Origin: Clostridia bacterium
Lineage (GTDB): Bacteria; Bacillota; Clostridia; Christensenellales; Borkfalkiaceae
Direction of reading: 5' to 3'
NCBI GenBank assembly: GCA_017473605.1
Contig: JAFUKM010000011.1
Coordinates: forward strand, 1 to 59,801
DNA length: 59,801 nucleotides
Part shown: one piece after another, positions 1 to 59,801 of the stretch
How positions within the stretch are numbered: the first letter of the stretch is position 1
Layout: every line of letters begins with the position of its first letter
Notes under the pieces: generated by a model
Seen by the model: only the letters and a program-made list of their open reading frames with translations
The model's database searches: none
Told to the model about the DNA's origin: nothing
Program-made: the position numbers and the translations under genes

Positions 1-1
1 T

Positions 2-22
2 CACGGACAAGCTTTGTCCGTG
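2..22 (-). terminator. Probable terminator after malG
   Basis: A perfect 9-bp inverted repeat (2-10 and 14-22) with a 3-base loop lies 19 bases beyond the malG stop. On the minus strand the T-run that would complete an intrinsic terminator falls outside the window, so only the hairpin is seen. Confidence 0.55.
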
Positions 23-41
23 ATTATTTTGTATCGTGTTT

Positions 42-902
42 TTACCCTTTTACAGCGCCGCTGGTTACGCCTTCCACGTAATAGCGTTGCATGCTCATAA
101 ACAGCGTTACGATAATCCCCCCGACGACGAACGCCCCTGCGCAAAAGACGGTGAAATTGTCGTTGAAGCTGTTTTTTTCGGCGTTTATCATTTTATACAA
201 GCCGAGCGATACGGTATATAAATTTCTATCGCTGATAATCGTATTGACAAAAATAAAATCACACCATGGCGATATAAACGACGTCAACACCGTATACACG
301 ATAATCGGTTTGGCAAGCGGCATAATAATCTTCCAAAACACTATCGGTTGGCTTGCCCCGTCCAAAATCGCCGCTTCTTCCATTGATTTGGGCACGGTGT
401 CGAAAAAGCCTTTACAAATATAATACGACAGCGCCGCGCTACCCGAATACACCAATATCAAGGCAAGCAACGAATTGGTCAAACCCATTGCTTTCAAAAT
501 GAAGTATACGGCTATCATACTCATAAAGCCGGGAAACATACCCAAAATCAACAACAAATTCATAATCGGCTTCCGTAATCGGAAGCGCATACGGGAAAGC
601 GCGTAGCTGACCATTAAAATAAAGATTGTGGAAAGCGCGCACGAACATACGGCAACAAGCAAAGTATTCCCCAGCCAACGCAAGAACATCGTATCGGAAA
701 AAAGCCGTGAAAAGTTACCAAAGCCGAGCTGTAAATTATCGGGAATCAGCGTATTGATAATTCCCGTAGACGGCGTCGTTCGAAAAGCCGTATAAATAAG
801 ATAGATAATCGGCAAAACCCAAAGTATACCCAACGTCGCAAGTACGACGTACGTTACGCCGTTGCCTACATGCCGACGGATTTTTATAAACGCTCTACTC
901 AT
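42..902 (-). CDS. malG: Maltodextrin ABC transporter permease, MalG type
   Basis: Inner-membrane permease of a carbohydrate-uptake-1 ABC importer, 286 aa. Six hydrophobic stretches are visible, and the family EAA loop (EEAAILDGASQ, near residue 177) that docks on the ATPase is present. The start overlaps the malF stop by 4 bases (ATGA), so the two permeases are translationally coupled. Maltodextrin as substrate is inferred from the nearby glucanotransferase malQ; the permease alone only supports an oligosaccharide. No ATPase gene follows, so a shared MsmX-like ATPase encoded elsewhere is presumably used, as known for Firmicute sugar importers. Confidence 0.88.
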   Translation of the reverse strand: MSRAFIKIRRHVGNGVTYVVLATLGILWVLPIIYLIYTAFRTTPSTGIINTLIPDNLQLGFGNFSRLFSDTMFLRWLGNTLLVAVCSCALSTIFILMVSYALSRMRFRLRKPIMNLLLILGMFPGFMSMIAVYFILKAMGLTNSLLALILVYSGSAALSYYICKGFFDTVPKSMEEAAILDGASQPIVFWKIIMPLAKPIIVYTVLTSFISPWCDFIFVNTIISDRNLYTVSLGLYKMINAEKNSFNDNFTVFCAGAFVVGGIIVTLFMSMQRYYVEGVTSGAVKG

Positions 903-2305
903 TGAAAAGTATCTTCCCCCTTTGCAGACGACGTGCGGTTATACGTGATAAGCGCCATTGTCGCGCTGATGACGAATATGACGATACCGATAACCGAAGC
1001 CACGTTATAACGGGGATTTTGGTCGGTAGTTAAACGATACAGCCACGTTACCAATAAGTCGGTAGATTGCGCCTGCGAACCACCCCCGTAATACAAGTTA
1101 TCCACAGGTCCTCCTCCCGTCAACAGCCAAATTACGTTAAAGTTATTGATATTCCCCACAAATTGCGTAATGAGATACGGCGTAGTGATATGCAACATAT
1201 ACGGCATCGTAACGTTAAAGAATATCCGCACGGGCGAAGCCCCGTCGATGCGCGCCGCCTCGTAATAATCGGACGGAATATTCATCAGTATTCCCGAGCT
1301 CATGAGTATCGTATACGGCACGCCTATCCAAATATTGACGAGAATAATCATCAATCTGGGAATAAGCGAAAAATTCCGTTGGTCTGCAAGCCATAGGATA
1401 TTCGTTCCTAAAATCTTATTGAGTATTCCGTCGCCGTCAAGTATTTTTTGCATGAGCAACAGCGTTACAAACTGCGGTACGGCGATTGCAACCACGAACA
1501 GCGTTCGCCAAAGCACTTTCAACCGTATGCCTTTTTTTTGTATCATTAACGCGATTATCACGCCCAAAAAATAATTGGTAAACGTAGCGAAAAACGCCCA
1601 AACAAACGTCCAAAGCAAGACTCGTAAAAACACGAGCGCAAAGCCCGAAGAACCGCCCGACAGGGAAAAGAGCATTTTGAAATTGGAAAAGCCCACCCAA
1701 TCGAATAATTTTCCCGGAGGCATATGTGCATAATCGTAGTTGGTAAACGCAATCAGCACCATAAATACGAGCGGCATTACCGTAAATACCAATAATCCCA
1801 AAAACGGCAAAGAAAGCAACGGTAGATAAAATTTTTCATTGACGAGCGAACGCAAATCGTCCTTAAAACGGTAAATGCGCTCTCCCGCTCGTATTCGTTT
1901 ATCGTTTTCGTAACTACCGCGAACATTGGAAACCCATACCGCGAGATACAAAAACACGAGCACGATGGATACCACTCCGTAAAGCAATATCAAAAAGCTG
2001 TTATCCCCTTTTACTTTTTCGAAAATTTGCAGCTGTTCGTTCCAAATCTCGCCTGAAACGCGACTGCCCAAGTCGCCCGAAAACAGGTGTGCGATATACC
2101 GTCCGCCAAAGAAAATCATAAACAACAAAAACGCCGCTTGCGTTGCCATATATAAAAATCCTTTTGCGATTTGTCCGCGGGCGATTTGACCAAAGCCGGA
2201 AATAAAAAAGGAAAGGCGCGTAAGATACGAGCCGCGACGAAACGCCGAAATCAAATCTCGAAAAACGGACGGTTTCTTCCGTTGTGTCCTTTCTCCTTTT
2301 CTCAT
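899..2305 (-). CDS. malF: Maltodextrin ABC transporter permease, MalF type
   Basis: Partner permease of MalG, 468 aa, which is long for the family. The extra length is an N-terminal part with two or three hydrophobic segments (about residues 30-125) before the core permease domain starts near residue 160. The EAA loop (EAARIDGASPVRIFF) sits near residue 352. A purine-rich Shine-Dalgarno site precedes the ATG. It lies 23 bases after malE and overlaps malG by 4 bases, so malEFG form one transcription unit. The sugar specificity is inferred from context. Confidence 0.88.
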   Translation of the reverse strand: MRKGERTQRKKPSVFRDLISAFRRGSYLTRLSFFISGFGQIARGQIAKGFLYMATQAAFLLFMIFFGGRYIAHLFSGDLGSRVSGEIWNEQLQIFEKVKGDNSFLILLYGVVSIVLVFLYLAVWVSNVRGSYENDKRIRAGERIYRFKDDLRSLVNEKFYLPLLSLPFLGLLVFTVMPLVFMVLIAFTNYDYAHMPPGKLFDWVGFSNFKMLFSLSGGSSGFALVFLRVLLWTFVWAFFATFTNYFLGVIIALMIQKKGIRLKVLWRTLFVVAIAVPQFVTLLLMQKILDGDGILNKILGTNILWLADQRNFSLIPRLMIILVNIWIGVPYTILMSSGILMNIPSDYYEAARIDGASPVRIFFNVTMPYMLHITTPYLITQFVGNINNFNVIWLLTGGGPVDNLYYGGGSQAQSTDLLVTWLYRLTTDQNPRYNVASVIGIVIFVISATMALITYNRTSSAKGEDTFQ

Positions 2306-2328
2306 ACGCTATCCCTTCCCCTTTTCTT

Positions 2329-3621
2329 TTATTGATTGGATTGTTCCGATTGCGCCGTCGTCGATTCTATTGCGTCTACGCACGCTTTTAACTGCGCCGC
2401 CAAATCGAAATTGCCGTTTTGCACGCCCGTAATCATCGCCGAACCGAGTCCTTCCATAGGCACCCACAACGTAGAAGGCACGCCCTTTTGCGTTTTACTG
2501 TGCGCAAGCTGCGCGGTAATTGCCTTGGCGCATACGTCCGACTGCACTTTTTCATCCGCGCGAGCTTCTTCGTCCGTCGGCACGAAACCGCGAGCTTCAA
2601 AATGCTTAATTTGATTTTCTTTATTCGTATAGAATTCCGCAAAATCCATTGCGTCCGTCTTATTTTTCGAATAATTATTCACGCCCATCAATTTATAGCC
2701 TGCAAAGGAAACAAGTTGAACTTGTTCTTCGCCCGCCGACCCCTTATTCAACGTATAAGTGGGCAATTTCGCCGCGGCAAAGTTATCGCCCAAATAACCT
2801 TGTATCGTCGTTTTATTCCATATCCCCGAAACGGCTGCAATAATCGAACCGTCATTAAAACCCGCCGTAATCTTGGAATCGTCCGCGTCCGCTTTTACGC
2901 GAGAATCTTGTACCAAATTCCACATTGCTTGCGTTACCGCCGTACCCGTTGCGTTATCAAAATCGCAAGTAATATTCGTTTCCGCAAGATTGGCGTCGTA
3001 CGTTACTTCATAACCAAGTCCTTTACCAAAATAGAAAGCCGAAGTATACCAGCCGTCTTTCATCGGATATGCAAATTTTTTATCCGCAGAGCATTTGCTT
3101 AAAATACCGTCGATACTTTGCACGTCCGTTTCCGACAAAGCGGATTTATCGTAATATAAGAAAAACGTATTATCCGTATACGGCATACCGTAAACACCTT
3201 CCGAGCCGTCTACCGTCATCGTCGCCGAATCAATCGCGTCTGCCGAATTAGCTTCCTGAATACGCGTAAGTCTATCCCCCGCGATTTGAGCGAGCGCGTC
3301 GCCGTTGATAAGTTTGCTCAACTGGTCATTGGAGCAAGAATACACGTCAGCAGCGTTTTCTACGTCTTTGAGTACGCGCGTAGCCACGTCGTTTTCCCCT
3401 TGAATATCGATAACGATATTGTATTTTTTATCGGGGTTCGCCGCTTTGAAATCGTTGGCAACTTGGGTAGCGAACGCCCTATCCGCTTCTGAAACCCAAA
3501 CGGTGATTTTCGTCGAACCGTCGCTCATACCCATACAACCGTCGCCGCAACCGCAGCCGACGAGCCCCATAGCCGAAACAGCCGTTACGGCGCAAGCGAT
3601 TATTTTTGTCGTCTTTTTCAT
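2329..3621 (-). CDS. malE: Extracellular sugar-binding lipoprotein, MalE type
   Basis: Substrate-binding protein of the importer, 430 aa. The N-terminus is a lipoprotein signal: KK, a hydrophobic stretch and a lipobox ending GLVGC, so it should be lipid-anchored outside the membrane. The mature part starts with a short Cys/Gly-rich linker and continues as a family-1 solute-binding fold (ITVWVSEAD, GMPYTDNTFFLYYDK, FAEFYTNKENQ). AGGAG precedes the ATG. It is first in malEFG and separated from malQ by a terminator, so the unit probably has its own promoter in 3622-3726, which I could not pin down. Confidence 0.88.
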   Translation of the reverse strand: MKKTTKIIACAVTAVSAMGLVGCGCGDGCMGMSDGSTKITVWVSEADRAFATQVANDFKAANPDKKYNIVIDIQGENDVATRVLKDVENAADVYSCSNDQLSKLINGDALAQIAGDRLTRIQEANSADAIDSATMTVDGSEGVYGMPYTDNTFFLYYDKSALSETDVQSIDGILSKCSADKKFAYPMKDGWYTSAFYFGKGLGYEVTYDANLAETNITCDFDNATGTAVTQAMWNLVQDSRVKADADDSKITAGFNDGSIIAAVSGIWNKTTIQGYLGDNFAAAKLPTYTLNKGSAGEEQVQLVSFAGYKLMGVNNYSKNKTDAMDFAEFYTNKENQIKHFEARGFVPTDEEARADEKVQSDVCAKAITAQLAHSKTQKGVPSTLWVPMEGLGSAMITGVQNGNFDLAAQLKACVDAIESTTAQSEQSNQ

Positions 3622-3726
3622 AATTCTTTTCTCCTTTCGTCCGCCGAGTTTTTACGTTTCCACGTATACGGACGACTTCTCTTTTAGTTTTTCTTTTCCC
3701 CTGCCTTTTTATTCACAAAAAAGAAG

Positions 3727-3760
3727 AAAAGCCCGACCAATTTTTCTTGGTCGGGCTTTT
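3727..3760 (-). terminator. Intrinsic terminator of malQ
   Basis: A 14-bp perfect stem (3727-3740 and 3747-3760) with a 6-base loop, followed on the minus strand by a T-rich tract. It separates malQ from malE. Confidence 0.85.
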
Positions 3761-3779
3761 CCGCAACTTTCCCGTATCT

Positions 3780-5309
3780 TTATCTTTGATATTCTTCACA
3801 AAGCGACTTCAAAAACGCCGCTTTCCGTTTTTTTAAATCTTTATCCGTAAAACGGAACGTCCAATTTTGTCCCGAAACGGTACTCGGCGCGTTCAAACGC
3901 GCCTCTTCTCCCATACAAAGCACGTCGTGCATCGGCACGATTACCGTATCTGCTTTGGACGCAATCAGCAAACGGATAATGCTATCGCACTCGTCGCCTA
4001 TCGTTTCCGTTACGTACGGTACGTCCAACGACAAGCATTGATTTTCGAGTTCCTTTTCAAACGACTTACGTTCCTTGGCGTTCATACTCTCGATAAAACC
4101 GCGCAACGTTTCGTTATCGTGCGTACCCGTATACGCCACGCAATTCTCATTATAATGAACGGGCAAATATTCGTTTTCGGGATTATTATCGAAAGCAAAT
4201 TCAAACACTTTCATCCCCGCGTATCCCGTATCGGCAAGCAATTTCCGAACGCCGTCGTCGATAATACCCAAATCTTCCGCCACAATCGCGTACTCTCGCA
4301 AATCCGCAAATAAGTCCGCCTTGGGACCGTGCATCCACTTCCCTTCTTTCGCAGTTTCCGCTTCCGCAGGAATTGCGTAAAATCTGTCGAACGCGCGGAA
4401 ATGGTCGATACGTACGATATCGAATAGCGATAACGCGTATCGAATACGGTTTTTCCACCATTTATAACCGTCTTTTTTTAATTTTTTCCAATCGTAAACG
4501 GGATTTCCCCAAAGCTGTCCGTCTTCGGAAAACGCATCGGGCGGTACGCCTGCGCGCAAAGACGTGTTCCCTTTCTTATCCAACATAAACAATTCGCTTC
4601 GGTACAGCCACGTTTCCACGCTGTCATAAGAAACGTAAATGGGCATATCCCCCATAATTTCGATTCCTTTACCGTGCGCGTACGCAAGAAGCGAATTCCA
4701 TTGCTTCAAAAATAAAAATTGCGTGAATTGCCAAAACTCGATTTCTTCGGCGTTTTCCCGTTTATAATCGTTCAAAGTAGCCTTATCCGCATTTTTATAC
4801 GGCGTATCCCACTCATTCCAAGGACGGTGGGAAAAGTGGTTTTTCAAGGACATAAACAGCGCAAAATCGGCGTAAAAACCCCTTTGTAAAAAATCCTGCC
4901 ATGCGGCGTCGGTTTTATCGAAATTCGCAAACGCCTTTTTCAAAAGTTCCGCTTTGTACGCAAATTGCCGCCCGTAATCTACGCGGCGTTCGTCTTCACT
5001 CCAAACAAGTTCCGCATAGTCGGATTTTTGCAACAACCCGTCCTTCTCCAAAAGCTCGGGGTCGATAAAATAGTAATTGAGCGCGTCGGAAGCAAACGAT
5101 TGATACGGGCTGTCGCCGTAGCCGGTAGGCAATAACGGCAACACCTGCCAAATTTTCATCCCTGCCGAGTACAGCCAATCCACGAAATCGTACGCGCCTT
5201 TGCCAAGCGTGCCGATACCGAACGACGACGGTAACGAAGATACGGGCATCAATACGCCCGCCCGTCTTTCCGTGTATTTTTTCGTTTGTTCTTTCTCTCT
5301 CGATTTCAT
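3780..5309 (-). CDS. malQ: 4-alpha-glucanotransferase (amylomaltase)
   Basis: Glycoside hydrolase family 77 enzyme, 509 aa, a normal length. It disproportionates imported maltodextrins in the cytosol, giving glucose and longer glucans. Family motifs are in order: LPSSFGIGTLG near residue 27, YQSFASDALN with the IDPELL segment near 70, DIVRIDHFRAF with the catalytic nucleophile Asp, the acid/base region VAEDLGIID, and YTGTHDNETLRGF near the C-terminus. AAAGGTG lies 8 bases before the ATG. It sits just upstream of malEFG but ends in its own terminator. Confidence 0.95.
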   Translation of the reverse strand: MKSREKEQTKKYTERRAGVLMPVSSLPSSFGIGTLGKGAYDFVDWLYSAGMKIWQVLPLLPTGYGDSPYQSFASDALNYYFIDPELLEKDGLLQKSDYAELVWSEDERRVDYGRQFAYKAELLKKAFANFDKTDAAWQDFLQRGFYADFALFMSLKNHFSHRPWNEWDTPYKNADKATLNDYKRENAEEIEFWQFTQFLFLKQWNSLLAYAHGKGIEIMGDMPIYVSYDSVETWLYRSELFMLDKKGNTSLRAGVPPDAFSEDGQLWGNPVYDWKKLKKDGYKWWKNRIRYALSLFDIVRIDHFRAFDRFYAIPAEAETAKEGKWMHGPKADLFADLREYAIVAEDLGIIDDGVRKLLADTGYAGMKVFEFAFDNNPENEYLPVHYNENCVAYTGTHDNETLRGFIESMNAKERKSFEKELENQCLSLDVPYVTETIGDECDSIIRLLIASKADTVIVPMHDVLCMGEEARLNAPSTVSGQNWTFRFTDKDLKKRKAAFLKSLCEEYQR

Positions 5310-5366
5310 ATTCTACACCTTTGAAATACGACGTTTCTTCCTTACTATTTGCGTTTTTAACGCATT

Positions 5367-6443
5367 TTATGCTAAATGCAAACGGGAAAGCAGTCTCTCT
5401 TCAAATCGCTTTTCCCCGATAATTTTCTCTTTATTTAACAACGTTTTTGCCTGATTTTTTAATATTTCCGCTTCTTCCGCCTTTCCGCCGGCAACCGCAA
5501 CCGCCGTCAAAATCCGTTTTGCCGAAACCGTATTGCTTTGCAAATACGACGCGCAACCCTTTCCGCACGCCGTCGCCCGTTCCATATCCCCGTTTAACAC
5601 GTGCATATATACGAGTTCCGCCGCAATTTTTTCCGTTTCCCCTTCCGTCAGATACGCTTGCGCGTTTACCAAACGGTTCAAGCAATCCGCCGCGTTTTTC
5701 ATATCTCCTTTATCCAAATAATACCGATAGCGCAAATCAAGCATTACCGCAAAAAGCGGTTCGTCTTCGGGTAACTGCGCCACGTCGAAATACAACGTCT
5801 CGTCGATTTCCGCATAGCTTTCCCCCGCGTACAGCCTACCTTGAATTTCCATTGCCGAAACCATCGTCGATTCCGCTGGTTCGTTATTTTTTAAGCCCCT
5901 ATACACGAGCATATCTGTCTTACCGCTGCCGTATTCACAAGGCAATACGTTCAATAAAAACAAGTACGCGCCGTAAGGTAACAGTCCCAAAACCGCATAC
6001 GAGCCTACGCCCCCAACGAACAAAACAAGCGAAATTGAAATCAAAGCGATTATTCCCAACCATATACCGCCGAATATCAATCCGCCGACAGTGTACAAAC
6101 GGGCGCGTTTTTGCATATTTCCACCGCATCGGGGAATCGCTTGCGTTTCATCCGCACCAAACGGCGAAGCAAGCGCAAAAGAAAGCTTGCCCTGCTTTTC
6201 ACGTAATTTCAGGAAAGAAAACTTTGCGTATACGATTTGCATATCTTGTGATTTTGCAAATATGATATGTCCTAACTCGTGAAAAATCGGCGCAAGAATA
6301 AGCCCGACGACAAATCCGCCAAGCTGCGCCATTGCCGTCCACGTTCCTGTTTGCCACGCAAAAAAGAACGACGCCACTTCTCCGCCGATTAGCAATATCG
6401 TACATACGATTGCCCAAATTGTCGAACTCGTTTTTCTTCTCAT
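5367..6443 (-). CDS. M50-like membrane zinc metalloprotease with C-terminal repeats
   Basis: Membrane protein, 358 aa. Two N-terminal hydrophobic segments contain the zinc motif HELGH (residues 55-59), and further hydrophobic segments follow to about residue 165. The C-terminal half is soluble and helical, resembling a TPR-type array. This looks like a site-2-protease/SpoIVFB-type intramembrane protease or a non-proteolytic homologue; I did not find a clear second DG motif, so activity is uncertain. The start overlaps the ppx stop by 4 bases, placing it last in the yabP-yabQ-divIC-ppx run. A role in sporulation is only inferred from this context. Confidence 0.7.
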   Translation of the reverse strand: MRRKTSSTIWAIVCTILLIGGEVASFFFAWQTGTWTAMAQLGGFVVGLILAPIFHELGHIIFAKSQDMQIVYAKFSFLKLREKQGKLSFALASPFGADETQAIPRCGGNMQKRARLYTVGGLIFGGIWLGIIALISISLVLFVGGVGSYAVLGLLPYGAYLFLLNVLPCEYGSGKTDMLVYRGLKNNEPAESTMVSAMEIQGRLYAGESYAEIDETLYFDVAQLPEDEPLFAVMLDLRYRYYLDKGDMKNAADCLNRLVNAQAYLTEGETEKIAAELVYMHVLNGDMERATACGKGCASYLQSNTVSAKRILTAVAVAGGKAEEAEILKNQAKTLLNKEKIIGEKRFEERLLSRLHLA

Positions 6444-7303
6444 AAAAGTCCTTTTTTCACGGCGTAGCCTTCCAAATTGTCCTTATCGCTTACCGTCAGT
6501 TTCTCTATACCCAATTCTTGCATCAATACCGCAAACAGCATCGCTCCGCCAGCAAGCACGTCCGCGCGCCCTTTCGGCATACAAGGAAGCACCGCTATCT
6601 CTTCCACGGGCATATTTAACAGCCTGTCCGCCGTTCTTTGCATTTCTTCCGCGGAAATTTCAGTACCCGTTACCTGTTCCGAATCGTATTTTTCCAACCC
6701 GAGCGCCAGCGCCGCCAGCGTCGTTGCCGTACCGCCTATCGCCGTAACGTTTTTGATAACGGGCGTTTGTCCGTACGCTTGCGCCGCCGTTTTCGCCGCG
6801 TTGGCAATCGACCTTTTATCCCGTCCACATTTATCCTTTAAGCGAACGACGCCGATATCTACGCTTTTTTTATAAACAAGAACGTTTTTCTCTTTTACCA
6901 CGAGTTCGCAGCTCGCGCCGCCCAAATCGATAACCGCGCCGTCCTTATCGCCGAGCGCGCCCAAAACACCAAGCTCCGCTTCCGTTTCTCCCGAAACAAC
7001 TTCTACGTGCAATTCGCAACGAGATTTTACGTTTTCCGTAAAATCCGCGCCGTTTTCCGCCGTGCGTACCGCCGCCGTTGCAAACGCAAATACCGCTTCC
7101 GCGCCTTCGTCCTTTGCTTGCGCGTAAAAATCGGCAACCACCTTGGCGGAACGCTCTATCGCTTCCCTTTTCAATCGGGGCGTTTTGGCAATCCCTTCCC
7201 CCAAACGGGTGGTGTTTAACCGTTTATATAAAACTTTTCCGTTCGCCACGAACATCAGGCGAACGGAATTAGAGCCGATATCGATTACGGCAAATTTATT
7301 CAT
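6440..7303 (-). CDS. Ppx/GppA family phosphatase, short form
   Basis: 287 aa, matching the two-lobed actin-like Ppx/GppA core without the C-terminal HD extension of the longer enzymes. It shows the phosphate-1 motif at the N-terminus (FAVIDIGSNSVRLMF), VIDLGGASCELV near residue 120, and TAIGGTATTLAAL near residue 185. Members hydrolyse exopolyphosphate or pppGpp; which one cannot be told here. GGAG precedes the ATG. It starts 1 base after the DivIC-like gene and overlaps the protease gene. Small Firmicute Ppx/GppA genes next to divIC are a known arrangement. Confidence 0.85.
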   Translation of the reverse strand: MNKFAVIDIGSNSVRLMFVANGKVLYKRLNTTRLGEGIAKTPRLKREAIERSAKVVADFYAQAKDEGAEAVFAFATAAVRTAENGADFTENVKSRCELHVEVVSGETEAELGVLGALGDKDGAVIDLGGASCELVVKEKNVLVYKKSVDIGVVRLKDKCGRDKRSIANAAKTAAQAYGQTPVIKNVTAIGGTATTLAALALGLEKYDSEQVTGTEISAEEMQRTADRLLNMPVEEIAVLPCMPKGRADVLAGGAMLFAVLMQELGIEKLTVSDKDNLEGYAVKKGLL

Positions 7304-7304
7304 A

Positions 7305-7571
7305 TTAGTCTCCGTTTTGCGAAGGTGTATAGCCCTTTTTAATGGCCTCCCACGTTTTATAGGCGTCCGTCAAATAATAATCCAAATCGTCTTCCGCCTC
7401 TTCGTTTGCTTGCGTCCAATAATCCACTCGGTCTTGCGCCGCCGCAATCCGCTTTTCCTGTACGGAAATGGTAATCCATTGATAAATAAGCACGGAAAGC
7501 AGGATAACAAGCAGCAACGTCGCCGCAGAAGCGATTGCCGTAATAGTTTTTCTCATTTTACTTTCGGTCAT
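7305..7571 (-). CDS. divIC: DivIC/FtsB-like septum protein
   Basis: Small bitopic membrane protein, 88 aa: short basic N-terminus, one hydrophobic segment (about residues 9-29), then a heptad-like stretch from about residue 33. That is the layout of DivIC/FtsB, which join FtsL and DivIB at the division septum. Sequence alone is weak. The call rests mainly on position: it follows yabP and yabQ directly, as divIC does in Bacillus and many Clostridia, and is followed by ppx. Confidence 0.72.
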   Translation of the reverse strand: MTESKMRKTITAIASAATLLLVILLSVLIYQWITISVQEKRIAAAQDRVDYWTQANEEAEDDLDYYLTDAYKTWEAIKKGYTPSQNGD

Positions 7572-7573
7572 AA

Positions 7574-7948
7574 CTATTTCTCCACCTTTTTCAGGTTTTC
7601 TTCCTTGTTTTCTTGCCTTTTTCTTATTTTTGTAAGCTTATTATAGCATATCTTTTCAAAAAAGGCAACTATTCTTCGTAAACTTTTTGAATATAATATA
7701 CCGCCAAGCAAATATCCTATCCACATATACACGCGAAAGGACGGAAATTTCAAGAAATATGCGCAAAAAACGCTAAATACAGCAAAGCTCAGCCAAAACG
7801 CTATATCCAACGTCGCGCGCAACCATTTTCTTTTCCCTTTTCGGCAAAACGGCGCGCCCAACAGCCAAAATATTTCGTACAACAATCCGCCGACAAAGCC
7901 TACGCATACGCATAATGCAAAAACCGAAATTTGATTTTGGGAATCCAT
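7574..7948 (-). CDS. yabQ: Spore cortex biosynthesis protein YabQ
   Basis: 124 aa integral membrane protein with three or four hydrophobic segments (about residues 6-30, 47-66 and 72-84) and a basic, charged C-terminal tail. YabQ acts in the mother cell outer forespore membrane and is needed for cortex formation in Bacillus. The early segment VGFVGGLLYEIFW matches the family's conserved G-x-x-x-D/E pattern. It begins 1 base after yabP, and the yabP-yabQ-divIC order supports the call strongly. Confidence 0.82.
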   Translation of the reverse strand: MDSQNQISVFALCVCVGFVGGLLYEIFWLLGAPFCRKGKRKWLRATLDIAFWLSFAVFSVFCAYFLKFPSFRVYMWIGYLLGGILYSKSLRRIVAFFEKICYNKLTKIRKRQENKEENLKKVEK

Positions 7949-8203
7949 TTATCGGAACAGCTTTGCCGCAAAGCTCTTGCCGCCGTAGGATATGCCCGTG
8001 ATATTTCCTTCCGCCGTAAACGAACCGCTGTTTTTCACAAAACCCGTGATTTTTAGCCCCGTCCCCGCCACGTGCAGTTTTTCGCCGCCAATAAGCAACA
8101 ATACGATTTTCACTTCGGAAAACGCTTTTACGCAATCCACGCCGCTGACGGTAATTTTCTTACGTTGTTCGATATTTACTTGATGATTTTGAACTTCTTG
8201 CAT
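7949..8203 (-). CDS. yabP: Sporulation protein YabP
   Basis: 84 aa, normal for the family. Motifs typical of YabP/YqfC are present: IEQRKKITVSGVDCV near residue 10, a beta-rich middle (KLHVAGTGLKITGF), and the ending GNITGISYGG. YabP is a SigE-dependent protein associated with the outer forespore membrane and cortex assembly. No Shine-Dalgarno site is visible before the ATG. Instead a SigE-like -10 ends 5 bases upstream, so the message may be leaderless. It is followed directly by yabQ. Confidence 0.87.
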   Translation of the reverse strand: MQEVQNHQVNIEQRKKITVSGVDCVKAFSEVKIVLLLIGGEKLHVAGTGLKITGFVKNSGSFTAEGNITGISYGGKSFAAKLFR

Positions 8204-8208
8204 ACCGT

Positions 8209-8237
8209 ATAATATGCCGAACGGAAATCTTTTATGA
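8209..8237 (-). promoter_or_regulatory. SigE-like sporulation promoter of yabPQ
   Basis: On the minus strand TCATAAA (8231-8237) and CATATTAT (8209-8216) are separated by 14 bases, matching the Bacillus SigE pattern (ATA-type -35, CATAnnnT -10). The yabP ATG lies 5 bases downstream of the -10. The -35 overlaps the ttcA stop codon. The match is by eye against a remembered consensus. Confidence 0.5.
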
Positions 8238-9080
8238 ACGTTTCTCGAACTTTTCCAAAAACGAGTGTTTTTCCCCGTCTTGTTTATATTCCGCTAGCGT
8301 ATCCAGCTGCACGTTATGAATACTTTGGAATATATTATTTTCTACGTTTGGATTTTCTTTCTTCAACTCCGCAATGAGCGCCTTTACCCGACGACGCGCC
8401 GAAAAGCTATCTTCATCCCCACCCGCAGTACGCGCCGTAAATTTACAAGCGCAGGCGATAAAGTCCAATCCGTTATATTCTTTCCACCGCAATATATCGC
8501 TTTCCAATACGCAATATAACGGGCGAATCAGCTCCATACCTTCAAAATTCGTGCTTTTAATTCTCGGCAACATACCTTGCACCTGTCCGCCGTACAGCAT
8601 GCCCATCACCGTCGTTTCGATAACGTCGCTCTTATGATGTCCCAACGCAATTTTATTGCAACCCAGCTCCTTGGCTTTTGCATATAAATGTCCGCGACGC
8701 ATACGCGCGCATAAATAACAAGGCGATTGCTCGTCCGCCGTTTCCGCCGCGGCGAAAATATCGCTTTCAAATACCGTAATCGGTATGTGTAACAACCGAG
8801 CGTTCTCTTCTATTTTCGCTCTGTTTCTCTCGTTATACCCCGGGTCCATAACTAAAAAGACCATTTCGAACGGCACTTCGCTATGCCTTTGCAATTCTTG
8901 CATGAGTTTGGCAAGCAACATACTGTCCTTTCCGCCCGATATACATACGGCTATTTTATCGCCCGTTTCAATCAATCGGTATTTCTTCACCGCCAACACA
9001 AAGGGTGACCATATCGTCTTTCGATAGGTCGTAATCAGCGAACGCTCGATTTCTTGATGTTTTTCCAATACTTTGGGCAT
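8232..9080 (-). CDS. ttcA: TtcA-like tRNA thiolation ATPase
   Basis: N-type ATP pyrophosphatase, 282 aa from the chosen start. The PP-loop is SGGKDS (residues 48-53), followed by a CYLC pair (121-124) and a further cysteine cluster (ACAC, about residue 209). TtcA enzymes use such cysteines to hold a [4Fe-4S] cluster and make 2-thiocytidine 32 in tRNA; close Firmicute relatives may modify other positions. TilS lacks this cysteine arrangement. I chose the ATG at 9080 because GAGAG precedes it and the family start fits; an in-frame upstream start would add 20 residues. It lies just upstream of yabP, where Bacillus has tilS nearby. Confidence 0.82.
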   Translation of the reverse strand: MPKVLEKHQEIERSLITTYRKTIWSPFVLAVKKYRLIETGDKIAVCISGGKDSMLLAKLMQELQRHSEVPFEMVFLVMDPGYNERNRAKIEENARLLHIPITVFESDIFAAAETADEQSPCYLCARMRRGHLYAKAKELGCNKIALGHHKSDVIETTVMGMLYGGQVQGMLPRIKSTNFEGMELIRPLYCVLESDILRWKEYNGLDFIACACKFTARTAGGDEDSFSARRRVKALIAELKKENPNVENNIFQSIHNVQLDTLAEYKQDGEKHSFLEKFEKRS

Positions 9081-9189
9081 ATATTTCTCTCTATTGGTTG
9101 CGATTTTCTTTATTATATCACATATTTTTCCAAATTGCAAGCATTTTTATCAAATAATACGAACATTTGTTTGTATTTTATACTAAAAG

Positions 9190-9218
9190 AATACCGACTG
9201 CAAAAAACAGTCGGTATT
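9190..9218 (-). terminator. Terminator after the small exported protein
   Basis: An 11-bp stem (9190-9200 and 9208-9218) with a 7-base loop lies just beyond the stop of the 9223-9630 gene. On the minus strand it is followed by a T-rich stretch. Confidence 0.7.
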
Positions 9219-9222
9219 GGCG

Positions 9223-9630
9223 TTATTTTTGTTGAAAGCGCAACGACAGCGTGCGCCACCCCAACTTTAATACGACGGAGATTTCCCCTTTTTCCAAAGG
9301 AAAATCGCGTTTGATTTCCGCTTTGCCGTTGAAGGTAAAACGAAAGGTATCTTTTTTTGTATCGTATTCGTACGTACCCGATTCCTCGTGCTTTTCTCCG
9401 TGTTTATCTTCATAACGCAAGACGAAAGTATTATCTTTACGCAAATCTAAAACAATATCAGAAAAATCCGATAAAAGATTTTTCTTACCGTACTCGGCTG
9501 TAATACATTCGTATTCGCCAAGATACGGTTTTGTAATATCGGTAAGCGTACTCGTTTGTAATGCGGAAAAAGAGAACAGCAAGGACGCTATGCCTGCAAA
9601 AATAGAACTTCTGATAGAACGTTTTTTCAT
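9223..9630 (-). CDS. Small secreted or membrane-tethered protein, unknown function
   Basis: 135 aa from the ATG at 9630. The N-terminus (MKKRSIRSSIF, then about 18 hydrophobic residues) reads as a signal peptide or anchor. The rest is polar and probably beta-rich (YLGEYECITAEYGKKN, DNTFVLRYEDKHG, ESGTYEYDTKKDTFRFTF), resembling a small beta-barrel of the lipocalin-like or DUF-type extracellular kind. I do not recognise the family. A longer in-frame start inside the yihY end is possible but would bury the signal. A CATACT hexamer ends exactly 6 bases before the ATG, with no clear Shine-Dalgarno site. Confidence 0.6.
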   Translation of the reverse strand: MKKRSIRSSIFAGIASLLFSFSALQTSTLTDITKPYLGEYECITAEYGKKNLLSDFSDIVLDLRKDNTFVLRYEDKHGEKHEESGTYEYDTKKDTFRFTFNGKAEIKRDFPLEKGEISVVLKLGWRTLSLRFQQK

Positions 9631-9658
9631 ACCGTCAGTATGTCGCTTGAAAAAAGTT

Positions 9659-10498
9659 TTATTCGCTGTTTTCCTGTTTTTTCCGTTTCTCCCGCTTTTT
9701 CCGCGCCTCTTTCTTTCTCTCCGCATTGATGTTTTCGCTATTGAATATAACGCCTGCGATAAAACAAATCATCAACACGTACAGCCAAAGCAAAAAAACA
9801 ATAATCGTTGTAAGCGCTCCGTATAGTTTGTCCATATTCGTAATTTTCAAATACACGGAAAATCCTGCAACGGCAACCACCCAGGCGGATACCGTAAGTA
9901 TCGTACCCAGTAAAAATTTACGCATGGGCGTTTTATATGGACATATATACATATTCAAAAGCCAAACGAGCGCAAAAGCAAGCACCAATAACAAGGAATA
10001 ATCGGCAATCCGTTCCCAAAAAGACGTAAAAAATCGGGAAAATAAAAACGTGCCCAGCGCAAAAACCGCTAAAAATATGATAAACATTAACATTATAATA
10101 AACGTGAGCGCAAGCGCGCCTACGCGCACGCGTATCCCCGGTCTTAATCGGTGGTAATCGTAAATAATTTCTCCGCTTCGACGCATTTGATAAAATAAAT
10201 TTGTAGAAGAGTATAACGTGCTCACGATTAGCACCACCGACACGCTGGTCGTCGCCGTTTTTGCTTCCTGTTGTACAAACGTAAAAATATTTTTGACCGA
10301 TTCGAATACAGGCAACTGTAAAACGCTATCCGTATCTATCGGCAATTTACCGATAAGCAGCGTCAGCCAAAAGGAAAGCGGCACTATCGACATAATAAAA
10401 AAGAACACGAGCGTACCTGCTACCGTCGTGTATTTTTTGCGGACGAGCACCCTATATTTTTCCCGAATAAACAAGTAGGCTTTTTTCACTCTTTCCAT
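9659..10498 (-). CDS. YihY/BrkB-family membrane protein
   Basis: 279 aa integral membrane protein of the YihY/UPF0761 family (formerly mis-called ribonuclease BN). It opens with a soluble helix and then FFFIMSIVPLSFWLTLLIG. It has about six hydrophobic segments, with the family-typical LYSSTNLFYQMRRSGEIIYDY stretch near residue 115, and ends in a highly basic tail. The biochemical function of the family is not established. It is flanked by the cysteine-rich protein upstream and the small exported protein downstream. Confidence 0.82.
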   Translation of the reverse strand: MERVKKAYLFIREKYRVLVRKKYTTVAGTLVFFFIMSIVPLSFWLTLLIGKLPIDTDSVLQLPVFESVKNIFTFVQQEAKTATTSVSVVLIVSTLYSSTNLFYQMRRSGEIIYDYHRLRPGIRVRVGALALTFIIMLMFIIFLAVFALGTFLFSRFFTSFWERIADYSLLLVLAFALVWLLNMYICPYKTPMRKFLLGTILTVSAWVVAVAGFSVYLKITNMDKLYGALTTIIVFLLWLYVLMICFIAGVIFNSENINAERKKEARKKREKRKKQENSE

Positions 10499-10542
10499 TT
10501 ATTCAGTATGCTCGTTTTTCCGCTTTTCAATCATAAAGGGAA

Positions 10543-10564
10543 AGCGGCGGATTTCTCCGCCGCT
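10543..10564 (-). terminator. Terminator after the cysteine-rich protein
   Basis: A 9-bp GC-rich stem (10543-10551 and 10556-10564) with a 4-base loop, 14 bases past the stop of the cysteine-rich gene. The following T-tract is short and interrupted. Confidence 0.6.
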
Positions 10565-10577
10565 CATTTTCTTTTGT

Positions 10578-10913
10578 TTAATCGTCGCAATCGCAACACG
10601 AATTGCAAGAATTACAGGAACTGCAAGAATTCCAAGTGCTTCCGTTGTTCGACGAGAACGCGCTACCGTTATTACAACCGCAGCTGTTGCACGAACAACC
10701 GCTATCCGTAGAGAACGTACTGCCGTTATTACAGCCACAACTATTGCAAGAGCAGCCGTTATTCGACCTTACGACAATATTGCCGTTGCAGTCGCGGCAA
10801 ACGCTCTGCGTGTTGCCGAAAAGAATATTCCAAAGACTGTTATTACAACCACAATTACAACCGCAATTACAACCGCAAGAGCTGCGATTGCTCCAATTAC
10901 ATCCATTACACAT
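10578..10913 (-). CDS. Cysteine-rich Asn/Ser/Gly repeat protein, unknown function
   Basis: 111 aa with 24 cysteines, the rest mostly Asn, Ser and Gly. The layout is an N-terminal CGCN run (residues 13-23), one short hydrophobic patch (SLWNILFG), a CRDC pair, two near-identical copies of GCSCNSCGCNNGS (about residues 53-65 and 70-87), and a Cys/Ser tail ending CCDCDD. AGAAGGA lies upstream of the ATG and a terminator follows, so it looks like a real single gene despite low complexity. It could be a cross-linked spore or surface protein or a metal binder; neither can be shown. Frames on the opposite strand are shadows of the repeat. Confidence 0.7.
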   Translation of the reverse strand: MCNGCNWSNRSSCGCNCGCNCGCNNSLWNILFGNTQSVCRDCNGNIVVRSNNGCSCNSCGCNNGSTFSTDSGCSCNSCGCNNGSAFSSNNGSTWNSCSSCNSCNSCCDCDD

Positions 10914-10950
10914 AGTACATCAATCCTTCTTGTGTATTTGAGAAAAATCT

Positions 10951-10966
10951 CATACTATATGGTATG
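10951..10966. promoter_or_regulatory. Inverted repeat in the cysteine-rich gene's promoter region
   Basis: CATAC and GTATG arms flank a 6-base centre, 38 bases before the start of the cysteine-rich gene. A -10-like TATAGT on the minus strand lies inside the repeat, so a bound regulator could block transcription. This is inferred from position only. Confidence 0.3.
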
Positions 10967-10969
10967 CAA

Positions 10970-11001
10970 AACGCCCTACCGTATGTTACAGTAAGGCGTT
11001 A
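10970..11001 (-). terminator. Imperfect hairpin downstream of the SPFH gene
   Basis: Inverted arms AACGCC(t)TA and TA(g)GGCGTT surround a 16-base centre with further pairing (TACTGT/ACGGTA). It lies 35 bases past the SPFH stop, and GTTTT follows on the minus strand. Confidence 0.45.
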
Positions 11002-11013
11002 TTTTTAATGCTT

Positions 11014-11029
11014 TGTTTCCCGTGAAACA
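11014..11029. other. parS-like centromere site
   Basis: TGTTTCCCGTGAAACA matches the bacterial parS consensus TGTTTCACGTGAAACA at 15 of 16 positions; only one central base differs. It lies between genes, just downstream of the SPFH gene. ParB/Spo0J-parS sites cluster around chromosome origins. The consensus is from memory of the Bacillus and Clostridia literature. Confidence 0.6.
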
Positions 11030-11035
11030 GGATTA

Positions 11036-12364
11036 TTATTGTATTGGCGGTGGCGTAGACAGATTTTCGAACAGCGATTTTATTTCATCTATGTCGCTTA
11101 TTTTCGCCCACCCCGACATACCGTTCTTCCAAACCAAACTTTCCAAAGAGATTTGACCGTTTTGAGCCATTTGTTGTAAGGTTTGTATATTATAAGGACC
11201 GCAAGGATGACCGTTAACGGCAACGTGATAATTTATTACGGGTAACGGCGGTGGAACAATATTTTGAGCATTGATATTCATCCCCGACAATGCGTTCCCC
11301 ATTGTTCCTGCAATATTTTGTCCAACCACACCACCAAGCGCAATGCTTGTCATTAAGGTGGCGGGATTAAAGCCTGCTCCACCCCCGCCAATATCGATAT
11401 TCCCTGCGCCGTTTTCGCCCATCTTTCCCAAAGCTTCCGCGCCTGCCACACCGATTTCCGCTTGTTTTTCCGTTTGATACGCGCCAAGATTGGTGGAACG
11501 GGTTGCCATACGTTGGGCGTACTGTCCTTCTTCTCGCTGAATACGTAACGTTTCCGCATAATTTTCAAGATTTGCCGCCGTTTGCGCTTGGATAGTTGCC
11601 GTAGTAATATCCTTTGTGATTGCCATAAGTTGACGATAACCGTTGCTCGATTTATCAATGTCAATAGCCCCGATGTCAACTCCTGATACGGTCACCCCAA
11701 AATCTTTATTTAAGCGTTCGGAAAGTTCCTTCTCGACCATATCGTTAATCATCGCCGTTTTCGTTTCAATATGTACGAGCGGAATATTGTATTTACTCGG
11801 TACGTTTGCCACCACGTCTTTTATGTAACGGCTTACCGTATCTTTGATTTGCTTTTGGAAATCTTCCAACGAAAAAGAATCCAATCTATGCAATTTTATA
11901 AAAGCGCGATAATCGGTAATTTGAAAGGTTATTGTGCCGCGTACCGCTACGGGCGCGCCAAAATCCGCAAAACGTGGGTCATAAATATCAAAATAAGGTA
12001 CAGCAAACTTTGTTTGAATTACATTTGCCAAATTAATGAAATAGATTTCCGCTTGAAAAGGCGATTTTCCGTCAAAAGCAAGACCTAATATGCTTGAAAA
12101 AACGGGAAAGTTTTTCGTTTTTATTGTTTCGTCAAACGGTCCAACGATAAAATCTTGCATTGTGCCGTCTTTTTGCTTATAGACGAAAGCCGCCACTTCC
12201 CCTTCTTTAACACGCAAAGAAGAACCCCAACGAATTTCATTTTCACGCTTATTCTCACCAAGCTCTCCACCGTTTGACCGCCATTTCCATATCAAATACG
12301 ACGGCTCGTCGCAACGAATAACGTCCGCAAATAATCCGCCATTTTTTCTTCCGAATAATGCCAT
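11036..12364 (-). CDS. SPFH-domain protein with C-terminal GYF_2 domain
   Basis: 442 aa. The N-terminal part reads as the SPFH/virion-core-like (YdjI-type) domain: it starts MALFGRKNGGLFADVIRCDEP, and GTITFQITDYRAFIKLHRL and the coiled stretch around residues 180-300 follow. A Gly-rich linker (about 300-340) leads to a GYF_2-type domain (PCGPYNIQTLQQMAQNGQIS, then LVWKNGMSGWAKI). Family members are membrane-associated scaffolds, often linked to envelope stress. AGGGAG precedes the ATG. It follows the zinc-ribbon gene by 19 bases, and both probably share the XRE-controlled promoter. Confidence 0.83.
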   Translation of the reverse strand: MALFGRKNGGLFADVIRCDEPSYLIWKWRSNGGELGENKRENEIRWGSSLRVKEGEVAAFVYKQKDGTMQDFIVGPFDETIKTKNFPVFSSILGLAFDGKSPFQAEIYFINLANVIQTKFAVPYFDIYDPRFADFGAPVAVRGTITFQITDYRAFIKLHRLDSFSLEDFQKQIKDTVSRYIKDVVANVPSKYNIPLVHIETKTAMINDMVEKELSERLNKDFGVTVSGVDIGAIDIDKSSNGYRQLMAITKDITTATIQAQTAANLENYAETLRIQREEGQYAQRMATRSTNLGAYQTEKQAEIGVAGAEALGKMGENGAGNIDIGGGGAGFNPATLMTSIALGGVVGQNIAGTMGNALSGMNINAQNIVPPPLPVINYHVAVNGHPCGPYNIQTLQQMAQNGQISLESLVWKNGMSGWAKISDIDEIKSLFENLSTPPPIQ

Positions 12365-12383
12365 ATTATTTCTCCCTATCCTT

Positions 12384-13112
12384 TTATTTCAACCAATATT
12401 TTATTTTCTTTTTATTTCTTTCTTGATAATCCAAAAACATTTTATCCGTAGCAAATAAAAGCGTTGCTTTTTCATAGGCTTGCTGGTATTTTAATGTCCA
12501 AGCTTCTATAATTCCTTCATGTTCGTCCATTTCTTGCATTGAAGACGACAAAAGTAAAAAGTCAAAAATTTCTTCTTTGCTGTTAGATATGGGGAAACCG
12601 ATAATCAACGAAACTTTTTGTTTTATAATTTCATTATCGTTATTCTTAAAAATCCCTTTTACTCTACGGCTTTCAATTTCGTCTAATTTTTTTGTTAATT
12701 CATCTACTGCTTTTACTTTTTCCACAACTTCAAATTCGTAATCGCAATAAGCGCATTGCATTTGTGAGCCGTCAATCGGCGCACCACAGCGCGGACATTT
12801 TTGTTCTTGGGACGAATTTTCCACGCTTTCTTTGCTTCCTGTCCCCGCCTTGTCCTCAAGGCTCGTTCCACACTCCGAACAAAATTTTGCATTTATATCC
12901 AATTTTGTACCGCAATGAACGCAAAATTTATGATTTTTATTTTCGCTTGACGGTAGCATTTTTTGCTCATCTTGCGTCACGGCAATATCTTGCTCCAATT
13001 CTTTTTTCTTCTTATTCTTTTCAATTTTTTTATCGATTATCTTTTTGCCCGCAACCACCCCCGTTACCGCAGCAACCCCGACGCCCGCAATAAACTTTCC
13101 AATCAATCCCAT
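12384..13112 (-). CDS. Double zinc-ribbon protein, unknown function
   Basis: 242 aa from the ATG at 13112, which has GGTGG just upstream. It starts with a glycine-rich hydrophobic segment (about residues 2-22) and a Lys-rich stretch. Two zinc-binding modules follow: CVHCG...CSECG (about residues 64-84) and CPRCG...CAYCD (about 108-126). The C-terminal half is helical and polar. Such zinc-ribbon proteins often sit beside SPFH proteins and may recruit them, but no function is established. The gene is driven by a near-perfect SigA promoter carrying an operator in its spacer. Confidence 0.72.
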   Translation of the reverse strand: MGLIGKFIAGVGVAAVTGVVAGKKIIDKKIEKNKKKKELEQDIAVTQDEQKMLPSSENKNHKFCVHCGTKLDINAKFCSECGTSLEDKAGTGSKESVENSSQEQKCPRCGAPIDGSQMQCAYCDYEFEVVEKVKAVDELTKKLDEIESRRVKGIFKNNDNEIIKQKVSLIIGFPISNSKEEIFDFLLLSSSMQEMDEHEGIIEAWTLKYQQAYEKATLLFATDKMFLDYQERNKKKIKYWLK

Positions 13113-13142
13113 TGTAACACCACCCATATTTTTGTTAATTAT

Positions 13143-13171
13143 ATTATACGATACAAATTTGTATTTGTCAA
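13143..13171 (-). promoter_or_regulatory. SigA promoter of the zinc-ribbon/SPFH operon
   Basis: On the minus strand TTGACA (13166-13171) and TATAAT (13143-13148) are separated by exactly 17 bases, a full consensus promoter. The 14-bp palindrome at 13151-13164 lies entirely inside the spacer. Confidence 0.85.
13151..13164. promoter_or_regulatory. Operator 1, probable XRE repressor site
   Basis: ATACAAATTTGTAT is a perfect 14-bp palindrome in the promoter spacer of the zinc-ribbon gene. It shares the form ATACA-N4-TGTAT with operator 2, centred 31 bp away (about three helical turns, the same face of the DNA). Confidence 0.65.
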
Positions 13172-13180
13172 GTAAAATAT

Positions 13181-13196
13181 TATACAAAAATGTATA
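13181..13196. promoter_or_regulatory. Operator 2, overlapping the XRE gene's -10
   Basis: TATACA-N4-TGTATA is a 16-bp inverted repeat. It overlaps the TATAAT (13193-13198) that is the likely -10 of the XRE gene, which fits autoregulation. Confidence 0.6.
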
Positions 13197-13204
13197 ATAA
13201 GAAT

Positions 13205-13417
13205 ATGGAATACACGTTTAAAAACAATCGAATTGCCGAACTTCGCAAGTCGTTCAATCTCTCACAAAGAAAATTGGCAGAAAAAATCGGTACGAGTCAA
13301 GCAAATTTGTCGCGCTGGGAACAAGGCTTAAACGAGCCGAGTATTATCGAGTGTTGGAAAATAGCCAATTTTTTTGACGTCAGTATCGATTATTTGTGCG
13401 GACGAAAAGATTATTAA
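13205..13417 (+). CDS. XRE-family HTH transcriptional regulator
   Basis: 70 aa single-domain Cro/CI-type regulator. The helix-turn-helix runs from about residue 15 to 45 (LSQRKLAEKIGTSQANLSRW), and the C-terminus is the common DVSIDYLCGRK form. It is transcribed divergently from the zinc-ribbon/SPFH operon. I chose the ATG at 13205: TATAAT ends 6 bases upstream and there is no Shine-Dalgarno site, so the message may be leaderless. An in-frame ATG at 13190 is the alternative. It probably represses both itself and the facing operon through the two operators. Confidence 0.85.
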   Translation: MEYTFKNNRIAELRKSFNLSQRKLAEKIGTSQANLSRWEQGLNEPSIIECWKIANFFDVSIDYLCGRKDY

Positions 13418-13420
13418 ATA

Positions 13421-13455
13421 AAAAATTCGACAGGTTCAATTCCTGTCGAATTTTT
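13421..13455. terminator. Shared convergent terminator, XRE gene and guaA
   Basis: A stem of about 13 bp (13422-13434 and 13442-13454, core TTCGACAGG/CCTGTCGAA) has A-runs on one side and T-runs on the other, so it can work in both directions. Confidence 0.85.
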
Positions 13456-13471
13456 TATTATTATGAAATAA

Positions 13472-14452
13472 TTACTCCCACTCAATCGTTCCGCAGGGCT
13501 TCGGCGTTAAATCGTACAACACGCGGTTGACGTTTTCCACTTCCGTCGTGATTCGCGCCGTGATTTTACCCAAAACATCGTAAGGGATTTCTTCTATTGT
13601 CGCCGTCATCGCATCCACCGTATTCACCGCACGGATAATAACGGGATATGCGTACGTACGCTTACCGTTCTGTACGCCTACCGAACGGAAATCGGGCACA
13701 GCCGTGAAATATTGCCATACTTTGCCTTCCAAGCCTGCTTTCGCGAATTCTTCACGCAAAATTGCGTCCGACTCTCTTACCGCTTCCAATCTATCGCGTG
13801 TGATTGCGCCAAGGCAACGAACGCCAAGACCGGGTCCGGGGAACGGTTGACGGTATACCATATCGTCGGGCAAACCGAGCGCGCTACCCACCACGCGAAC
13901 TTCGTCTTTATACAAGAATTTCAAGGGTTCTACAAGTTCGAACTGCATATCTTCGGGAAGTCCGCCTACGTTATGGTGCGCCTTTACTCCGTCGCTCTCC
14001 AAAATGTCGGGGTAAATCGTACCTTGCGCGAGGAAGGAAATTCCTTTGAGCTTGCTTGCTTCTTCGTCGAACACTTTAATAAATTCGCCGCCGATGATTT
14101 TACGCTTCTTTTCGGGTTCGGCAACGCCCGCCAAAAGTCCCAAGAAACGTTCGGTTGCGTCTACGTAGATAAGGTTTGCGTCCAGTTGTTTCTCAAAAAC
14201 TTCAATTACCTGTTCGCTTTCACCTTTACGCATAAGCCCGTGGTTTACGTGCACGCAAACGAGTTGTTTGCCCACTGCTTTGATAAGTAAAGCCGCTACA
14301 ACGGAAGAATCCACACCGCCGGAGAGAGCAAGCAAAACTTTCTTATCGCCCACTTGTTTACGAACGAGCGCAACTTGTTCTTCAATGAACGCGTCGGCAA
14401 GCGCTTTTGTGTTGATACGAGCCATACTTTCGGGACGTACGTTGTTTTCCAT
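13472..14452 (-). CDS. guaA: GMP synthase ATP-pyrophosphatase subunit, no glutaminase domain
   Basis: 326 aa, against about 515 for the usual bacterial GuaA. The ATP-PPase domain starts almost at the N-terminus, with the P-loop SGGVDS at residues 44-49. The C-terminal dimerisation domain is complete ([16 protein letters not shown]..., ending TIEWE). The class I glutamine amidotransferase half is absent, and no upstream frame in the window encodes it. It would aminate XMP to GMP with ammonia, or with a separate glutaminase subunit as in archaea. It is last in a guaB-thrH-guaA run. Confidence 0.9.
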
Positions 14453-14481
14453 ATATTTATTCTCCTAAGTTAAAAAATGTA

Positions 14482-15084
14482 TCAATCTAACACGGCTTTG
14501 ATAGCAGCAAGCAAGTCGTCGTATTCTTCATACGCAGGCAAATCGGGGTTATCCGCTTTGATTTTGTCCGTACTCTTGAACAAAAAGCCCGCTTTACTTG
14601 CTTTTATCATACCCAAATCGTTATAGCTGTCCCCTGCCGCAATCGTATCGTAACCAATCGATTGCAACGCTTTTACCGTTGCGTACTTGGATTTCTCCAC
14701 GCGCATTTTATAGCCCGTGATTTCTCCGTTTTCCGCCACTTCCAACGTATTGCACATCAACGTCGGAAAACCGAGTTTTGCCATAAGCGGCATACCGAAT
14801 TGCGTAAACGTATCGCTGATAATAATCACTTGCGTACATTTACGGAGCTCGTCCAAAAACGCTTTCGCTCCGTCAAGCGGTTCTATCTTTTCGATAATAG
14901 CGCGAATTTCGTTCAAACCCAAATTATGTTCTTTCAAAATCCCCAAGCGCCATTTCATGAGCTTATCGTAATCGGGTTCGTCTCTCGTCGTTCTCGTAAG
15001 CTCGGGAATTCCACTCGCCTTAGCAAACGCTATCCAAATTTCAGGCACTAAAACGCCTTCCAAATCCAAACAAACTACGTTCAT
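14482..15084 (-). CDS. thrH: Phosphoserine phosphatase/homoserine phosphotransferase, ThrH type
   Basis: 200 aa HAD-family phosphatase. Motif I is the ThrH-type DLEGVLVPE (residues 7-15, where other HADs have DxDxT), followed by IIISDTF (about 88-94), a lysine near residue 132 and AAGDSYNDLGM (about 150-160). ThrH hydrolyses phosphoserine and can pass the phosphate to homoserine, linking serine and threonine synthesis. It sits between guaB and guaA with short gaps (12 and 29 bases), so it is co-transcribed with GMP synthesis for no obvious pathway reason. Confidence 0.87.
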   Translation of the reverse strand: MNVVCLDLEGVLVPEIWIAFAKASGIPELTRTTRDEPDYDKLMKWRLGILKEHNLGLNEIRAIIEKIEPLDGAKAFLDELRKCTQVIIISDTFTQFGMPLMAKLGFPTLMCNTLEVAENGEITGYKMRVEKSKYATVKALQSIGYDTIAAGDSYNDLGMIKASKAGFLFKSTDKIKADNPDLPAYEEYDDLLAAIKAVLD

Positions 15085-15096
15085 AATCTCTCCTGA

Positions 15097-16581
<1,485 letters not shown>

Positions 16582-16619
16582 TTATTCTTCTTTTGTGATT
16601 ACTTATCCTAGTTACCCGA

Positions 16620-17258
16620 TTAGCCGTTCAATATAGAAAGCAGGTCGCTCGCATATTGATAATCTTCGCTTGCCGTATCCAATGTATTGCAAATTTCCAA
16701 TATCTTGGCTTTCACAGTCGCAACGGTATCCGTATCCCCCATTTTTACCGCCGTTAAAAACAAAATCGCCGCGGCGTTATTTTTTGGGAACGTACCGTGC
16801 AAGCCCGCAAACGCCGTCCCGACGGCTTCCGTCTTTTTACCTTGCGAATACTGCGCCATCGTTACTTGTCCGTAAACATACTGCTGATAGGAAAGCTCGA
16901 TTTTATCGCCGCTCTCCGCCGTTTCGTTTTGCGCGGCAATCTCGTCGTTGCGGATTTGACAATACGCGGTAAATTCGTCGTCCTCAATCAAATCCAAACC
17001 GTATTCTTCAATCATCTCCGCGTCTTCCAGCACAATGGACGTTTCCGTTGCAAACGCAACGTAATACACGTCGTCCGTTCTCTTATACGCACGAGAAGCG
17101 TATTTTACGCTCGATGCAGTCATACCCAAATCGTATGTAAGTTGCATCATCGTGCCGGGAAAAATCAAAGAAAGAGCAAGAAGCATAACGCCGAACAACA
17201 TCACAATGGATAATAACGTCGTCAAAACGGTTCGTAAAATGACTTTATCCATACGCAT
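16620..17258 (-). CDS. Membrane-anchored protein, unknown function
   Basis: 212 aa with one N-terminal hydrophobic segment (about residues 10-32) and a long helical, acidic outer part that resembles TPR-type helices (AVGTAFAGLHGTFPKNNAAAILFLTAV). I do not recognise the family. GGAGGGG lies 6 bases before the ATG at 17258, which decides the start. The gene has its own promoter (TTGATT-17-TAAAAT) with a 20-bp palindrome beside the -10. It lies just upstream of guaB, but guaB probably has a separate start of transcription. Confidence 0.7.
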   Translation of the reverse strand: MRMDKVILRTVLTTLLSIVMLFGVMLLALSLIFPGTMMQLTYDLGMTASSVKYASRAYKRTDDVYYVAFATETSIVLEDAEMIEEYGLDLIEDDEFTAYCQIRNDEIAAQNETAESGDKIELSYQQYVYGQVTMAQYSQGKKTEAVGTAFAGLHGTFPKNNAAAILFLTAVKMGDTDTVATVKAKILEICNTLDTASEDYQYASDLLSILNG

Positions 17259-17271
17259 ACGCTTCCCCTCC

Positions 17272-17291
17272 AAATAGTATTTATACTATTT
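17272..17291. promoter_or_regulatory. 20-bp palindromic operator
   Basis: Perfect 9-bp arms AAATAGTAT and ATACTATTT flank a 2-base centre. The site overlaps the -10 of the minus-strand gene and ends next to its Shine-Dalgarno site, an ideal position for repression. Confidence 0.5.
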
Positions 17292-17316
17292 TAGCATATT
17301 CAAAATAAAAAATCAA
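17288..17316 (-). promoter_or_regulatory. Promoter of the 17258 membrane-protein gene
   Basis: On the minus strand TTGATT (17311-17316) and TAAAAT (17288-17293) are 17 bases apart, with TG one base before the -10 (extended -10). Confidence 0.65.
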
Positions 17317-17361
17317 CTGTATGAACGAATTTTATTGGTTATGTTTACAAGCTTTTTTTAA

Positions 17362-17367
17362 TATAAT
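17362..17367 (+). promoter_or_regulatory. -10 element of the lipoprotein gene, probable leaderless start
   Basis: TATAAT ends exactly 6 bases before the ATG at 17374 and no Shine-Dalgarno site is present. No good -35 stands at 17 bases, so the promoter is less certain than its -10. Confidence 0.5.
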
Positions 17368-17373
17368 AACACT

Positions 17374-18081
17374 ATGAGAACTCCATTTTATAAAACACGT
17401 CGATTTTTACGCCCGACAAAGCGTTTATTGTACGTAACGCTGTTGCTTTCTCTCGTTTTCTTTTCTTTCTTCTTTTCCGCTTGTAAAAAAAGCAAAATAA
17501 ATTATTTTTCATACGTTTCCGAACTGCGTAGCAATATCTTTTATGCGGAAACGGACGGATTTTCCTTGCGGATTTTCGCTACGGAAAAAGAATATCCGTA
17601 TTCTTCCGACGGCGTAAAACGGGACACGAGCGTTCGGACGGAAATCTATCTTTTTGCGCCCTCGGGCGATAAAACCACCGCTATCTCTTTCTCGATAGAC
17701 GAAACGCCTTATGGCGGAGAAATGTCCTATGATAACGTGAAAGCGGAATATTACTATTCGTGCACGCTCGACGTGTCCGCGCTTTCGCAAATCGATTGCG
17801 TTATCGATTACGGCGGAAAAACGTTAGAGTTTTGCGCGCAATCGGTAAAGACGGAAAATACGCTTACCCCGCAAACGGTCATCGAAAAGTTGCAAGAATC
17901 GGAAAGCGAACTGCTTGCTTCTCTTACCGATAAATACGGTTTTGCGGGAGAAATTTACGTGCGGCTTTTGTATGAAGATTTCCCGTATTACTACATAGGC
18001 GTTATTGATAGAAACGGCAATACAACAGCATTTTTAATGAACGGAGAAACAGGTAAAATATTAGCAAAACGACAATCGTAA
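17374..18081 (+). CDS. Lipoprotein of unknown function
   Basis: 235 aa. A basic N-terminus, a hydrophobic segment (about residues 18-35) and the lipobox FFSAC predict a lipid-anchored outer-face protein. The mature part looks beta-rich. The last 70 residues contain a helix followed by YYYIGVIDRNGNTTAFLMNGETGKIL, which resembles a PepSY-like strand pair, but I would not name the domain. It stands alone, divergent from the 17258 gene and convergent with the HD hydrolase. Confidence 0.75.
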   Translation: MRTPFYKTRRFLRPTKRLLYVTLLLSLVFFSFFFSACKKSKINYFSYVSELRSNIFYAETDGFSLRIFATEKEYPYSSDGVKRDTSVRTEIYLFAPSGDKTTAISFSIDETPYGGEMSYDNVKAEYYYSCTLDVSALSQIDCVIDYGGKTLEFCAQSVKTENTLTPQTVIEKLQESESELLASLTDKYGFAGEIYVRLLYEDFPYYYIGVIDRNGNTTAFLMNGETGKILAKRQS

Positions 18082-18087
18082 ACGCAT

Positions 18088-18122
18088 GCGGAGCAGAAGA
18101 AAAGAACTTTCTTCCGCTCCGC
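18088..18122. terminator. Terminator between the lipoprotein and HD genes
   Basis: The outer stem GCGGAG/CTCCGC (18088-18093, 18117-18122) and an inner GAAGAAA/TTTCTTC pairing form a long hairpin, followed on the plus strand by TTTATAA. It serves the lipoprotein gene and possibly both convergent genes. Confidence 0.65.
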
Positions 18123-18131
18123 TTTATAACT

Positions 18132-18728
18132 TCAATCGTCGTTGATTATATTCCCGTTTTCCACGTTTTTCTCAATAAGTTTTTTTGTATATTCCCAAAT
18201 ATCTTTCGAGCCTTTTGCCGTTTTGATTTGTCTCTTTTTCACTTGCGATTTTTTAACCACGTGCGCGCGCCAATCGCCGCCGTTATTCGCGTCGTTCAAA
18301 AGCAACGGTTGAAAATTATCCATTGCGTGCGCAAATTTCGATTCAGGCGTTTCACACGCTTCGAACTCGTTAAAAAGCGATATCATTTCCGCTTTTTGTT
18401 CTTCGGGCAGCAGCCCGAAAATACGCTCCGCCGCTTTCGCTTCCCTTTCCGTTTGCGTAGCAAGCGCTTGTGCGTCGTATGCGTACGTATCCCCCGCGTC
18501 GATTTCCACAATATCGTGGATAAGCGCCATCATCATTGTTTTCGCAAGGTCGAATTCTTCGTTGGCGTATTCCTTCAAAAGGTATATCATCATCGCCATA
18601 TGCCAAGCGTGTTCGGCGTCGTTTTCCTGTCGTTTATACCCCGTTATATGCGTTTGACGGTATATTTCCTTTTCCTTATCCGCTTCCAAAATAAACGCGA
18701 GTTGTTTGGCAAATCTTTCTTTATCCAT
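18132..18728 (-). CDS. HD-domain phosphohydrolase, HDDC2/YfbR type
   Basis: 198 aa. The metal-binding set of the HD fold is visible: H40 in NDAEHAWHMA, H71-D72 in ALIHDIVEIDAGD, and a later Asp in HAMDNFQPL (about residue 137). This arrangement matches the small HD_3/HDDC2 family, whose YfbR-like members act as 5'-deoxynucleotidases. The substrate is not known here. An extended -10 promoter lies upstream (18754-18782). Confidence 0.82.
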   Translation of the reverse strand: MDKERFAKQLAFILEADKEKEIYRQTHITGYKRQENDAEHAWHMAMMIYLLKEYANEEFDLAKTMMMALIHDIVEIDAGDTYAYDAQALATQTEREAKAAERIFGLLPEEQKAEMISLFNEFEACETPESKFAHAMDNFQPLLLNDANNGGDWRAHVVKKSQVKKRQIKTAKGSKDIWEYTKKLIEKNVENGNIINDD

Positions 18729-18753
18729 AGCTTCCCGTAAAAATTTTTCTTAT

Positions 18754-18782
18754 ATTATAGCACGGAAATTTTGGAAAAGCAA
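18754..18782 (-). promoter_or_regulatory. Promoter of the HD hydrolase gene
   Basis: On the minus strand TTGCTT (18777-18782) and TATAAT (18754-18759) are 17 bases apart, with TG one base upstream of the -10. Confidence 0.7.
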
Positions 18783-18812
18783 GATTTCCGCGCAACTTTC
18801 TGCACGTCACGA

Positions 18813-18842
18813 AAAAAGCACCCTCTGTTGGGTGCTTTTTTC
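18813..18842 (-). terminator. Terminator hairpin after the tRNA-Ser relic
   Basis: An AAAAAAGCACCC/GGGTGCTTTTTT hairpin follows the relic on the minus strand, in the same position as the hairpin after the intact tRNA-Ser. Confidence 0.7.
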
Positions 18843-18843
18843 G

Positions 18844-18900
18844 TGGCGCGGAGAAAGGGATTTGCGCCTTTAGCGGCGCGCCCCGCTCCGCCATTATCAA
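18844..18900 (-). pseudogene. Decayed tRNA-Ser relic
   Basis: The minus strand keeps the D-arm core TGGCGGAGCGG and the T-arm/acceptor 3' end (CAAATCCCTTTCTC-CGCGCCA) of the intact tRNA-Ser 150 bases away. The anticodon arm is gone and the 5' acceptor strand no longer pairs with the 3' one. It is followed by its own terminator hairpin, so it looks like an old tandem duplicate that decayed by deletion. The rest of 18901-19008 holds nothing I recognise. Confidence 0.55.
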
Positions 18901-19008
18901 TGGCGTCCTTTGCCGTCAAGAATTTTGTAAAAAATACTTGCATTGGCAAAGCGTTTTGCTCCTGCAAAACGGCTCCCACCCTCAAAGCCCTTTCAATATT
19001 CGTTCGAC

Positions 19009-19045
19009 AACGAAAAAGAGATAGGCGGTTGCCTATCTCTTTTTC
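19009..19045 (-). terminator. Terminator of tRNA-Ser
   Basis: The inverted repeat CGAAAAAGAGATAGGC/GCCTATCTCTTTTTCG follows the tRNA directly on the minus strand and ends in a T-run. Confidence 0.8.
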
Positions 19046-19046
19046 G

Positions 19047-19136
19047 TGGCGCAGAGAAAGGGATTTGAACCCTTGTATACATTCCTGCATAACACGATTT
19101 CGAATCGTGCGCGTTCGACCGCTCCGCCATCTCTGC
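19047..19136 (-). tRNA. tRNA-Ser (anticodon CGA)
   Basis: 90 bases including an encoded CCA. The acceptor arms GCAGAGA and TCTCTGC pair fully and the discriminator is G. The anticodon stem CACGA/TCGTG holds the loop TTCGAAA, so the anticodon is CGA (reads UCG). A long variable arm, as expected for serine tRNA, lies between the anticodon and T arms, and the T-loop GGTTCAAATCC is standard. A terminator hairpin follows. Confidence 0.95.
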
Positions 19137-19244
19137 AAACAGCTTTTATATTATATACTAACGCTAAAAAAAAATCAACTGTTTTTACACGGTTTTTTGA
19201 ATTTCCCCGTTGCGGATTTTTTCACGCAACGGGGAATTCTGCCG

Positions 19245-20642
19245 TTACATTAACGTAATAATGAGTTGTGAAGCCAACACAACCAAGACAAGCGCAATCG
19301 GATACGTCGAAGCATACGCCGACGCTACGTCGTCCGTCTTTGCCGTCGAAATCAACGTACCGAGCGCAGGGGTACTTGTCATACCGCCCGTAATCGAGCC
19401 GAGATTGTTCAAAAGCGGCAATTTCAATACGTATTTACCAAGGAAGAAACCGACAATCATCGGCACGAGCGTCATAAGCGCGCCGCCAAGGAAGCCCCAA
19501 CCAACAATTGCGCCGCCGAATTTAGAAATCTGTTCTACAAGCGATACGCCGCCGTGTACGCCTGCGCCGAGCAAGAACAGCGCCAACCCAAATTCACGGA
19601 GAACTTTAAGCGTGCTTTCTTTGACTTCGAGCGAAAGTTTGCCGATATGACCAAAGTGCCCGAAAATCAAGCACATAATGAGCACGCCGCCCGTCGTACC
19701 GAGCGAGAACGTCGCGCCGTCGTAGCCTGCGCCCGTCAAGGGAATCGTGATAGAGCCGAGAAGCAAACCTGCAACAATCGCAAGACCGAACGGCAAGAAA
19801 CCGAAATCTTCGCATTTGAAATATTTAGAATAATCTCTTTGTTCTTCCAATCCACCGAGTTTCAAGTATTCTCTCTCTTTCGCCATATCAGCCTTTAAAA
19901 ATTTAGGCATAAGTTGCACGAAAAGCACTACGCCGACTACGCCGAACGGATATGCGATAGCGTGTCCAAGCGTAATAAGTGATTCCAAATCCGCTTGATT
20001 AGTCGCACCAACGACAGCGTCTTTTGCAGCCGAGAATCCGGGCGTGGACGTAAGCGCGCCCGACAAAACGCCCGACCAATATTCGGGACCGTATTCGGGC
20101 GTCAATAATGCAAAAAGCACAGCCACGAGCGTTCCCGACAAGATAATAACAATACCGAGTACGATATAAGTCTTGAAATTCTTTGCCAAATTCTTAAAGA
20201 AATTAGGTCCGGCGATAAAGCCCACGCTACCCACGAACATAACCAAACCGATGTTTTGAATCGTACCTTTAAACGTATCGACAACCGCCGAATCTTCCGT
20301 CAAATGAAAGCCCGAAAACAAACCCGCGTCTTCGGGAATCAACGTGCAAAGAAAACCGACCAATATTGCGATAAGAAATACGCCAGCCGTACCGAGCGAC
20401 ACGCCTTTGATATTGATACCGCCAAGCAAATATCCCAATGCAAGCACGATAAACGCAATCGTAAATAACACGAACGTAGTACCGAAATTGAAAACGTTTT
20501 TCACGCCGTCCACTTCCTGTCCGTCCTTAATATTCGGATTGTAAATCGCGCTTAAAGTGCACCATACGGCAATACCTGCCACCACCAAAAGCGCAATGGT
20601 AATCCAAAGCCATTTCAAATTCTTCTTTTTTTGTTTTTCCAT
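19245..20642 (-). CDS. Aspartate-alanine exchanger family transporter
   Basis: 465 aa, about 10-12 hydrophobic segments. The two halves each carry the repeated motif of the Asp-Al_Ex (YidE/YbjL, TC 2.A.81) family: SGALTSTPGFSAA (near residue 195) and GGMTSTPALGTL (near 432). Family members exchange amino acids or dicarboxylates such as aspartate/alanine or succinate. It is the last gene of the malate-fumarate-Flx-Hdr-Frd operon, 82 bases after frdA, so succinate export or C4-dicarboxylate/aspartate exchange is a reasonable inference. AGAAGG precedes the ATG. Confidence 0.83.
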   Translation of the reverse strand: MEKQKKKNLKWLWITIALLVVAGIAVWCTLSAIYNPNIKDGQEVDGVKNVFNFGTTFVLFTIAFIVLALGYLLGGINIKGVSLGTAGVFLIAILVGFLCTLIPEDAGLFSGFHLTEDSAVVDTFKGTIQNIGLVMFVGSVGFIAGPNFFKNLAKNFKTYIVLGIVIILSGTLVAVLFALLTPEYGPEYWSGVLSGALTSTPGFSAAKDAVVGATNQADLESLITLGHAIAYPFGVVGVVLFVQLMPKFLKADMAKEREYLKLGGLEEQRDYSKYFKCEDFGFLPFGLAIVAGLLLGSITIPLTGAGYDGATFSLGTTGGVLIMCLIFGHFGHIGKLSLEVKESTLKVLREFGLALFLLGAGVHGGVSLVEQISKFGGAIVGWGFLGGALMTLVPMIVGFFLGKYVLKLPLLNNLGSITGGMTSTPALGTLISTAKTDDVASAYASTYPIALVLVVLASQLIITLM

Positions 20643-20724
20643 TTTTTACCTTCTCTTATGCGGACGAAAACGCACAAAGCGTACATACCCCGTGCGTTTT
20701 GTCCTTTTTATTTCATTTTTTCAA

Positions 20725-22330
20725 TCAATTCGCCTGTCTTCTGTAATCGGGAAGGAGCTTGGGCGATACTACGTCCGTGGAAATCCCCGCGTCTTCCAAT
20801 TCCTTTTCAAAAGCGTCAACGTGCGAAAGCGTAAGTTCTTTCAGTTCTACGCTCTTCCACTTTTCGCCTGCCTGTTGACCTGCATTTCTACCGAATACGA
20901 TGATATCGAGCAGCGAGTTACCCATAAGACGGTTCGTGCCGTGGATACCCCCCTACCGCTTCGCCTGCAACGTACAAGTTCTCTACGCACGTCATACCGT
21001 TTGCACCGATATCCAAGCCGCCGTTTTGATAGTGAAGCGTAGGATAAATCAAAATCGGTTCTTTACGGATATCGATACCGTATTTACCGAACATACGGAG
21101 CATTGCGGGAATACGCTTTTCAATCGTTCCTTCGCCGTTAAGAATATCAATCAGCGGCGTATCGAGCCATACGCCTTCGCCGTCCGTCGTCTTGATACCC
21201 TTTTTGTTTTCTTTGCACTCGCGAATAATCGACGACGCCGTAACGTCGCGCGTTTCAAGCGAATATACGAACGCTTCGCCGTCTTTATTGACAAGCTGTG
21301 CGCCCAAGGAACGTACTTTTTCCGTTACAAGCGCGCCGTAAATTTGCGTAGGTTCAGCCGCGCCCGTAGGGTGGTATTGCAACGTTTCGGGGTACAACAA
21401 TTTCGCGCCTGCGCGATAACCGAGCACAAGCCCGTCCGCCGTCGCGCCGTAGTGGTTGGACGTAGGGAAGCCTTGATAATGCAATCTACCTGCGCCGCCC
21501 GTTGCAATAACGACGGTTTTCGCTCTTGCAATCAAAATTTCCTTCGTTTCCATATTCATAAGCACCGCGCCTGCAACCTTGCCGTCGGTGTCTTTGATAA
21601 GCTCGATTGCCGACGTGAAGTCTACCACCGTAATACCGCGGTTAAACACTTCGTCGCGGAGCGTACGCATAATTTCCGAACCGGAATAGTCGCGACAAGC
21701 GTGCATACGTTTTCTTGACGTACCGCCGCCATGCGTCGTTACCATCGTACCGTCTTCTTCCTTATCAAACATAACGCCCAAGTTATTTAACCACAAAATC
21801 GCTTCGGGCGCTTCGTTTACGAGTTTATACAAAAGTTCGGGTTTATTTTTAAAGTGACCTCCGCCGAGCGCGTCCAAATAGTGCGTAGCAGGGCTGTCGT
21901 TGGGCTTATCCGCCGCTTGAATACCGCCTTCCGCCATCGCCGTGTTAGCATCGCCCAAGCGAAGCTTGGTAACAATCATAACGTTTGCGCCGCGTTCGTT
22001 CGCTTCGATTGCCGCGGACGAGCCAGCGCCGCCGCCGCCGATAACGAGTACGTCTACGTCGTAATCAATCTTCGTAAGGTCGATATGCATATCCTTCACA
22101 CGGGAGTGCGCTTGCAAAAGACTTGCAAGTTCATGCAAAACCTTACCGCCTTTATTTTTCCCAACTTTCAATTCTTCATACGCGGAAGTGATATAGTCGG
22201 GGTGGAACTGCGCCAACACGGCGTCTTTTTCTTCCGCCGTCATACGCGCGTGTAATTTTTCAATACGGGAAGCACGGCTTGCTTCTACTTTCTTCATCGA
22301 TTCGAGTTGTTCATCGGTATAATGATACAT
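20725..22330 (-). CDS. frdA: Fumarate reductase flavoprotein, soluble type, with one-base frameshift
   Basis: Reads as a 534-aa fumarate reductase/succinate dehydrogenase flavoprotein if one base is removed from the G6 run at 20948-20953. As it stands, the first frame stops at 20918. An N-terminal extension of about 90 residues precedes the FAD motif VLVIGGGGAGS (98-103). QYHPTG, the TRDVTAS arginine and LHYQNGG match the catalytic region of FrdA. The second substrate arginine (HGTNRL) lies after the frameshift. The residue aligned with the covalent FAD histidine (E. coli FrdA His44) is Asn129, so FAD is probably non-covalent. L-aspartate oxidase is the alternative, made unlikely by the adjoining frdB. 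Confidence 0.85.
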
Positions 22331-22341
22331 AGTGCTTCTCC

Positions 22342-23016
22342 TTATTTTTCGATTTCTCTATGGTTATAGAGATTTTTTTGTTCTTCAAGCGGCGTGTTCA
22401 TAATCGCTTCAAGCGCCGCTTTGCAATCCCCTGCGTCGATTTCCGCTACGCGATTGATAAGATGTTCGCTCTTAGGCGCAAGGTACTTACCCGTAAGTCT
22501 GCGCGTAAGCAACGCAACCTGCGGATGAGAAATACCTGCGGGGCAGCGGGAAGAACATACGCCGCACATTACGCAGTCGAAGCTCTCTTCCGCAGCCTTT
22601 TCGTATTCGCCGCGTTGCGCGTACGCAATATACTGCATGACGTTAAGTTCTTGCGTGCAGCTCTTGGTACAAGCGTTACAACCGATACACGAATAGATTT
22701 CGGGATAGAGTTGCATCATAATTTGTTGCGTGGGTTTGATTTGTTCTATGTCGTAAACTTGTTTTACAAGGGGGAAGAACGGGAGCGTCGCCACGTACAT
22801 ACCTTCTTCTACTTGTTGTTGACAAGCCAAACAGGTCTTTAATTCTTGTTGCCCTTTGATACGGTAAATCGTTGCGCAAGCGCCGCAAAAACCGTTTCTG
22901 CAACCGCAACCGCGAATAAGCTGATATCCAGCGTATTCCATCGCTTTCATAATCGTCAAACTTTCCGGAACTTGATAGCGTTTACCGAAAAGAAATACGT
23001 TTACCATTTTTTCCAT
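22342..23016 (-). CDS. frdB: Fumarate reductase iron-sulfur subunit, FrdB type
   Basis: 224 aa from the ATG at 23016 (AAGGAG 8 bases upstream). The N-terminal domain holds the [2Fe-2S] pattern CRNGFCGAC plus a distal Cys (about residues 36-60). The C-terminal domain has two cluster motifs, CIGCNACTKSC (about 108-118) and CVMCGVCSSRCP (about 147-158). It is shorter than thiol:fumarate reductase TfrB and lacks its CCG domains; those are supplied by HdrB in the same operon. No membrane anchor gene follows, so the enzyme should be soluble. It lies 11 bases before frdA. Confidence 0.87.
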   Translation of the reverse strand: MEKMVNVFLFGKRYQVPESLTIMKAMEYAGYQLIRGCGCRNGFCGACATIYRIKGQQELKTCLACQQQVEEGMYVATLPFFPLVKQVYDIEQIKPTQQIMMQLYPEIYSCIGCNACTKSCTQELNVMQYIAYAQRGEYEKAAEESFDCVMCGVCSSRCPAGISHPQVALLTRRLTGKYLAPKSEHLINRVAEIDAGDCKAALEAIMNTPLEEQKNLYNHREIEK

Positions 23017-23029
23017 TGCTGTTTTCTCC

Positions 23030-23857
23030 TTAATACTCATTGGGAAGCTCGTCAAGCTCCGTCATACGGAATACGGGTCCGTCTTTACATACGAATTTGT
23101 CCCCTACATTACATCTGCCGCATTTGCCGATACCGCACTTCATACGAAGCTCTAACGTCGTGAATACGTTGGACTTTTCAAAACCGAGTTCCAAAAGCCC
23201 TGCAAGCGTGAACTTAATCATGATAGGCGGACCGCAAAGCACTGCCGTCATATTGGGATTCAAGCCCAATTCTTTTACGTATGCAGGTACGAAACCGACG
23301 TGTCCGTCCCAATCGTCTTGGGGACGGTCAATCGTGAGATATACTTCCGTATTCGGTTCGTTCATCCACTCCGTCTTGATTTCTTCGATGTCCACAAGGT
23401 CGTCCTTGCTTCTTGCGCCGTATACGATAACCACTTTACCGTAGTTCTCGCGATAATGACGAACGTAGTTGATAACGCTACGCAGAGGCGCAAGACCGAT
23501 ACCGCCTGCGATAAAGAGCAAATCTTTGCCCTTAAAATCTTCTTCTACGGGGAAGTTTTTACCGTAAGGACCGCGTACGGTAATTTGTTGTCCCACTTCC
23601 ATCGCGTGCAAAACTTCCGTAACGCAACCGCATTTTTTAATGGAGAATTCCATAAATTCTTTATTCGTGGGCGACGAAGTAATCGAGAACATACACTCGC
23701 CAACACCGGGGACGGAGACCATCGCACACTGACCAGGCATATGTTCGAACAGTTTTTTGCCGTCCGTTCCCACTACGCGGAAGGTTTTTACGTCGGGCGT
23801 GTCTTTTCTAATGTCCGTGATTACGCCGACTTTGGGAATCAAATTTTCATTAGTCAT
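23030..23857 (-). CDS. flxA: FlxA-like NAD(P)H:flavin electron-entry subunit
   Basis: 275 aa ferredoxin-NADP reductase fold. It has an FAD-binding barrel (GQCAMVSVPG, FSITSSP), the NAD(P) motif GGIGLAPLRSVI (near residue 118), LCGPPIMIK (near 211), and a C-terminal [2Fe-2S] motif CGIGKCGRC...C as in dihydroorotate dehydrogenase electron-transfer subunits. This matches FlxA of the FlxABCD-HdrABC complex, and resembles AsrB. GGAGG precedes the ATG, and the start overlaps flxB by 8 bases. It is expected to feed NAD(P)H electrons to the Hdr core. Confidence 0.83.
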   Translation of the reverse strand: MTNENLIPKVGVITDIRKDTPDVKTFRVVGTDGKKLFEHMPGQCAMVSVPGVGECMFSITSSPTNKEFMEFSIKKCGCVTEVLHAMEVGQQITVRGPYGKNFPVEEDFKGKDLLFIAGGIGLAPLRSVINYVRHYRENYGKVVIVYGARSKDDLVDIEEIKTEWMNEPNTEVYLTIDRPQDDWDGHVGFVPAYVKELGLNPNMTAVLCGPPIMIKFTLAGLLELGFEKSNVFTTLELRMKCGIGKCGRCNVGDKFVCKDGPVFRMTELDELPNEY

Positions 23858-24878
23858 TGTCCTTACCTCCGAGCGTTTTGATTACTTTTACGATATTGAG
23901 ATGCTGCGGGCATTTATTGACGCATCTTCCGCAACCCACGCAAGAATACAATCCGCCGTTTTGGGAAGGATAGTACACAAGCTTGTGCATAAATCTTTGA
24001 CGGAAACGTTGCATTTGCGTCGTACGGGAATTGCCGTGCGCCATAAGCGTGAAATCCGAATACATACAGGAATCCCAACAACGGTAACGGATAATCCCTT
24101 CGTTCGTCTTGAAATCGCGTACGTCAAAGCATTGACACGTCGGACATACGAACGTACAAGTACCGCAACCAAGGCAGGCTTCGCTCATTTCTTCCCACTC
24201 TTGCGCATTGAAAAGCTCGTTCAAATTTTCAGGTTTGAACTTGCTCAAATCAAGGTTGGAGAAAGGAAGTTCGTCGATAACCGCTTTCGTCGCTTCTTGT
24301 TGCGCTTTCACTTCCGTTTCACCGCCGTTGTCAAGCAATTCTTTAACAATTGCCGTCAAGTTTTCACCCTTTTCGGTGTTCGCTTGCCAATACATATACC
24401 CTTCGTCCATCCACGTCGTAACGTCGCCTTGGGGCGCGGTAGCGTCGATGCCGAATACCTTACAGAAACAGCTTTCTTCTACTTTGGAGCAAGCAAGCGT
24501 AACGATAACGCTCGCTTCTCTTCTCGATTGATAATAGGTGTCTACGGGGTCTGCCAAGAACACTTTATCAAGCACGTCAATAGCCTTATAGTCGCAAGCG
24601 CGCACGCCGAAAAGCACGAACGCGTCTTTTTCGCTACGGATATCGATAACCTCGATGTTCTTGCCTTCCGTTTTGAACTTCATCATATTTTCGCTTTGCG
24701 GGAAAAACAAATCCTTGGGAGATTTGACCGTTTTCAGCGTTTCCACCGACGTTTCCACGCCCGCTTCGTATGCGCCGTAATTTACCTGTCCAGCCTTTTT
24801 AATCGGCATAAACAAGGGCATATTTTCCGCAATTTTGCTATACAGTTCGTTTAATCTTTCTTTCGCAATCTTAAACAT
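23850..24878 (-). CDS. flxB: FlxB-like iron-sulfur subunit
   Basis: 342 aa. The N-terminal half resembles the AsrA/hydrogenase beta family (DAFVLFGVRACDYKAIDVLDK). The C-terminal third has two [4Fe-4S] motifs: CLGCGTCTFVCPTC (about residue 234) and CVGCGRCVNKCPQ (about 316). It probably wires FlxA to the other Fe-S subunits. Its ATG overlaps the flxC stop (TAATG). The related sulfite reductase subunit AsrA is an alternative, but no siroheme subunit is present. Confidence 0.78.
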   Translation of the reverse strand: MFKIAKERLNELYSKIAENMPLFMPIKKAGQVNYGAYEAGVETSVETLKTVKSPKDLFFPQSENMMKFKTEGKNIEVIDIRSEKDAFVLFGVRACDYKAIDVLDKVFLADPVDTYYQSRREASVIVTLACSKVEESCFCKVFGIDATAPQGDVTTWMDEGYMYWQANTEKGENLTAIVKELLDNGGETEVKAQQEATKAVIDELPFSNLDLSKFKPENLNELFNAQEWEEMSEACLGCGTCTFVCPTCQCFDVRDFKTNEGIIRYRCWDSCMYSDFTLMAHGNSRTTQMQRFRQRFMHKLVYYPSQNGGLYSCVGCGRCVNKCPQHLNIVKVIKTLGGKDND

Positions 24879-25855
24879 TATTTTGCCTCCCCGTTAAACA
24901 CGTCTTTCGGCTCTATGTCCCCTTCCGTATAAGAAGTGAGAGGCGTTTTGCCTTCGTCCGTTTCCCCTGCTTGGAATTCGCCGTATAAGCCGTCGATATC
25001 CTTGATAAACTTACGGTTGAGAAGGTGCAAAGGAATATGTTGAGGGCAAACTCTCGAACACTCGCCGCAGTCCGTACATCTACCTGCCACGTGGAACGCG
25101 CGGATTACGTGGAAGAGCTGTTCTTCAAATTCCGAATCGTTTGCTTTCGCCGCAATACCCGAGTGGGGATTATCGAACACGCATTTCACACAAGAACAAG
25201 CAGGACATACGTTTCTACAAGCGTTGCAACGAATACACTTGGAAAGTTGTCCTTTCCAGAACGCAAAGCGTTCGTCTTCCGTCATCGCTTCGAGCTTTTC
25301 CACTTCTTCAAAGCGGTTTACGTCGCGTTCGGGACGTTCGTGCAAGATAATTTCTTCGTCTTTTGCTTGGTGCGTCTTATTGCATACTGCGCACTTGGAA
25401 AGTACAACTTCGGGTTTGTAAAGGGTGTATTCACCGTTGGTCGTAACGACTTTTACGTCCTTGTCCTCAACGTCTACGCTCTTTACGATACCGTCCGTCT
25501 TTTCCTTAATCGCTTCGATATTTAATTTTGCAAGGCACTCTACGGCAATCACGTACACGTTTTCGCGTTTGATACGGTGTTCTTTCACAAGTTGATTGAA
25601 ACTGTACGTATCGCAAGGTTTCAAAAATACCGCCGTTTTGCCTTCCTTCTTGCTCATTTGAATCAAGTATTTGGACAAATTTGCGCCGCAGAACCAATCG
25701 TATACGAAATCTTTGAGTTCGTCTACCGTTTCAAAGGACGCAGGCGTGGGGTCATAGAAAAATTCGCCTTTTTTCCAACCGATGACGCGCGCTACTTCGC
25801 CGCTTTCCAAAAGCTGTTTCGCGCGTTCAAGCATTTTCATTTCAACGTCTTTCAT
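24878..25855 (-). CDS. flxC: FlxC-like iron-sulfur subunit
   Basis: 325 aa from the ATG at 25855 (AGGAGG 9 bases upstream; a GTG at 25864 is the alternative). The N-terminal half has the FrhB/HdrA-partner look (KTAVFLKPCDTYSF, VYVIAVECLAK). The C-terminal half has the cluster motifs CIRCNACRNVCPACSCVKC and CTDCGECSRVCPQ. It fits FlxC, the second Fe-S subunit of the Flx complex. FlxB and FlxC are similar in domain layout, so the letters could be swapped. Confidence 0.76.
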   Translation of the reverse strand: MKDVEMKMLERAKQLLESGEVARVIGWKKGEFFYDPTPASFETVDELKDFVYDWFCGANLSKYLIQMSKKEGKTAVFLKPCDTYSFNQLVKEHRIKRENVYVIAVECLAKLNIEAIKEKTDGIVKSVDVEDKDVKVVTTNGEYTLYKPEVVLSKCAVCNKTHQAKDEEIILHERPERDVNRFEEVEKLEAMTEDERFAFWKGQLSKCIRCNACRNVCPACSCVKCVFDNPHSGIAAKANDSEFEEQLFHVIRAFHVAGRCTDCGECSRVCPQHIPLHLLNRKFIKDIDGLYGEFQAGETDEGKTPLTSYTEGDIEPKDVFNGEAK

Positions 25856-25856
25856 C

Positions 25857-26312
25857 TTATTCACCCTCCTTTACACGAAGGTCGGTAAGGCGTTTGTTTT
25901 CGCCGAGCGCGGTTACCGTTTTTACAAAATCGTTCATAACGGCGGAGAAACGCGCGCCTTCCGCTGCGGAAACCCACTCTACGCGCGTGCGTTCCTTTTC
26001 TATACCCATATAATTCAAGAAACTGAACAACAGCGCCATTCTTCTTCTCGTATAATAGTTACCCGTTACGTAATGGCAATCCCCAGGGTGACAACCGCAA
26101 AGGATTACGCCGTCCGCGCCCTGTTGGAAGGCTTTTAATACGAACGTGGGATTTACGCGGCAGGAACAAGGCACGCGGATAATCTTTACGTTAGCAGGAT
26201 AGCTCAAACGGCTGGAACCTGCAAGGTCTGCCCCTGCGTACGAACACCAGTTGCAACAAAAGGCAACGATGTTGGGCACAAATTCTTTCTTTTCGGTGCT
26301 TACTTCTTGCAT
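25857..26312 (-). CDS. flxD: FlxD/MvhD-like electron-transfer subunit
   Basis: 151 aa MvhD/FlpD-family [2Fe-2S] protein: FCCNWCSYAGADLAG at residue 19, RVPCSCRVNP near 48, and the cysteines of CGCHPGDCHY near 73 give the five-Cys signature. MvhD docks onto HdrA and passes electrons into its bifurcating flavin. The start overlaps the hdrA stop by 13 bases, which fits a stoichiometric HdrA-FlxD pair. Confidence 0.9.
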   Translation of the reverse strand: MQEVSTEKKEFVPNIVAFCCNWCSYAGADLAGSSRLSYPANVKIIRVPCSCRVNPTFVLKAFQQGADGVILCGCHPGDCHYVTGNYYTRRRMALLFSFLNYMGIEKERTRVEWVSAAEGARFSAVMNDFVKTVTALGENKRLTDLRVKEGE

Positions 26313-28291
26313 ATTGCTTCCACCTCCGACATAATTTGTTTCGAGCTAAATCCTTTCAAATCCATCGCACCCGAAGGACAGGTTACCGTACAAGCGCCGC
26401 AGCCTTGGCATACAGCAGGGTTGACGGACGCTACGCGACGGATTTCCGTTTTACCGCCGCCAAGACGGAATTCTTTATCTACGTACGTGATGGCGCCGTA
26501 TGCGCAAACGTTGGCGCATTGACTACAACCGTTACACATATTTTCATCGGGCGTTGCCACGCAAGGGTTGGTCTTTAATTTGTCTTTTACAAGCAAACCG
26601 ATTACCTTTGCCGCGCAAGCGGACGCCTGCGATACCGTTTCGGGAATATCTTTCGGTCCTTGGCATACGCCAGCAAGATATACGCCCGCCGTGGGACTTT
26701 CCACGGGACGGAGCTTCGCATGCGATTCGGTAAGGAAGTTGTTGGTGTCGATACTTGCCGTCAACAACGTCGCTACCTTTCTCACCGAAGGCTCGGGTTC
26801 GATAGCCGCCGCCAATACCACAAGGTCGGATTCAATCGTTACCTGTTCGTTATCGATAAGGTTCGAGCCTTGTACCATAAGCTTGCCGTTTTCGTTATAT
26901 ACTTTCCCAACCATACCTTTGATATAGTTTACGCCGTACTGTTCTACCGCGCGGCGGAAGAACTCGTCATAGTTTTTACCGGGCGTACGCACGTCAATAT
27001 AGAATACGTTGACCTGCGTATCGGGATATTTTTCACGAATAAGCATCGCATGTTTCGCCGTATACATACAGCAAATCTTCGAGCAGTACGGTTTTCCGCA
27101 ACCGCTGGTATCACGTGAGCCTACGCATTGAATAAAGGTAATTATTTTAGGATGTTCGTTATCGGAAGGACGAAGCAAGACGCCGCCCGTAGGGCCTGCC
27201 GCGTTCATCAATCTTTCGAGTTCAAGCGACGTGATAACGTCTTTATTTTCCTCATAACCGTATTCGTTGAACGCCGTAAGTTCGATAGGCTTAAAGCCTG
27301 TCGCTACGACGATTGCGCCGTATTGACGTTCGATAAAGCTGTCTTTTTGCTCGTAGTCAATCGCGCCGACGCCGCAGAATTTTTGGCAAATACCGCATTT
27401 GCCCGTCTTCATTTTAATACATTGCGTAGGGTCGATTACCGCTACGTTGGGAATCGCTTGCGCGAACGGAATATAGATTGCGGGACGGGTGTTCAAGCCC
27501 ATATTGAACTCGTTAAGTCCTTTCTTGGAAGGGCATTTTTCCATACACAATTTACAGCCCGTACACTTCGTTTCGTCTACAAATCTTGCCTTACGACGGA
27601 TTTTTACGCTAAAATTACCGACGAAGCCCTTGACTTCTTCTACTTCCGAATAAGAAAGAATATCTATCTTTTCGTGTTGCGCGCAATCTACCATCTTCGG
27701 CGTTAAAATACAAGCCGAACAGTCAAGCGTGGGGAACGTCTTATCAAGTTGCGCCATACGTCCGCCGATAGTCGCGTTCTTTTCCACAATATCCACTTCG
27801 AAGCCTGCGTCCGCAATATCGAGCGCCGCTTGAATACCCGCGATACCACCGCCGATTACGAGCGCGCGTTTTGCAACCGGACTTTCCCCTGCCATAAGGG
27901 GCGCGTTGAGTTTGACTTTTGCAATCGCCGTACGGACGAGAATCACGGCTTTTTCCGTCGCTTCGTCCATATCTTTATGAATCCACGAACAATGTTCACG
28001 GATATTTGCAACTTCTACCATATACGGGTTAAGCCCTGCCGCTTCCGCCGCCTTACGGAAGGTGGCTTCGTGCATTCTGGGCGAACACGAACCGATTACG
28101 ATACCCGTAAGGTTGTGTTCCTTAATCGCTTGTTTGATGAGTTGCTGTCCGTTTTCGGAGCACATATACTGATAGTTTGCGGAATATACGACGCCCGGTT
28201 CGCTTTTCATGATTTCCGCAACCTTAACGACGTCTACCGTCGCCGAAATGTTGCTACCGCACCAACAAATAAAAACACCTATTCTTTGCAT
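26300..28291 (-). CDS. hdrA: Heterodisulfide reductase subunit A, flavin-bifurcating
   Basis: 663 aa HdrA. The N-terminal domain holds the unusual cluster cysteines (YMCSENGQ, GSCSPRMHE, REHCSW). An FAD/thioredoxin-reductase domain starts with ALVIGGGIAGIQAA (about residue 143) and includes GGRMAQLDKTFPTLDCSACI. Inserted ferredoxin motifs (CTGCKLCMEKCP) and a C-terminal pair (CNGCSQCANVC, CQGCGACTVTCP) complete it. HdrA carries the flavin that splits electrons between ferredoxin and a high-potential branch. The Shine-Dalgarno site is weak. Confidence 0.94.
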   Translation of the reverse strand: MQRIGVFICWCGSNISATVDVVKVAEIMKSEPGVVYSANYQYMCSENGQQLIKQAIKEHNLTGIVIGSCSPRMHEATFRKAAEAAGLNPYMVEVANIREHCSWIHKDMDEATEKAVILVRTAIAKVKLNAPLMAGESPVAKRALVIGGGIAGIQAALDIADAGFEVDIVEKNATIGGRMAQLDKTFPTLDCSACILTPKMVDCAQHEKIDILSYSEVEEVKGFVGNFSVKIRRKARFVDETKCTGCKLCMEKCPSKKGLNEFNMGLNTRPAIYIPFAQAIPNVAVIDPTQCIKMKTGKCGICQKFCGVGAIDYEQKDSFIERQYGAIVVATGFKPIELTAFNEYGYEENKDVITSLELERLMNAAGPTGGVLLRPSDNEHPKIITFIQCVGSRDTSGCGKPYCSKICCMYTAKHAMLIREKYPDTQVNVFYIDVRTPGKNYDEFFRRAVEQYGVNYIKGMVGKVYNENGKLMVQGSNLIDNEQVTIESDLVVLAAAIEPEPSVRKVATLLTASIDTNNFLTESHAKLRPVESPTAGVYLAGVCQGPKDIPETVSQASACAAKVIGLLVKDKLKTNPCVATPDENMCNGCSQCANVCAYGAITYVDKEFRLGGGKTEIRRVASVNPAVCQGCGACTVTCPSGAMDLKGFSSKQIMSEVEAICKK

Positions 28292-28325
28292 TATATTTAC
28301 TCTCTTTATTTAGATTTTTTTACCG

Positions 28326-28712
28326 TTACTTGTTATACTTTCTGTAAGCGCTTACCAAAAGCTGCTGGGGTATGAATTCGTCTACGATAGGCGGAATTTC
28401 TTCTGCCGTTATGCCGTTCTTGCCTTGCATACGCACTACCGTGTCGCGCACCGCTTCCACTACCGCCGCAGGCGCTACGCCACGCGGACAACGTTCTACG
28501 CAAGCCATACAGGAAAGACAGTTCCAAATGGCGTCGCAAGCAAGCAATTCGTCTATCTTACCCCTTTCGAGCATGGATACGAATTGATGGGGTTTGATAT
28601 CCATCTCCTTAAAAGCAGGACATCTACCCGAACATTTACCGCATTTCATACACTTTCTTACGTCTGTGCCGCTCAATCTTTGCATATTTTCAACGCGTTC
28701 TTGTTTCGTCAT
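28326..28712 (-). CDS. hdrC: Heterodisulfide reductase subunit C
   Basis: 128 aa, two [4Fe-4S] motifs CMKCGKCSGRCP (about residue 21) and CLSCMACVERCP (about 65), the whole of a normal HdrC. It relays electrons from HdrA to HdrB. Its start overlaps the hdrB stop by 4 bases (ATGA). Confidence 0.92.
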   Translation of the reverse strand: MTKQERVENMQRLSGTDVRKCMKCGKCSGRCPAFKEMDIKPHQFVSMLERGKIDELLACDAIWNCLSCMACVERCPRGVAPAAVVEAVRDTVVRMQGKNGITAEEIPPIVDEFIPQQLLVSAYRKYNK

Positions 28713-29488
28713 TGTTCCACCCCCAACGCTTCCGCAAGAAGCTCGGTAAAGTATTTCACAGGCAAAATGCCGTCGCCGTTTGCCTGCAAGTTATACAAGC
28801 AAAGCGGACACGCGGTAATCACTTCTTCCGCGCCCTTTTCTTTTGCGCTCATAAGCACTTTGCGGCTCTTTTGTTTGGGCAGTTCGCTATTCTTTAACGA
28901 TACGTACGCGCCGCAACACTCGTTACGGAAGGGATACGTAACGGGCGTACCGCCGATTGCGCGGATAAAATCTTCGATAATCGTGGGATTTTCGGGATTG
29001 TCAAACGCCATTACGCCGCTGGGACGGAGCAAAAGACATCCGTAGTACGCGCCGATTTTTCTGTTCAACGGTTTTACCACCGCTTTTTTAATCACGTCGA
29101 AACCGATTACGTTTTTCAGCATTTCCAAGTAATGGAGCACTTCCGTTTCGCCTTTATACGGCTCGTCAAGCTTCATATAATTGTTAGCGCGAAACTGCAT
29201 ATCTTCGTTCGATTTCATATCTTCGTTGGTACGCTTGATTACGTTATGGCAAGCGGAGCAAAGCGTAAGCAATTTTCCGCCGTGGTGTTTTGCGTAATCG
29301 AGCGCGCGTACCGCCGAAAGTTTGGTTGCGATTTCGTCCGTTCCCATCGGATAGACGGCGCCGCAACATTGCCAATTTTCGATTTCTTCCATTTCTACGC
29401 CCAAAGCTTTCGCGCAAAGACGCGCCGTAACGTCGAGTTCTTTCGCTTTCGTTTTGAGCGTACAGCCGGGATAGTAACTGATTTTCAT
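28709..29488 (-). CDS. hdrB: Heterodisulfide reductase subunit B
   Basis: 259 aa from the ATG at 29488 (AAGGTGG 9 bases upstream; the family start is MK-x-YYPGC). Two complete CCG domains are visible: YYPGC...WQCCGA...CSAC (residues 5-82) and YYGC...NECCGAYVS...CPLC (about 150-230). These bind the non-cubane clusters that reduce a disulfide in methanogens. With no dsrC or methanogen cofactor genes here, the partner could be FrdAB or an unknown thiol. It follows fumC by 26 bases and starts the Hdr block. Confidence 0.92.
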   Translation of the reverse strand: MKISYYPGCTLKTKAKELDVTARLCAKALGVEMEEIENWQCCGAVYPMGTDEIATKLSAVRALDYAKHHGGKLLTLCSACHNVIKRTNEDMKSNEDMQFRANNYMKLDEPYKGETEVLHYLEMLKNVIGFDVIKKAVVKPLNRKIGAYYGCLLLRPSGVMAFDNPENPTIIEDFIRAIGGTPVTYPFRNECCGAYVSLKNSELPKQKSRKVLMSAKEKGAEEVITACPLCLYNLQANGDGILPVKYFTELLAEALGVEQ

Positions 29489-29514
29489 ATCGTGTGCCAC
29501 CTTTTTAAAGGGAT

Positions 29515-30891
29515 TTATTTTTGCGGATACGCCATTTCTTCGGGACGGAACACTTCATCGAATTTTTCCGCCGTCAAGAACCCGAGCGCAACGCAAGCTT
29601 CTTTCAAGGAAATATTTTCTTTATATGCTTTCTTCGCCGTCTTTGCCGCGTTTTCGTAGCCGATATACGGGTTGAGCGCCGTTACGAGCATCAACGAATT
29701 ATAAAGGTTATGGTGCATTTTTTCTTTATTCGCCTTAATACCCGTTACGCAGTTCTTTTCGAACGATACGATACCGTCTGCGAGCAAACGCACCGATTGC
29801 AAGAAATTATAGATGATGACGGGCATAAATACATTGAGTTCGAAGTTGCCTTGCGAAGCGCCTACGCCTACCGCCACGTCGTTCGCCATAACCTGCACCG
29901 CAACCATCGTCATCGATTCGCATTGCGTAGGATTTACTTTACCCGGCATAATCGAAGACCCCGGTTCGTTTTCGGGTATAAAGATTTCGCCCAAGCCGTC
30001 GCGAGGACCGCTAGCAAGCCATCTTACGTCGTTTGCAATCTTCATTAAATTGCAAGCGAGCGCTTTGAGCGCGCCGTGCGCGAATACGAGTTCGTCTTTC
30101 GACGTCAACGCGTGATACTTATTCTCCGCCGTAACAAACTTCTTACCCGTAAGCTCGCTTACCTGAACAGCCACTTCTTCCGCAAAGCCCTTAGGCGCGT
30201 TCAAGCCCGTGCCCACCGCCGTGCCGCCGAGCGCAAGTTCTTTCAAACCGCCAAGCGCCAACGCAAGCTGACCTTTCGTCTTTTCGACCATATTTCTCCA
30301 ACCGCTAATCTCTTGCGAGAAAGCGATGGGAACGGCGTCTTGCAAATGCGTTCTGCCGCTCTTTACAATCCCTTCGTTTTCCGCTTCTAAACGTTTGAGC
30401 GTCGCCGTAAGCTTATCCATAGCGGGGAAGAGATTGTCTTCAATCGCTACCACCGCGGCAATGTGCATTGCCGTAGGGAACGTGTCGTTGGAACTTTGGC
30501 TCTTATTGATATCGTCGTTGGGATGCAAGAGTTTCTTGCCTGCAATTTCGTTGCCGCGGTTAGCGATAACTTCGTTTGCGTTCATATTCGACTGCGTGCC
30601 GCTGCCCGTTTGCCATACGACGAGCGGGAAATGTCCGTTAAGAGAACCGCTAATCACTTCGTCGCAAGCCGCGCAAATCGCGTCTTTCTTTTCTTCGGGA
30701 AGCTTGCCGAGTTTCCAGTTGGCAAGCGCCGCCGCCTTTTTCAAAACGCCGAACGCCTTGGTTATTTCACGGGGCATTACTTCGTCGCCGATACGGAAGT
30801 TTTGATAACTTCTTTGCGTTTGCGCCGCCCAATATCTGTCTGCGGGTACTTGCATTTCCCCCATCGTGTCTTTTTCAATACGGTATTCCAT
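29515..30891 (-). CDS. fumC: Class II fumarate hydratase
   Basis: 458 aa, full length, aspartase/fumarase superfamily. [11 protein letters not shown] (near residue 186) carries the His that marks fumarase where aspartase has Gln, and [16 protein letters not shown] (about 315-330) is the superfamily signature with the catalytic Ser. It interconverts malate and fumarate. It lies 15 bases after the malate dehydrogenase gene and 26 bases before hdrB, so it supplies fumarate to the FrdAB encoded downstream. Confidence 0.93.
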
Positions 30892-30906
30892 TTTTCTTTT
30901 CTCCGA

Positions 30907-31857
30907 TTAAATTTCGATTTGCGCGATAACGTCTTTCAAAACCTTTGCGCTGTTTTGGAACTTCGCCACTTCTTCGTCCGAAAGCTTGGGCGTGAGCGTC
31001 GTAATAACGCCTTGCGAACCGATTGCGCAAAGGGTGGAAAGTGCTACGTCCGACACGCCGTATTCGCCGTCAAGCACGGTGGAAACGGGCAAAATCGTAT
31101 ATGCGCTGGAATAAATACTGTTGACGATTTGCGTTACGCAAGCGGCGATACCGTAGAAGGTTGCGCCCTTGCCCGCAATAATTTTACCGCCCGATTTTTT
31201 CACGTATTCTTCCACTTCTTCGTGCGTATAAGGCGTAATTTTCAAAACGTCCTTTTCCGTCAACGTCTTTTCGTATTCCGCCAAGGGAATCCCCGAAATG
31301 TCCGCCGTCGACCAAGCCACAAACGAGCTGTCGCCGTGTTCGCCCAAAACGTACGCGTGAACTTGCTTTTGGTTTACCGAATACAATTCGGAAAGACGGG
31401 TTCTCAAACGGATACTATCCAGCGTGCAGCCCGTACCGATAACTCGGTTTTTGGGAACGCCCGTAATTTTGCAGAAAACGTAGGTGAGTACGTCTACGGG
31501 GTTTGCCACGAACAAGTAGAGCGCGTCGGGTGCGTGTTTCACGATTTCAGGCGCGATGCTCTTCAAGATATTTACGTTCGTTTGCGTAAGGTCGATACGC
31601 GATTGCCCCGGCTTTCTGCCGACGCCCGACGTGATGATGACGATATCCGAACCGACGGCGTCTTCATACGTACCGCAATAAATCTTTACGGGATGCAAAT
31701 AGGGCGTCGCTTGAACGATATCCATCGCCTCCCCTTTTGCCTTGTCCACGTTGACGTCGATGAGTACGATTTCACCAACCGAACCCGTCGCAACCAGCGT
31801 GTAGGCAACCGTAGCGCCTACCGAACCTGCACCGATGATAGTAACTTTGTTGTTCAT
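30907..31857 (-). CDS. mdh: Malate dehydrogenase, LDH-like type
   Basis: 316 aa of the lactate/malate dehydrogenase family. It has the NAD motif IGAGSVGATVAYTL, LIDV at residues 32-35 (acidic residue for NAD) and the catalytic GEHGDS. Most of the sequence looks like L-lactate dehydrogenase, but the specificity loop reads GVGRKPGQSR: Arg81 stands where lactate enzymes have Gln102 (xQKPGxTR) and malate enzymes have Arg. With fumC next and fumarate reductase in the operon, malate dehydrogenase is the better call. It is the first gene of the 12-gene unit. Confidence 0.82.
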   Translation of the reverse strand: MNNKVTIIGAGSVGATVAYTLVATGSVGEIVLIDVNVDKAKGEAMDIVQATPYLHPVKIYCGTYEDAVGSDIVIITSGVGRKPGQSRIDLTQTNVNILKSIAPEIVKHAPDALYLFVANPVDVLTYVFCKITGVPKNRVIGTGCTLDSIRLRTRLSELYSVNQKQVHAYVLGEHGDSSFVAWSTADISGIPLAEYEKTLTEKDVLKITPYTHEEVEEYVKKSGGKIIAGKGATFYGIAACVTQIVNSIYSSAYTILPVSTVLDGEYGVSDVALSTLCAIGSQGVITTLTPKLSDEEVAKFQNSAKVLKDVIAQIEI

Positions 31858-31920
31858 TTTTTTATCTCCGTGTTTTGATTTTTCTTCTTCCCATCGCGTC
31901 TACGCTCATACGTACGCCTA

Positions 31921-31932
31921 TACGCGCGCGTA
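31921..31932. repeat. 12-bp palindrome in the mdh operon leader
   Basis: TACGCGCGCGTA is a perfect palindrome of alternating purines and pyrimidines in the roughly 100-base leader between the mdh promoter and its start. It could be an operator or simply GC-rich leader sequence. Confidence 0.35.
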
Positions 31933-31962
31933 AAAGGGTATTTTATTACACGATACGACATT

Positions 31963-31991
31963 ATTATATCATATTTTTTTTTAAAGCACAA
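31963..31991 (-). promoter_or_regulatory. Promoter of the mdh-fumC-hdr-flx-frd operon
   Basis: On the minus strand TTGTGC (31986-31991) and TATAAT (31963-31968) are 17 bases apart. It gives an untranslated leader of about 100 bases. No terminator or other strong promoter was noticed inside the operon. Confidence 0.6.
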
Positions 31992-32067
31992 ATACTTAAA
32001 GGCTTTTTTTGTAATTTCCAATCGCTAAATCGATAAATTTTTATCTTTTCACTCTTCCCCATCTACG

Positions 32068-32096
32068 CAAAAAAAGCCCTGCCCGAAGGCAGAGCC
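32068..32096 (-). terminator. Terminator of the DUF308 gene
   Basis: An 8-bp stem (GCCCTGCC/GGCAGAGC, one G-U pair) with the stable loop CGAA (TTCG on the minus strand) is followed by eight T on the minus strand. Confidence 0.85.
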
Positions 32097-32124
32097 AAAG
32101 CAATGAATAATTAGAACGAAAAAA

Positions 32125-32604
32125 TCAATCCCCAACGATAGCGTCCACAAGCAACAGCGAACCTTCTATCACAACGAAAATACCGCTGACGACAAACACC
32201 CACGTTACGGTATTGTTACCGTTAAACAGCAACAAAATCCCTATCAGTATACAAATAGCAGGCAACGCGTATGCAAAGATTTTTTGAAAGAGCGAATCGC
32301 AACGAACGCGCGATTTCCATTTTTCATACAGCAGCAATATCCCCGCAATCAGCAATATGCCCGCAAGCAAATACAAGACGGCTCGCACGGCGAAAATGCC
32401 AAATAAAATCACGACAAGCCCCGTTACCGCTTTCACAACGGCAAGGGCGAGCGTTTTATTGAAAAAATCCAACACGCCGAGCGCAATCAGCAGTAAGCCG
32501 ATTGCAGACATCGCGATTTTTACCACGTCTTCTTGAAAGGCGATTAGCAGCACGCCTAAAACGACTGTCAACGCCGCCACGATGAATTTTTCCGTCTTTC
32601 TCAT
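32125..32604 (-). CDS. HdeD/DUF308-family membrane protein
   Basis: 159 aa, almost entirely hydrophobic. It has about six short membrane segments arranged as three similar pairs (AVLGVLLIAF, AIGLLLIALGVLDFF, GLVVILFGIFAV, LLAGILLIAGILLL, ICILIGILLLF, FVVSGIFVVIEG). This repeat of paired helices with G-rich turns is typical of the HdeD/DUF308 family, whose function in Firmicutes is unknown. AGGGAG precedes the ATG. It stands alone between two terminators. Confidence 0.75.
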   Translation of the reverse strand: MRKTEKFIVAALTVVLGVLLIAFQEDVVKIAMSAIGLLLIALGVLDFFNKTLALAVVKAVTGLVVILFGIFAVRAVLYLLAGILLIAGILLLYEKWKSRVRCDSLFQKIFAYALPAICILIGILLLFNGNNTVTWVFVVSGIFVVIEGSLLLVDAIVGD

Positions 32605-32790
32605 AGCCGCTCCCTAATGTTATTGTTACGCGCCGTCGCGCAAAATATACGCCGTTACGGCATTTCGAAGCGAGAGACGATTACGTTCGTTTCGGCGCCT
32701 TTTCCGACTTCCGAAGCAGTCAAATGCAACGGGTTATTCCGTTTTTTCAACCGTCTCTCCACTTTTAACGAAATATATTACAGTATATGC

Positions 32791-32829
32791 AAAAAAACCG
32801 AAAAAGTGCACGACTTTTTCGGTTTTTAA
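32791..32829 (-). terminator. Terminator of the fruK-type gene
   Basis: A long A/T-flanked hairpin, core AACCGAAAAAGT/ACTTTTTCGGTT with loop GCACG, lies 16 bases after the stop and is followed by a T-run. Confidence 0.88.
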
Positions 32830-32844
32830 AAAATATTCTATTTT

Positions 32845-33768
32845 TTACAAATCGGTTACACGGAGATTTCCAAGCACTTCGGCGTATTTTTCTTTCGTGA
32901 AAGACACCGTACCCGTCGTCATTACCGTCGCCGTGCCCGCCGCTACGCCCGCGCGTAAAATCTCGGAAATAGGAGCGCCTTCCGACAAACGGATTGCCGC
33001 CGCCGCGACCATACCGTCGCCAGCGCCCACCGTGGAATTCATCGCTACGTTCAAACTCTTACAATAAAAACTCTTACTGCCGTCCGTGATTACCGCTCCC
33101 TGTTTCCCGAGCGAGAGCAAAACGCATTTTGCGCCCCTGTCGATGAGTTCGTAGCAAGCGTCCAACATATCTCGTTTGTCTTCAATCCGTCTGCCGATAC
33201 TGTTTTCCAACTCATCCAAATTAGGCTTTATCAAATCCACACCCATATCCAATGCGTGGAAAAGCCTATCTCCTTTTGCGTCTACGATTTTCAAAGAATT
33301 GGGCGAAACCGCTTTTACCATTTCCCCGTAAAAACTCGCTTCAATCCCCTTAGGCAAACCGCCCGACAATACGGTAACGGCGCTTTTTGCCGACTGCGTC
33401 TTTATCAAAGAAAGCACTTCTTGCGCCTTTGCGTTCGTGATTTCTTCACCCACGTCGTTCACTTCCGTGAGCATAGAACGGCTGTCGATAAATTTATAAT
33501 TTTCGCGCACCCTGCCTTTATTCCAAGCGAAGGAATACGGCACGCCTTCATTATCTAACGCATTTTCGAAAACGTATCCGTTTTCGTTGTACATAAGTCC
33601 CGTGGCAAACGATTCGAAGCCCATCCTTGCAACACCGATGGCTACGTTCAGCCCCTTGCCGCCCAGCGATATCGCTTTATTTTTTACCACGTTGGTTTTC
33701 CCGACGTTTAAAGAATCCAGCTCCATCGTAACGTCAATCGACGGGCTCATACAAACGGATAAAATCAT
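32845..33768 (-). CDS. fruK: PfkB-family sugar kinase, 1-phosphofructokinase type
   Basis: 307 aa ribokinase-like fold with the 1-phosphofructokinase/tagatose-6-phosphate kinase look: it starts MILSVCMSPSIDVTMEL, has GGKGLNVAIGVARMG (about residue 37), KPNLDELE (about 180) and the anion hole/catalytic NSTVGAGDGMVA (about 246). It phosphorylates a phosphosugar. No fructose PTS or DeoR regulator gene is adjacent, so fructose 1-phosphate is the default guess. It is monocistronic, with a 100-base leader of unknown role. Confidence 0.82.
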   Translation of the reverse strand: MILSVCMSPSIDVTMELDSLNVGKTNVVKNKAISLGGKGLNVAIGVARMGFESFATGLMYNENGYVFENALDNEGVPYSFAWNKGRVRENYKFIDSRSMLTEVNDVGEEITNAKAQEVLSLIKTQSAKSAVTVLSGGLPKGIEASFYGEMVKAVSPNSLKIVDAKGDRLFHALDMGVDLIKPNLDELENSIGRRIEDKRDMLDACYELIDRGAKCVLLSLGKQGAVITDGSKSFYCKSLNVAMNSTVGAGDGMVAAAAIRLSEGAPISEILRAGVAAGTATVMTTGTVSFTKEKYAEVLGNLRVTDL

Positions 33769-33876
33769 ATTCCACTACTCCCACATTTCACCGTAGGGTA
33801 ACGGACGGGAAGCTGTTTACAAGAGAACTTGCGCGCGAGTTTTCCGTAGCGTTGCCTTACCATATATACTATAATT

Positions 33877-33905
33877 ATTATACACCATAAAAATGCAAAT
33901 TTCAA
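33877..33905 (-). promoter_or_regulatory. Promoter of the fruK-type gene
   Basis: On the minus strand TTGAAA (33900-33905) and TATAAT (33877-33882) are 17 bases apart. The leader of about 100 bases to the start codon contains short inverted repeats, but I recognise no riboswitch in it. Confidence 0.7.
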
Positions 33906-33963
33906 TATGAAAAGTAAAAAATTTTCCATATTTTTTAACGATTTTCACGTAATCGGCATAAAT

Positions 33964-33994
33964 AAACGGGTTTGGCGCGAAACCAAACCCGTTT
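33964..33994 (-). terminator. Terminator-like hairpin after pfkA
   Basis: A 12-bp perfect stem (33964-33975 and 33983-33994, AAACGGGTTTGG) with a 7-base loop lies 15 bases past the stop. The T-tract after it is poor. Confidence 0.6.
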
Positions 33995-34008
33995 CTTCTT
34001 GAATTTCT

Positions 34009-34971
34009 TTACATAGAAATCATCTTCAACGTTTCGTATAATTCGTAATTAAATACTTTCTTCATTGAAACCGCTTCGATAATATCCATATCGATAATCT
34101 TGTTATCCTTAATACCTACCGCGCGGTTACCGATTCCGTCATTGAGAAGCCGTACGGCCTTGTTACCAAACTGCGCCGCAAGCATTCTGTCCGCCATCAT
34201 CGGAGAACCGCCGCGTTGTACGTGTCCGATGCACGTGGGACGAACGGAGTACGTCGTAAGCGATTGCAGTTGTTTTGCAAACTGCTCCGCACTCATAACG
34301 CCTTCCGCTATAACGATAATATTCGAGTGCTTGCCGTTCGCACGGGAGCGGTTGATACTCGATACGATTTCTTCCATATTTACCGCAACTTCGGGTACGA
34401 CGATGATTTCCGCGCCCGAAGCGATACCGCTGTACAACGCGATGTCGCCGCAATGTCTACCCATAACTTCAACAACGGAAACGCGTTCGTGCGAAGTCAT
34501 CGTATCGCGGAGTTTGTTTATCGTATCCAAACAGGTATTTACCGCCGTATCGAAACCGAGCGTATAATCGGTATATTCAAGGTCGTTATCAATCGTGCCG
34601 GGGATACCAATCGTGGGTACGCCGTATTGTTCGCTCAATACTCTCGCGCCGCGGAAAGAACCGTCGCCGCCGATAACCACAAGCCCTTCAATGCCGTGTT
34701 TTTCGAGCGTCGCCACCGCTTTCTTTTGCCCTTCTTCCGTCAACATCTCCATACATCTTGCCGTACGGAGTTTCGTTCCGCCAAACTGCACGATATTGGA
34801 AACGCTGCGCATTTCCATCGGGATAAGTTTGTCTTCGATAAGTCCCGCATAACCGCGTTCAATCCCGTACACTTCCATACCGAAATAAATCCCCGAACGC
34901 ACAACCGCACGAATTGCCGCGTTCATACCGGGCGCGTCGCCGCCACTCGTAAGCAAACCGATTCGTTTCAT
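34009..34971 (-). CDS. pfkA: ATP-dependent 6-phosphofructokinase
   Basis: 320 aa, standard length. GLLTSGGDAPGMNAAIRA at the N-terminus, GGDGSFRGA (about residue 102), PGTIDND (about 124-130, with the catalytic TIDND Asp) and VSVVEVMGRHCGDIA (about 162) are all present. Gly at position 104 (GGDGS) fits the ATP-dependent group. It is the committing step of glycolysis. It lies downstream of dnaE, as in many Firmicutes, but a separate promoter is likely (35098-35125). Confidence 0.95.
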   Translation of the reverse strand: MKRIGLLTSGGDAPGMNAAIRAVVRSGIYFGMEVYGIERGYAGLIEDKLIPMEMRSVSNIVQFGGTKLRTARCMEMLTEEGQKKAVATLEKHGIEGLVVIGGDGSFRGARVLSEQYGVPTIGIPGTIDNDLEYTDYTLGFDTAVNTCLDTINKLRDTMTSHERVSVVEVMGRHCGDIALYSGIASGAEIIVVPEVAVNMEEIVSSINRSRANGKHSNIIVIAEGVMSAEQFAKQLQSLTTYSVRPTCIGHVQRGGSPMMADRMLAAQFGNKAVRLLNDGIGNRAVGIKDNKIIDMDIIEAVSMKKVFNYELYETLKMISM

Positions 34972-35097
34972 TTTTCTTTACCTCTCGCTTTTTGTACTCT
35001 CACAAAATCCCCGTCTTACCTAATATTTTTTGCAACTATACGTAAAAAATACATTTAGCAAAAAATATCCATAATCCGTTTAAACAGTCCATATAAT

Positions 35098-35125
35098 ATT
35101 ATAACGATTTTTCGACAAAATACAA
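35098..35125 (-). promoter_or_regulatory. Probable pfkA promoter
   Basis: On the minus strand TTGTAT (35120-35125) and TATAAT (35098-35103) are 16 bases apart in the 194-base dnaE-pfkA gap. Confidence 0.5.
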
Positions 35126-35165
35126 CTGTTTTAACGGCGTTTTCTCAATTTTTGCCAATTTCTTT

Positions 35166-38100
35166 TTATAAAAGCTTAATACACTTTTCATCTAAAAAGC
35201 CGTACAGTTCCGCCATTAAACCGCGGCTGGGCGTAACCTTTTGCGTACAAAGCATTTTTTTGCCGTCCTTTACGAAATACACGGGCGTTTTCCCTTCGTA
35301 GAAGGTGAGCGTTTCCATAAGCTCTTCCAAATCCGCCTCGTCCATACCCGTAACATTGAGCCAAAGTTTTTTATCTTCGTCCGCCTTTTCCGTCGGCGCA
35401 ACAGGCACAACCGTAGGTGAAACCTCCCCTGTTACCGCGACGGGCGAAGCTTTTTCCTCGGGAACGAATTCCGTCATTTTATCCACGATAATCGCAGGCG
35501 CTTTATCGGCGTCGATACTCAATTTTCCCGTTACGGATACCACTCTGTCGTTTTCTAAAAAGCTACGAATTTTATCGTATACTTTGGGGAAGCAAACACA
35601 CTCTATCGAGCCGTACATATCTTCCACCGTAACGAACGCCATAAACTGTCCCGATTTGGTTTTCAGTTTCTTGCTTGCAGCTATCATACCGCCCATAGAC
35701 ACTGCCATACCGTCGGAAAGTTCGGTATACGTCTTAATTCCCGTTTCTTCGTCTTCGGTATAAGAATTGAGCAACGAACAGTTGAAGTTTCTATCCTTAA
35801 AGTACGGCAGAAACTTCTCGAACGGGTGTCCGCTGACGTATACGCCAAGCACCGATTTCTCTTTCGAAAGCTTTTCCATCGTGTCGTATTCGGGAATATT
35901 CGGGAATTGAACTTCTATCGCCTGTTCTTCCAAAATATCGCCAAATAACGAAAGCTGCGCCCCCGCCTTTTGTTTATCGAGCGCGTTTACCCTTGCGTAT
36001 ACTTCTTCGTACACCGCCGCTACTTGTTGGCGCGAACAGCCGAACGAGTCGAACGCGCCCGCATAAATAAGACTTTCGATAATACGCTTATTGATAAACT
36101 TCGCGCAACGGGACACGAAATCTCCGAAATCTTTGAACAAACCGTTTTCATTGCGTTCTTTAATAACGAGCGCTATCGCGTCTTGTCCCACGCCGCGAAG
36201 CGCGCCGAGTCCGATACGGATACCGTTTCCTTCTACCCAGAAAATATCTTTCGATTTGTTGATATCGGGCGGAAGAACTTGGATATTCTTTTCCTTCATA
36301 TACACGATATATTTGGAAATTTCGTCGATTTTATCGATTCTGTCGTTTAAGATGCCCGCCAAAAATTCTTTGGGATAGAACGCTTTAAGATACGCGGTAC
36401 GGTATGCCACGACCGCATACGCCGCCGCGTGCGATTTATTGAACGCATACGAAGCGAAGCTTTCCATATCCGCAAATATCTTCGCCGCCACTTCTGCGGG
36501 AATCCCCAAATGCGCGCAACCCGTAATACCGTCTTCCGGCGAGCCGTAAATAAATTTGTCCTTTTGTTCCATCAGCTCTTTTTTCTTCTTTTTCGCCATT
36601 GCGCGGCGGACAAGGTCCGCTTGACCGAGCGAATAGCCTGCAAGCTGTTGGAAAATTTGCATAACTTGTTCTTGATAAATGATAACCCCGTACGAATTCT
36701 TCAAAATCGGCTCTAAATACGGCGTATCATACGTGATTTTTTCGGGGTGGTGCTTATTCTCGATATATTTTGGTATGAAGTCCATCGGTCCCGGACGGTA
36801 AAGGGAAATACCTGCAATCAAATCTTCCAAACAGTTTGGCTGCAAGTCTTTCATAAACTTTTTCATGCCGCCTTGTTCGAGTTGGAACACCGCGTCCGTA
36901 TCTCCGGACGAAATGAGTTGATACGCTTCGGGTACGTCCACACCGATTTTATTGAAATCGATGTCAATCCCCTTGCCTTCTTTGATATATTCGAGCGTGT
37001 TTTGAATATCGGTAAGCGTCGTCAGCGCCAAAAAGTCCATTTTCAGCATACCGACTGCTTCCACTTCTTTCATATCGAACTGCGTTACGATATCGTCGCC
37101 GTTTCTTGCTAAAGGCACGTTATCCGAAAGCACCTTGTTGCAAATAACGACGCCTGCGGCGTGTTCGGACGTATTCTTGGGCATACCTTCGAGCTTTAAG
37201 CCCATATCGATTACCTTTTGAATTTCGGGATTGCTTTCGTATACGTCGATAAATTCCGAATTTTTCTTTTGCTTTTGTTCGGCGAGCTTCTTCTCGATAT
37301 CCTTGCGTTTATCTTCGTCCAACGACGGGTCTTGCAGTTGCTTTTCGAGTTTGGGAATCTTCCTCCCCAAAAGTTCGCTTATCGTGGACTTACCGTCCAT
37401 CAGTTTCGCCACTTTATCCGTTTCCGAATACGGCACGCCCATTACGCGCCCCACGTCCTTGATAACGGCGCGTGAAGCGAGCGTACCGAACGTAACGATT
37501 TGCGCCACGTTTTCGGGATGGTATTTTTCACGGACGTATTCAATCGTTTCGATTCTTCTACGCGTGCAAAAATCGACGTCAAAGTCGGGCATGGAAACAC
37601 GGTCAGGATTCAAAAAGCGTTCGAAAATCAAATCGTATTTCAACGGGTCTACGTCGGTAATCCCTATCGAATACGCCACGATGCTACCTACGCCCGAACC
37701 GCGCCCCGGTCCTACGGGAATACCGTTCAATCTCGACCAGTTGATATAGTCCCAAACAATTAAGAAGTAATCGGCAAACCCCATCTTGATGATAATGCCG
37801 AGTTCGTATTCTACGCGCGCCTTGATTTCGTCCGTAATATTTTCGTACCTACCCGCAAGCCCTTTCCAAGTAAGGTTGGTGAGATATTCAGGCGACGTCG
37901 TACCGTCGTCCGGTTTATACAATGGTATGAGCGACGTATCGCGGATAGGGTCGCCTTTTGGCGTCAAGTCGAACACGGGCTCTTCGATTTTATCCGCTAT
38001 CACGCGGGTATTGGTAATCGCTTCGGGCACGTAATGGAAAAGCTCTGCCATTTCATCGCCCGATTTCATATAAAATTCGTGTTCTTCAAAGCGCATTTTC

Positions 38101-38789
38101 GGCTGCGCAAGCGTCGATTTCGTTTGAATACACAGCAATACTTCGTGCATTTCCCAATCTTCTTTTTCGATATAATGCACGTCGTTTGTCGCCACCAAAC
38201 CGATATTCAATTCTCTTGCAATCTTGATAAGGTCGGGCAAGATTTGCTTTTGTTCGGCTATGCCGTGGTCTTGGATTTCGATATAAAAATCTTCCCCGAA
38301 CACGTCTTTCATCTCTGACGCCCATTTCTTTGCCCCCTCGTAATCCCCTTTGAGCAAAAGCTGAGGAAGTCTGCCTGCCAAACACGCCGAAAGGCAAATA
38401 ACCCCTTCGTGATGTTTTTTAATCAAATCGTAACTTATGCGCGGTTTACCGCCTACGTAACCGTCGATATAGGAAAGGGAATCGAGTTTGACGATATTCT
38501 TATACCCCGTCTTGTTTTTTGCAAGCAACACGATATGCTCGTTTTTCCCTTGCGCGGGACGGACAAGATGGTCGTCTACGGCGTACAATTCGCACCCGAT
38601 GATATATTTTATCCCCTTTTTTACGCACTCTTCCGCGAAATACAGCGAAGCATACATATTGCCGTGGTCGGTAATGGCGCAGGCGTTGATATTGTTTTTA
38701 ACGAGATGTTCGATTAAATCGTCCACCTTTGCCGCACCGTCCAAAAGACTGTATTCCGTATGTAAATGTAAATGCACAAAATCCGTCAT
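35166..38789 (-). CDS. dnaE: DNA polymerase III alpha subunit
   Basis: 1207 aa from the ATG at 38789. The family start is VHLHLHTEYSLLDG, the PHP domain; in-frame codons further upstream run into whiA. The polymerase core shows GRGSGVGSIVAYSIGITDVDPL and the catalytic PDFDVDFC. The tRNA-like helix-hairpin-helix and OB-fold follow, ending with a lysine-rich C-terminus. This is the DnaE type, not PolC. It closes the murB-PHP-whiA-dnaE run, 14 bases after whiA. Confidence 0.95.
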   Translation of the reverse strand: MTDFVHLHLHTEYSLLDGAAKVDDLIEHLVKNNINACAITDHGNMYASLYFAEECVKKGIKYIIGCELYAVDDHLVRPAQGKNEHIVLLAKNKTGYKNIVKLDSLSYIDGYVGGKPRISYDLIKKHHEGVICLSACLAGRLPQLLLKGDYEGAKKWASEMKDVFGEDFYIEIQDHGIAEQKQILPDLIKIARELNIGLVATNDVHYIEKEDWEMHEVLLCIQTKSTLAQPKMRFEEHEFYMKSGDEMAELFHYVPEAITNTRVIADKIEEPVFDLTPKGDPIRDTSLIPLYKPDDGTTSPEYLTNLTWKGLAGRYENITDEIKARVEYELGIIIKMGFADYFLIVWDYINWSRLNGIPVGPGRGSGVGSIVAYSIGITDVDPLKYDLIFERFLNPDRVSMPDFDVDFCTRRRIETIEYVREKYHPENVAQIVTFGTLASRAVIKDVGRVMGVPYSETDKVAKLMDGKSTISELLGRKIPKLEKQLQDPSLDEDKRKDIEKKLAEQKQKKNSEFIDVYESNPEIQKVIDMGLKLEGMPKNTSEHAAGVVICNKVLSDNVPLARNGDDIVTQFDMKEVEAVGMLKMDFLALTTLTDIQNTLEYIKEGKGIDIDFNKIGVDVPEAYQLISSGDTDAVFQLEQGGMKKFMKDLQPNCLEDLIAGISLYRPGPMDFIPKYIENKHHPEKITYDTPYLEPILKNSYGVIIYQEQVMQIFQQLAGYSLGQADLVRRAMAKKKKKELMEQKDKFIYGSPEDGITGCAHLGIPAEVAAKIFADMESFASYAFNKSHAAAYAVVAYRTAYLKAFYPKEFLAGILNDRIDKIDEISKYIVYMKEKNIQVLPPDINKSKDIFWVEGNGIRIGLGALRGVGQDAIALVIKERNENGLFKDFGDFVSRCAKFINKRIIESLIYAGAFDSFGCSRQQVAAVYEEVYARVNALDKQKAGAQLSLFGDILEEQAIEVQFPNIPEYDTMEKLSKEKSVLGVYVSGHPFEKFLPYFKDRNFNCSLLNSYTEDEETGIKTYTELSDGMAVSMGGMIAASKKLKTKSGQFMAFVTVEDMYGSIECVCFPKVYDKIRSFLENDRVVSVTGKLSIDADKAPAIIVDKMTEFVPEEKASPVAVTGEVSPTVVPVAPTEKADEDKKLWLNVTGMDEADLEELMETLTFYEGKTPVYFVKDGKKMLCTQKVTPSRGLMAELYGFLDEKCIKLL

Positions 38790-38803
38790 AACCTTCTTTC
38801 CTT

Positions 38804-39742
38804 TTACAATTCTTCCGCGAGTTCTATCAGTCTTCTCATACGGTGATTTAAGCAACTCTTACTTATCCCCAACGTATCCGCGAGCTCTTGTAACGTCTTT
38901 TCAGGGTGTTTTAAGCGAAGCTTTGCCAGCGTAACCAGTTCTTCGCTTAAATCTTTAAAATGCGTTTGGTCTTCTATCTTCTTGATGGCAACCACCTGTT
39001 TTACGGCGGCAATCGCCGTCTTATCCGCGTTGCCCGCCATACAATTTCTCGCGCGGTTATCGTTATTCGCCTCGTCGCGTTTTTCCGAAACGCTGACAAA
39101 TTTTTTTAACGAATTATGCGCGCCGATAACGGCAAGGAAATCGGAAATCGCTTCCTTGCTCTTGATATACACCACGTAATTTTCCTTGCGCTCTATCCAT
39201 TTCGCAAACAAATCGAACTCGTCCAAAATCAAGCAAAAATCCCGCGCCGTCTTTTTTTCGTTGAATACGATTTCCAAGTGATAGCCTGCGCCGCCGCCCT
39301 TGGGTACGGTACAACTGCCGCCCCCTAAAAACGCGCCGCGGATATAGGCGATTTTCCGCTCTTCCCCTTTGACGAGTATTTTACAAATCCCTTCGCGAAA
39401 ATCGTTGCCGTCACGTTTTAACAAGCGCAATGCAGAAAGCGTTTCTTTACCCAATTCCGACGGGCATAAAAGGACTAGCTTGTCCCGTCCGCTCATCCTA
39501 TCCATAACGGCGTGCGTTACGGAAAGTTCCGCGCTGAACACTTCCGAAAAAATACGCATAAAAAATTCCGCGACGTATTCCGTTTCACTCACGAGAAAAA
39601 AGGTGGGCACGCCGTCTTGAATGCCCAAAGCGCCGCTCGTGCGGACGAACGCGGAAAAGGCGGCTTTTTTCTCCCCTTCCGTCTTACTCTCCGTCAAAAA
39701 ACGGCTGATTATCTCTTTTTTTAAATCGGTAGTGAAACTCAT
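38804..39742 (-). CDS. whiA: WhiA-family regulator
   Basis: 312 aa. It has an N-terminal LAGLIDADG-like region (AYIRGAFLGGGSCTVPKGGGAGYHLEI, about residues 132-155) with the degenerate homing-endonuclease fold, and a C-terminal HTH (LRLKHPEKTLQELADTLGISKS...NHRMRRL). WhiA is a DNA-binding protein tied to cell division and sporulation in Gram-positives. The usual partners rapZ and yvcK are not next to it here; a PHP hydrolase and murB precede it instead. Confidence 0.94.
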   Translation of the reverse strand: MSFTTDLKKEIISRFLTESKTEGEKKAAFSAFVRTSGALGIQDGVPTFFLVSETEYVAEFFMRIFSEVFSAELSVTHAVMDRMSGRDKLVLLCPSELGKETLSALRLLKRDGNDFREGICKILVKGEERKIAYIRGAFLGGGSCTVPKGGGAGYHLEIVFNEKKTARDFCLILDEFDLFAKWIERKENYVVYIKSKEAISDFLAVIGAHNSLKKFVSVSEKRDEANNDNRARNCMAGNADKTAIAAVKQVVAIKKIEDQTHFKDLSEELVTLAKLRLKHPEKTLQELADTLGISKSCLNHRMRRLIELAEEL

Positions 39743-39751
39743 TTTTTTCTC

Positions 39752-40528
39752 TTAAAGGTGTTTTTTATACGCCGCAAATCGGAAATCGGGCAAACGTCCG
39801 TCGATATTGTCTATTCTGTCTATCGGAAATGCGATACGGGTAAGCTGCTCGTCCACGATTTTCGTATCGCCCACTCTGTCGCAAGAGTGCGCGTCCGAAT
39901 TGATAATAAACCGAGCGCTTGTCTTTTGCGCAATTTCCGTAAGCTGTTCGTCCGTCAAGTGCATTTTCTTGGAATTCAATTCGATATACGTGCCGTAATC
40001 AGCGGCGCATTTCGCCACTTCCAAAACGTCGGCGGGACAAACGTACGAAAGATGCGTGAGCGTATCTATCGGATTATTTTTAATTGCTTCGATATACGCT
40101 TTCGTATTGCGCCGTATCAAGCTTTTCGACGCGTGATGAAAGAGTTTTCTCGCAAGCAAATTTCCCCAAAAATAACCGTAACGGTGAGAATACGGTTTAC
40201 AGGAAATGAACACGTGGAAACCGCAGTTGAATATATCGAAATTTTCATAGTCCGCTTCCGTCATATCCGTAACGCCCGAATAGCCGCGAATATTCGCTTC
40301 CATACCGAGCAAAACCTTTACGCCGTATTCCTTTTCCGCTTCTTCGCATTCTTTTCTACACGCGGCAATTTCCTTACGTTTTACCCCGAACGCTTTATGC
40401 GCAAAGCCGTGGTCGGTAATGGCAATTTCTTTTAATCCCAGCATTTTTGCCGCCGCCACGTTTTCCGCAACCGTGTTCTTCCCGTGCGAATAGGGCGTAT
40501 GCGTATGATAATCTCCCGTTAAAAGCAC
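39752..40528 (-). CDS. PHP-domain phosphoesterase, YcdX type
   Basis: 258 aa. Metal-binding motifs of the PHP fold are in order: DYHTHTPYSHG (residues 6-16), ITDHG (about 37-41), GMEANI (about 75), H...H in the middle, and NSDAHS (about 215-220). The family hydrolyses phosphomonoesters; YcdX-type members are trinuclear zinc enzymes with unclear substrates. It starts with GTG, with AAGGAG 7 bases upstream. It lies between murB and whiA in the same direction. Confidence 0.85.
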   Translation of the reverse strand: MLLTGDYHTHTPYSHGKNTVAENVAAAKMLGLKEIAITDHGFAHKAFGVKRKEIAACRKECEEAEKEYGVKVLLGMEANIRGYSGVTDMTEADYENFDIFNCGFHVFISCKPYSHRYGYFWGNLLARKLFHHASKSLIRRNTKAYIEAIKNNPIDTLTHLSYVCPADVLEVAKCAADYGTYIELNSKKMHLTDEQLTEIAQKTSARFIINSDAHSCDRVGDTKIVDEQLTRIAFPIDRIDNIDGRLPDFRFAAYKKHL

Positions 40529-40543
40529 CGCTTTTCTCCTTCG

Positions 40544-41422
40544 TTACGTAATATACCGTATCTCTTCTTCCAATCGTATTTTATATTGCGCAAACACCGC
40601 TTGTTTTATAATCCCAATCAGCGTCCGAACGTCGTTCGCCGTAGCGCGGTTGTCGTTAACGATAAAATTTGCGTGCGTTTCCGACACCGTTGCTCCGCCC
40701 ACGCGTAAGCCTTTCAGTCCTGCCCCGTCAATCAACTTCCCTGCGATTTGTCCGTCGGGATTTTTGAATACGCAACCCATACTCCTGCCTTGGGGTAAAT
40801 GCGCCCGACGCCCCTTATAGCGTTTTCTCGCCGCCGCTATATTGGCTTCGTCAGAGTTAATCAATCGTAAGCTTGCGCCCAAAATAACGCTTTTTCCGTC
40901 CATAAACGCGCTGTGTTTATATGTGTAATCGCAATCCTTAACAGGCAAAACGATAATTTCGCCCTCCCTGTAAACCGTAACGCTTTCCAAAATTTCCGCG
41001 ACATATTTACCGCTCACGCCAGCGTTCATATACAAAGCGCCGCCGAGCGTACAGGGTATGCCTTCCAAAAATTCCGCGCCGCTCTTTTGTAAACGTTGAC
41101 ACGCCCATAACAGCTTCGTCGAAGATATACCGGACGGGAAAAACAACGTTCCGTTTTCTTCGTATCGCATTTTTTTCGTGCAAACGATAACGCTTTGTAT
41201 CGCACCGTCGCTCGGCAATACGTTAGTCAGATTCCCCAGCGTATAAAACGGAACGCCGTCTTGTCGCAAGTTTTTTATTAAATCCACGAGTTCGGCTACC
41301 GTTCTCGGATAAAAAGCCGTTTCCGCCAAGCCGCCGCAACCGATACTGCTGCGTTTGGAAAAATCAAACGGCGTTTCCCGTTCGAACCGCTGATATTTTT
41401 CTTCGAAAAATACTCCGTACAA
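40544..41422 (-). CDS. murB: UDP-N-acetylenolpyruvoylglucosamine reductase
   Basis: 292 aa, type IIa MurB. It reduces the enolpyruvyl group to make UDP-MurNAc for peptidoglycan. FAD-binding motifs SSIGCGG and YTLGNLTNVLPSD (about residues 58-70), EGIPCTLGGALYMNAGVSG (about 119-137) and GCVFKNPDG (about 216, catalytic Ser replaced by Cys-type GC) are present, and HANFIVN is near the end. A TTG start is chosen because GAGGTG lies 5 bases upstream and no ATG fits. An extended -10 promoter sits just before it. Confidence 0.9.
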   Translation of the reverse strand: MYGVFFEEKYQRFERETPFDFSKRSSIGCGGLAETAFYPRTVAELVDLIKNLRQDGVPFYTLGNLTNVLPSDGAIQSVIVCTKKMRYEENGTLFFPSGISSTKLLWACQRLQKSGAEFLEGIPCTLGGALYMNAGVSGKYVAEILESVTVYREGEIIVLPVKDCDYTYKHSAFMDGKSVILGASLRLINSDEANIAAARKRYKGRRAHLPQGRSMGCVFKNPDGQIAGKLIDGAGLKGLRVGGATVSETHANFIVNDNRATANDVRTLIGIIKQAVFAQYKIRLEEEIRYIT

Positions 41423-41433
41423 ATATTCACCTC

Positions 41434-41442
41434 ATTATAACA
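41434..41442 (-). promoter_or_regulatory. Extended -10 promoter of murB
   Basis: TGTTATAAT on the minus strand is an extended -10. It leaves a very short leader (about 5-6 bases past the expected start of transcription) before the TTG start codon. Confidence 0.55.
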
Positions 41443-41545
41443 TATTTTTTTACTTTTTAAAAGTGTTTTTTCACTCTTTTTCATATTGACGAAAAATTTT
41501 TATCTCCTTTATCTTATGCGACAACCGTCCGCGTCGTGCAAGCAT

Positions 41546-41575
41546 TTGACAAAACGCAAAAAAACGTGGTATACT
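41546..41575 (+). promoter_or_regulatory. Promoter of the HAD phosphatase gene, leaderless type
   Basis: TTGACA (41546-41551), an 18-base spacer, and TATACT (41570-41575) preceded by TGG (extended -10). The ATG follows after exactly 6 bases, so transcription should begin at or next to the A of the start codon. Confidence 0.75.
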
Positions 41576-41581
41576 TTATCT

Positions 41582-42085
41582 ATGATACGGTGTGTTTTAT
41601 TTGACCGCGACGGCACGCTCGGCGAACTTTCGGATAAACGTTATCCCCAGACCTTTACGCCGTTTGCGGATATTCAAAAAACTTTTGATTTGCTCAAAAA
41701 GCGCGGCTTTCTCGTTGGTATTATTACCAATCAAGCGAGCATTGCGCGCGGCACGGGCAAAGATTACGATTTTGAACGGGAATTCATCTCCTACGGCGTA
41801 AACACGTGGGCGATTTGTCCGCACGACAATGCCGACAACTGCGATTGCCGAAAACCCAAAAGCGGATTATTATTATCCGTCGCCGAAAAATTGAACGTTT
41901 CCCCATGCGAGTGTCTCGTCGTCGGCGACAGAGTAAGCGATATACAATGCGCCTTAAACGTTGGAGCAAAGGCGGCGCTCGTTTTAACAGGCTACGGCGA
42001 AAAGGAAAAAGACGCCGCGTTACAGCTTTGCCCTACGCTGCCCGTGCTTTCACGGTTTGATGAAATCGCGAATATTCTTACATAA
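41582..42085 (+). CDS. HAD-IIIA phosphatase, GmhB-like
   Basis: 167 aa. Catalytic aspartates are D8 and D10 in LFDRDGTLG; IITNQA is motif II. A zinc-site cluster CPH...CDC (C79, H81, C87, C89) and VGDRVSDIQCA (motif IV) follow. This is the histidinol-phosphate/heptose-bisphosphate phosphatase group (GmhB-like); the true substrate is unknown and no heptose genes are in view. Start at 41582 rests on the conserved N-terminus and the -10 exactly 6 bases upstream; there is no Shine-Dalgarno site. It is divergent from murB. Confidence 0.83.
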   Translation: MIRCVLFDRDGTLGELSDKRYPQTFTPFADIQKTFDLLKKRGFLVGIITNQASIARGTGKDYDFEREFISYGVNTWAICPHDNADNCDCRKPKSGLLLSVAEKLNVSPCECLVVGDRVSDIQCALNVGAKAALVLTGYGEKEKDAALQLCPTLPVLSRFDEIANILT

Positions 42086-42114
42086 TCGTAAAAAAATACG
42101 GCATACTGCATAGT

Positions 42115-42798
42115 ATGACCGTAAGAGAAAAAACGTCCGTTACATTAAAATATCTAATTGTTGTCGCTTCGCTCGGGGGCGTACTTTTATCGCTGTTTAC
42201 GGCGACAAAAGACGGCTATTCCCATTGGGCAAGGCGGCTTTTGTATTTTACCGCGCAATCGAATATTTGGATAGGCGTTACCACCCTTTTTATCCTTTTA
42301 TTTTCTTTTACGGCGTATAATGAAAAACGGGAAAAGCGGCTTTATTTATTCCGTTTCGTCTTTACCGTTTCCATCACTTTAACGGGAGTCGTGTTTTGCG
42401 GAATTTTAGCCCCGTTTGCAGATAAATACGGGTTTCGGACTTGGTCGTTTTCCAGCATACTCACGCACGCGTTATCGCCTGCGCTTTCTATCGCCGATTT
42501 CTTTTTGGATAAGCGGAATTTTTCCATTGAAAACAAGCACGTGGCACTATGCGCCGTACCGCCCGTCCTTTATTTTTTAACTTCGTTTATCCTTGAATTT
42601 TTCTACGTGGATTTCGGCAGAGGAGAGCCGTACCCCTACTTCTTTATGAATTTCCGTTCTCCCGTGGGCGTATTCGGGTTTTCGTCCAAACCGCCTTTCG
42701 TAATGGGTACGTTTTACTGGTTTTTGATATTCCCCGCGCTGCTCTTTATCATCGCGTTTTCATACAAGCGGTTATACAACCGAAAAAAGGCAAAATAA
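42115..42798 (+). CDS. Pr6Pr-family membrane protein
   Basis: 227 aa with six predicted membrane segments. The early YFTAQSNIWIGVTTL and the later central ILTHALSPALSIADFFLD match the pattern of the Pr6Pr family (FT-x-QSN and LxH-x-xxP-x-xxxDF). Function is unknown in bacteria; distant relatives in animals are serine hydrolases of lipids. It begins 29 bases after the HAD gene, with no Shine-Dalgarno site. CATACT stands 7 bases before the ATG, so it may have its own leaderless message. Confidence 0.72.
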   Translation: MTVREKTSVTLKYLIVVASLGGVLLSLFTATKDGYSHWARRLLYFTAQSNIWIGVTTLFILLFSFTAYNEKREKRLYLFRFVFTVSITLTGVVFCGILAPFADKYGFRTWSFSSILTHALSPALSIADFFLDKRNFSIENKHVALCAVPPVLYFLTSFILEFFYVDFGRGEPYPYFFMNFRSPVGVFGFSSKPPFVMGTFYWFLIFPALLFIIAFSYKRLYNRKKAK

Positions 42799-42825
42799 AG
42801 ACCCGAATTATTCGAGTCTTTATTT
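42793..42825. terminator. Bidirectional terminator, Pr6Pr gene and nagA
   Basis: A 15-bp stem with one mismatch (42793-42807 and 42811-42825) has A- and T-runs on its flanks. It overlaps the end of the Pr6Pr coding region. Confidence 0.85.
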
Positions 42826-42826
42826 T

Positions 42827-43969
42827 TTACGCTTTATATACGATTTCGCCGCCGCAAACGGTAAGGATTACGTCGTATTTATCGTTGAGCACCGTGAAGT
42901 CCGCGCGTTTGCCCACTTTTATACTGCCCGCTTCGTTATCGATACCAAGCATTTTCGCAGGATTAATCGTTGCGTAGTCTACCGCTTGTTCCAAGGTGAC
43001 GCCCACTTTCGTAACGATATTTTCAATCGCCCTATTCATACGCAATACGCTGCCAGCAAGCGTGCCGTCCGCAAGACGGGCTTCGCCGTTTTTCACGAAT
43101 ACTTTTTGTCCGCCGAGTTCGCTTTCGCCGTCAGGAATCCCCTTTGCGCGCATAGCGTCCGTAATGAGCGAAATCTTGTCGGTGAATTTGTTTTTGACAA
43201 GCAATCGCATAGCGGGCACAGATACGTGAATCGTGTCGGCAATCAGTTCGCAGTTCAACTCGTTAACGAGCATTGCGCTGCCCACCACGCCGATTTCGCG
43301 ATGATGCAACGCCGATTGCGCGTTGTACGTATGCGTAACGTTTTTCGCGCCTGCCGAAACCGCCTTCTCCACGTCCGCGAACTTTGCGCCCGTATGACCG
43401 ATAGAAGCCACCACGCCGTTTTTCGCAAGGTGTTTAATCAATTCGTCAGCCCCTTCTACTTCGGGCGCGAGCGTAACGATTTTGATGGCGTTGCCGCTCG
43501 CCGCGTTATATTCGTCGAATACCGCAATATCGGGCTTTGCCACGTATTCGAGCGGTTGCGCGCCCTTATGCGCCGCCGCAATGAACGGACCTTCCAAGTG
43601 GATACCTACCACCCTTGCGCCGTCCTTTTTATCCGATTCTCTGTATTCCTTTACGGCACGCATCGCTTTGAGAATATTCTCTTTGCTTTGCGTCATCGTG
43701 GTTACAAGAAAAGACGTAGTTCCTTCTTGCGCAAGCGTTTTTGCGATAATCGCGATATCTTCCACCGTTCCGTCCATACCGTCCGAACCGCCCGCACCGT
43801 GTACGTGCTGGTCGATAAAACCGGGCAAAACGATTGCGTTATCGGGCAAATCAATAATCTCTCCTTTGCCCTTTTTACCGATACTTTGTATCGTATCGTC
43901 AAACGTTACCGTACATTTCTTCAAGCCTTTTCCGTCTACGTAGACGGTGGCGTTTTTAAACACTTTCAT
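42827..43969 (-). CDS. nagA: N-acetylglucosamine-6-phosphate deacetylase
   Basis: 380 aa amidohydrolase that makes glucosamine 6-phosphate and acetate. GFIDQHVHGAGG (about residues 51-62, metal HxH), HLEGPFIAAAHKGAQ (about 124-138, metal Glu), GHTGA (about 190), HTYNAQSALHHRE (about 210) and LITDAMRAKG (about 265, catalytic Asp) are all in place. It lies 12 bases after the ROK-type gene, so both are likely co-expressed for amino-sugar use. No nagB is in view. Confidence 0.94.
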   Translation of the reverse strand: MKVFKNATVYVDGKGLKKCTVTFDDTIQSIGKKGKGEIIDLPDNAIVLPGFIDQHVHGAGGSDGMDGTVEDIAIIAKTLAQEGTTSFLVTTMTQSKENILKAMRAVKEYRESDKKDGARVVGIHLEGPFIAAAHKGAQPLEYVAKPDIAVFDEYNAASGNAIKIVTLAPEVEGADELIKHLAKNGVVASIGHTGAKFADVEKAVSAGAKNVTHTYNAQSALHHREIGVVGSAMLVNELNCELIADTIHVSVPAMRLLVKNKFTDKISLITDAMRAKGIPDGESELGGQKVFVKNGEARLADGTLAGSVLRMNRAIENIVTKVGVTLEQAVDYATINPAKMLGIDNEAGSIKVGKRADFTVLNDKYDVILTVCGGEIVYKA

Positions 43970-43981
43970 CTTTATTCTCCG

Positions 43982-45361
43982 TTAAAGATTAGCGGGCAAG
44001 GAAGCCGCTGCGATGCTTTGTCCTACGCGACGGTTCTTTTCGTCGGGCAAACCAATGTCGATAGAAGCGTATTCGGGATATTCTTCCGCAAGGACTTTCT
44101 TGCACGTAGCAAGGATAATATCGCCGCCTTTACCGCCCATTACGCGTCCGAGAAGAAGCATATGCTTAATCTCGTAAAATCTTGCGTAGAAGGGAATCGT
44201 GTGCGCCAAATACACGCCGATATCTTCGTATATTTGCGCCGCAAGCGCGTCGTCTTTTTCCATAAGCGCCTGGATTTCTTTCAATTTTTGCGCAGGCGTC
44301 AAACCGTCCGCAAACTTGTGTCCACCCGCTTCCGCAAGCTTGATAACCGCGTCTTGCGAGAAATATTTACAGCCTACGCCCACGTCGCCGCTCCATTCGT
44401 CCACCATCGCGTCTTCGTTGAAATCCACAGGCGCGAAAGCAAGCTCCGAAAGCCAGCCGTTTACGCCGCCTTGCGTGTTGATATAACCAACCGCTTCGCT
44501 CGTACCCATAGCGATACCGAGTATGCCGTTGTCTTCCAAATCAATCGCTCCGGCAAGCGCCGTAACGTCGCCGTCGTTGGCGACCTCCAAAGGAATTTCT
44601 TTGCCAAGCTCCTTGCTCATTTCCTTTGCCACGTTGATGTACATATATTTGATATAATCACCGTATTTTTCCTTATCTACTTTTACGAACAAGGAAGCAA
44701 CCATAATCTTGTTGTCCACGTAAACGCCTGCGGAAGATACGCCGATAGCGTCAACGGTAGGCATTTTGGACGCCGCCGTTTTCATCGCCGTCAGAATTTC
44801 GTTATAGTGATAAGTAGGGTCGGTGGTAATCTTCGGATTCCAAACGACTTCTTCACTATATACCACTTCGCCGTCGATAACCGCGCTTACCTTTCTATCC
44901 GAACCGCCTGCGTCGAAACCGATACGACAGCCTTTCAAATAGCCGCCGACGCGCATGGAATTGTTCTTTTGCGCGGGAATTTCGTCTTGTTCAAGCCAAA
45001 CCACTTCGAAAGGTTTTTCGTAAACGCCGCTCATAAACTCCACGTCGAACGCGCGCAAGCCTTCCATCGTGTACGCCTTTTTCAAATATTCGTAAATGGA
45101 CTTACTGCCCGCAACGTAAATTTTATAACCGCCCACTACCCACAAAATCGTCTTTGCGAGTCTTTCCGCAATACGGAAATTGAACGCGTCGTTGACGCCG
45201 TCCGCAAGCGCTTTATACGTATAAACGTAGTTATAACCGCCGCTTCTTTCCGCAATAAGCGTAACCTCTACGGGGTTCGCGCATTTCGCTACTTCCGCTT
45301 CGAAGTCGCAAAGCGCTTTATTCATAGGATAAAAATTTTTGTCCAAAACAGGCATTTTCAT
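43982..45361 (-). CDS. ROK-like sugar kinase with N-terminal extension
   Basis: 459 aa. Residues from about 145 on form an actin-like ROK-type fold: IGFDAGGSDRKVSAVIDGE (phosphate-1), GVSSAGV, EVANDGDVTALAGA and GIAMGTSEAVGYI (phosphate-2). About 140 unrelated residues precede this, which is unusual since ROK kinases run near 300 aa. The canonical zinc motif CxCGxxGC is not seen. Placed before nagA, it may phosphorylate an amino sugar, but this is inference. AGGAG lies 8 bases before the ATG, and an 11-bp palindrome (45380-45390) lies in the leader. Confidence 0.65.
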   Translation of the reverse strand: MKMPVLDKNFYPMNKALCDFEAEVAKCANPVEVTLIAERSGGYNYVYTYKALADGVNDAFNFRIAERLAKTILWVVGGYKIYVAGSKSIYEYLKKAYTMEGLRAFDVEFMSGVYEKPFEVVWLEQDEIPAQKNNSMRVGGYLKGCRIGFDAGGSDRKVSAVIDGEVVYSEEVVWNPKITTDPTYHYNEILTAMKTAASKMPTVDAIGVSSAGVYVDNKIMVASLFVKVDKEKYGDYIKYMYINVAKEMSKELGKEIPLEVANDGDVTALAGAIDLEDNGILGIAMGTSEAVGYINTQGGVNGWLSELAFAPVDFNEDAMVDEWSGDVGVGCKYFSQDAVIKLAEAGGHKFADGLTPAQKLKEIQALMEKDDALAAQIYEDIGVYLAHTIPFYARFYEIKHMLLLGRVMGGKGGDIILATCKKVLAEEYPEYASIDIGLPDEKNRRVGQSIAAASLPANL

Positions 45362-45379
45362 AATACCGTCTCCTTTTTA

Positions 45380-45390
45380 ACATAATGTTA
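45380..45390. promoter_or_regulatory. Palindrome in the leader of the ROK-nagA unit
   Basis: AACATAATGTT is a perfect 11-bp palindrome just upstream of the ribosome binding site, with a related TATAATGTAGG/ATAACATTATG array next to the -10 (45399-45404, minus strand). It is a candidate site for the divergent AraC regulator. Confidence 0.35.
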
Positions 45391-45480
45391 TACCTACATT
45401 ATACTATTTTCACGTATATTTTCAATAGAAAATATTTCTGTAAATTTATAAATTATTCCGCAAAATTCGCCATGAAATAT

Positions 45481-45509
45481 TTTACAAATCCGCAAAAAAA
45501 TGATATACT
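45481..45509 (+). promoter_or_regulatory. Promoter of the AraC regulator, leaderless type
   Basis: TTTACA (45481-45486), a 17-base spacer and TATACT (45504-45509) preceded by TGA (extended -10). The ATG at 45516 follows after exactly 6 bases. Confidence 0.75.
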
Positions 45510-45515
45510 TGTGTC

Positions 45516-46403
45516 ATGGAAGCAAAAACGTTGGAAAAAAAATTTTATAAGCACAAGATATCCAATCTATTAAACGTACAAAAAATCGTTACGATTCATT
45601 ATCAGGAATTGGAAAAAAATTACGTTTCCAAGGATGAAAAACACGATTTTTGGGAAATAAATTATGCGGATAAGAAAGATGCGCTCATCGTCAAAGAAAA
45701 CGGCAGTACACTGTTAAAACAAGGCGAAATGATATTCATCAAGCCCAATCAAACGCATCGTTTGGAGTGCGTGGGCGAAGAAGCGAATATCTTTATCATT
45801 TCCTTTGAGTGCCGCAGCGAAAGCATGCGCTTTTTTAACGATAAAAAATACCGCGTCCCCGACGAGTTCCGTTACCTTTTGCAGAGCATTATGTCAGAAG
45901 CGAGAGAAACGTTCGTTCTGCCCGATTTCGACCCCGATTTGAACAAACTCATCTTGCGGGACAACCCCAATCTCGGCGGCGAACAGGTATTGAAAAACCA
46001 ACTGGAATTGTTGCTTATTTACATGCTCCGTCAAGCGAATAATCAAAACGCGCAACAAGAATTTTTCGTATCCAAAATCACATCGTCCAACGATTTGCAA
46101 GACGAAATCGTTTGTTATCTATCTTCCAAGCTCTACGATACGCTATCCTTGGACGAATTGTGCGAAAAATTGCATTACGGTAAAACGCACCTTTGCTCCT
46201 TTTTCAAACAAAAAACGGGCGCAAGTATCTACCATACATACTTAAAACTGAAAATCGACGAAGCGAAAAAGCTTATTAGACGAAAATACTCGTTTACCGA
46301 TATTGCAAACAAGCTCTTCTTCGATTCCGTCGCCCATTTCAGCTACGTATTTAAAAAACACACGGGTATGACCCCGCGCGAATACAAGGCAAGTATTAAG
46401 TAA
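45516..46403 (+). CDS. AraC-family transcriptional regulator
   Basis: 295 aa. The N-terminal half is a cupin-type sensing domain (HDFWEINYADKKDAL, then GEMIFIKPNQTHRLE). The C-terminal 100 residues are the paired HTH of AraC: LDELCEKLHYGKTHLCSFFKQKTG and FTDIANKLFFDSVAHFSYVFKKHTGMTPREY. It is divergent from the ROK-nagA unit, so it probably senses an amino sugar and controls that unit. The start codon has no Shine-Dalgarno site. The YwaF-like gene follows 8 bases later. Confidence 0.88.
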   Translation: MEAKTLEKKFYKHKISNLLNVQKIVTIHYQELEKNYVSKDEKHDFWEINYADKKDALIVKENGSTLLKQGEMIFIKPNQTHRLECVGEEANIFIISFECRSESMRFFNDKKYRVPDEFRYLLQSIMSEARETFVLPDFDPDLNKLILRDNPNLGGEQVLKNQLELLLIYMLRQANNQNAQQEFFVSKITSSNDLQDEIVCYLSSKLYDTLSLDELCEKLHYGKTHLCSFFKQKTGASIYHTYLKLKIDEAKKLIRRKYSFTDIANKLFFDSVAHFSYVFKKHTGMTPREYKASIK

Positions 46404-46411
46404 GGAGCGTT

Positions 46412-47137
46412 ATGACGTATACGAGAGCGGAATTATTCGTACTGCCCATTGCCCTATCGGCAATGGTTTTTTTCGCCCTTTTATTGCGATTTCTTACACG
46501 CAAAAAACCGCTATGGGTACAAGATTTGCCCTTTCTTTGTATCGCCGTCGCCGTATTGGCATTAGAACTTGTAAAACAAGGTAAAAATATCGTAGACGGC
46601 TACGACACTTGGACGATTCCTTTGCATTATTGCAGTACCTTTGCCGTTTGGTTTCCCTTGGCGGAATTTACGCGCGGAAACGTTCGAAAGCGTATGCAAA
46701 ATATTGCGTTCGTCGCTTCTTTTTGTTTGCTTGCCCTATTCTATTTCAATCCACGCTCGATTATCGGCGGCGCTTGTGAAAACGTCTTTGGGGATTTCGG
46801 CGCTTTTCATACCTTTTTCTACCATCATCTCGCCCTGTTATATTGTATTCTCGGCATCATTTTTAAACGGTTTCGCCCTGATTTCCACGACGGGTGGCTG
46901 TGGATAAGTTGTATGAGCGTTTACCTTTCGATTGCCGTGATTTTCGCATTTGGATTTCAAACCAACTATTTTAATATTTTGCAAAGCAACGTGCCTTTTA
47001 TGGAATTTATCCGCGTTACGTTTGGGCAAATCGCTTACTTGCTTTTCTTTTTTTCGTTAGTCTTATTGGGCGGAGCAAGCGTGTTTTGGATAAAAGCACG
47101 TTTTGATAAAACCGACAAAAGAAAAACGGTTGCGTGA
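46412..47137 (+). CDS. YwaF-like (TIGR02206) membrane protein
   Basis: 241 aa, about seven membrane segments. WTIPLHYCSTFAVWFPLAEF (about residues 67-86) carries the family's LPLHxC motif, and a paired His region (HHLALLYC, about 137) follows. The family resembles TMEM164-like proteins; its role in bacteria is unknown. AAGGAG lies 4 bases before the ATG, unlike the leaderless gene ahead of it, and the two are probably co-transcribed. The stop codon falls in the loop of the terminator hairpin. Confidence 0.75.
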   Translation: MTYTRAELFVLPIALSAMVFFALLLRFLTRKKPLWVQDLPFLCIAVAVLALELVKQGKNIVDGYDTWTIPLHYCSTFAVWFPLAEFTRGNVRKRMQNIAFVASFCLLALFYFNPRSIIGGACENVFGDFGAFHTFFYHHLALLYCILGIIFKRFRPDFHDGWLWISCMSVYLSIAVIFAFGFQTNYFNILQSNVPFMEFIRVTFGQIAYLLFFFSLVLLGGASVFWIKARFDKTDKRKTVA

Positions 47138-47150
47138 GCAACCGTTTTTC
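47121..47150. terminator. Bidirectional terminator, YwaF-like gene and pgm
   Basis: A 13-bp perfect stem (47121-47133 and 47138-47150, GAAAAACGGTTGC) with loop GTGA. The TGA in the loop is the stop codon of the YwaF-like gene. Confidence 0.9.
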
Positions 47151-47158
47151 TTTTGTTG

Positions 47159-48877
47159 TTAATTTTTCGCCTTTTCCAAAAGCTCGTTTACCGAAGCGGA
47201 AATTTCCGCAAGTTTTGCTTGCGCCGTAGCTTCGTCTTTCGCTTTGAGCGAATAGTAAATTTTGAGCTTCGGCTCTGTACCCGACGGGCGTACGCATACG
47301 AACGAACCGCCTGCAAGTTCGTAATATACGCAGTTGCATTTGGGGATATCGAGCGTTTCCACGTTACCGTTACAATCGGTGCGTTTCGCCGCGCTGTAAT
47401 CGCGTACGGCTTCCACTTTCACGCCCGCAAAATCATCCACTTTCAATGTTTTGAGCGCGTTGACGACGGCGTTCATTTCCTTCATCGCATTCAAGCCCGA
47501 ATATTGGATAGAAACGTTTTTATCGAGCACGTAGCCGTACTTTGCGTAGATTTCCTGCAATCTATCAAATACCGATTTACCGATATACGCATAGTAGCAA
47601 ACCATTTCTGCGCAAAGCATAGACGCAACGACGGCGTCCTTATCTCTTGCGTGCGTACCGCGAAGATAACCGCAGGATTCTTCGAAGCCGAAGATATACG
47701 TATGTTTACCGTCCTTTTCCCATTGCTTAATCTTTTCGCCGATAAATTTAAAACCAACGGGCGTTTCGTAAAGTGCAACGCCGTAATCGTCGCAAAGCGC
47801 TTTTGCCATACCCGTGGTAACGAACGATTTTACCACCGCCGCGTTCTTAGGCATTGCGTTGTCTTCCGCAAGTCTTGTCAAGATATAATCCAACAACAAA
47901 ATGCCTACTTGATTACCCGAAAGCGCCACGAAATCTCCCGCTTCGTTTTTCAACGCCACGCCGAGTCTATCCGAGTCGGGGTCGGTGCCGAATACCACGT
48001 CCGCATTGATTTTATTCGCGAGCGCAATACCCATCGAAAGGGTTTCCTTGAATTCGGGGTTCGGCACTTTTACCGTGGAAAATTCGGTATCTTTCGTCGT
48101 TTGTTCTTCAACAATCGTCGCATTGATACCTAATTTTTTCAAAATGCGGGTAACGGGAACGTAACCGCTACCGTGTACGGGCGTATAGACGAGTTTCAAG
48201 TTTGCGCCGCATTTTTCCACCGCTTCTTTTGAAAGAGTAAGCTTGGAAAGCTCTTCGATATAATCGTCGTCTAATTTCGTTGGAACGGGCAAAATCAACG
48301 GGCTGTTCGCCTCGCCCGAAACGGAGAGATAATCGTCGATTTTATTGATATACGAAACGACTTTTTCCGTATCTTCGGGGGACATTTGCGCGCCGTCTTC
48401 ACCATATACTTTATAGCCGTTATATTCTTTGGGGTTATGGCTTGCCGTAATCATAACGCCTGCAATCGTCTTCAAATAACGCACGGCATAAGAGAGCATA
48501 GGCACGGGGTGCACGTCGTCGAAAAGGTAAGCTTTAATACCGTTTTTCGCAAGCACTTGCGCCGTTACTTTTGCAAACTCTTCCGATTTTCTACGCGTAT
48601 CGTAGGAAATCACAACACCTCTATCCATCGCCGCTTGACCAAGGCTCTTAATCCATTCCGCAAGACCTTGCGTCGCACGCATGACCGTATAGATATTCAT
48701 CATATTCATACCGTAGCCGATAACGCCGCGCATACCCGCCGTACCGAACTCCATTTCGCCGCCGAAACGGTATTCAAGCGATTTATCGTCGTTTGCAACC
48801 GAAAGAAGTTCCGCCTTGCCCTCGGCGCAAAGCACGGGATTGTTTATCCAGCTTTGGTAATTTTTACGATAATCCAT
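47159..48877 (-). CDS. pgm: Phosphoglucomutase (alpha-D-phosphohexomutase family)
   Basis: 572 aa, the long Firmicute PgcA-like type. TASHNPKEYNGYKVY (about residues 143-157, phosphoserine loop), GTDPDSDRLGVAL (about 297-309, magnesium loop), FGFEESCGYLRGTHARDKDA (about 395, sugar-binding loop) and RPSGTEPKLKIY (near 535, phosphate loop) are all intact. It interconverts glucose 1-phosphate and glucose 6-phosphate, linking maltodextrin and glycogen use to glycolysis. It is transcribed after the 49728 membrane protein gene, 32 bases away. Confidence 0.93.
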   Translation of the reverse strand: MDYRKNYQSWINNPVLCAEGKAELLSVANDDKSLEYRFGGEMEFGTAGMRGVIGYGMNMMNIYTVMRATQGLAEWIKSLGQAAMDRGVVISYDTRRKSEEFAKVTAQVLAKNGIKAYLFDDVHPVPMLSYAVRYLKTIAGVMITASHNPKEYNGYKVYGEDGAQMSPEDTEKVVSYINKIDDYLSVSGEANSPLILPVPTKLDDDYIEELSKLTLSKEAVEKCGANLKLVYTPVHGSGYVPVTRILKKLGINATIVEEQTTKDTEFSTVKVPNPEFKETLSMGIALANKINADVVFGTDPDSDRLGVALKNEAGDFVALSGNQVGILLLDYILTRLAEDNAMPKNAAVVKSFVTTGMAKALCDDYGVALYETPVGFKFIGEKIKQWEKDGKHTYIFGFEESCGYLRGTHARDKDAVVASMLCAEMVCYYAYIGKSVFDRLQEIYAKYGYVLDKNVSIQYSGLNAMKEMNAVVNALKTLKVDDFAGVKVEAVRDYSAAKRTDCNGNVETLDIPKCNCVYYELAGGSFVCVRPSGTEPKLKIYYSLKAKDEATAQAKLAEISASVNELLEKAKN

Positions 48878-48909
48878 AATTATATTCCGTCCTTATATTT
48901 TTTATCTTC

Positions 48910-49728
48910 TTAATAATATTTTTTCAAATCCGCGCGTTCGATTTGCTCGCGGTCAAAATACGCCACCATCATACGCACGCAAAAGATAATGATTACGAGC
49001 GTATATACAAGCGTCGTCAACAAAGTAAACAGCCAACCGTACGGCGAAAGCGCGCATAAGCAAATAATCGCCTGCACAAAGAACAATACGACAAGTTGCG
49101 ATATCATCAGTTTCCATTTCATCGCCGAAACGAGATATTGCGAATAGCGCAACGCTTCGAACGCCTTAAAGCCCGTGATTTGCATACAGGGCAGCCATAA
49201 ATAAATTTTACCGATAACGTATATCAAAACGACGTGCATTACCAAATAAGAAACGCTCGCTAGCGTATATGCCAATCCGTTCAACGGTATCAACGAATAC
49301 ACGTATACCAAGCCCGACGTCAGCAACGCCCACAATTCGTATATCGCCAATATTAATAATACGAATCCCGTCGTGGAAACCAAATTGTCATTGAGTTTTG
49401 CAAACACGCCTGTAAAAGTACGTTTGCCGATACGCATATGTTTATCGAGCAGCGCCATCATTAACGCGCCGCATACAATCATCATTACCACGCCCGCTAT
49501 ACCGAATACCACCGAATACCACGAAGCAAAATTGATAATGGATATCGCGCGGAAGATATGCGAAAAATGGAAATCGTTTATATTTCCCGTAAAAATCGAT
49601 TCCAACGCGCAATAAATCGCTTCTTGGTCGGTAGACAAAGATAAAAAATATGCGGGAATAATTGCAAGCGGAAAAAGATATATAAAATTTTTCAAAGCAT
49701 ACTTGCTGGACTGTATTGTATATTTCAT
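48910..49728 (-). CDS. Polytopic membrane protein, unknown function
   Basis: 272 aa from the ATG at 49728 (AGAGG just upstream); the longer in-frame start would lie in the terminator region. About six hydrophobic segments follow a short amphipathic N-terminus (SSKYALKNFIYLFPLAIIPAYF). The end is charged (YFDREQIERADLKKYY). I do not recognise the family; the layout resembles DUF624/YesL-like or glycerophosphoryl-type membrane domains but no motif decides it. It precedes pgm on the same strand. Confidence 0.65.
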   Translation of the reverse strand: MKYTIQSSKYALKNFIYLFPLAIIPAYFLSLSTDQEAIYCALESIFTGNINDFHFSHIFRAISIINFASWYSVVFGIAGVVMMIVCGALMMALLDKHMRIGKRTFTGVFAKLNDNLVSTTGFVLLILAIYELWALLTSGLVYVYSLIPLNGLAYTLASVSYLVMHVVLIYVIGKIYLWLPCMQITGFKAFEALRYSQYLVSAMKWKLMISQLVVLFFVQAIICLCALSPYGWLFTLLTTLVYTLVIIIFCVRMMVAYFDREQIERADLKKYY

Positions 49729-49811
49729 AATAATGCCTCTATTATTTATTATAACACAAAAAACATATCCTGTAAAGCACTTTCCCGAAAAAAAGCTTGC
49801 CACTAGACAAA

Positions 49812-49854
49812 AAACTCCCTTTTGCGGGATTTTCTCCGTCGCAAAAGGGAGTTT
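49812..49854 (-). terminator. Terminator of the citrate operon
   Basis: A 14-bp perfect stem (49812-49825 and 49841-49854, AAACTCCCTTTTGC) is followed on the minus strand by a T-run. It lies 15 bases past the isocitrate dehydrogenase stop. Confidence 0.88.
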
Positions 49855-49869
49855 ATATGCTTACGCAAC

Positions 49870-51048
49870 TCAAACGGTTTTTTGCAACGTTTCCATCACG
49901 TAATTGCCGAATTCTTCACAAGTAGCGCCCGTGTCGCGGCCCGTAATAACCATCTTCTTTTCTTCGAACGAGCAAATATCAAGCGCTTTTTCCAACTTAT
50001 CCGCTCTATCCTGCAATCCGATATGCGAGAGCAACATTACGCAAGCGCGAAGCATAGAACAAGGGTCTGCGTACTTACCGCGTCCTTCCGTTACCATACG
50101 GGGCGCGCTGCCGTGAATCGCTTCGAACATCGCGTATTTTTTACCGATATTTGCACAACCTGCCGTACCTACGCCGCCTTGGAATTCCGCCGCTTCGTCC
50201 GAAATGATATCGCCGTACAAATTGGGCAATAACAACACCTTGAAATCGCGACGGCGTTTCTTATCGACGAGCTTCGCCGTCATAATATCCGCGTACCACT
50301 CGTCCGTGAGAATTTCGGGATACAAATCCGCCACTTTGTGGCAATCTTCCAAGAAGTTGCCGTCCGTCGTCTTAATAACGTTCGCCTTCGTAACGAGCGA
50401 TACTCTATTCATACCGTTTTTGCGCGCGTAATCATACGCAAGACGGGCAATTCTGTCCGAGCCTTGCTTCGTCGTAATCGTAAAGTCTACCGCCAAATCT
50501 TCCGTTACGTTAAACCCGCTGGAACCTACTGCATAACCGCCTTCGGTGTTTTCGCGGAAAATTACCCAGTTGATACCCTCTTCGGGTACTTTTACGGGAC
50601 GGATATTCGCAAACAAATCGAGCGCTTTTCTCATCGCCACGTTTGCCGATTCGATATTGGGCATACCGCTACCCTTTTGCGGCGTAGTCGTCGGTCCTTT
50701 CAAAATAATATGGCAAGCTTTGAGCTGCTCCATAACGTCGTCGGGAATCGCTTTACCCTTGGCAATACGGTTTTCAATGGTAAGCCCTTCGATATCCTTG
50801 AATTCCACTTTCCCTGCTTTCACCAAATCGTCCAAAATGAATTCAAGCACTCTTCTTGCTTGCGCGGAGATAATCGGACCGATACCGTCGCCGCCGCAAA
50901 CGCCGATTTTGATACAATCGAGCGCTTGATAATCCACGAAATCACCTTGCGATTTCATATCTTCTACGCGCACAAGCTGCTTTTCGAGAATTTTTCTGAA
51001 TTTCTCGCAAGCAACGTCTAATTGCGCTTTATATTCTTGATTTTCCAT
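49870..51048 (-). CDS. icd: Isocitrate dehydrogenase (isocitrate/isopropylmalate family)
   Basis: 392 aa. ESANVAMRKALDLFANIRPV (about residues 128-147) has the Ser, Asn and Arg that bind isocitrate where isopropylmalate enzymes have Leu. FRENTEGGYAVGSSG follows, and DIISDEAAEFQGGVG is the metal-binding segment. The cofactor-selecting pair after EAIHGSAP is Arg-Met, neither the NADP (Lys-Tyr) nor the usual NAD (Asp-Ile) pair, so specificity is open. It completes the route to 2-oxoglutarate with the aconitase and citrate synthase genes ahead of it. Confidence 0.87.
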   Translation of the reverse strand: MENQEYKAQLDVACEKFRKILEKQLVRVEDMKSQGDFVDYQALDCIKIGVCGGDGIGPIISAQARRVLEFILDDLVKAGKVEFKDIEGLTIENRIAKGKAIPDDVMEQLKACHIILKGPTTTPQKGSGMPNIESANVAMRKALDLFANIRPVKVPEEGINWVIFRENTEGGYAVGSSGFNVTEDLAVDFTITTKQGSDRIARLAYDYARKNGMNRVSLVTKANVIKTTDGNFLEDCHKVADLYPEILTDEWYADIMTAKLVDKKRRRDFKVLLLPNLYGDIISDEAAEFQGGVGTAGCANIGKKYAMFEAIHGSAPRMVTEGRGKYADPCSMLRACVMLLSHIGLQDRADKLEKALDICSFEEKKMVITGRDTGATCEEFGNYVMETLQKTV

Positions 51049-51060
51049 AATTACTGCTCC

Positions 51061-52989
51061 TTACTTGTTTTTCGTATAATTCAGGCAACCGCCTGCCGCC
51101 AACATTTCTCTTTGACGCGCGGAAAGCGTAAACACGAGCGTTGCCGTCGCGCCGTTTGTCTTATTGATAAGCGTAGCTTCGTTTGCGCCCTTTACCGCAG
51201 CCGCAAAGCCCTTGATTTCCAATGCGTCGCCTTCGTTAAATTTCTCGTAATCGTCGGGATTTTTCAGCGTCATCGGCACGATACCGAAGTTAATCAAATT
51301 CGCCACGTGAATACGGGCAAAGCTCTTTGCCACAACCGCTTTGATGCCCAAATACAACGGCACGAGCGCCGCGTGTTCTCTCGACGAGCCTTGACCGTAG
51401 TTCGAGCCGCCCAAAATTACGCCGCCGCCCTTTTTCTTGGCTCTTTCGGGGAATTCCTTATCGCATACCGTGAAGCAAAATTCCGAAAGCTTCGGCACGT
51501 TGGAACGGTACGGCAATACTTTCGTACCTGCCGGCATAATATGGTCGGTGGTGATATCGTCTCCCACCTTCAAAATCAGTTCGCAAGAAAGATTTTCATC
51601 GGGCGCTTTTCCTACGGGAATAGGCTTGATATTCGGACCGCGTTCCACCGTGACTTCGTCCATTTTATCCGCCGAAACGGGCATTTCGATAAGATTATCG
51701 TTAATCTTAAACGCCGTGGGCATTTCTACGTTCGGCGCTACGCCGAGCGTCGTAGGGTCGGTAAATACGCCTGCCACCGCGGAAGCCGCCGCCGTTTCAG
51801 GGGATACCAAATATACCTGCGCGTCCGCCGTCCCGCTTCTTGCAAGGAAGTTTCTATTGAACGTACGAAGGCTTACCCCTGCCGATTGCGGCGAGAAACC
51901 CATACCGATACAAGGACCGCAAGCGCACTCTAAAATACGCGCGCCAGCGTTAATCAAATCGGCAAGCGCGCCGCACTCTGCAAGCATGGTATATACTTGT
52001 TTAGAACCGGGTGAAATAGAAAGGCTTACGTCGGGATGTACCGTTTTGCCTTTGAGCATTGCCGCCACCGTGAGCATATCTTGCATAGAAGAATTGGTGC
52101 AAGAACCGATACATACCTGATTGATTTTCATACCCGAAAGTTCGGAAACCGCTTTCACGTTATCGGGACTGTGCGGACAAGCCGCGAGCGGTTTCAATGC
52201 GCTCAAATCGACGGTATACATCGCGTCGAATACAGCGTCTTTATCCGAAGAAAGCTCGATAAAGTCTTCTTCTCTTCCTTCCGCTTTTAAGAACGCATGC
52301 GTTACTTCGTCGGACGGGAAAATGGAGCTGGTCGCGCCCAATTCCGCGCCCATATTGGTAATCGTCGCGCGTTGGGGCACGGAAAGCGTTTTTACGCCTT
52401 CGCCACCGTATTCCACTATCGCGCCTACGCCGCCCTTTACGCCGAGAATACGCAAAACTTCCAAAATGACGTCCTTTGCGCCTACATAGTCGGAAAGTTT
52501 ACCGACAAGATTGACTCTAATCATTTTCGGCATAGTTATGTAATACGTACCGCCGCCCATTGCCACGGCCACGTCCAAACCGCCCGCGCCCATACCGAGC
52601 ATACCGATACCGCCAGCCGTAGGCGTGTGGGAATCGGAGCCGATGAGCGTTTTGCCCGGTTTAGAGAAACGTTCCAAATGCACTTGATGGCAAATGCCGT
52701 TACCCGGACGGGAGAAACGGATACCGTGTTTCTTCGTTACCGTTTGGATATAACGGTGGTCGTCCGCGTTTTCGAAACCCGCCTGCAAGGTGTTATGGTC
52801 GATATACGCCACGGAAAGCTCGGTTTTTACCCTGTCAATACCCATCGCTTCAAACTGCAAATACGCCATCGTTCCCGTAGCGTCTTGCGTGAGCGTTTGG
52901 TCGATACGGAGTCCGATTTCCTTTCCCGTAACCATTTCACCGCAAACGAGATGATTTTTGATGATTTTTTGTGCTATCGTATAACCCAT
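51061..52989 (-). CDS. acnA: Aconitate hydratase
   Basis: 642 aa, the compact prokaryotic/mitochondrial-like aconitase. Substrate and cluster motifs are in order: GSDSHTPTAGGIGMLGMGAGG (about residues 118-138), CIGSCTNSSMQD (about 295, first cluster Cys), CACGPCIGMG (about 361-370, other two Cys), and the swivel domain with GGSNYGQGSSREHAALVP (about 532). It interconverts citrate and isocitrate. It lies between the citrate synthase and isocitrate dehydrogenase genes with gaps of 12-20 bases. Confidence 0.93.
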   Translation of the reverse strand: MGYTIAQKIIKNHLVCGEMVTGKEIGLRIDQTLTQDATGTMAYLQFEAMGIDRVKTELSVAYIDHNTLQAGFENADDHRYIQTVTKKHGIRFSRPGNGICHQVHLERFSKPGKTLIGSDSHTPTAGGIGMLGMGAGGLDVAVAMGGGTYYITMPKMIRVNLVGKLSDYVGAKDVILEVLRILGVKGGVGAIVEYGGEGVKTLSVPQRATITNMGAELGATSSIFPSDEVTHAFLKAEGREEDFIELSSDKDAVFDAMYTVDLSALKPLAACPHSPDNVKAVSELSGMKINQVCIGSCTNSSMQDMLTVAAMLKGKTVHPDVSLSISPGSKQVYTMLAECGALADLINAGARILECACGPCIGMGFSPQSAGVSLRTFNRNFLARSGTADAQVYLVSPETAAASAVAGVFTDPTTLGVAPNVEMPTAFKINDNLIEMPVSADKMDEVTVERGPNIKPIPVGKAPDENLSCELILKVGDDITTDHIMPAGTKVLPYRSNVPKLSEFCFTVCDKEFPERAKKKGGGVILGGSNYGQGSSREHAALVPLYLGIKAVVAKSFARIHVANLINFGIVPMTLKNPDDYEKFNEGDALEIKGFAAAVKGANEATLINKTNGATATLVFTLSARQREMLAAGGCLNYTKNK

Positions 52990-53009
52990 ATTTATCTCTC
53001 ACTTCTTCA

Positions 53010-54401
53010 TTATAAATCAAACCAGTTGAGCGAACAGCGTCCGTCTTTGCTGTTTGCGCGGAAAAGCTTTTCTAACTCGTCTTCACCCATTACCGTCGTT
53101 CTACCGTCGGCGTAAAGCGCGTCGATTTGCGTTTTCATTTCCTGTACAATCCAATCTTGCTTACCCACCTGTTTTTCGGGCGGTAATTTGAAATGCTTGT
53201 TAATCCAATACGCGATACCCGCCAAGCCCGAAGTATTGGAAATGGATACTTCCGCAGGGCGTTTCAAGATTTTTTCCGTATCGAAAATATTGTAAATTTC
53301 CGCGTCTTTCATCATACCGTCGGCGTGAACGCCCGCGCGGGTTAAGTTAAACGCGCTGCCCACGAACGGCGTCATGGGCGGAATCGAGTAATCGAGTTCC
53401 TTTTCAAAGTATTCCCCAATATCGGTAATCGCCGTCGTATCCATACCGTCGAGCGTACCGCGCATGGACGCATACTGCATAACCATCGCTTCCGTAGGTA
53501 CGTTGCCCGTTCTCTCGCCGATACCAAGGAGCGAACAGTTTACGCCGCTCGCGCCGTACAACCAAGCGCTGACTGCGTTGGCAACGCCCATATAGAAATC
53601 GTTATGACCGTGCCATTCGAGCATTTCCGAAGTAACGTTGGAATAGTGGTGCAAACCGTATACGATACCGGGTACGCTTCTGGGGGGAGCTGCGCCCGCA
53701 AACGGAATACCGTAGCCCATCGTATCGCACATACGGATTTTTACGGGAATACCCGCCTCTTTCGAAAGCTCTACCAAAGCGTTTACGAAAGGTACGACGA
53801 AACCATAGAAATCCGCCCTCGTCAAATCTTCCAAATGGCAACGGGGAGAAATACCCGACTCAAACGCCTGCTTCACTACCGAAAGGTAATGGTCGAACGC
53901 TTGACGTCTGGTCATATTCAACTTTTTGAAAATATGGTAATCGGAACAGCTGACCAAAATCCCCGTTTCCTTGATACCGATATCGCGCACCATCGCAAAG
54001 TCTTCTTTCTTTGCGCGAATCCACGTCGTAATTTCGGGGAATTTATATCCGAGCGCCATACATTGTTCAAGCGCGTCGCGGTCTTTTTTCGTATATACGA
54101 AAAATTCACTTTGACGGATAATCCCCTTCGGACCGCCAAGACGCGCCAACAATTTATACAAATCTACAATTTGTTTTGCCGTATACGGCGCGCGCGATTG
54201 TTGTCCGTCGCGGAACGTCGTATCGGTAATCCAAATATCGCTCGGCATATTCATCGGCACGCGACGGTGGTTGAAAGGCGTTTTCGGCACTTCGTCGTAC
54301 GGATAAATATCACGGAATAAACAGGGCTCTTTGACGTCCTGCAATTCGTATGTATATTGGTCTAATTCCAATAAGTTGCTCATAGGATTCAATTCAATCA
54401 T
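53010..54401 (-). CDS. Re-citrate synthase (homocitrate/isopropylmalate synthase family)
   Basis: 463 aa. DIWITDTTFRDGQQSRAPYT (about residues 55-74) is the DRE-TIM metallolyase signature, with HLEDLTRADFYGF, MCDTMGYGIPF, EWHGHNDFYMG and CSLLGIGERTGN following. This long form matches the Re-citrate synthase of Clostridium kluyveri and relatives, which makes citrate from oxaloacetate and acetyl-CoA with the opposite stereochemistry to GltA. Homocitrate synthase is the alternative, but aconitase and isocitrate dehydrogenase follow in one operon, favouring citrate for glutamate supply. Confidence 0.87.
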   Translation of the reverse strand: MIELNPMSNLLELDQYTYELQDVKEPCLFRDIYPYDEVPKTPFNHRRVPMNMPSDIWITDTTFRDGQQSRAPYTAKQIVDLYKLLARLGGPKGIIRQSEFFVYTKKDRDALEQCMALGYKFPEITTWIRAKKEDFAMVRDIGIKETGILVSCSDYHIFKKLNMTRRQAFDHYLSVVKQAFESGISPRCHLEDLTRADFYGFVVPFVNALVELSKEAGIPVKIRMCDTMGYGIPFAGAAPPRSVPGIVYGLHHYSNVTSEMLEWHGHNDFYMGVANAVSAWLYGASGVNCSLLGIGERTGNVPTEAMVMQYASMRGTLDGMDTTAITDIGEYFEKELDYSIPPMTPFVGSAFNLTRAGVHADGMMKDAEIYNIFDTEKILKRPAEVSISNTSGLAGIAYWINKHFKLPPEKQVGKQDWIVQEMKTQIDALYADGRTTVMGEDELEKLFRANSKDGRCSLNWFDL

Positions 54402-54481
54402 AATCTTACTTTCCTTCTATTCACTCGCTGCTTATCGTTTTGTTTTTTCGATTGAACGGCTGTTATAAATTTATTAAATCG

Positions 54482-54510
54482 ATTATAGCGGATTTTTTTG
54501 CGTTTGTCAA
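54482..54510 (-). promoter_or_regulatory. Promoter of the citrate operon
   Basis: On the minus strand TTGACA (54505-54510) and TATAAT (54482-54487) are exactly 17 bases apart, a full consensus. The leader to the start codon is about 75 bases. Confidence 0.85.
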
Positions 54511-54571
54511 GGATTTGCACGCCCTTATCGAAGATTACTTCGTAATAACGCCAAAATTTTCCGTCTTTTTA

Positions 54572-55375
54572 TCAAAACGCATCCTTGCTGATTTTACTCC
54601 AACGTTTGGCAATGAATTTCAACCGCCAACTATCGGGCAACCAAGCGGTGGAAACGCGCATGACTTTATTCCAAAAACCGGGGATTGCTTTACGTTTATT
54701 TTTACGCACGGCTTTTAAGGCGTATTCCGCTACCCAATCGGGCGATTTCACGGCGAGTTTTCCCCAAAGCCCCTGCCCTTTGATTTGCTCTTTTATATCT
54801 TCACGCGTGGGCATTGCGCCGGGCAAAATTGCCGTAACGGAAACGTTTTGACCTTTCATTTCTTCTCGCAAGGAAGCGGAAAAGGACGTAAGCGCGCCTT
54901 TCGTGGCGCTGTATATCGCAAAATACGGCATGGGATATATCCCCGAAACGCTGGATATATTGATGATTTCCAAACGTTCCGCCCTGTTTTCGATAGCAAA
55001 ACGGCAAAGCGCTACCGCCGCCTCGAAATTCACGCGACATTGAAAAATCAGCTTTTCTTGCGTATACGCCGAAAACGCCTTTTGCACGTCCGCACCCGCG
55101 GCGTTGACCAACAAACCCATTTTCAAATTTTTCGCCCGTATTTCTTGCATGAGCGCAAATCTGCTCTCTCCGTCCGATAAATCGGCGGCGATACTATGCG
55201 TTTGCACGCCGTACGCTTGCGTGATTTCCGATTGCAACGCGACAAGCTTTTCTTCGCTTCTGCCCGTCAAAATAAGGTTATAACCCTTTTTCGCCAACGC
55301 ATACGCGAACGCTTTTCCCAAGCCGCCCGTCGCGCCCGTTACCAGCGCGTAGGCATTGTTTACCGTATAATCCAT
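54572..55375 (-). CDS. Short-chain dehydrogenase/reductase
   Basis: 267 aa from the ATG at 55375 (AGGGGAC upstream). Classical SDR: cofactor loop TGATGGLGKAFA (residues 12-23), a NAA-type motif (NAAGADVQ, about 89), catalytic Ser in ISSVSGIYPMP and YSATKGAL with the catalytic Tyr/Lys (about 154-161). An Arg after the second strand (TGRSEEK) suggests NADPH. The C-terminal part with VAEYALKAVRKNKRKAIPG resembles DltE-like and YqjQ-type enzymes. The substrate is unknown. It is 11 bases after yggS. Confidence 0.85.
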   Translation of the reverse strand: MDYTVNNAYALVTGATGGLGKAFAYALAKKGYNLILTGRSEEKLVALQSEITQAYGVQTHSIAADLSDGESRFALMQEIRAKNLKMGLLVNAAGADVQKAFSAYTQEKLIFQCRVNFEAAVALCRFAIENRAERLEIINISSVSGIYPMPYFAIYSATKGALTSFSASLREEMKGQNVSVTAILPGAMPTREDIKEQIKGQGLWGKLAVKSPDWVAEYALKAVRKNKRKAIPGFWNKVMRVSTAWLPDSWRLKFIAKRWSKISKDAF

Positions 55376-55386
55376 AGACGTCCCCT

Positions 55387-56067
55387 TTATACGTTTTGGT
55401 AATTTCTCACGCCGAAAATGGTAGAGCCGATACGCACCGTATTGCTGCCCTCTTCCACGCAAAGCTTATAATCGCCGCTCATACCCACGGACAAATATTC
55501 CACCGCCGACGATTGCGCTTTCCCCCAATCGAAAAGCGTACGCATTTTCCGCACCAAAGCACGGAGCAATTCTTCGTCGTCCGTATCGGGTAGCATCGCC
55601 ATAAATCCCTTTACGCAAAGCCCGTCCGTATCGGATAACCGCAAAAACGTTTCCTTGGCTGCATCGTATGCGTATCCGCCTTTCGTTTCTTCATCGCCGA
55701 TATTTATTTGTATCAAAACGTTGGACACCACGCCGTTTTTTATCGACTGCCGCGCAATTTCGTTTGCCAAATCGTCCCTGTCGCACGAGTGAAACAATTC
55801 CACTTTCCCCACGAGATATTTTACCTTATTCGTTTGTAAATGCCCGATAAAATGACGGGGACAGGGCAATAAAAATTCGTTTTTATCCCGAAATTCCTGC
55901 GGTTTATTTTCCGCCACCGCGTCTACGCCTGCGTTAATCGCTTCGTTAATCGCTTCCACGCTCTGCGTTTTCGTCGCCGCCACCAACGTTACCTTTTCCC
56001 CGTAAGGATTGCCGTTTTTCAGTTGATTCAAAATTTCTTGCACTGCTTGCGTAATCGTGTTTTCCAT
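55387..56067 (-). CDS. yggS: YggS-family pyridoxal phosphate homeostasis protein
   Basis: 226 aa from the ATG at 56067 (AGGAG 6-7 bases upstream). PLP lysine K33 in LVAATKTQS, then VAENKPQEF, HFIGHLQTNKVKYL (about 76-89), NVLIQINIGDEETKGGY, and the ending SVGMSGDYKLCVEEGSNTVRIGS match the YggS/PLPBP fold. The family buffers PLP and amino-acid pools and has no known catalysis. It has its own consensus promoter, divergent from the LysR gene, and leads the SDR gene. Confidence 0.93.
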   Translation of the reverse strand: MENTITQAVQEILNQLKNGNPYGEKVTLVAATKTQSVEAINEAINAGVDAVAENKPQEFRDKNEFLLPCPRHFIGHLQTNKVKYLVGKVELFHSCDRDDLANEIARQSIKNGVVSNVLIQINIGDEETKGGYAYDAAKETFLRLSDTDGLCVKGFMAMLPDTDDEELLRALVRKMRTLFDWGKAQSSAVEYLSVGMSGDYKLCVEEGSNTVRIGSTIFGVRNYQNV

Positions 56068-56086
56068 AACAACTCCTATTTCATAC

Positions 56087-56115
56087 AGTATAACGAATTC
56101 CGCGCTTTTTGTCAA
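56087..56115 (-). promoter_or_regulatory. Promoter of yggS
   Basis: On the minus strand TTGACA (56110-56115) and TATACT (56087-56092) are 17 bases apart; the start codon is 20 bases past the -10. Confidence 0.82.
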
Positions 56116-56184
56116 TCAACGAAAAGGTCATCTTGAAAAATAACCTATTTTTTCAATTTCTTTTCATTTTTTTATAAAATTCAC

Positions 56185-56213
56185 TTGCAATTTCTCCACT
56201 ACGGCGTTATAAT
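56185..56213 (+). promoter_or_regulatory. Promoter of the LysR gene
   Basis: TTGCAA (56185-56190) and TATAAT (56208-56213) are 17 bases apart. A palindrome overlaps the end of the -10 and the expected transcription start. Confidence 0.8.
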
Positions 56214-56226
56214 TGATTTAATCAAT
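56212..56226. promoter_or_regulatory. Probable LysR autoregulatory site
   Basis: ATTGATT-T-AATCAAT is a perfect 15-bp palindrome of the kind bound by LysR-type proteins, placed over the gene's own transcription start. Confidence 0.55.
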
Positions 56227-56255
56227 AATTATGATAAGGATAATCAATTTTTTCT

Positions 56256-57128
56256 ATGAATACCGAAGAGCTTAAAACATTTATCTTTTTATCCAAAGTA
56301 AAAAATTTTACGTTGGCGGCGGAAAAATTAAGAATCGCGCAATCCACGGTAACCAACCGTATTGGGGAATTGGAAAAGGAAGTGGGGAAACGCCTTTTCT
56401 CCCGCGGCTCGAAAACGGTAACTTTGACGGAAGCGGGCGAAATCTTTTTGCGCTATGCAGAGCGTATTTTAGAGCTTCAAGACACTTCCATTGAAGAGAT
56501 GAACGCTCTCTCTTCCCATAGCCGTAAATTCAGTATCGGCGCTATTAACGCCACGTACGAAGTGTACGTCAAACCGCTCGTGGACGAGTGCTTGAAAGAC
56601 AATTCCGTTACGTCTATTAAAGTAATGCTTGGGCACTCGCTCGATTTGATACAGCAATTACAAGACAATATGCTGGATATGGTATTCTCCGCCGTCCCCT
56701 TAAAAAGAGCGGGATACATATGCGACGTTTATGACGAAGACCGCGTAGCACTTGTTTGCGGCAAGGGCAAGAACGAATATCAAGGCGGCGTTACGAAAAC
56801 GCAACTTGCAAAAATGCCCTATCTTATGTGCGATTTAACCCTTTCGGACGCGGGCGTGTTTATCCGTTCGCTCTTCCCGAAAAATCACGTATTCCGTTTG
56901 GATGTGGACAACACCTCCAAGCTTATCCCCTATTTGGAAAACGGATTGGGCTACGCTTTTCTGCCCTACAAACTGATAAAGGACAAATTGGAAGACGGAA
57001 GCTTAGAAGAAGTGAAATTGAAGGATTTTACCGCGCCAAAAGTAACCACCTATCTTATCTACCGACAAAACTACGACGTTAAGCGTTTCTTGGAAAACAA
57101 ATTCGACGTAGCGACTGAAAACGAATAA
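56256..57128 (+). CDS. LysR-family transcriptional regulator
   Basis: 290 aa. An N-terminal winged HTH (LKTFIFLSKVKNFTLAAEKLRIAQSTVTNRIGELE, split over residues 5-40) is followed by a linker helix and a periplasmic-binding-like effector domain from about residue 90. The target is unknown; the divergent yggS-SDR unit and its own promoter are the nearest candidates. AAGGA lies 15 bases before the ATG, which is far for a Shine-Dalgarno site. Confidence 0.9.
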   Translation: MNTEELKTFIFLSKVKNFTLAAEKLRIAQSTVTNRIGELEKEVGKRLFSRGSKTVTLTEAGEIFLRYAERILELQDTSIEEMNALSSHSRKFSIGAINATYEVYVKPLVDECLKDNSVTSIKVMLGHSLDLIQQLQDNMLDMVFSAVPLKRAGYICDVYDEDRVALVCGKGKNEYQGGVTKTQLAKMPYLMCDLTLSDAGVFIRSLFPKNHVFRLDVDNTSKLIPYLENGLGYAFLPYKLIKDKLEDGSLEEVKLKDFTAPKVTTYLIYRQNYDVKRFLENKFDVATENE

Positions 57129-57142
57129 TTTTCATAAAAGTC

Positions 57143-57177
57143 AACCGCGGACGAGGTTTCAACACCCGTCCGCGGTT
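57143..57177. terminator. Convergent terminator, LysR and SDR genes
   Basis: An 11-bp perfect stem (57143-57153 and 57167-57177, AACCGCGGACG) with a 13-base loop lies between two convergent genes. T-rich sequence follows on the plus strand. Confidence 0.8.
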
Positions 57178-57180
57178 TTA

Positions 57181-58041
57181 TTATCCGTTCCTTTCGTCAA
57201 ACACGTCGGTAAACACCTTCGATTTGGATATTTTCATCACGCCTGCAATCAAAGCAGGTCCTTTTACCGGCATAATTTTCGCCGTCCAATACATCAGCTT
57301 TGCGTCCCACCCAACCACGGCGCGTTTGCGTTTTTTCAAAATCTTTTTCGCTATCTTTTTCGCCATTTTATCCGCAGGCATCGCTATCTTATCCAACGCG
57401 CTGTTTTTCGTATGCTCGTCGTCTCGGAAAAGCTCCGTCGCCGTCGTGCCCGGGTAGATTATACCTATGTATTTTTTCCCTTTCTCTTCCATTTGCAACA
57501 CTTCGGTATACCCTTTTACCGCGCTCTTGCTCGCCGAATATGCCGCAGTACCCACTACGCTGCACAGCGCCGCCGACGAAGCGATATTGACGACGGCGGG
57601 CAAATCCACGGGTTTGCCGCTGCGTTTACAAGCAACGGAAGGCGCAAGTATCGGCGCAACCGTTTCCACTGCGTAGACGATGGAAAAATAATTCACGCGC
57701 ATAATCCGTTCTAACGTTTCCGCAGGCGTATTTAACGCTTTGTTAAACGTGGGAAACGCACCTGCGTTATTGATGAGCAGCATAGGCTTTATCCCCTTTT
57801 GCAAAAGCTCCTGAACAAAATCCTGCCAAGCCGATTTATCGCTTACGTCGAACAACCGACAGGAAAAACGACTGACGTTCTCTCCCAATTCTTCCATAAG
57901 CAAACGCATTTTTTGCTCGTTTCTTCCTATCCCGATAACGTTTGCCTTGTATTTGCATATAAGCAATTTACAAAGCTCCTTTCCGATACCGCCGCTAGCC
58001 CCCGTTAAAATAACGTATTCGTTTTCCAACCAATTTCTCAT
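57181..58041 (-). CDS. Short-chain dehydrogenase/reductase
   Basis: 286 aa from the ATG at 58041 (AGGAG 8 bases upstream). SDR motifs: LTGASGGIGKELC (about residues 11-23), GIGRNEQKM with a basic residue that favours NADPH, LINNAGAF (about 91), NIASSAAL with the catalytic Ser and YSASKSAV with Tyr/Lys (about 166-173). The C-terminal KKIAKKILKKRKRAVVGWDAK resembles the 267-aa SDR encoded at 54572-55375, so the two may be diverged paralogues. The substrate is unknown. Confidence 0.86.
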   Translation of the reverse strand: MRNWLENEYVILTGASGGIGKELCKLLICKYKANVIGIGRNEQKMRLLMEELGENVSRFSCRLFDVSDKSAWQDFVQELLQKGIKPMLLINNAGAFPTFNKALNTPAETLERIMRVNYFSIVYAVETVAPILAPSVACKRSGKPVDLPAVVNIASSAALCSVVGTAAYSASKSAVKGYTEVLQMEEKGKKYIGIIYPGTTATELFRDDEHTKNSALDKIAMPADKMAKKIAKKILKKRKRAVVGWDAKLMYWTAKIMPVKGPALIAGVMKISKSKVFTDVFDERNG

Positions 58042-58165
58042 AAGCGTTACTCCTATCACGATTATTATAACACAGATAGCGACGGTTTGCAACCCCTTCG
58101 TAAAAAACACTCGGCGCGTTGTTAAAAAGTTTTATAAAAACTTTTCATTTTCATAGTCCTTTCAT

Positions 58166-58194
58166 TTGCTTTTCACAATGGAAAGTAGTATAAT
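58166..58194 (+). promoter_or_regulatory. Promoter of the antiporter gene
   Basis: TTGCTT (58166-58171) and TATAAT (58189-58194) are 17 bases apart, about 30 bases before the start codon. Confidence 0.7.
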
Positions 58195-58225
58195 GTTTGT
58201 CGATTAAACAAAGAAGGTGTCATCT

Positions 58226-59611
58226 ATGGGCGAAACCGAATCTATTTTACTGTTATTATCCATAGCCTTGCTTGCCGGTTTGATTTTATCACGTTTGGCG
58301 AAAAAATTACAGTTGCCCGCCGTTACGGCATATTTAATTGCAGGCATACTTATCGGGCCGTACGTCCTTGGGCAGCTCGGCGCCAAGCTCGGCATAAACG
58401 GCTTAGGATTTACCGCTATCCCGAACGGAAACGGTGGTTACACCAGCGATTTTTTGGGGACTTTTGCTATTTTAAGCGACGTGGCGCTCGGGTTTATCGC
58501 ATTTTCTATCGGTAACGAGTTCCGTTTGTCCCAACTGAAAAAAATCGGTAAACAAGCGACGATTGTAGGCATTTTACAAGCGGTTGTCACGACGCTCGTC
58601 GTGGACGCCGTATTAATTGTACTGCATTTCGTTATGCCCGACGTTTTGCCCTTGGAAGCGGCGATTATTCTCGGCGCAATCGCTTCTGCAACTGCCCCTG
58701 CCGCCACGCTTATGGTCGTAAAACAATATAAAGCCAAAGGTCCTGTAACCGATATTTTGCTTCCCGTCGTGGCGTTGGACGACGCCGTGGGACTTATCCT
58801 GTTCGCCGTTTCTTTCGGTGTGGCAAGGGGCGTATATTCGGGCAGCGTGGACGTAGTTTCCATCGTGGTCAATCCCTTAATCGAAATCATCGGCTCGCTT
58901 GCTTTGGGCGCGATTATGGGATATTTGTTCAATCTTTGCGAACGCTTCTTCCACTCCCGTTCCAAACGACTCGCCGTATCCGTCGGGTTCGTGCTGTTAA
59001 CGATTGCGTTCTCCCAGCTTAAATTTGAAATAGGCTCGGTACATATCGGTTTCTCTTCCTTACTTACCTGTATGATGCTCGGCACTATTTTTTGCAACGT
59101 ATGCGATTTTTCCGAAGAGCTTATGGACAGAGTAGACCGTTGGACAGCGCCCCTGTTTATCGTGTTTTTCGTCACGAGTGGCGCGGAATTGGATTTGTCC
59201 GTATTTACCAATCTCTTTATCGTCCTTATCGGCGTTGCGTATATACTCAGCCGTTCGGCAGGAAAATACAGCGGCGCGTTGCTTTCTTCCAAATTGGCAA
59301 AGTGCGATAATAAAATCGTTAAATATCTCGGCATCACGTTATTGCCGCAAGCAGGCGTTGCATTGGGTATGGCGGATATGGTAAAAAGCTCGGTAGAATT
59401 TGCCGATACGAACGTTGCGCAAATCGTCGTAAGTATTACGCTGTTTGCCGTACTCATCTACGAGCTGATAGGTCCTGCACTGACGAAAATGGCTTTAACG
59501 AAAGCGGGCGACATCAATCCCGAAGGCAAGACGAGCGCGCGACACGAGCACGCGAAAAAGAAAGCCGCCCAAGCGGCGCTTGCGCAATCGCAAGAAGAAA
59601 ACCAACAATAA
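58226..59611 (+). CDS. CPA2-family cation:proton antiporter
   Basis: 461 aa from the ATG at 58226 (AAGAAGG 8 bases upstream). About 12 hydrophobic segments, with LLAGLILSRLAKKLQLPAVTAYLIAGILIGPYVLG at the N-terminus and the ion-site motif VALDDAVGLILF (about residue 185), typical of the KefB/RosB-type Na+/H+ or K+/H+ exchangers. There is no TrkA-N domain; the tail is short, basic and Ala/Gln-rich. It probably works in pH or cation balance. It is monocistronic, with a terminator right behind it. Confidence 0.88.
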   Translation: MGETESILLLLSIALLAGLILSRLAKKLQLPAVTAYLIAGILIGPYVLGQLGAKLGINGLGFTAIPNGNGGYTSDFLGTFAILSDVALGFIAFSIGNEFRLSQLKKIGKQATIVGILQAVVTTLVVDAVLIVLHFVMPDVLPLEAAIILGAIASATAPAATLMVVKQYKAKGPVTDILLPVVALDDAVGLILFAVSFGVARGVYSGSVDVVSIVVNPLIEIIGSLALGAIMGYLFNLCERFFHSRSKRLAVSVGFVLLTIAFSQLKFEIGSVHIGFSSLLTCMMLGTIFCNVCDFSEELMDRVDRWTAPLFIVFFVTSGAELDLSVFTNLFIVLIGVAYILSRSAGKYSGALLSSKLAKCDNKIVKYLGITLLPQAGVALGMADMVKSSVEFADTNVAQIVVSITLFAVLIYELIGPALTKMALTKAGDINPEGKTSARHEHAKKKAAQAALAQSQEENQQ

Positions 59612-59619
59612 CCAAAAAT

Positions 59620-59656
59620 GCAAAAACGGCAGGCGGTATCGCCTGCCGTTTTTTGC
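59620..59656 (+). terminator. Terminator of the antiporter gene
   Basis: A 16-bp hairpin with GCAAAAACGGCAGGCG pairing to its reverse complement across the loop GTAT, ending in a T-run, 9 bases after the stop. Confidence 0.9.
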
Positions 59657-59669
59657 GTAATTGGTGAAT

Positions 59670-59801
59670 TATACTATCAAGTGCAACACTTGTAAAAAAT
59701 AGACAGCTCATATAAATCTATGGTAAAATATAATAACCACAAAACATTATACCAAGGAGAAATATATGAACTGCTACCATCATTTTACCATAGAAGAGCG
59801 A
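59670..59801 (+). mobile_element. Left end of an IS30-family insertion sequence (cut by the window)
   Basis: After the antiporter terminator comes an inverted-repeat-bearing stretch (CAAGTG-CAA-CACTTG at 59678-59692), then about 70 bases and the start of a transposase gene. The repeat-like end followed by a short leader fits the left terminus of an IS30-type element; the exact boundary cannot be fixed without the right end. Confidence 0.55.
59766..59801 (+). CDS. IS30-family transposase, first 12 codons
   Basis: AAGGAG lies 7 bases before the ATG. The 12 residues visible are MNCYHHFTIEER, which match the usual start of IS30 transposases (H-x-T-I-E-E-R, the beginning of the N-terminal HTH). 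The rest lies outside the window, so whether the gene is intact is unknown. Confidence 0.65.
   Translation, partial: MNCYHHFTIEER

Follow-up and report, generated by a model that had tools for sequence, protein, structure and literature searches.

A Clostridia operon combining oxaloacetate-to-succinate genes with Flx-Hdr and a candidate soluble, quinone-independent fumarate reductase

Introduction

The FlxABCD-HdrABC complex of sulfate reducers, the subject of work by Ramos and colleagues in 2015, is reportedly linked to DsrC and ethanol metabolism. All seven subunits are shared by an operon that we identified on a 59,801-nucleotide contig of a Clostridia bacterium (JAFUKM010000011.1; the whole stretch is referred to as the window). 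Here, however, Flx-Hdr is paired with FrdAB and no DsrC over the cut-off was found, in contrast to the DsrC link of the sulfate reducers. The methanogen TfrAB is similar in other respects, as TfrA is the top match of FrdA and parts of TfrB resemble FrdB, HdrC and HdrB. In the window these parts are separate genes, the CCG part being shared with the Hdr complex, and the scores lie below the TfrA and TfrB cut-offs. Quinol:fumarate reductases and the SdhABE-type 8-methylmenaquinol:fumarate reductase have the FrdA fold and active site in common with the window system, and HdrB resembles SdhE (134 bits). Unlike them, the window system has no operon anchor, no covalent-FAD histidine and, in its carriers, no MenB over the cut-off, and its second Fe-S motif is of the four-cysteine type.

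According to excerpts of PMC7282089, the 'succinate operon' of Pseudoclostridium thermosuccinogenes comprises a fumarate hydratase, Flx-Hdr (seven genes if the RS03360-30 tags step by five), two fumarate reductase genes and a putative succinate transporter, and is up about 4-fold under CO2 limitation. Its authors assume that fumarate reduction is coupled to ferredoxin reduction, citing their own 2019 preprint, and note that the near halt of succinate formation under H2 fits such coupling. The idea of a fumarate-coupled Hdr complex is therefore already in print for this organism, which the initial annotation of the window had missed. Judging from the locus tags in these excerpts, the gene order agrees with that of the window. 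The first gene (mdh) and the PF06826 exchanger distinguish the window operon, and whereas P. thermosuccinogenes has Rnf and Ech, the window genus yielded neither Rnf nor a large subunit of Ech/complex I. A tfrAB-korABCD-flxABCD-hdrABC cluster in tubeworm symbionts and Thioflavicoccus also mixes fumarate reductase with flx-hdr genes, and a complex is suggested by the authors (excerpts of PMC6315080). Unlike the window operon, it belongs to a gammaproteobacterial reverse TCA cycle and includes OGOR genes. No description of a window-type operon occurs in the excerpted text of PMC5861303, PMC9044749, PMC7325909, PMC12542636, PMC6776011, PMC10439189, PMC12887300 and PMC10504309, and the matches listed among open-licence PMC papers include no assay of a fumarate-coupled Flx-Hdr.

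We think it reasonably probable that two functions are combined in the operon, namely the reductive steps leading from oxaloacetate to succinate and a soluble fumarate reductase that uses NADH and needs no quinone, in which fumarate would be the high-potential acceptor of Hdr bifurcation.

Organization of the operon

Gene calls, Pfam and NCBIfam bear out the twelve same-strand genes of the initial annotation in the order that it gave (Table 1). The profiles back the families of FumC, HdrA, HdrB (CCG), HdrC, FlxD, FlxA, FlxB/C, FrdA, FrdB and the exchanger, and, as had also been claimed, none of the twelve is a membrane anchor gene (gene calls, Pfam). The FlxABCD-HdrABC set is complete, with FlxA (NAD(H)/FAD), FlxB, FlxC and FlxD (PF02662) beside HdrA, HdrB and HdrC.

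Table 1. Coordinates of the operon, its genes and flanking elements in the window.
Feature	Position	Strand	Basis or remark
Operon mdh-fumC-hdrBCA-flxDCBA-frdBA-exchanger	31857 to 19245	-	12 genes
Terminator-like hairpin of preceding gene	32075..32096	-	9 pairs, 6 G-C, T run
Candidate promoter TTGTGC-17-TATAAT	31963..31991	-	read by eye, weak -35
mdh, LDH-family NAD-dependent 2-hydroxyacid dehydrogenase with malate-type Arg	30907..31857	-	NCBIfam, alignment
fumC, class II fumarase	29515..30891	-	TIGR00979 728.7 bits, cut-off 664.75
hdrB, two CCG (noncubane cluster) sites	28709..29500	-	Pfam, NCBIfam
hdrC, two 4Fe-4S sites	28326..28712	-	Pfam, NCBIfam
hdrA, candidate bifurcating flavoprotein	26300..28291	-	NCBIfam, 696 bits to 5odc chain A
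flxD (MvhD/FlpD family)	25857..26312	-	PF02662 E 7e-56
flxC, iron-sulfur protein	24878..25864	-	cluster domains; named by position and initial annotation
flxB, iron-sulfur protein	23850..24878	-	cluster domains; named by position and initial annotation
flxA, NAD(H)/FAD reductase subunit	23030..23857	-	PF00175, PF00970, PF10418
frdB, 2Fe-2S and two 4Fe-4S, without CCG domain	22342..23016	-	Pfam, NCBIfam
frdA, fumarate reductase flavoprotein (FAD_binding_2), frame broken near 20945-20950	20725..22330	-	
Strong hairpin between frdA and exchanger	20662..20704	-	-24.5 kcal/mol, z -4.6
AspT/YidE-family exchanger (PF06826), candidate succinate exporter	19245..20642	-	function inferred from position

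The tiny spacings described earlier hold for genes 1-11 (-26 to +34 nt by mechanical calls) but not for frdA and the exchanger, which are 82 nt apart. Since this gap contains the strong hairpin, expression of the exchanger may differ from that of the other genes. The proposed promoter has a perfect TATAAT and a 17-nt spacer, but its -35 box has only 3 of 6 positions and the site is absent from the list of a promoter scan in which promoter-like sites were at chance level (15 vs 15.1). The terminator-like hairpin further upstream sets the operon apart from the preceding gene, although terminator-like sites overall were at chance level (25 vs 23.3). Longer starts of frdB, at 23040 or 23055, are possible. 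The start is probably at 23016, so that frdB would not overlap flxA, and 22/32 relatives start at the matching position according to a script that favours an ATG near the query start.

In NCBIfam, the first gene passes two L-lactate dehydrogenase cut-offs (350 vs 339 bits, and 340.1 vs 303.55 bits for TIGR01771) and that of one malate dehydrogenase subfamily (288 vs 283 bits), an LDH-family origin that the initial annotation overlooked. At the position that we take to be the LDH/MDH specificity site, the aligned lactate dehydrogenase 2zqy has the Gln expected for LDH, whereas all 38 linked copies of the first gene have Arg. We thus retain the malate dehydrogenase name and set aside a plain lactate dehydrogenase.

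Fumarate reductase and the search for quinones

The frdA gene is frameshifted in the window assembly, which had escaped notice. Its 470-aa frame stops at 20918, upstream of the conserved HGTNRLMGNS (the last catalytic motif), and the remainder runs on in another frame. In 80/80 related loci, taken as the closest among 392 relatives, the gene reads through in a single frame, so a programmed frameshift is unsupported; one of the further relatives (G047) has an in-frame TAG inside the FrdA match. Compared with a related locus (L031), codon differences are 20 silent and 4 changing in the last 73 codons, and 129 silent and 9 changing in the first 460. Coding constraint persists beyond the break, which suggests that it is either recent or an assembly error. 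We therefore describe the working enzyme from relatives.

FrdA has an N-terminal extension of about 88 aa. Six residues that map by alignment to the fumarate site of E. coli SdhA (H320, T336, E337, R340, H433 and R467) are invariant in 115/115 rows (89 distinct sequences), and in all of these rows N129 replaces the covalent-FAD histidine. The best NCBIfam match is TfrA, at 307 bits against a cut-off of 718 for a query truncated by the frameshift. L-aspartate oxidase was rejected, as nadB reaches 243 bits with the same truncated query (cut-off 453) and frdA shares its operon with fumC.

We searched 42 chosen carriers, made up of the window genome, 8 of 31 other carriers in the genus and 33 of 39 others in the class, less complete genomes being left out. 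MenB was over the cut-off in none of the 42, and PF02621 in five (27-34 bits) but in 0/9 members of the window genus. A classical quinol:fumarate reductase was thus rejected, given also the missing anchor and flavin-binding histidine. The earlier statement that dsrC is absent also stands: no DsrC was over the cut-off in the window assembly (63% complete) or in the 41 other carriers, and a DsrC-linked Hdr was rejected on these grounds.

Proposed electron transfer from NADH to fumarate

The negative search for quinone synthesis (MenB and PF02621) in the window genus, the conserved FrdA site and the TfrB match all point to fumarate as the high-potential acceptor, as the initial annotation proposed. 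Complex formation, direction, bifurcation and direct electron transfer are inferred. Malate dehydrogenase of the LDH family and FumC would supply fumarate. NADH would donate hydride to FlxA, from which electrons would pass through FlxB, FlxC and FlxD to the bifurcating flavin of HdrA, residues 3-660 of which align with methanogen HdrA. One electron would move uphill to ferredoxin, and the other via HdrC, the two HdrB clusters and FrdB to the FrdA flavin and fumarate. Succinate is probably exported by the exchanger.

FrdB, HdrC and HdrB would together correspond to a split TfrB, for they align to its consecutive stretches 19-103, 124-218 and 260-465 (NCBIfam). These matches are weak and below cut-off (38 bits for FrdB, against 385), and TfrB is the top match of none of the three; that of FrdB is RnfC (9.8e-11). 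Two 4Fe-4S sites that FrdB carries itself are left unexplained by the tiling.

Another way to join the two halves would be a thiol shuttle, which we regard as unlikely. Flx-Hdr would then bifurcate electrons from NADH, with ferredoxin and some disulfide as the two acceptors, and the resulting thiol would be oxidized by FrdAB, helped by HdrB or a different CCG protein, to reduce fumarate. In favour of this, HdrB retains both CCG domains, as first reported, with ten CCG cysteines kept in 57/57 sequences, and both noncubane-cluster sites also persist in three relatives with hdrCB-frdBA units; HdrB could equally still act on a disulfide. Excerpts from the literature also speak for this reading: methanogen TfrAB is thiol-linked (as cited in PMC6315080), DsrC of D. 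vulgaris interacts with FlxABCD-HdrABC (as cited in PMC10504309), and the wording of PMC7282089 is ferredoxin 'and thiols'. However, FrdB (224-232 aa) lacks the CCG motif, which sits on the separate HdrB, and this leaves FrdAB by itself with no known site for a thiol. The lack of a DsrC over the cut-off in the 42 carriers and of any thiol-carrier gene among the twelve also argues against a shuttle.

Conservation and modularity

The adjacency of hdr, flx and frdAB that had been predicted to be conserved is conserved across the class. Counting only where contigs reach, synteny in the 80 closest of the 392 relatives is complete for hdrB (56/56), hdrC (57/57), hdrA (57/57), flxD (67/67), flxC (70/70), flxB (72/72), flxA (74/74) and frdB (78/78). 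Such conservation may reflect co-regulation only. Flx-Hdr would then serve another acceptor and FrdAB another donor, a reading that we consider quite unlikely, although the pathway genes mdh and fumC have also been drawn into the operon. Against it, the Hdr-Flx-Frd core is constant while mdh (35/54) and fumC (52/55) vary among related loci. Moreover, FrdB occurs in 40, HdrA in 41 and both in 39 of 291 class genomes (own included). Two of the three mismatches are contig ends and the third is a distant HdrA at 47%. The hypergeometric p for this co-occurrence (8e-45) ignores kinship and is excluded from the evidence. Besides the window genome, 38 genomes share both genes; 32 have them on one contig and strand (3248-3460 bp apart in 31) and six on separate contigs. 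Linkage also outlasts rearrangement, as the genes are still together in the remaining genome, G328 (ttdAB-frdBA-hdrBCA-flxDCBA-aldehyde:ferredoxin oxidoreductase).

Among 20 FrdAB loci fetched from outside the class, 11 lack an Hdr gene in the stretch, which counts for the neighbourhood reading and qualifies the initial interpretation. Pairing of FrdAB with Hdr is thus modular. Some of the Hdr-free loci adjoin a malic-enzyme-like gene, pyruvate carboxylase or an NrfH-like cytochrome, and FrdAB can hence draw on other electron sources. The units with hdrCB-frdBA only are those of L171, L176 and L177. We built a FrdA tree from 34 chosen rows, 20 fetched from 38 other phylum matches and 14 that represent members of the class or its close relatives. 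One supported group of 15 contains all 13 window-type rows, together with two long-branched sequences from outside the class without linked Hdr (L165, L175), and L141, from the window's class, is placed in the other half of the tree with L178 and L179. The absence of linked Hdr changes five times on the tree, at least four times by supported branches. Hdr linkage was thus gained or lost repeatedly, which again suits clustering by neighbourhood.

Use of reduced ferredoxin and implications

Neither RnfD nor the 49-kDa subunit of complex I/Ech was found in the nine members of the window genus (the latter occurs in 2/42 carriers), which leaves no obvious outlet for additional reduced ferredoxin. 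This would suit a non-bifurcating NADH:fumarate reductase in which HdrA merely relays electrons and ferredoxin is uninvolved, but that seems very improbable given the extent of the HdrA alignment with 5odc, the [FeFe]-hydrogenase in 8/9 genus members and the aldehyde:ferredoxin oxidoreductase family gene in the G328 operon. No [NiFe]-hydrogenase (PF00374) was found in the window's own, incomplete genome.

Returning to the bifurcating, fumarate-coupled complex, we tentatively extend it, with doubt, to a wider reading in which FrdAB-HdrBC is a split thiol:fumarate-reductase head placed on several inputs in Bacillota (no linked Hdr, HdrCB alone, multi-HdrA and full Flx-Hdr). In the window genus, in which no quinone, Rnf or Ech was found, NADH and fumarate might then yield reduced ferredoxin, and H2 via HydABC.

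In the gut, succinate is one of the main intermediates of fermentation. Many of the relatives are gut genomes, judging by their titles. If the split-head reading were true, gut bacteria would have a membrane-free way of venting NADH as succinate and H2. If the complex works as proposed, fumarate reduction, which usually depends on membranes and quinones, would be the task of a soluble bifurcating complex in roughly a seventh of the sampled class genomes (40/291). The operon would then allow a fumarate-coupled Hdr complex, so far a printed proposal, to be tested directly.

Operon structure and gene identities

The operon is real and conserved. We consider it likely to encode a soluble, quinone-free NADH-dependent fumarate reductase that is probably bifurcating. 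A fumarate-coupled Flx-Hdr system is already proposed for Pseudoclostridium thermosuccinogenes (PMC7282089), and gammaproteobacterial tfrAB and korABCD are interspersed with flxABCD-hdrABC, with a complex suggested (PMC6315080); thus, the operon belongs to a known type. To this we add how widely the operon is spread, how strictly its core is kept inside the class and how loosely outside it, the hdrCB-frdBA units and the LDH-family mdh, none of which was found in the open-licence papers searched.

Gene calls and Pfam and NCBIfam matches bear out the single-strand order of twelve genes given in the initial annotation (mdh-fumC-hdrB-hdrC-hdrA-flxD-flxC-flxB-flxA-frdB-frdA-exchanger). Its gene names also stand, with qualifications for mdh and frdA. 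By score, the first gene falls in L-lactate dehydrogenase families. It carries a malate-type Arg at the specificity position, present in 38/38 linked copies; it is apparently a natural LDH-to-MDH switch. In the window, a reading frame broken within a G run, immediately ahead of the final catalytic motif, leaves frdA short of its family length. The remainder runs on in another frame and still looks coding. The frame is unbroken in all 80 related loci (best 80 of 392), and the break is either a sequencing error or a recent mutation. The source assembly is 1.11 Mb and 63% complete, and the window represents 59.8 kb of it.

Coordinates of features in the window and in two related loci
Feature	Sequence	Position	Strand	Remark
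Operon, mdh to exchanger	window	31857 to 19245	-	
mdh	window	30907-31857	-	
Exchanger	window	19245-20642	-	
frdA frame break	window	near 20945-20950	-	
frdA stretch around the break in a G run	window	20918-20960		
End of frdA remainder	window	20725	-	
HMGL-family synthase, aconitase, isocitrate dehydrogenase-like gene	window	49870-54401		consecutive
GMP synthase	window	13472-14452		lacks N-terminal amidotransferase domain
HAD hydrolase	window	14482-15084		rejected as the missing GMP synthase amidotransferase part
Rearranged operon	L141 (genome G328)	915-15657		
frdBA region	L163 (phylum locus)	7930-12479		

Conservation within the class

FrdA relatives were sought in one genome per species, and the best 80 of 392 were used for synteny, counting only loci where the contig extends far enough for the gene in question. 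Every core gene is in place: frdB (78/78), flxA (74/74), flxB (72/72), flxC (70/70), flxD (67/67), hdrA and hdrC (57/57 each) and hdrB (56/56). The flanking genes follow with fumC in 52/55, the exchanger in 58/65 and mdh, counted inside a 10-kb flank, in 35/54. Exchanger identity is 73-91% for some of these relatives (L031-L110) but only 45-51% for others, with FrdA identity 90-98% in both groups; the exporter gene seems to have been swapped between two types. Many of the records are titled as ruminant gut or chicken samples, and one relative is an isolate, Merdimmobilis hominis An559 (L109). Within the window's genus, 32/37 genomes (own included) have an FrdA match, partial in a few; the other five genomes are 61-73% complete.

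Among 291 class genomes, own included, FrdB (E <= 1e-15) was identified in 40, operon-type HdrA (E <= 1e-120) in 41 and both in 39. The exceptions are G131 and G092, whose contigs end inside flxC and flxA, respectively, and G082, with a distant HdrA (47%) and no FrdB. With the own genome excluded, hdrA and frdB share contig and strand in 32 of the 38 genomes with both and lie on different contigs in six. HdrA of G233 is in two overlapping pieces. The distance between them is 3248-3460 bp in 31 of the 32. In the other, G328, frdBA has been relocated ahead of hdrB, giving ttdAB-frdBA-hdrBCA-flxDCBA followed by a gene of the aldehyde:ferredoxin oxidoreductase family; its first genes exceed tartrate dehydratase cut-offs (class I fumarase relatives). 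A succinate CoA-transferase gene lies nearby. The hdr-flx-frdAB adjacency for which the initial annotation proposed a search in relatives thus holds in the class, with the core complete wherever contigs extend in the best 80 loci.

Catalytic and cluster-binding residues

In an alignment with E. coli SdhA, FrdA residues H320, T336, E337, R340, H433 and R467 fall at active-site positions. All six are invariant in 115/115 rows (both 470-aa window copies excluded; 89 distinct sequences, because some loci are present twice) and in a 34-row set, save for T to S in L163. At the position of the FAD-binding histidine of SdhA, both sets have N129 throughout (115/115 and 34/34), and with this replacement the FrdA flavin should be non-covalent. 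Work on E. coli FrdA indicates that a non-covalent flavin favours fumarate reduction over succinate oxidation.

Twelve FrdB cysteines are invariant in 33/33 rows, consistent with one 2Fe-2S cluster plus two 4Fe-4S clusters (an initial count of 78 rows included two ORF-extraction fragments, L056 and L074). Both cluster patterns occur in 20/21 rows of a wider set, the second failing in L164, and no CCG motif was identified in FrdB (0/21). HdrB retains both CCG domains, as initially annotated, with ten cysteines kept in 57/57 and both sites in 15/15 further loci. HdrA aligns across residues 3-660 with methanogen HdrA of 5odc, which has a bifurcating role there.

The methanogen TfrB model is matched in succession by FrdB (19-103, E 7e-10), HdrC (124-218, E 5e-7) and HdrB (260-465, E 1e-10), all under the equivalog cut-off and none the protein's best match. 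FrdB has two 4Fe-4S sites of its own outside the matched part. This tiling, together with hdrCB-frdBA units outside the class, argues that HdrC-HdrB contact FrdB, which would be compatible with either direct electron transfer or a thiol.

Electron economy of the carriers

In 42 chosen carriers, neither MenB (two weak matches) nor DsrC (one weak match) exceeded its cut-off. PF02621 did so in five, weakly (27-34 bits). RnfD was identified in 17/42, a 49-kDa subunit in 2/42 and [FeFe]-hydrogenase in 39/42. In the nine window-genus genomes, RnfD, the 49-kDa subunit, MenB and PF02621 were not found; eight have [FeFe]-hydrogenase, which was not identified in the own, incomplete genome. In both hydrogenase regions examined, out of three fetched, HydA adjoins NuoF- and NuoE-like genes, and NCBIfam assigns it to the group A6 NADH-dependent enzyme. 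Potentials are +33 mV for fumarate/succinate, -320 mV for NAD and -400 to -500 mV for ferredoxin; with these values, two NADH and fumarate can drive ferredoxin reduction. Elsewhere in the window, the HMGL-family synthase (possibly Re-citrate synthase) and its two neighbours may form an oxidative TCA branch complementing the reductive one.

FrdAB beyond the class

A FrdB profile search of the phylum matched 39/398 genomes, own included, and loci were fetched from 20 of the 38 others. A full Flx-Hdr set lies beside FrdAB in three (L173, L178, L179). In three more (L168-L170), FrdBA lies behind HdrCB, FlxD and several HdrA-like units, some large (1489 aa in L168, 1053 aa in L169), possibly a different bifurcating input. 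Another three (L171, L176, L177) have hdrC-hdrB-frdB-frdA with no hdrA inside the stretch.

No Hdr gene was found by tblastn within the fetched stretch at the other 11 loci. L175 has a neighbouring pyruvate carboxylase gene that scores over cut-off. L174 and L180 have tartrate dehydratase/class I fumarase-like genes as well as one resembling malic enzyme, and other neighbours occur at L162, L164 and L166. At L163, where T336 is S, the genes beside FrdBA encode a cytochrome with below-cut-off similarity to NrfH and a transporter for glycine betaine; a quinol-linked donor or another substrate is possible for this head. On a tree of 34 FrdA proteins, Hdr linkage must have been acquired or lost several times. 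The 11/20 loci with no linked Hdr count against a fixed partnership and for FrdAB as a modular fumarate-reductase head, as judged from gene neighbourhoods.
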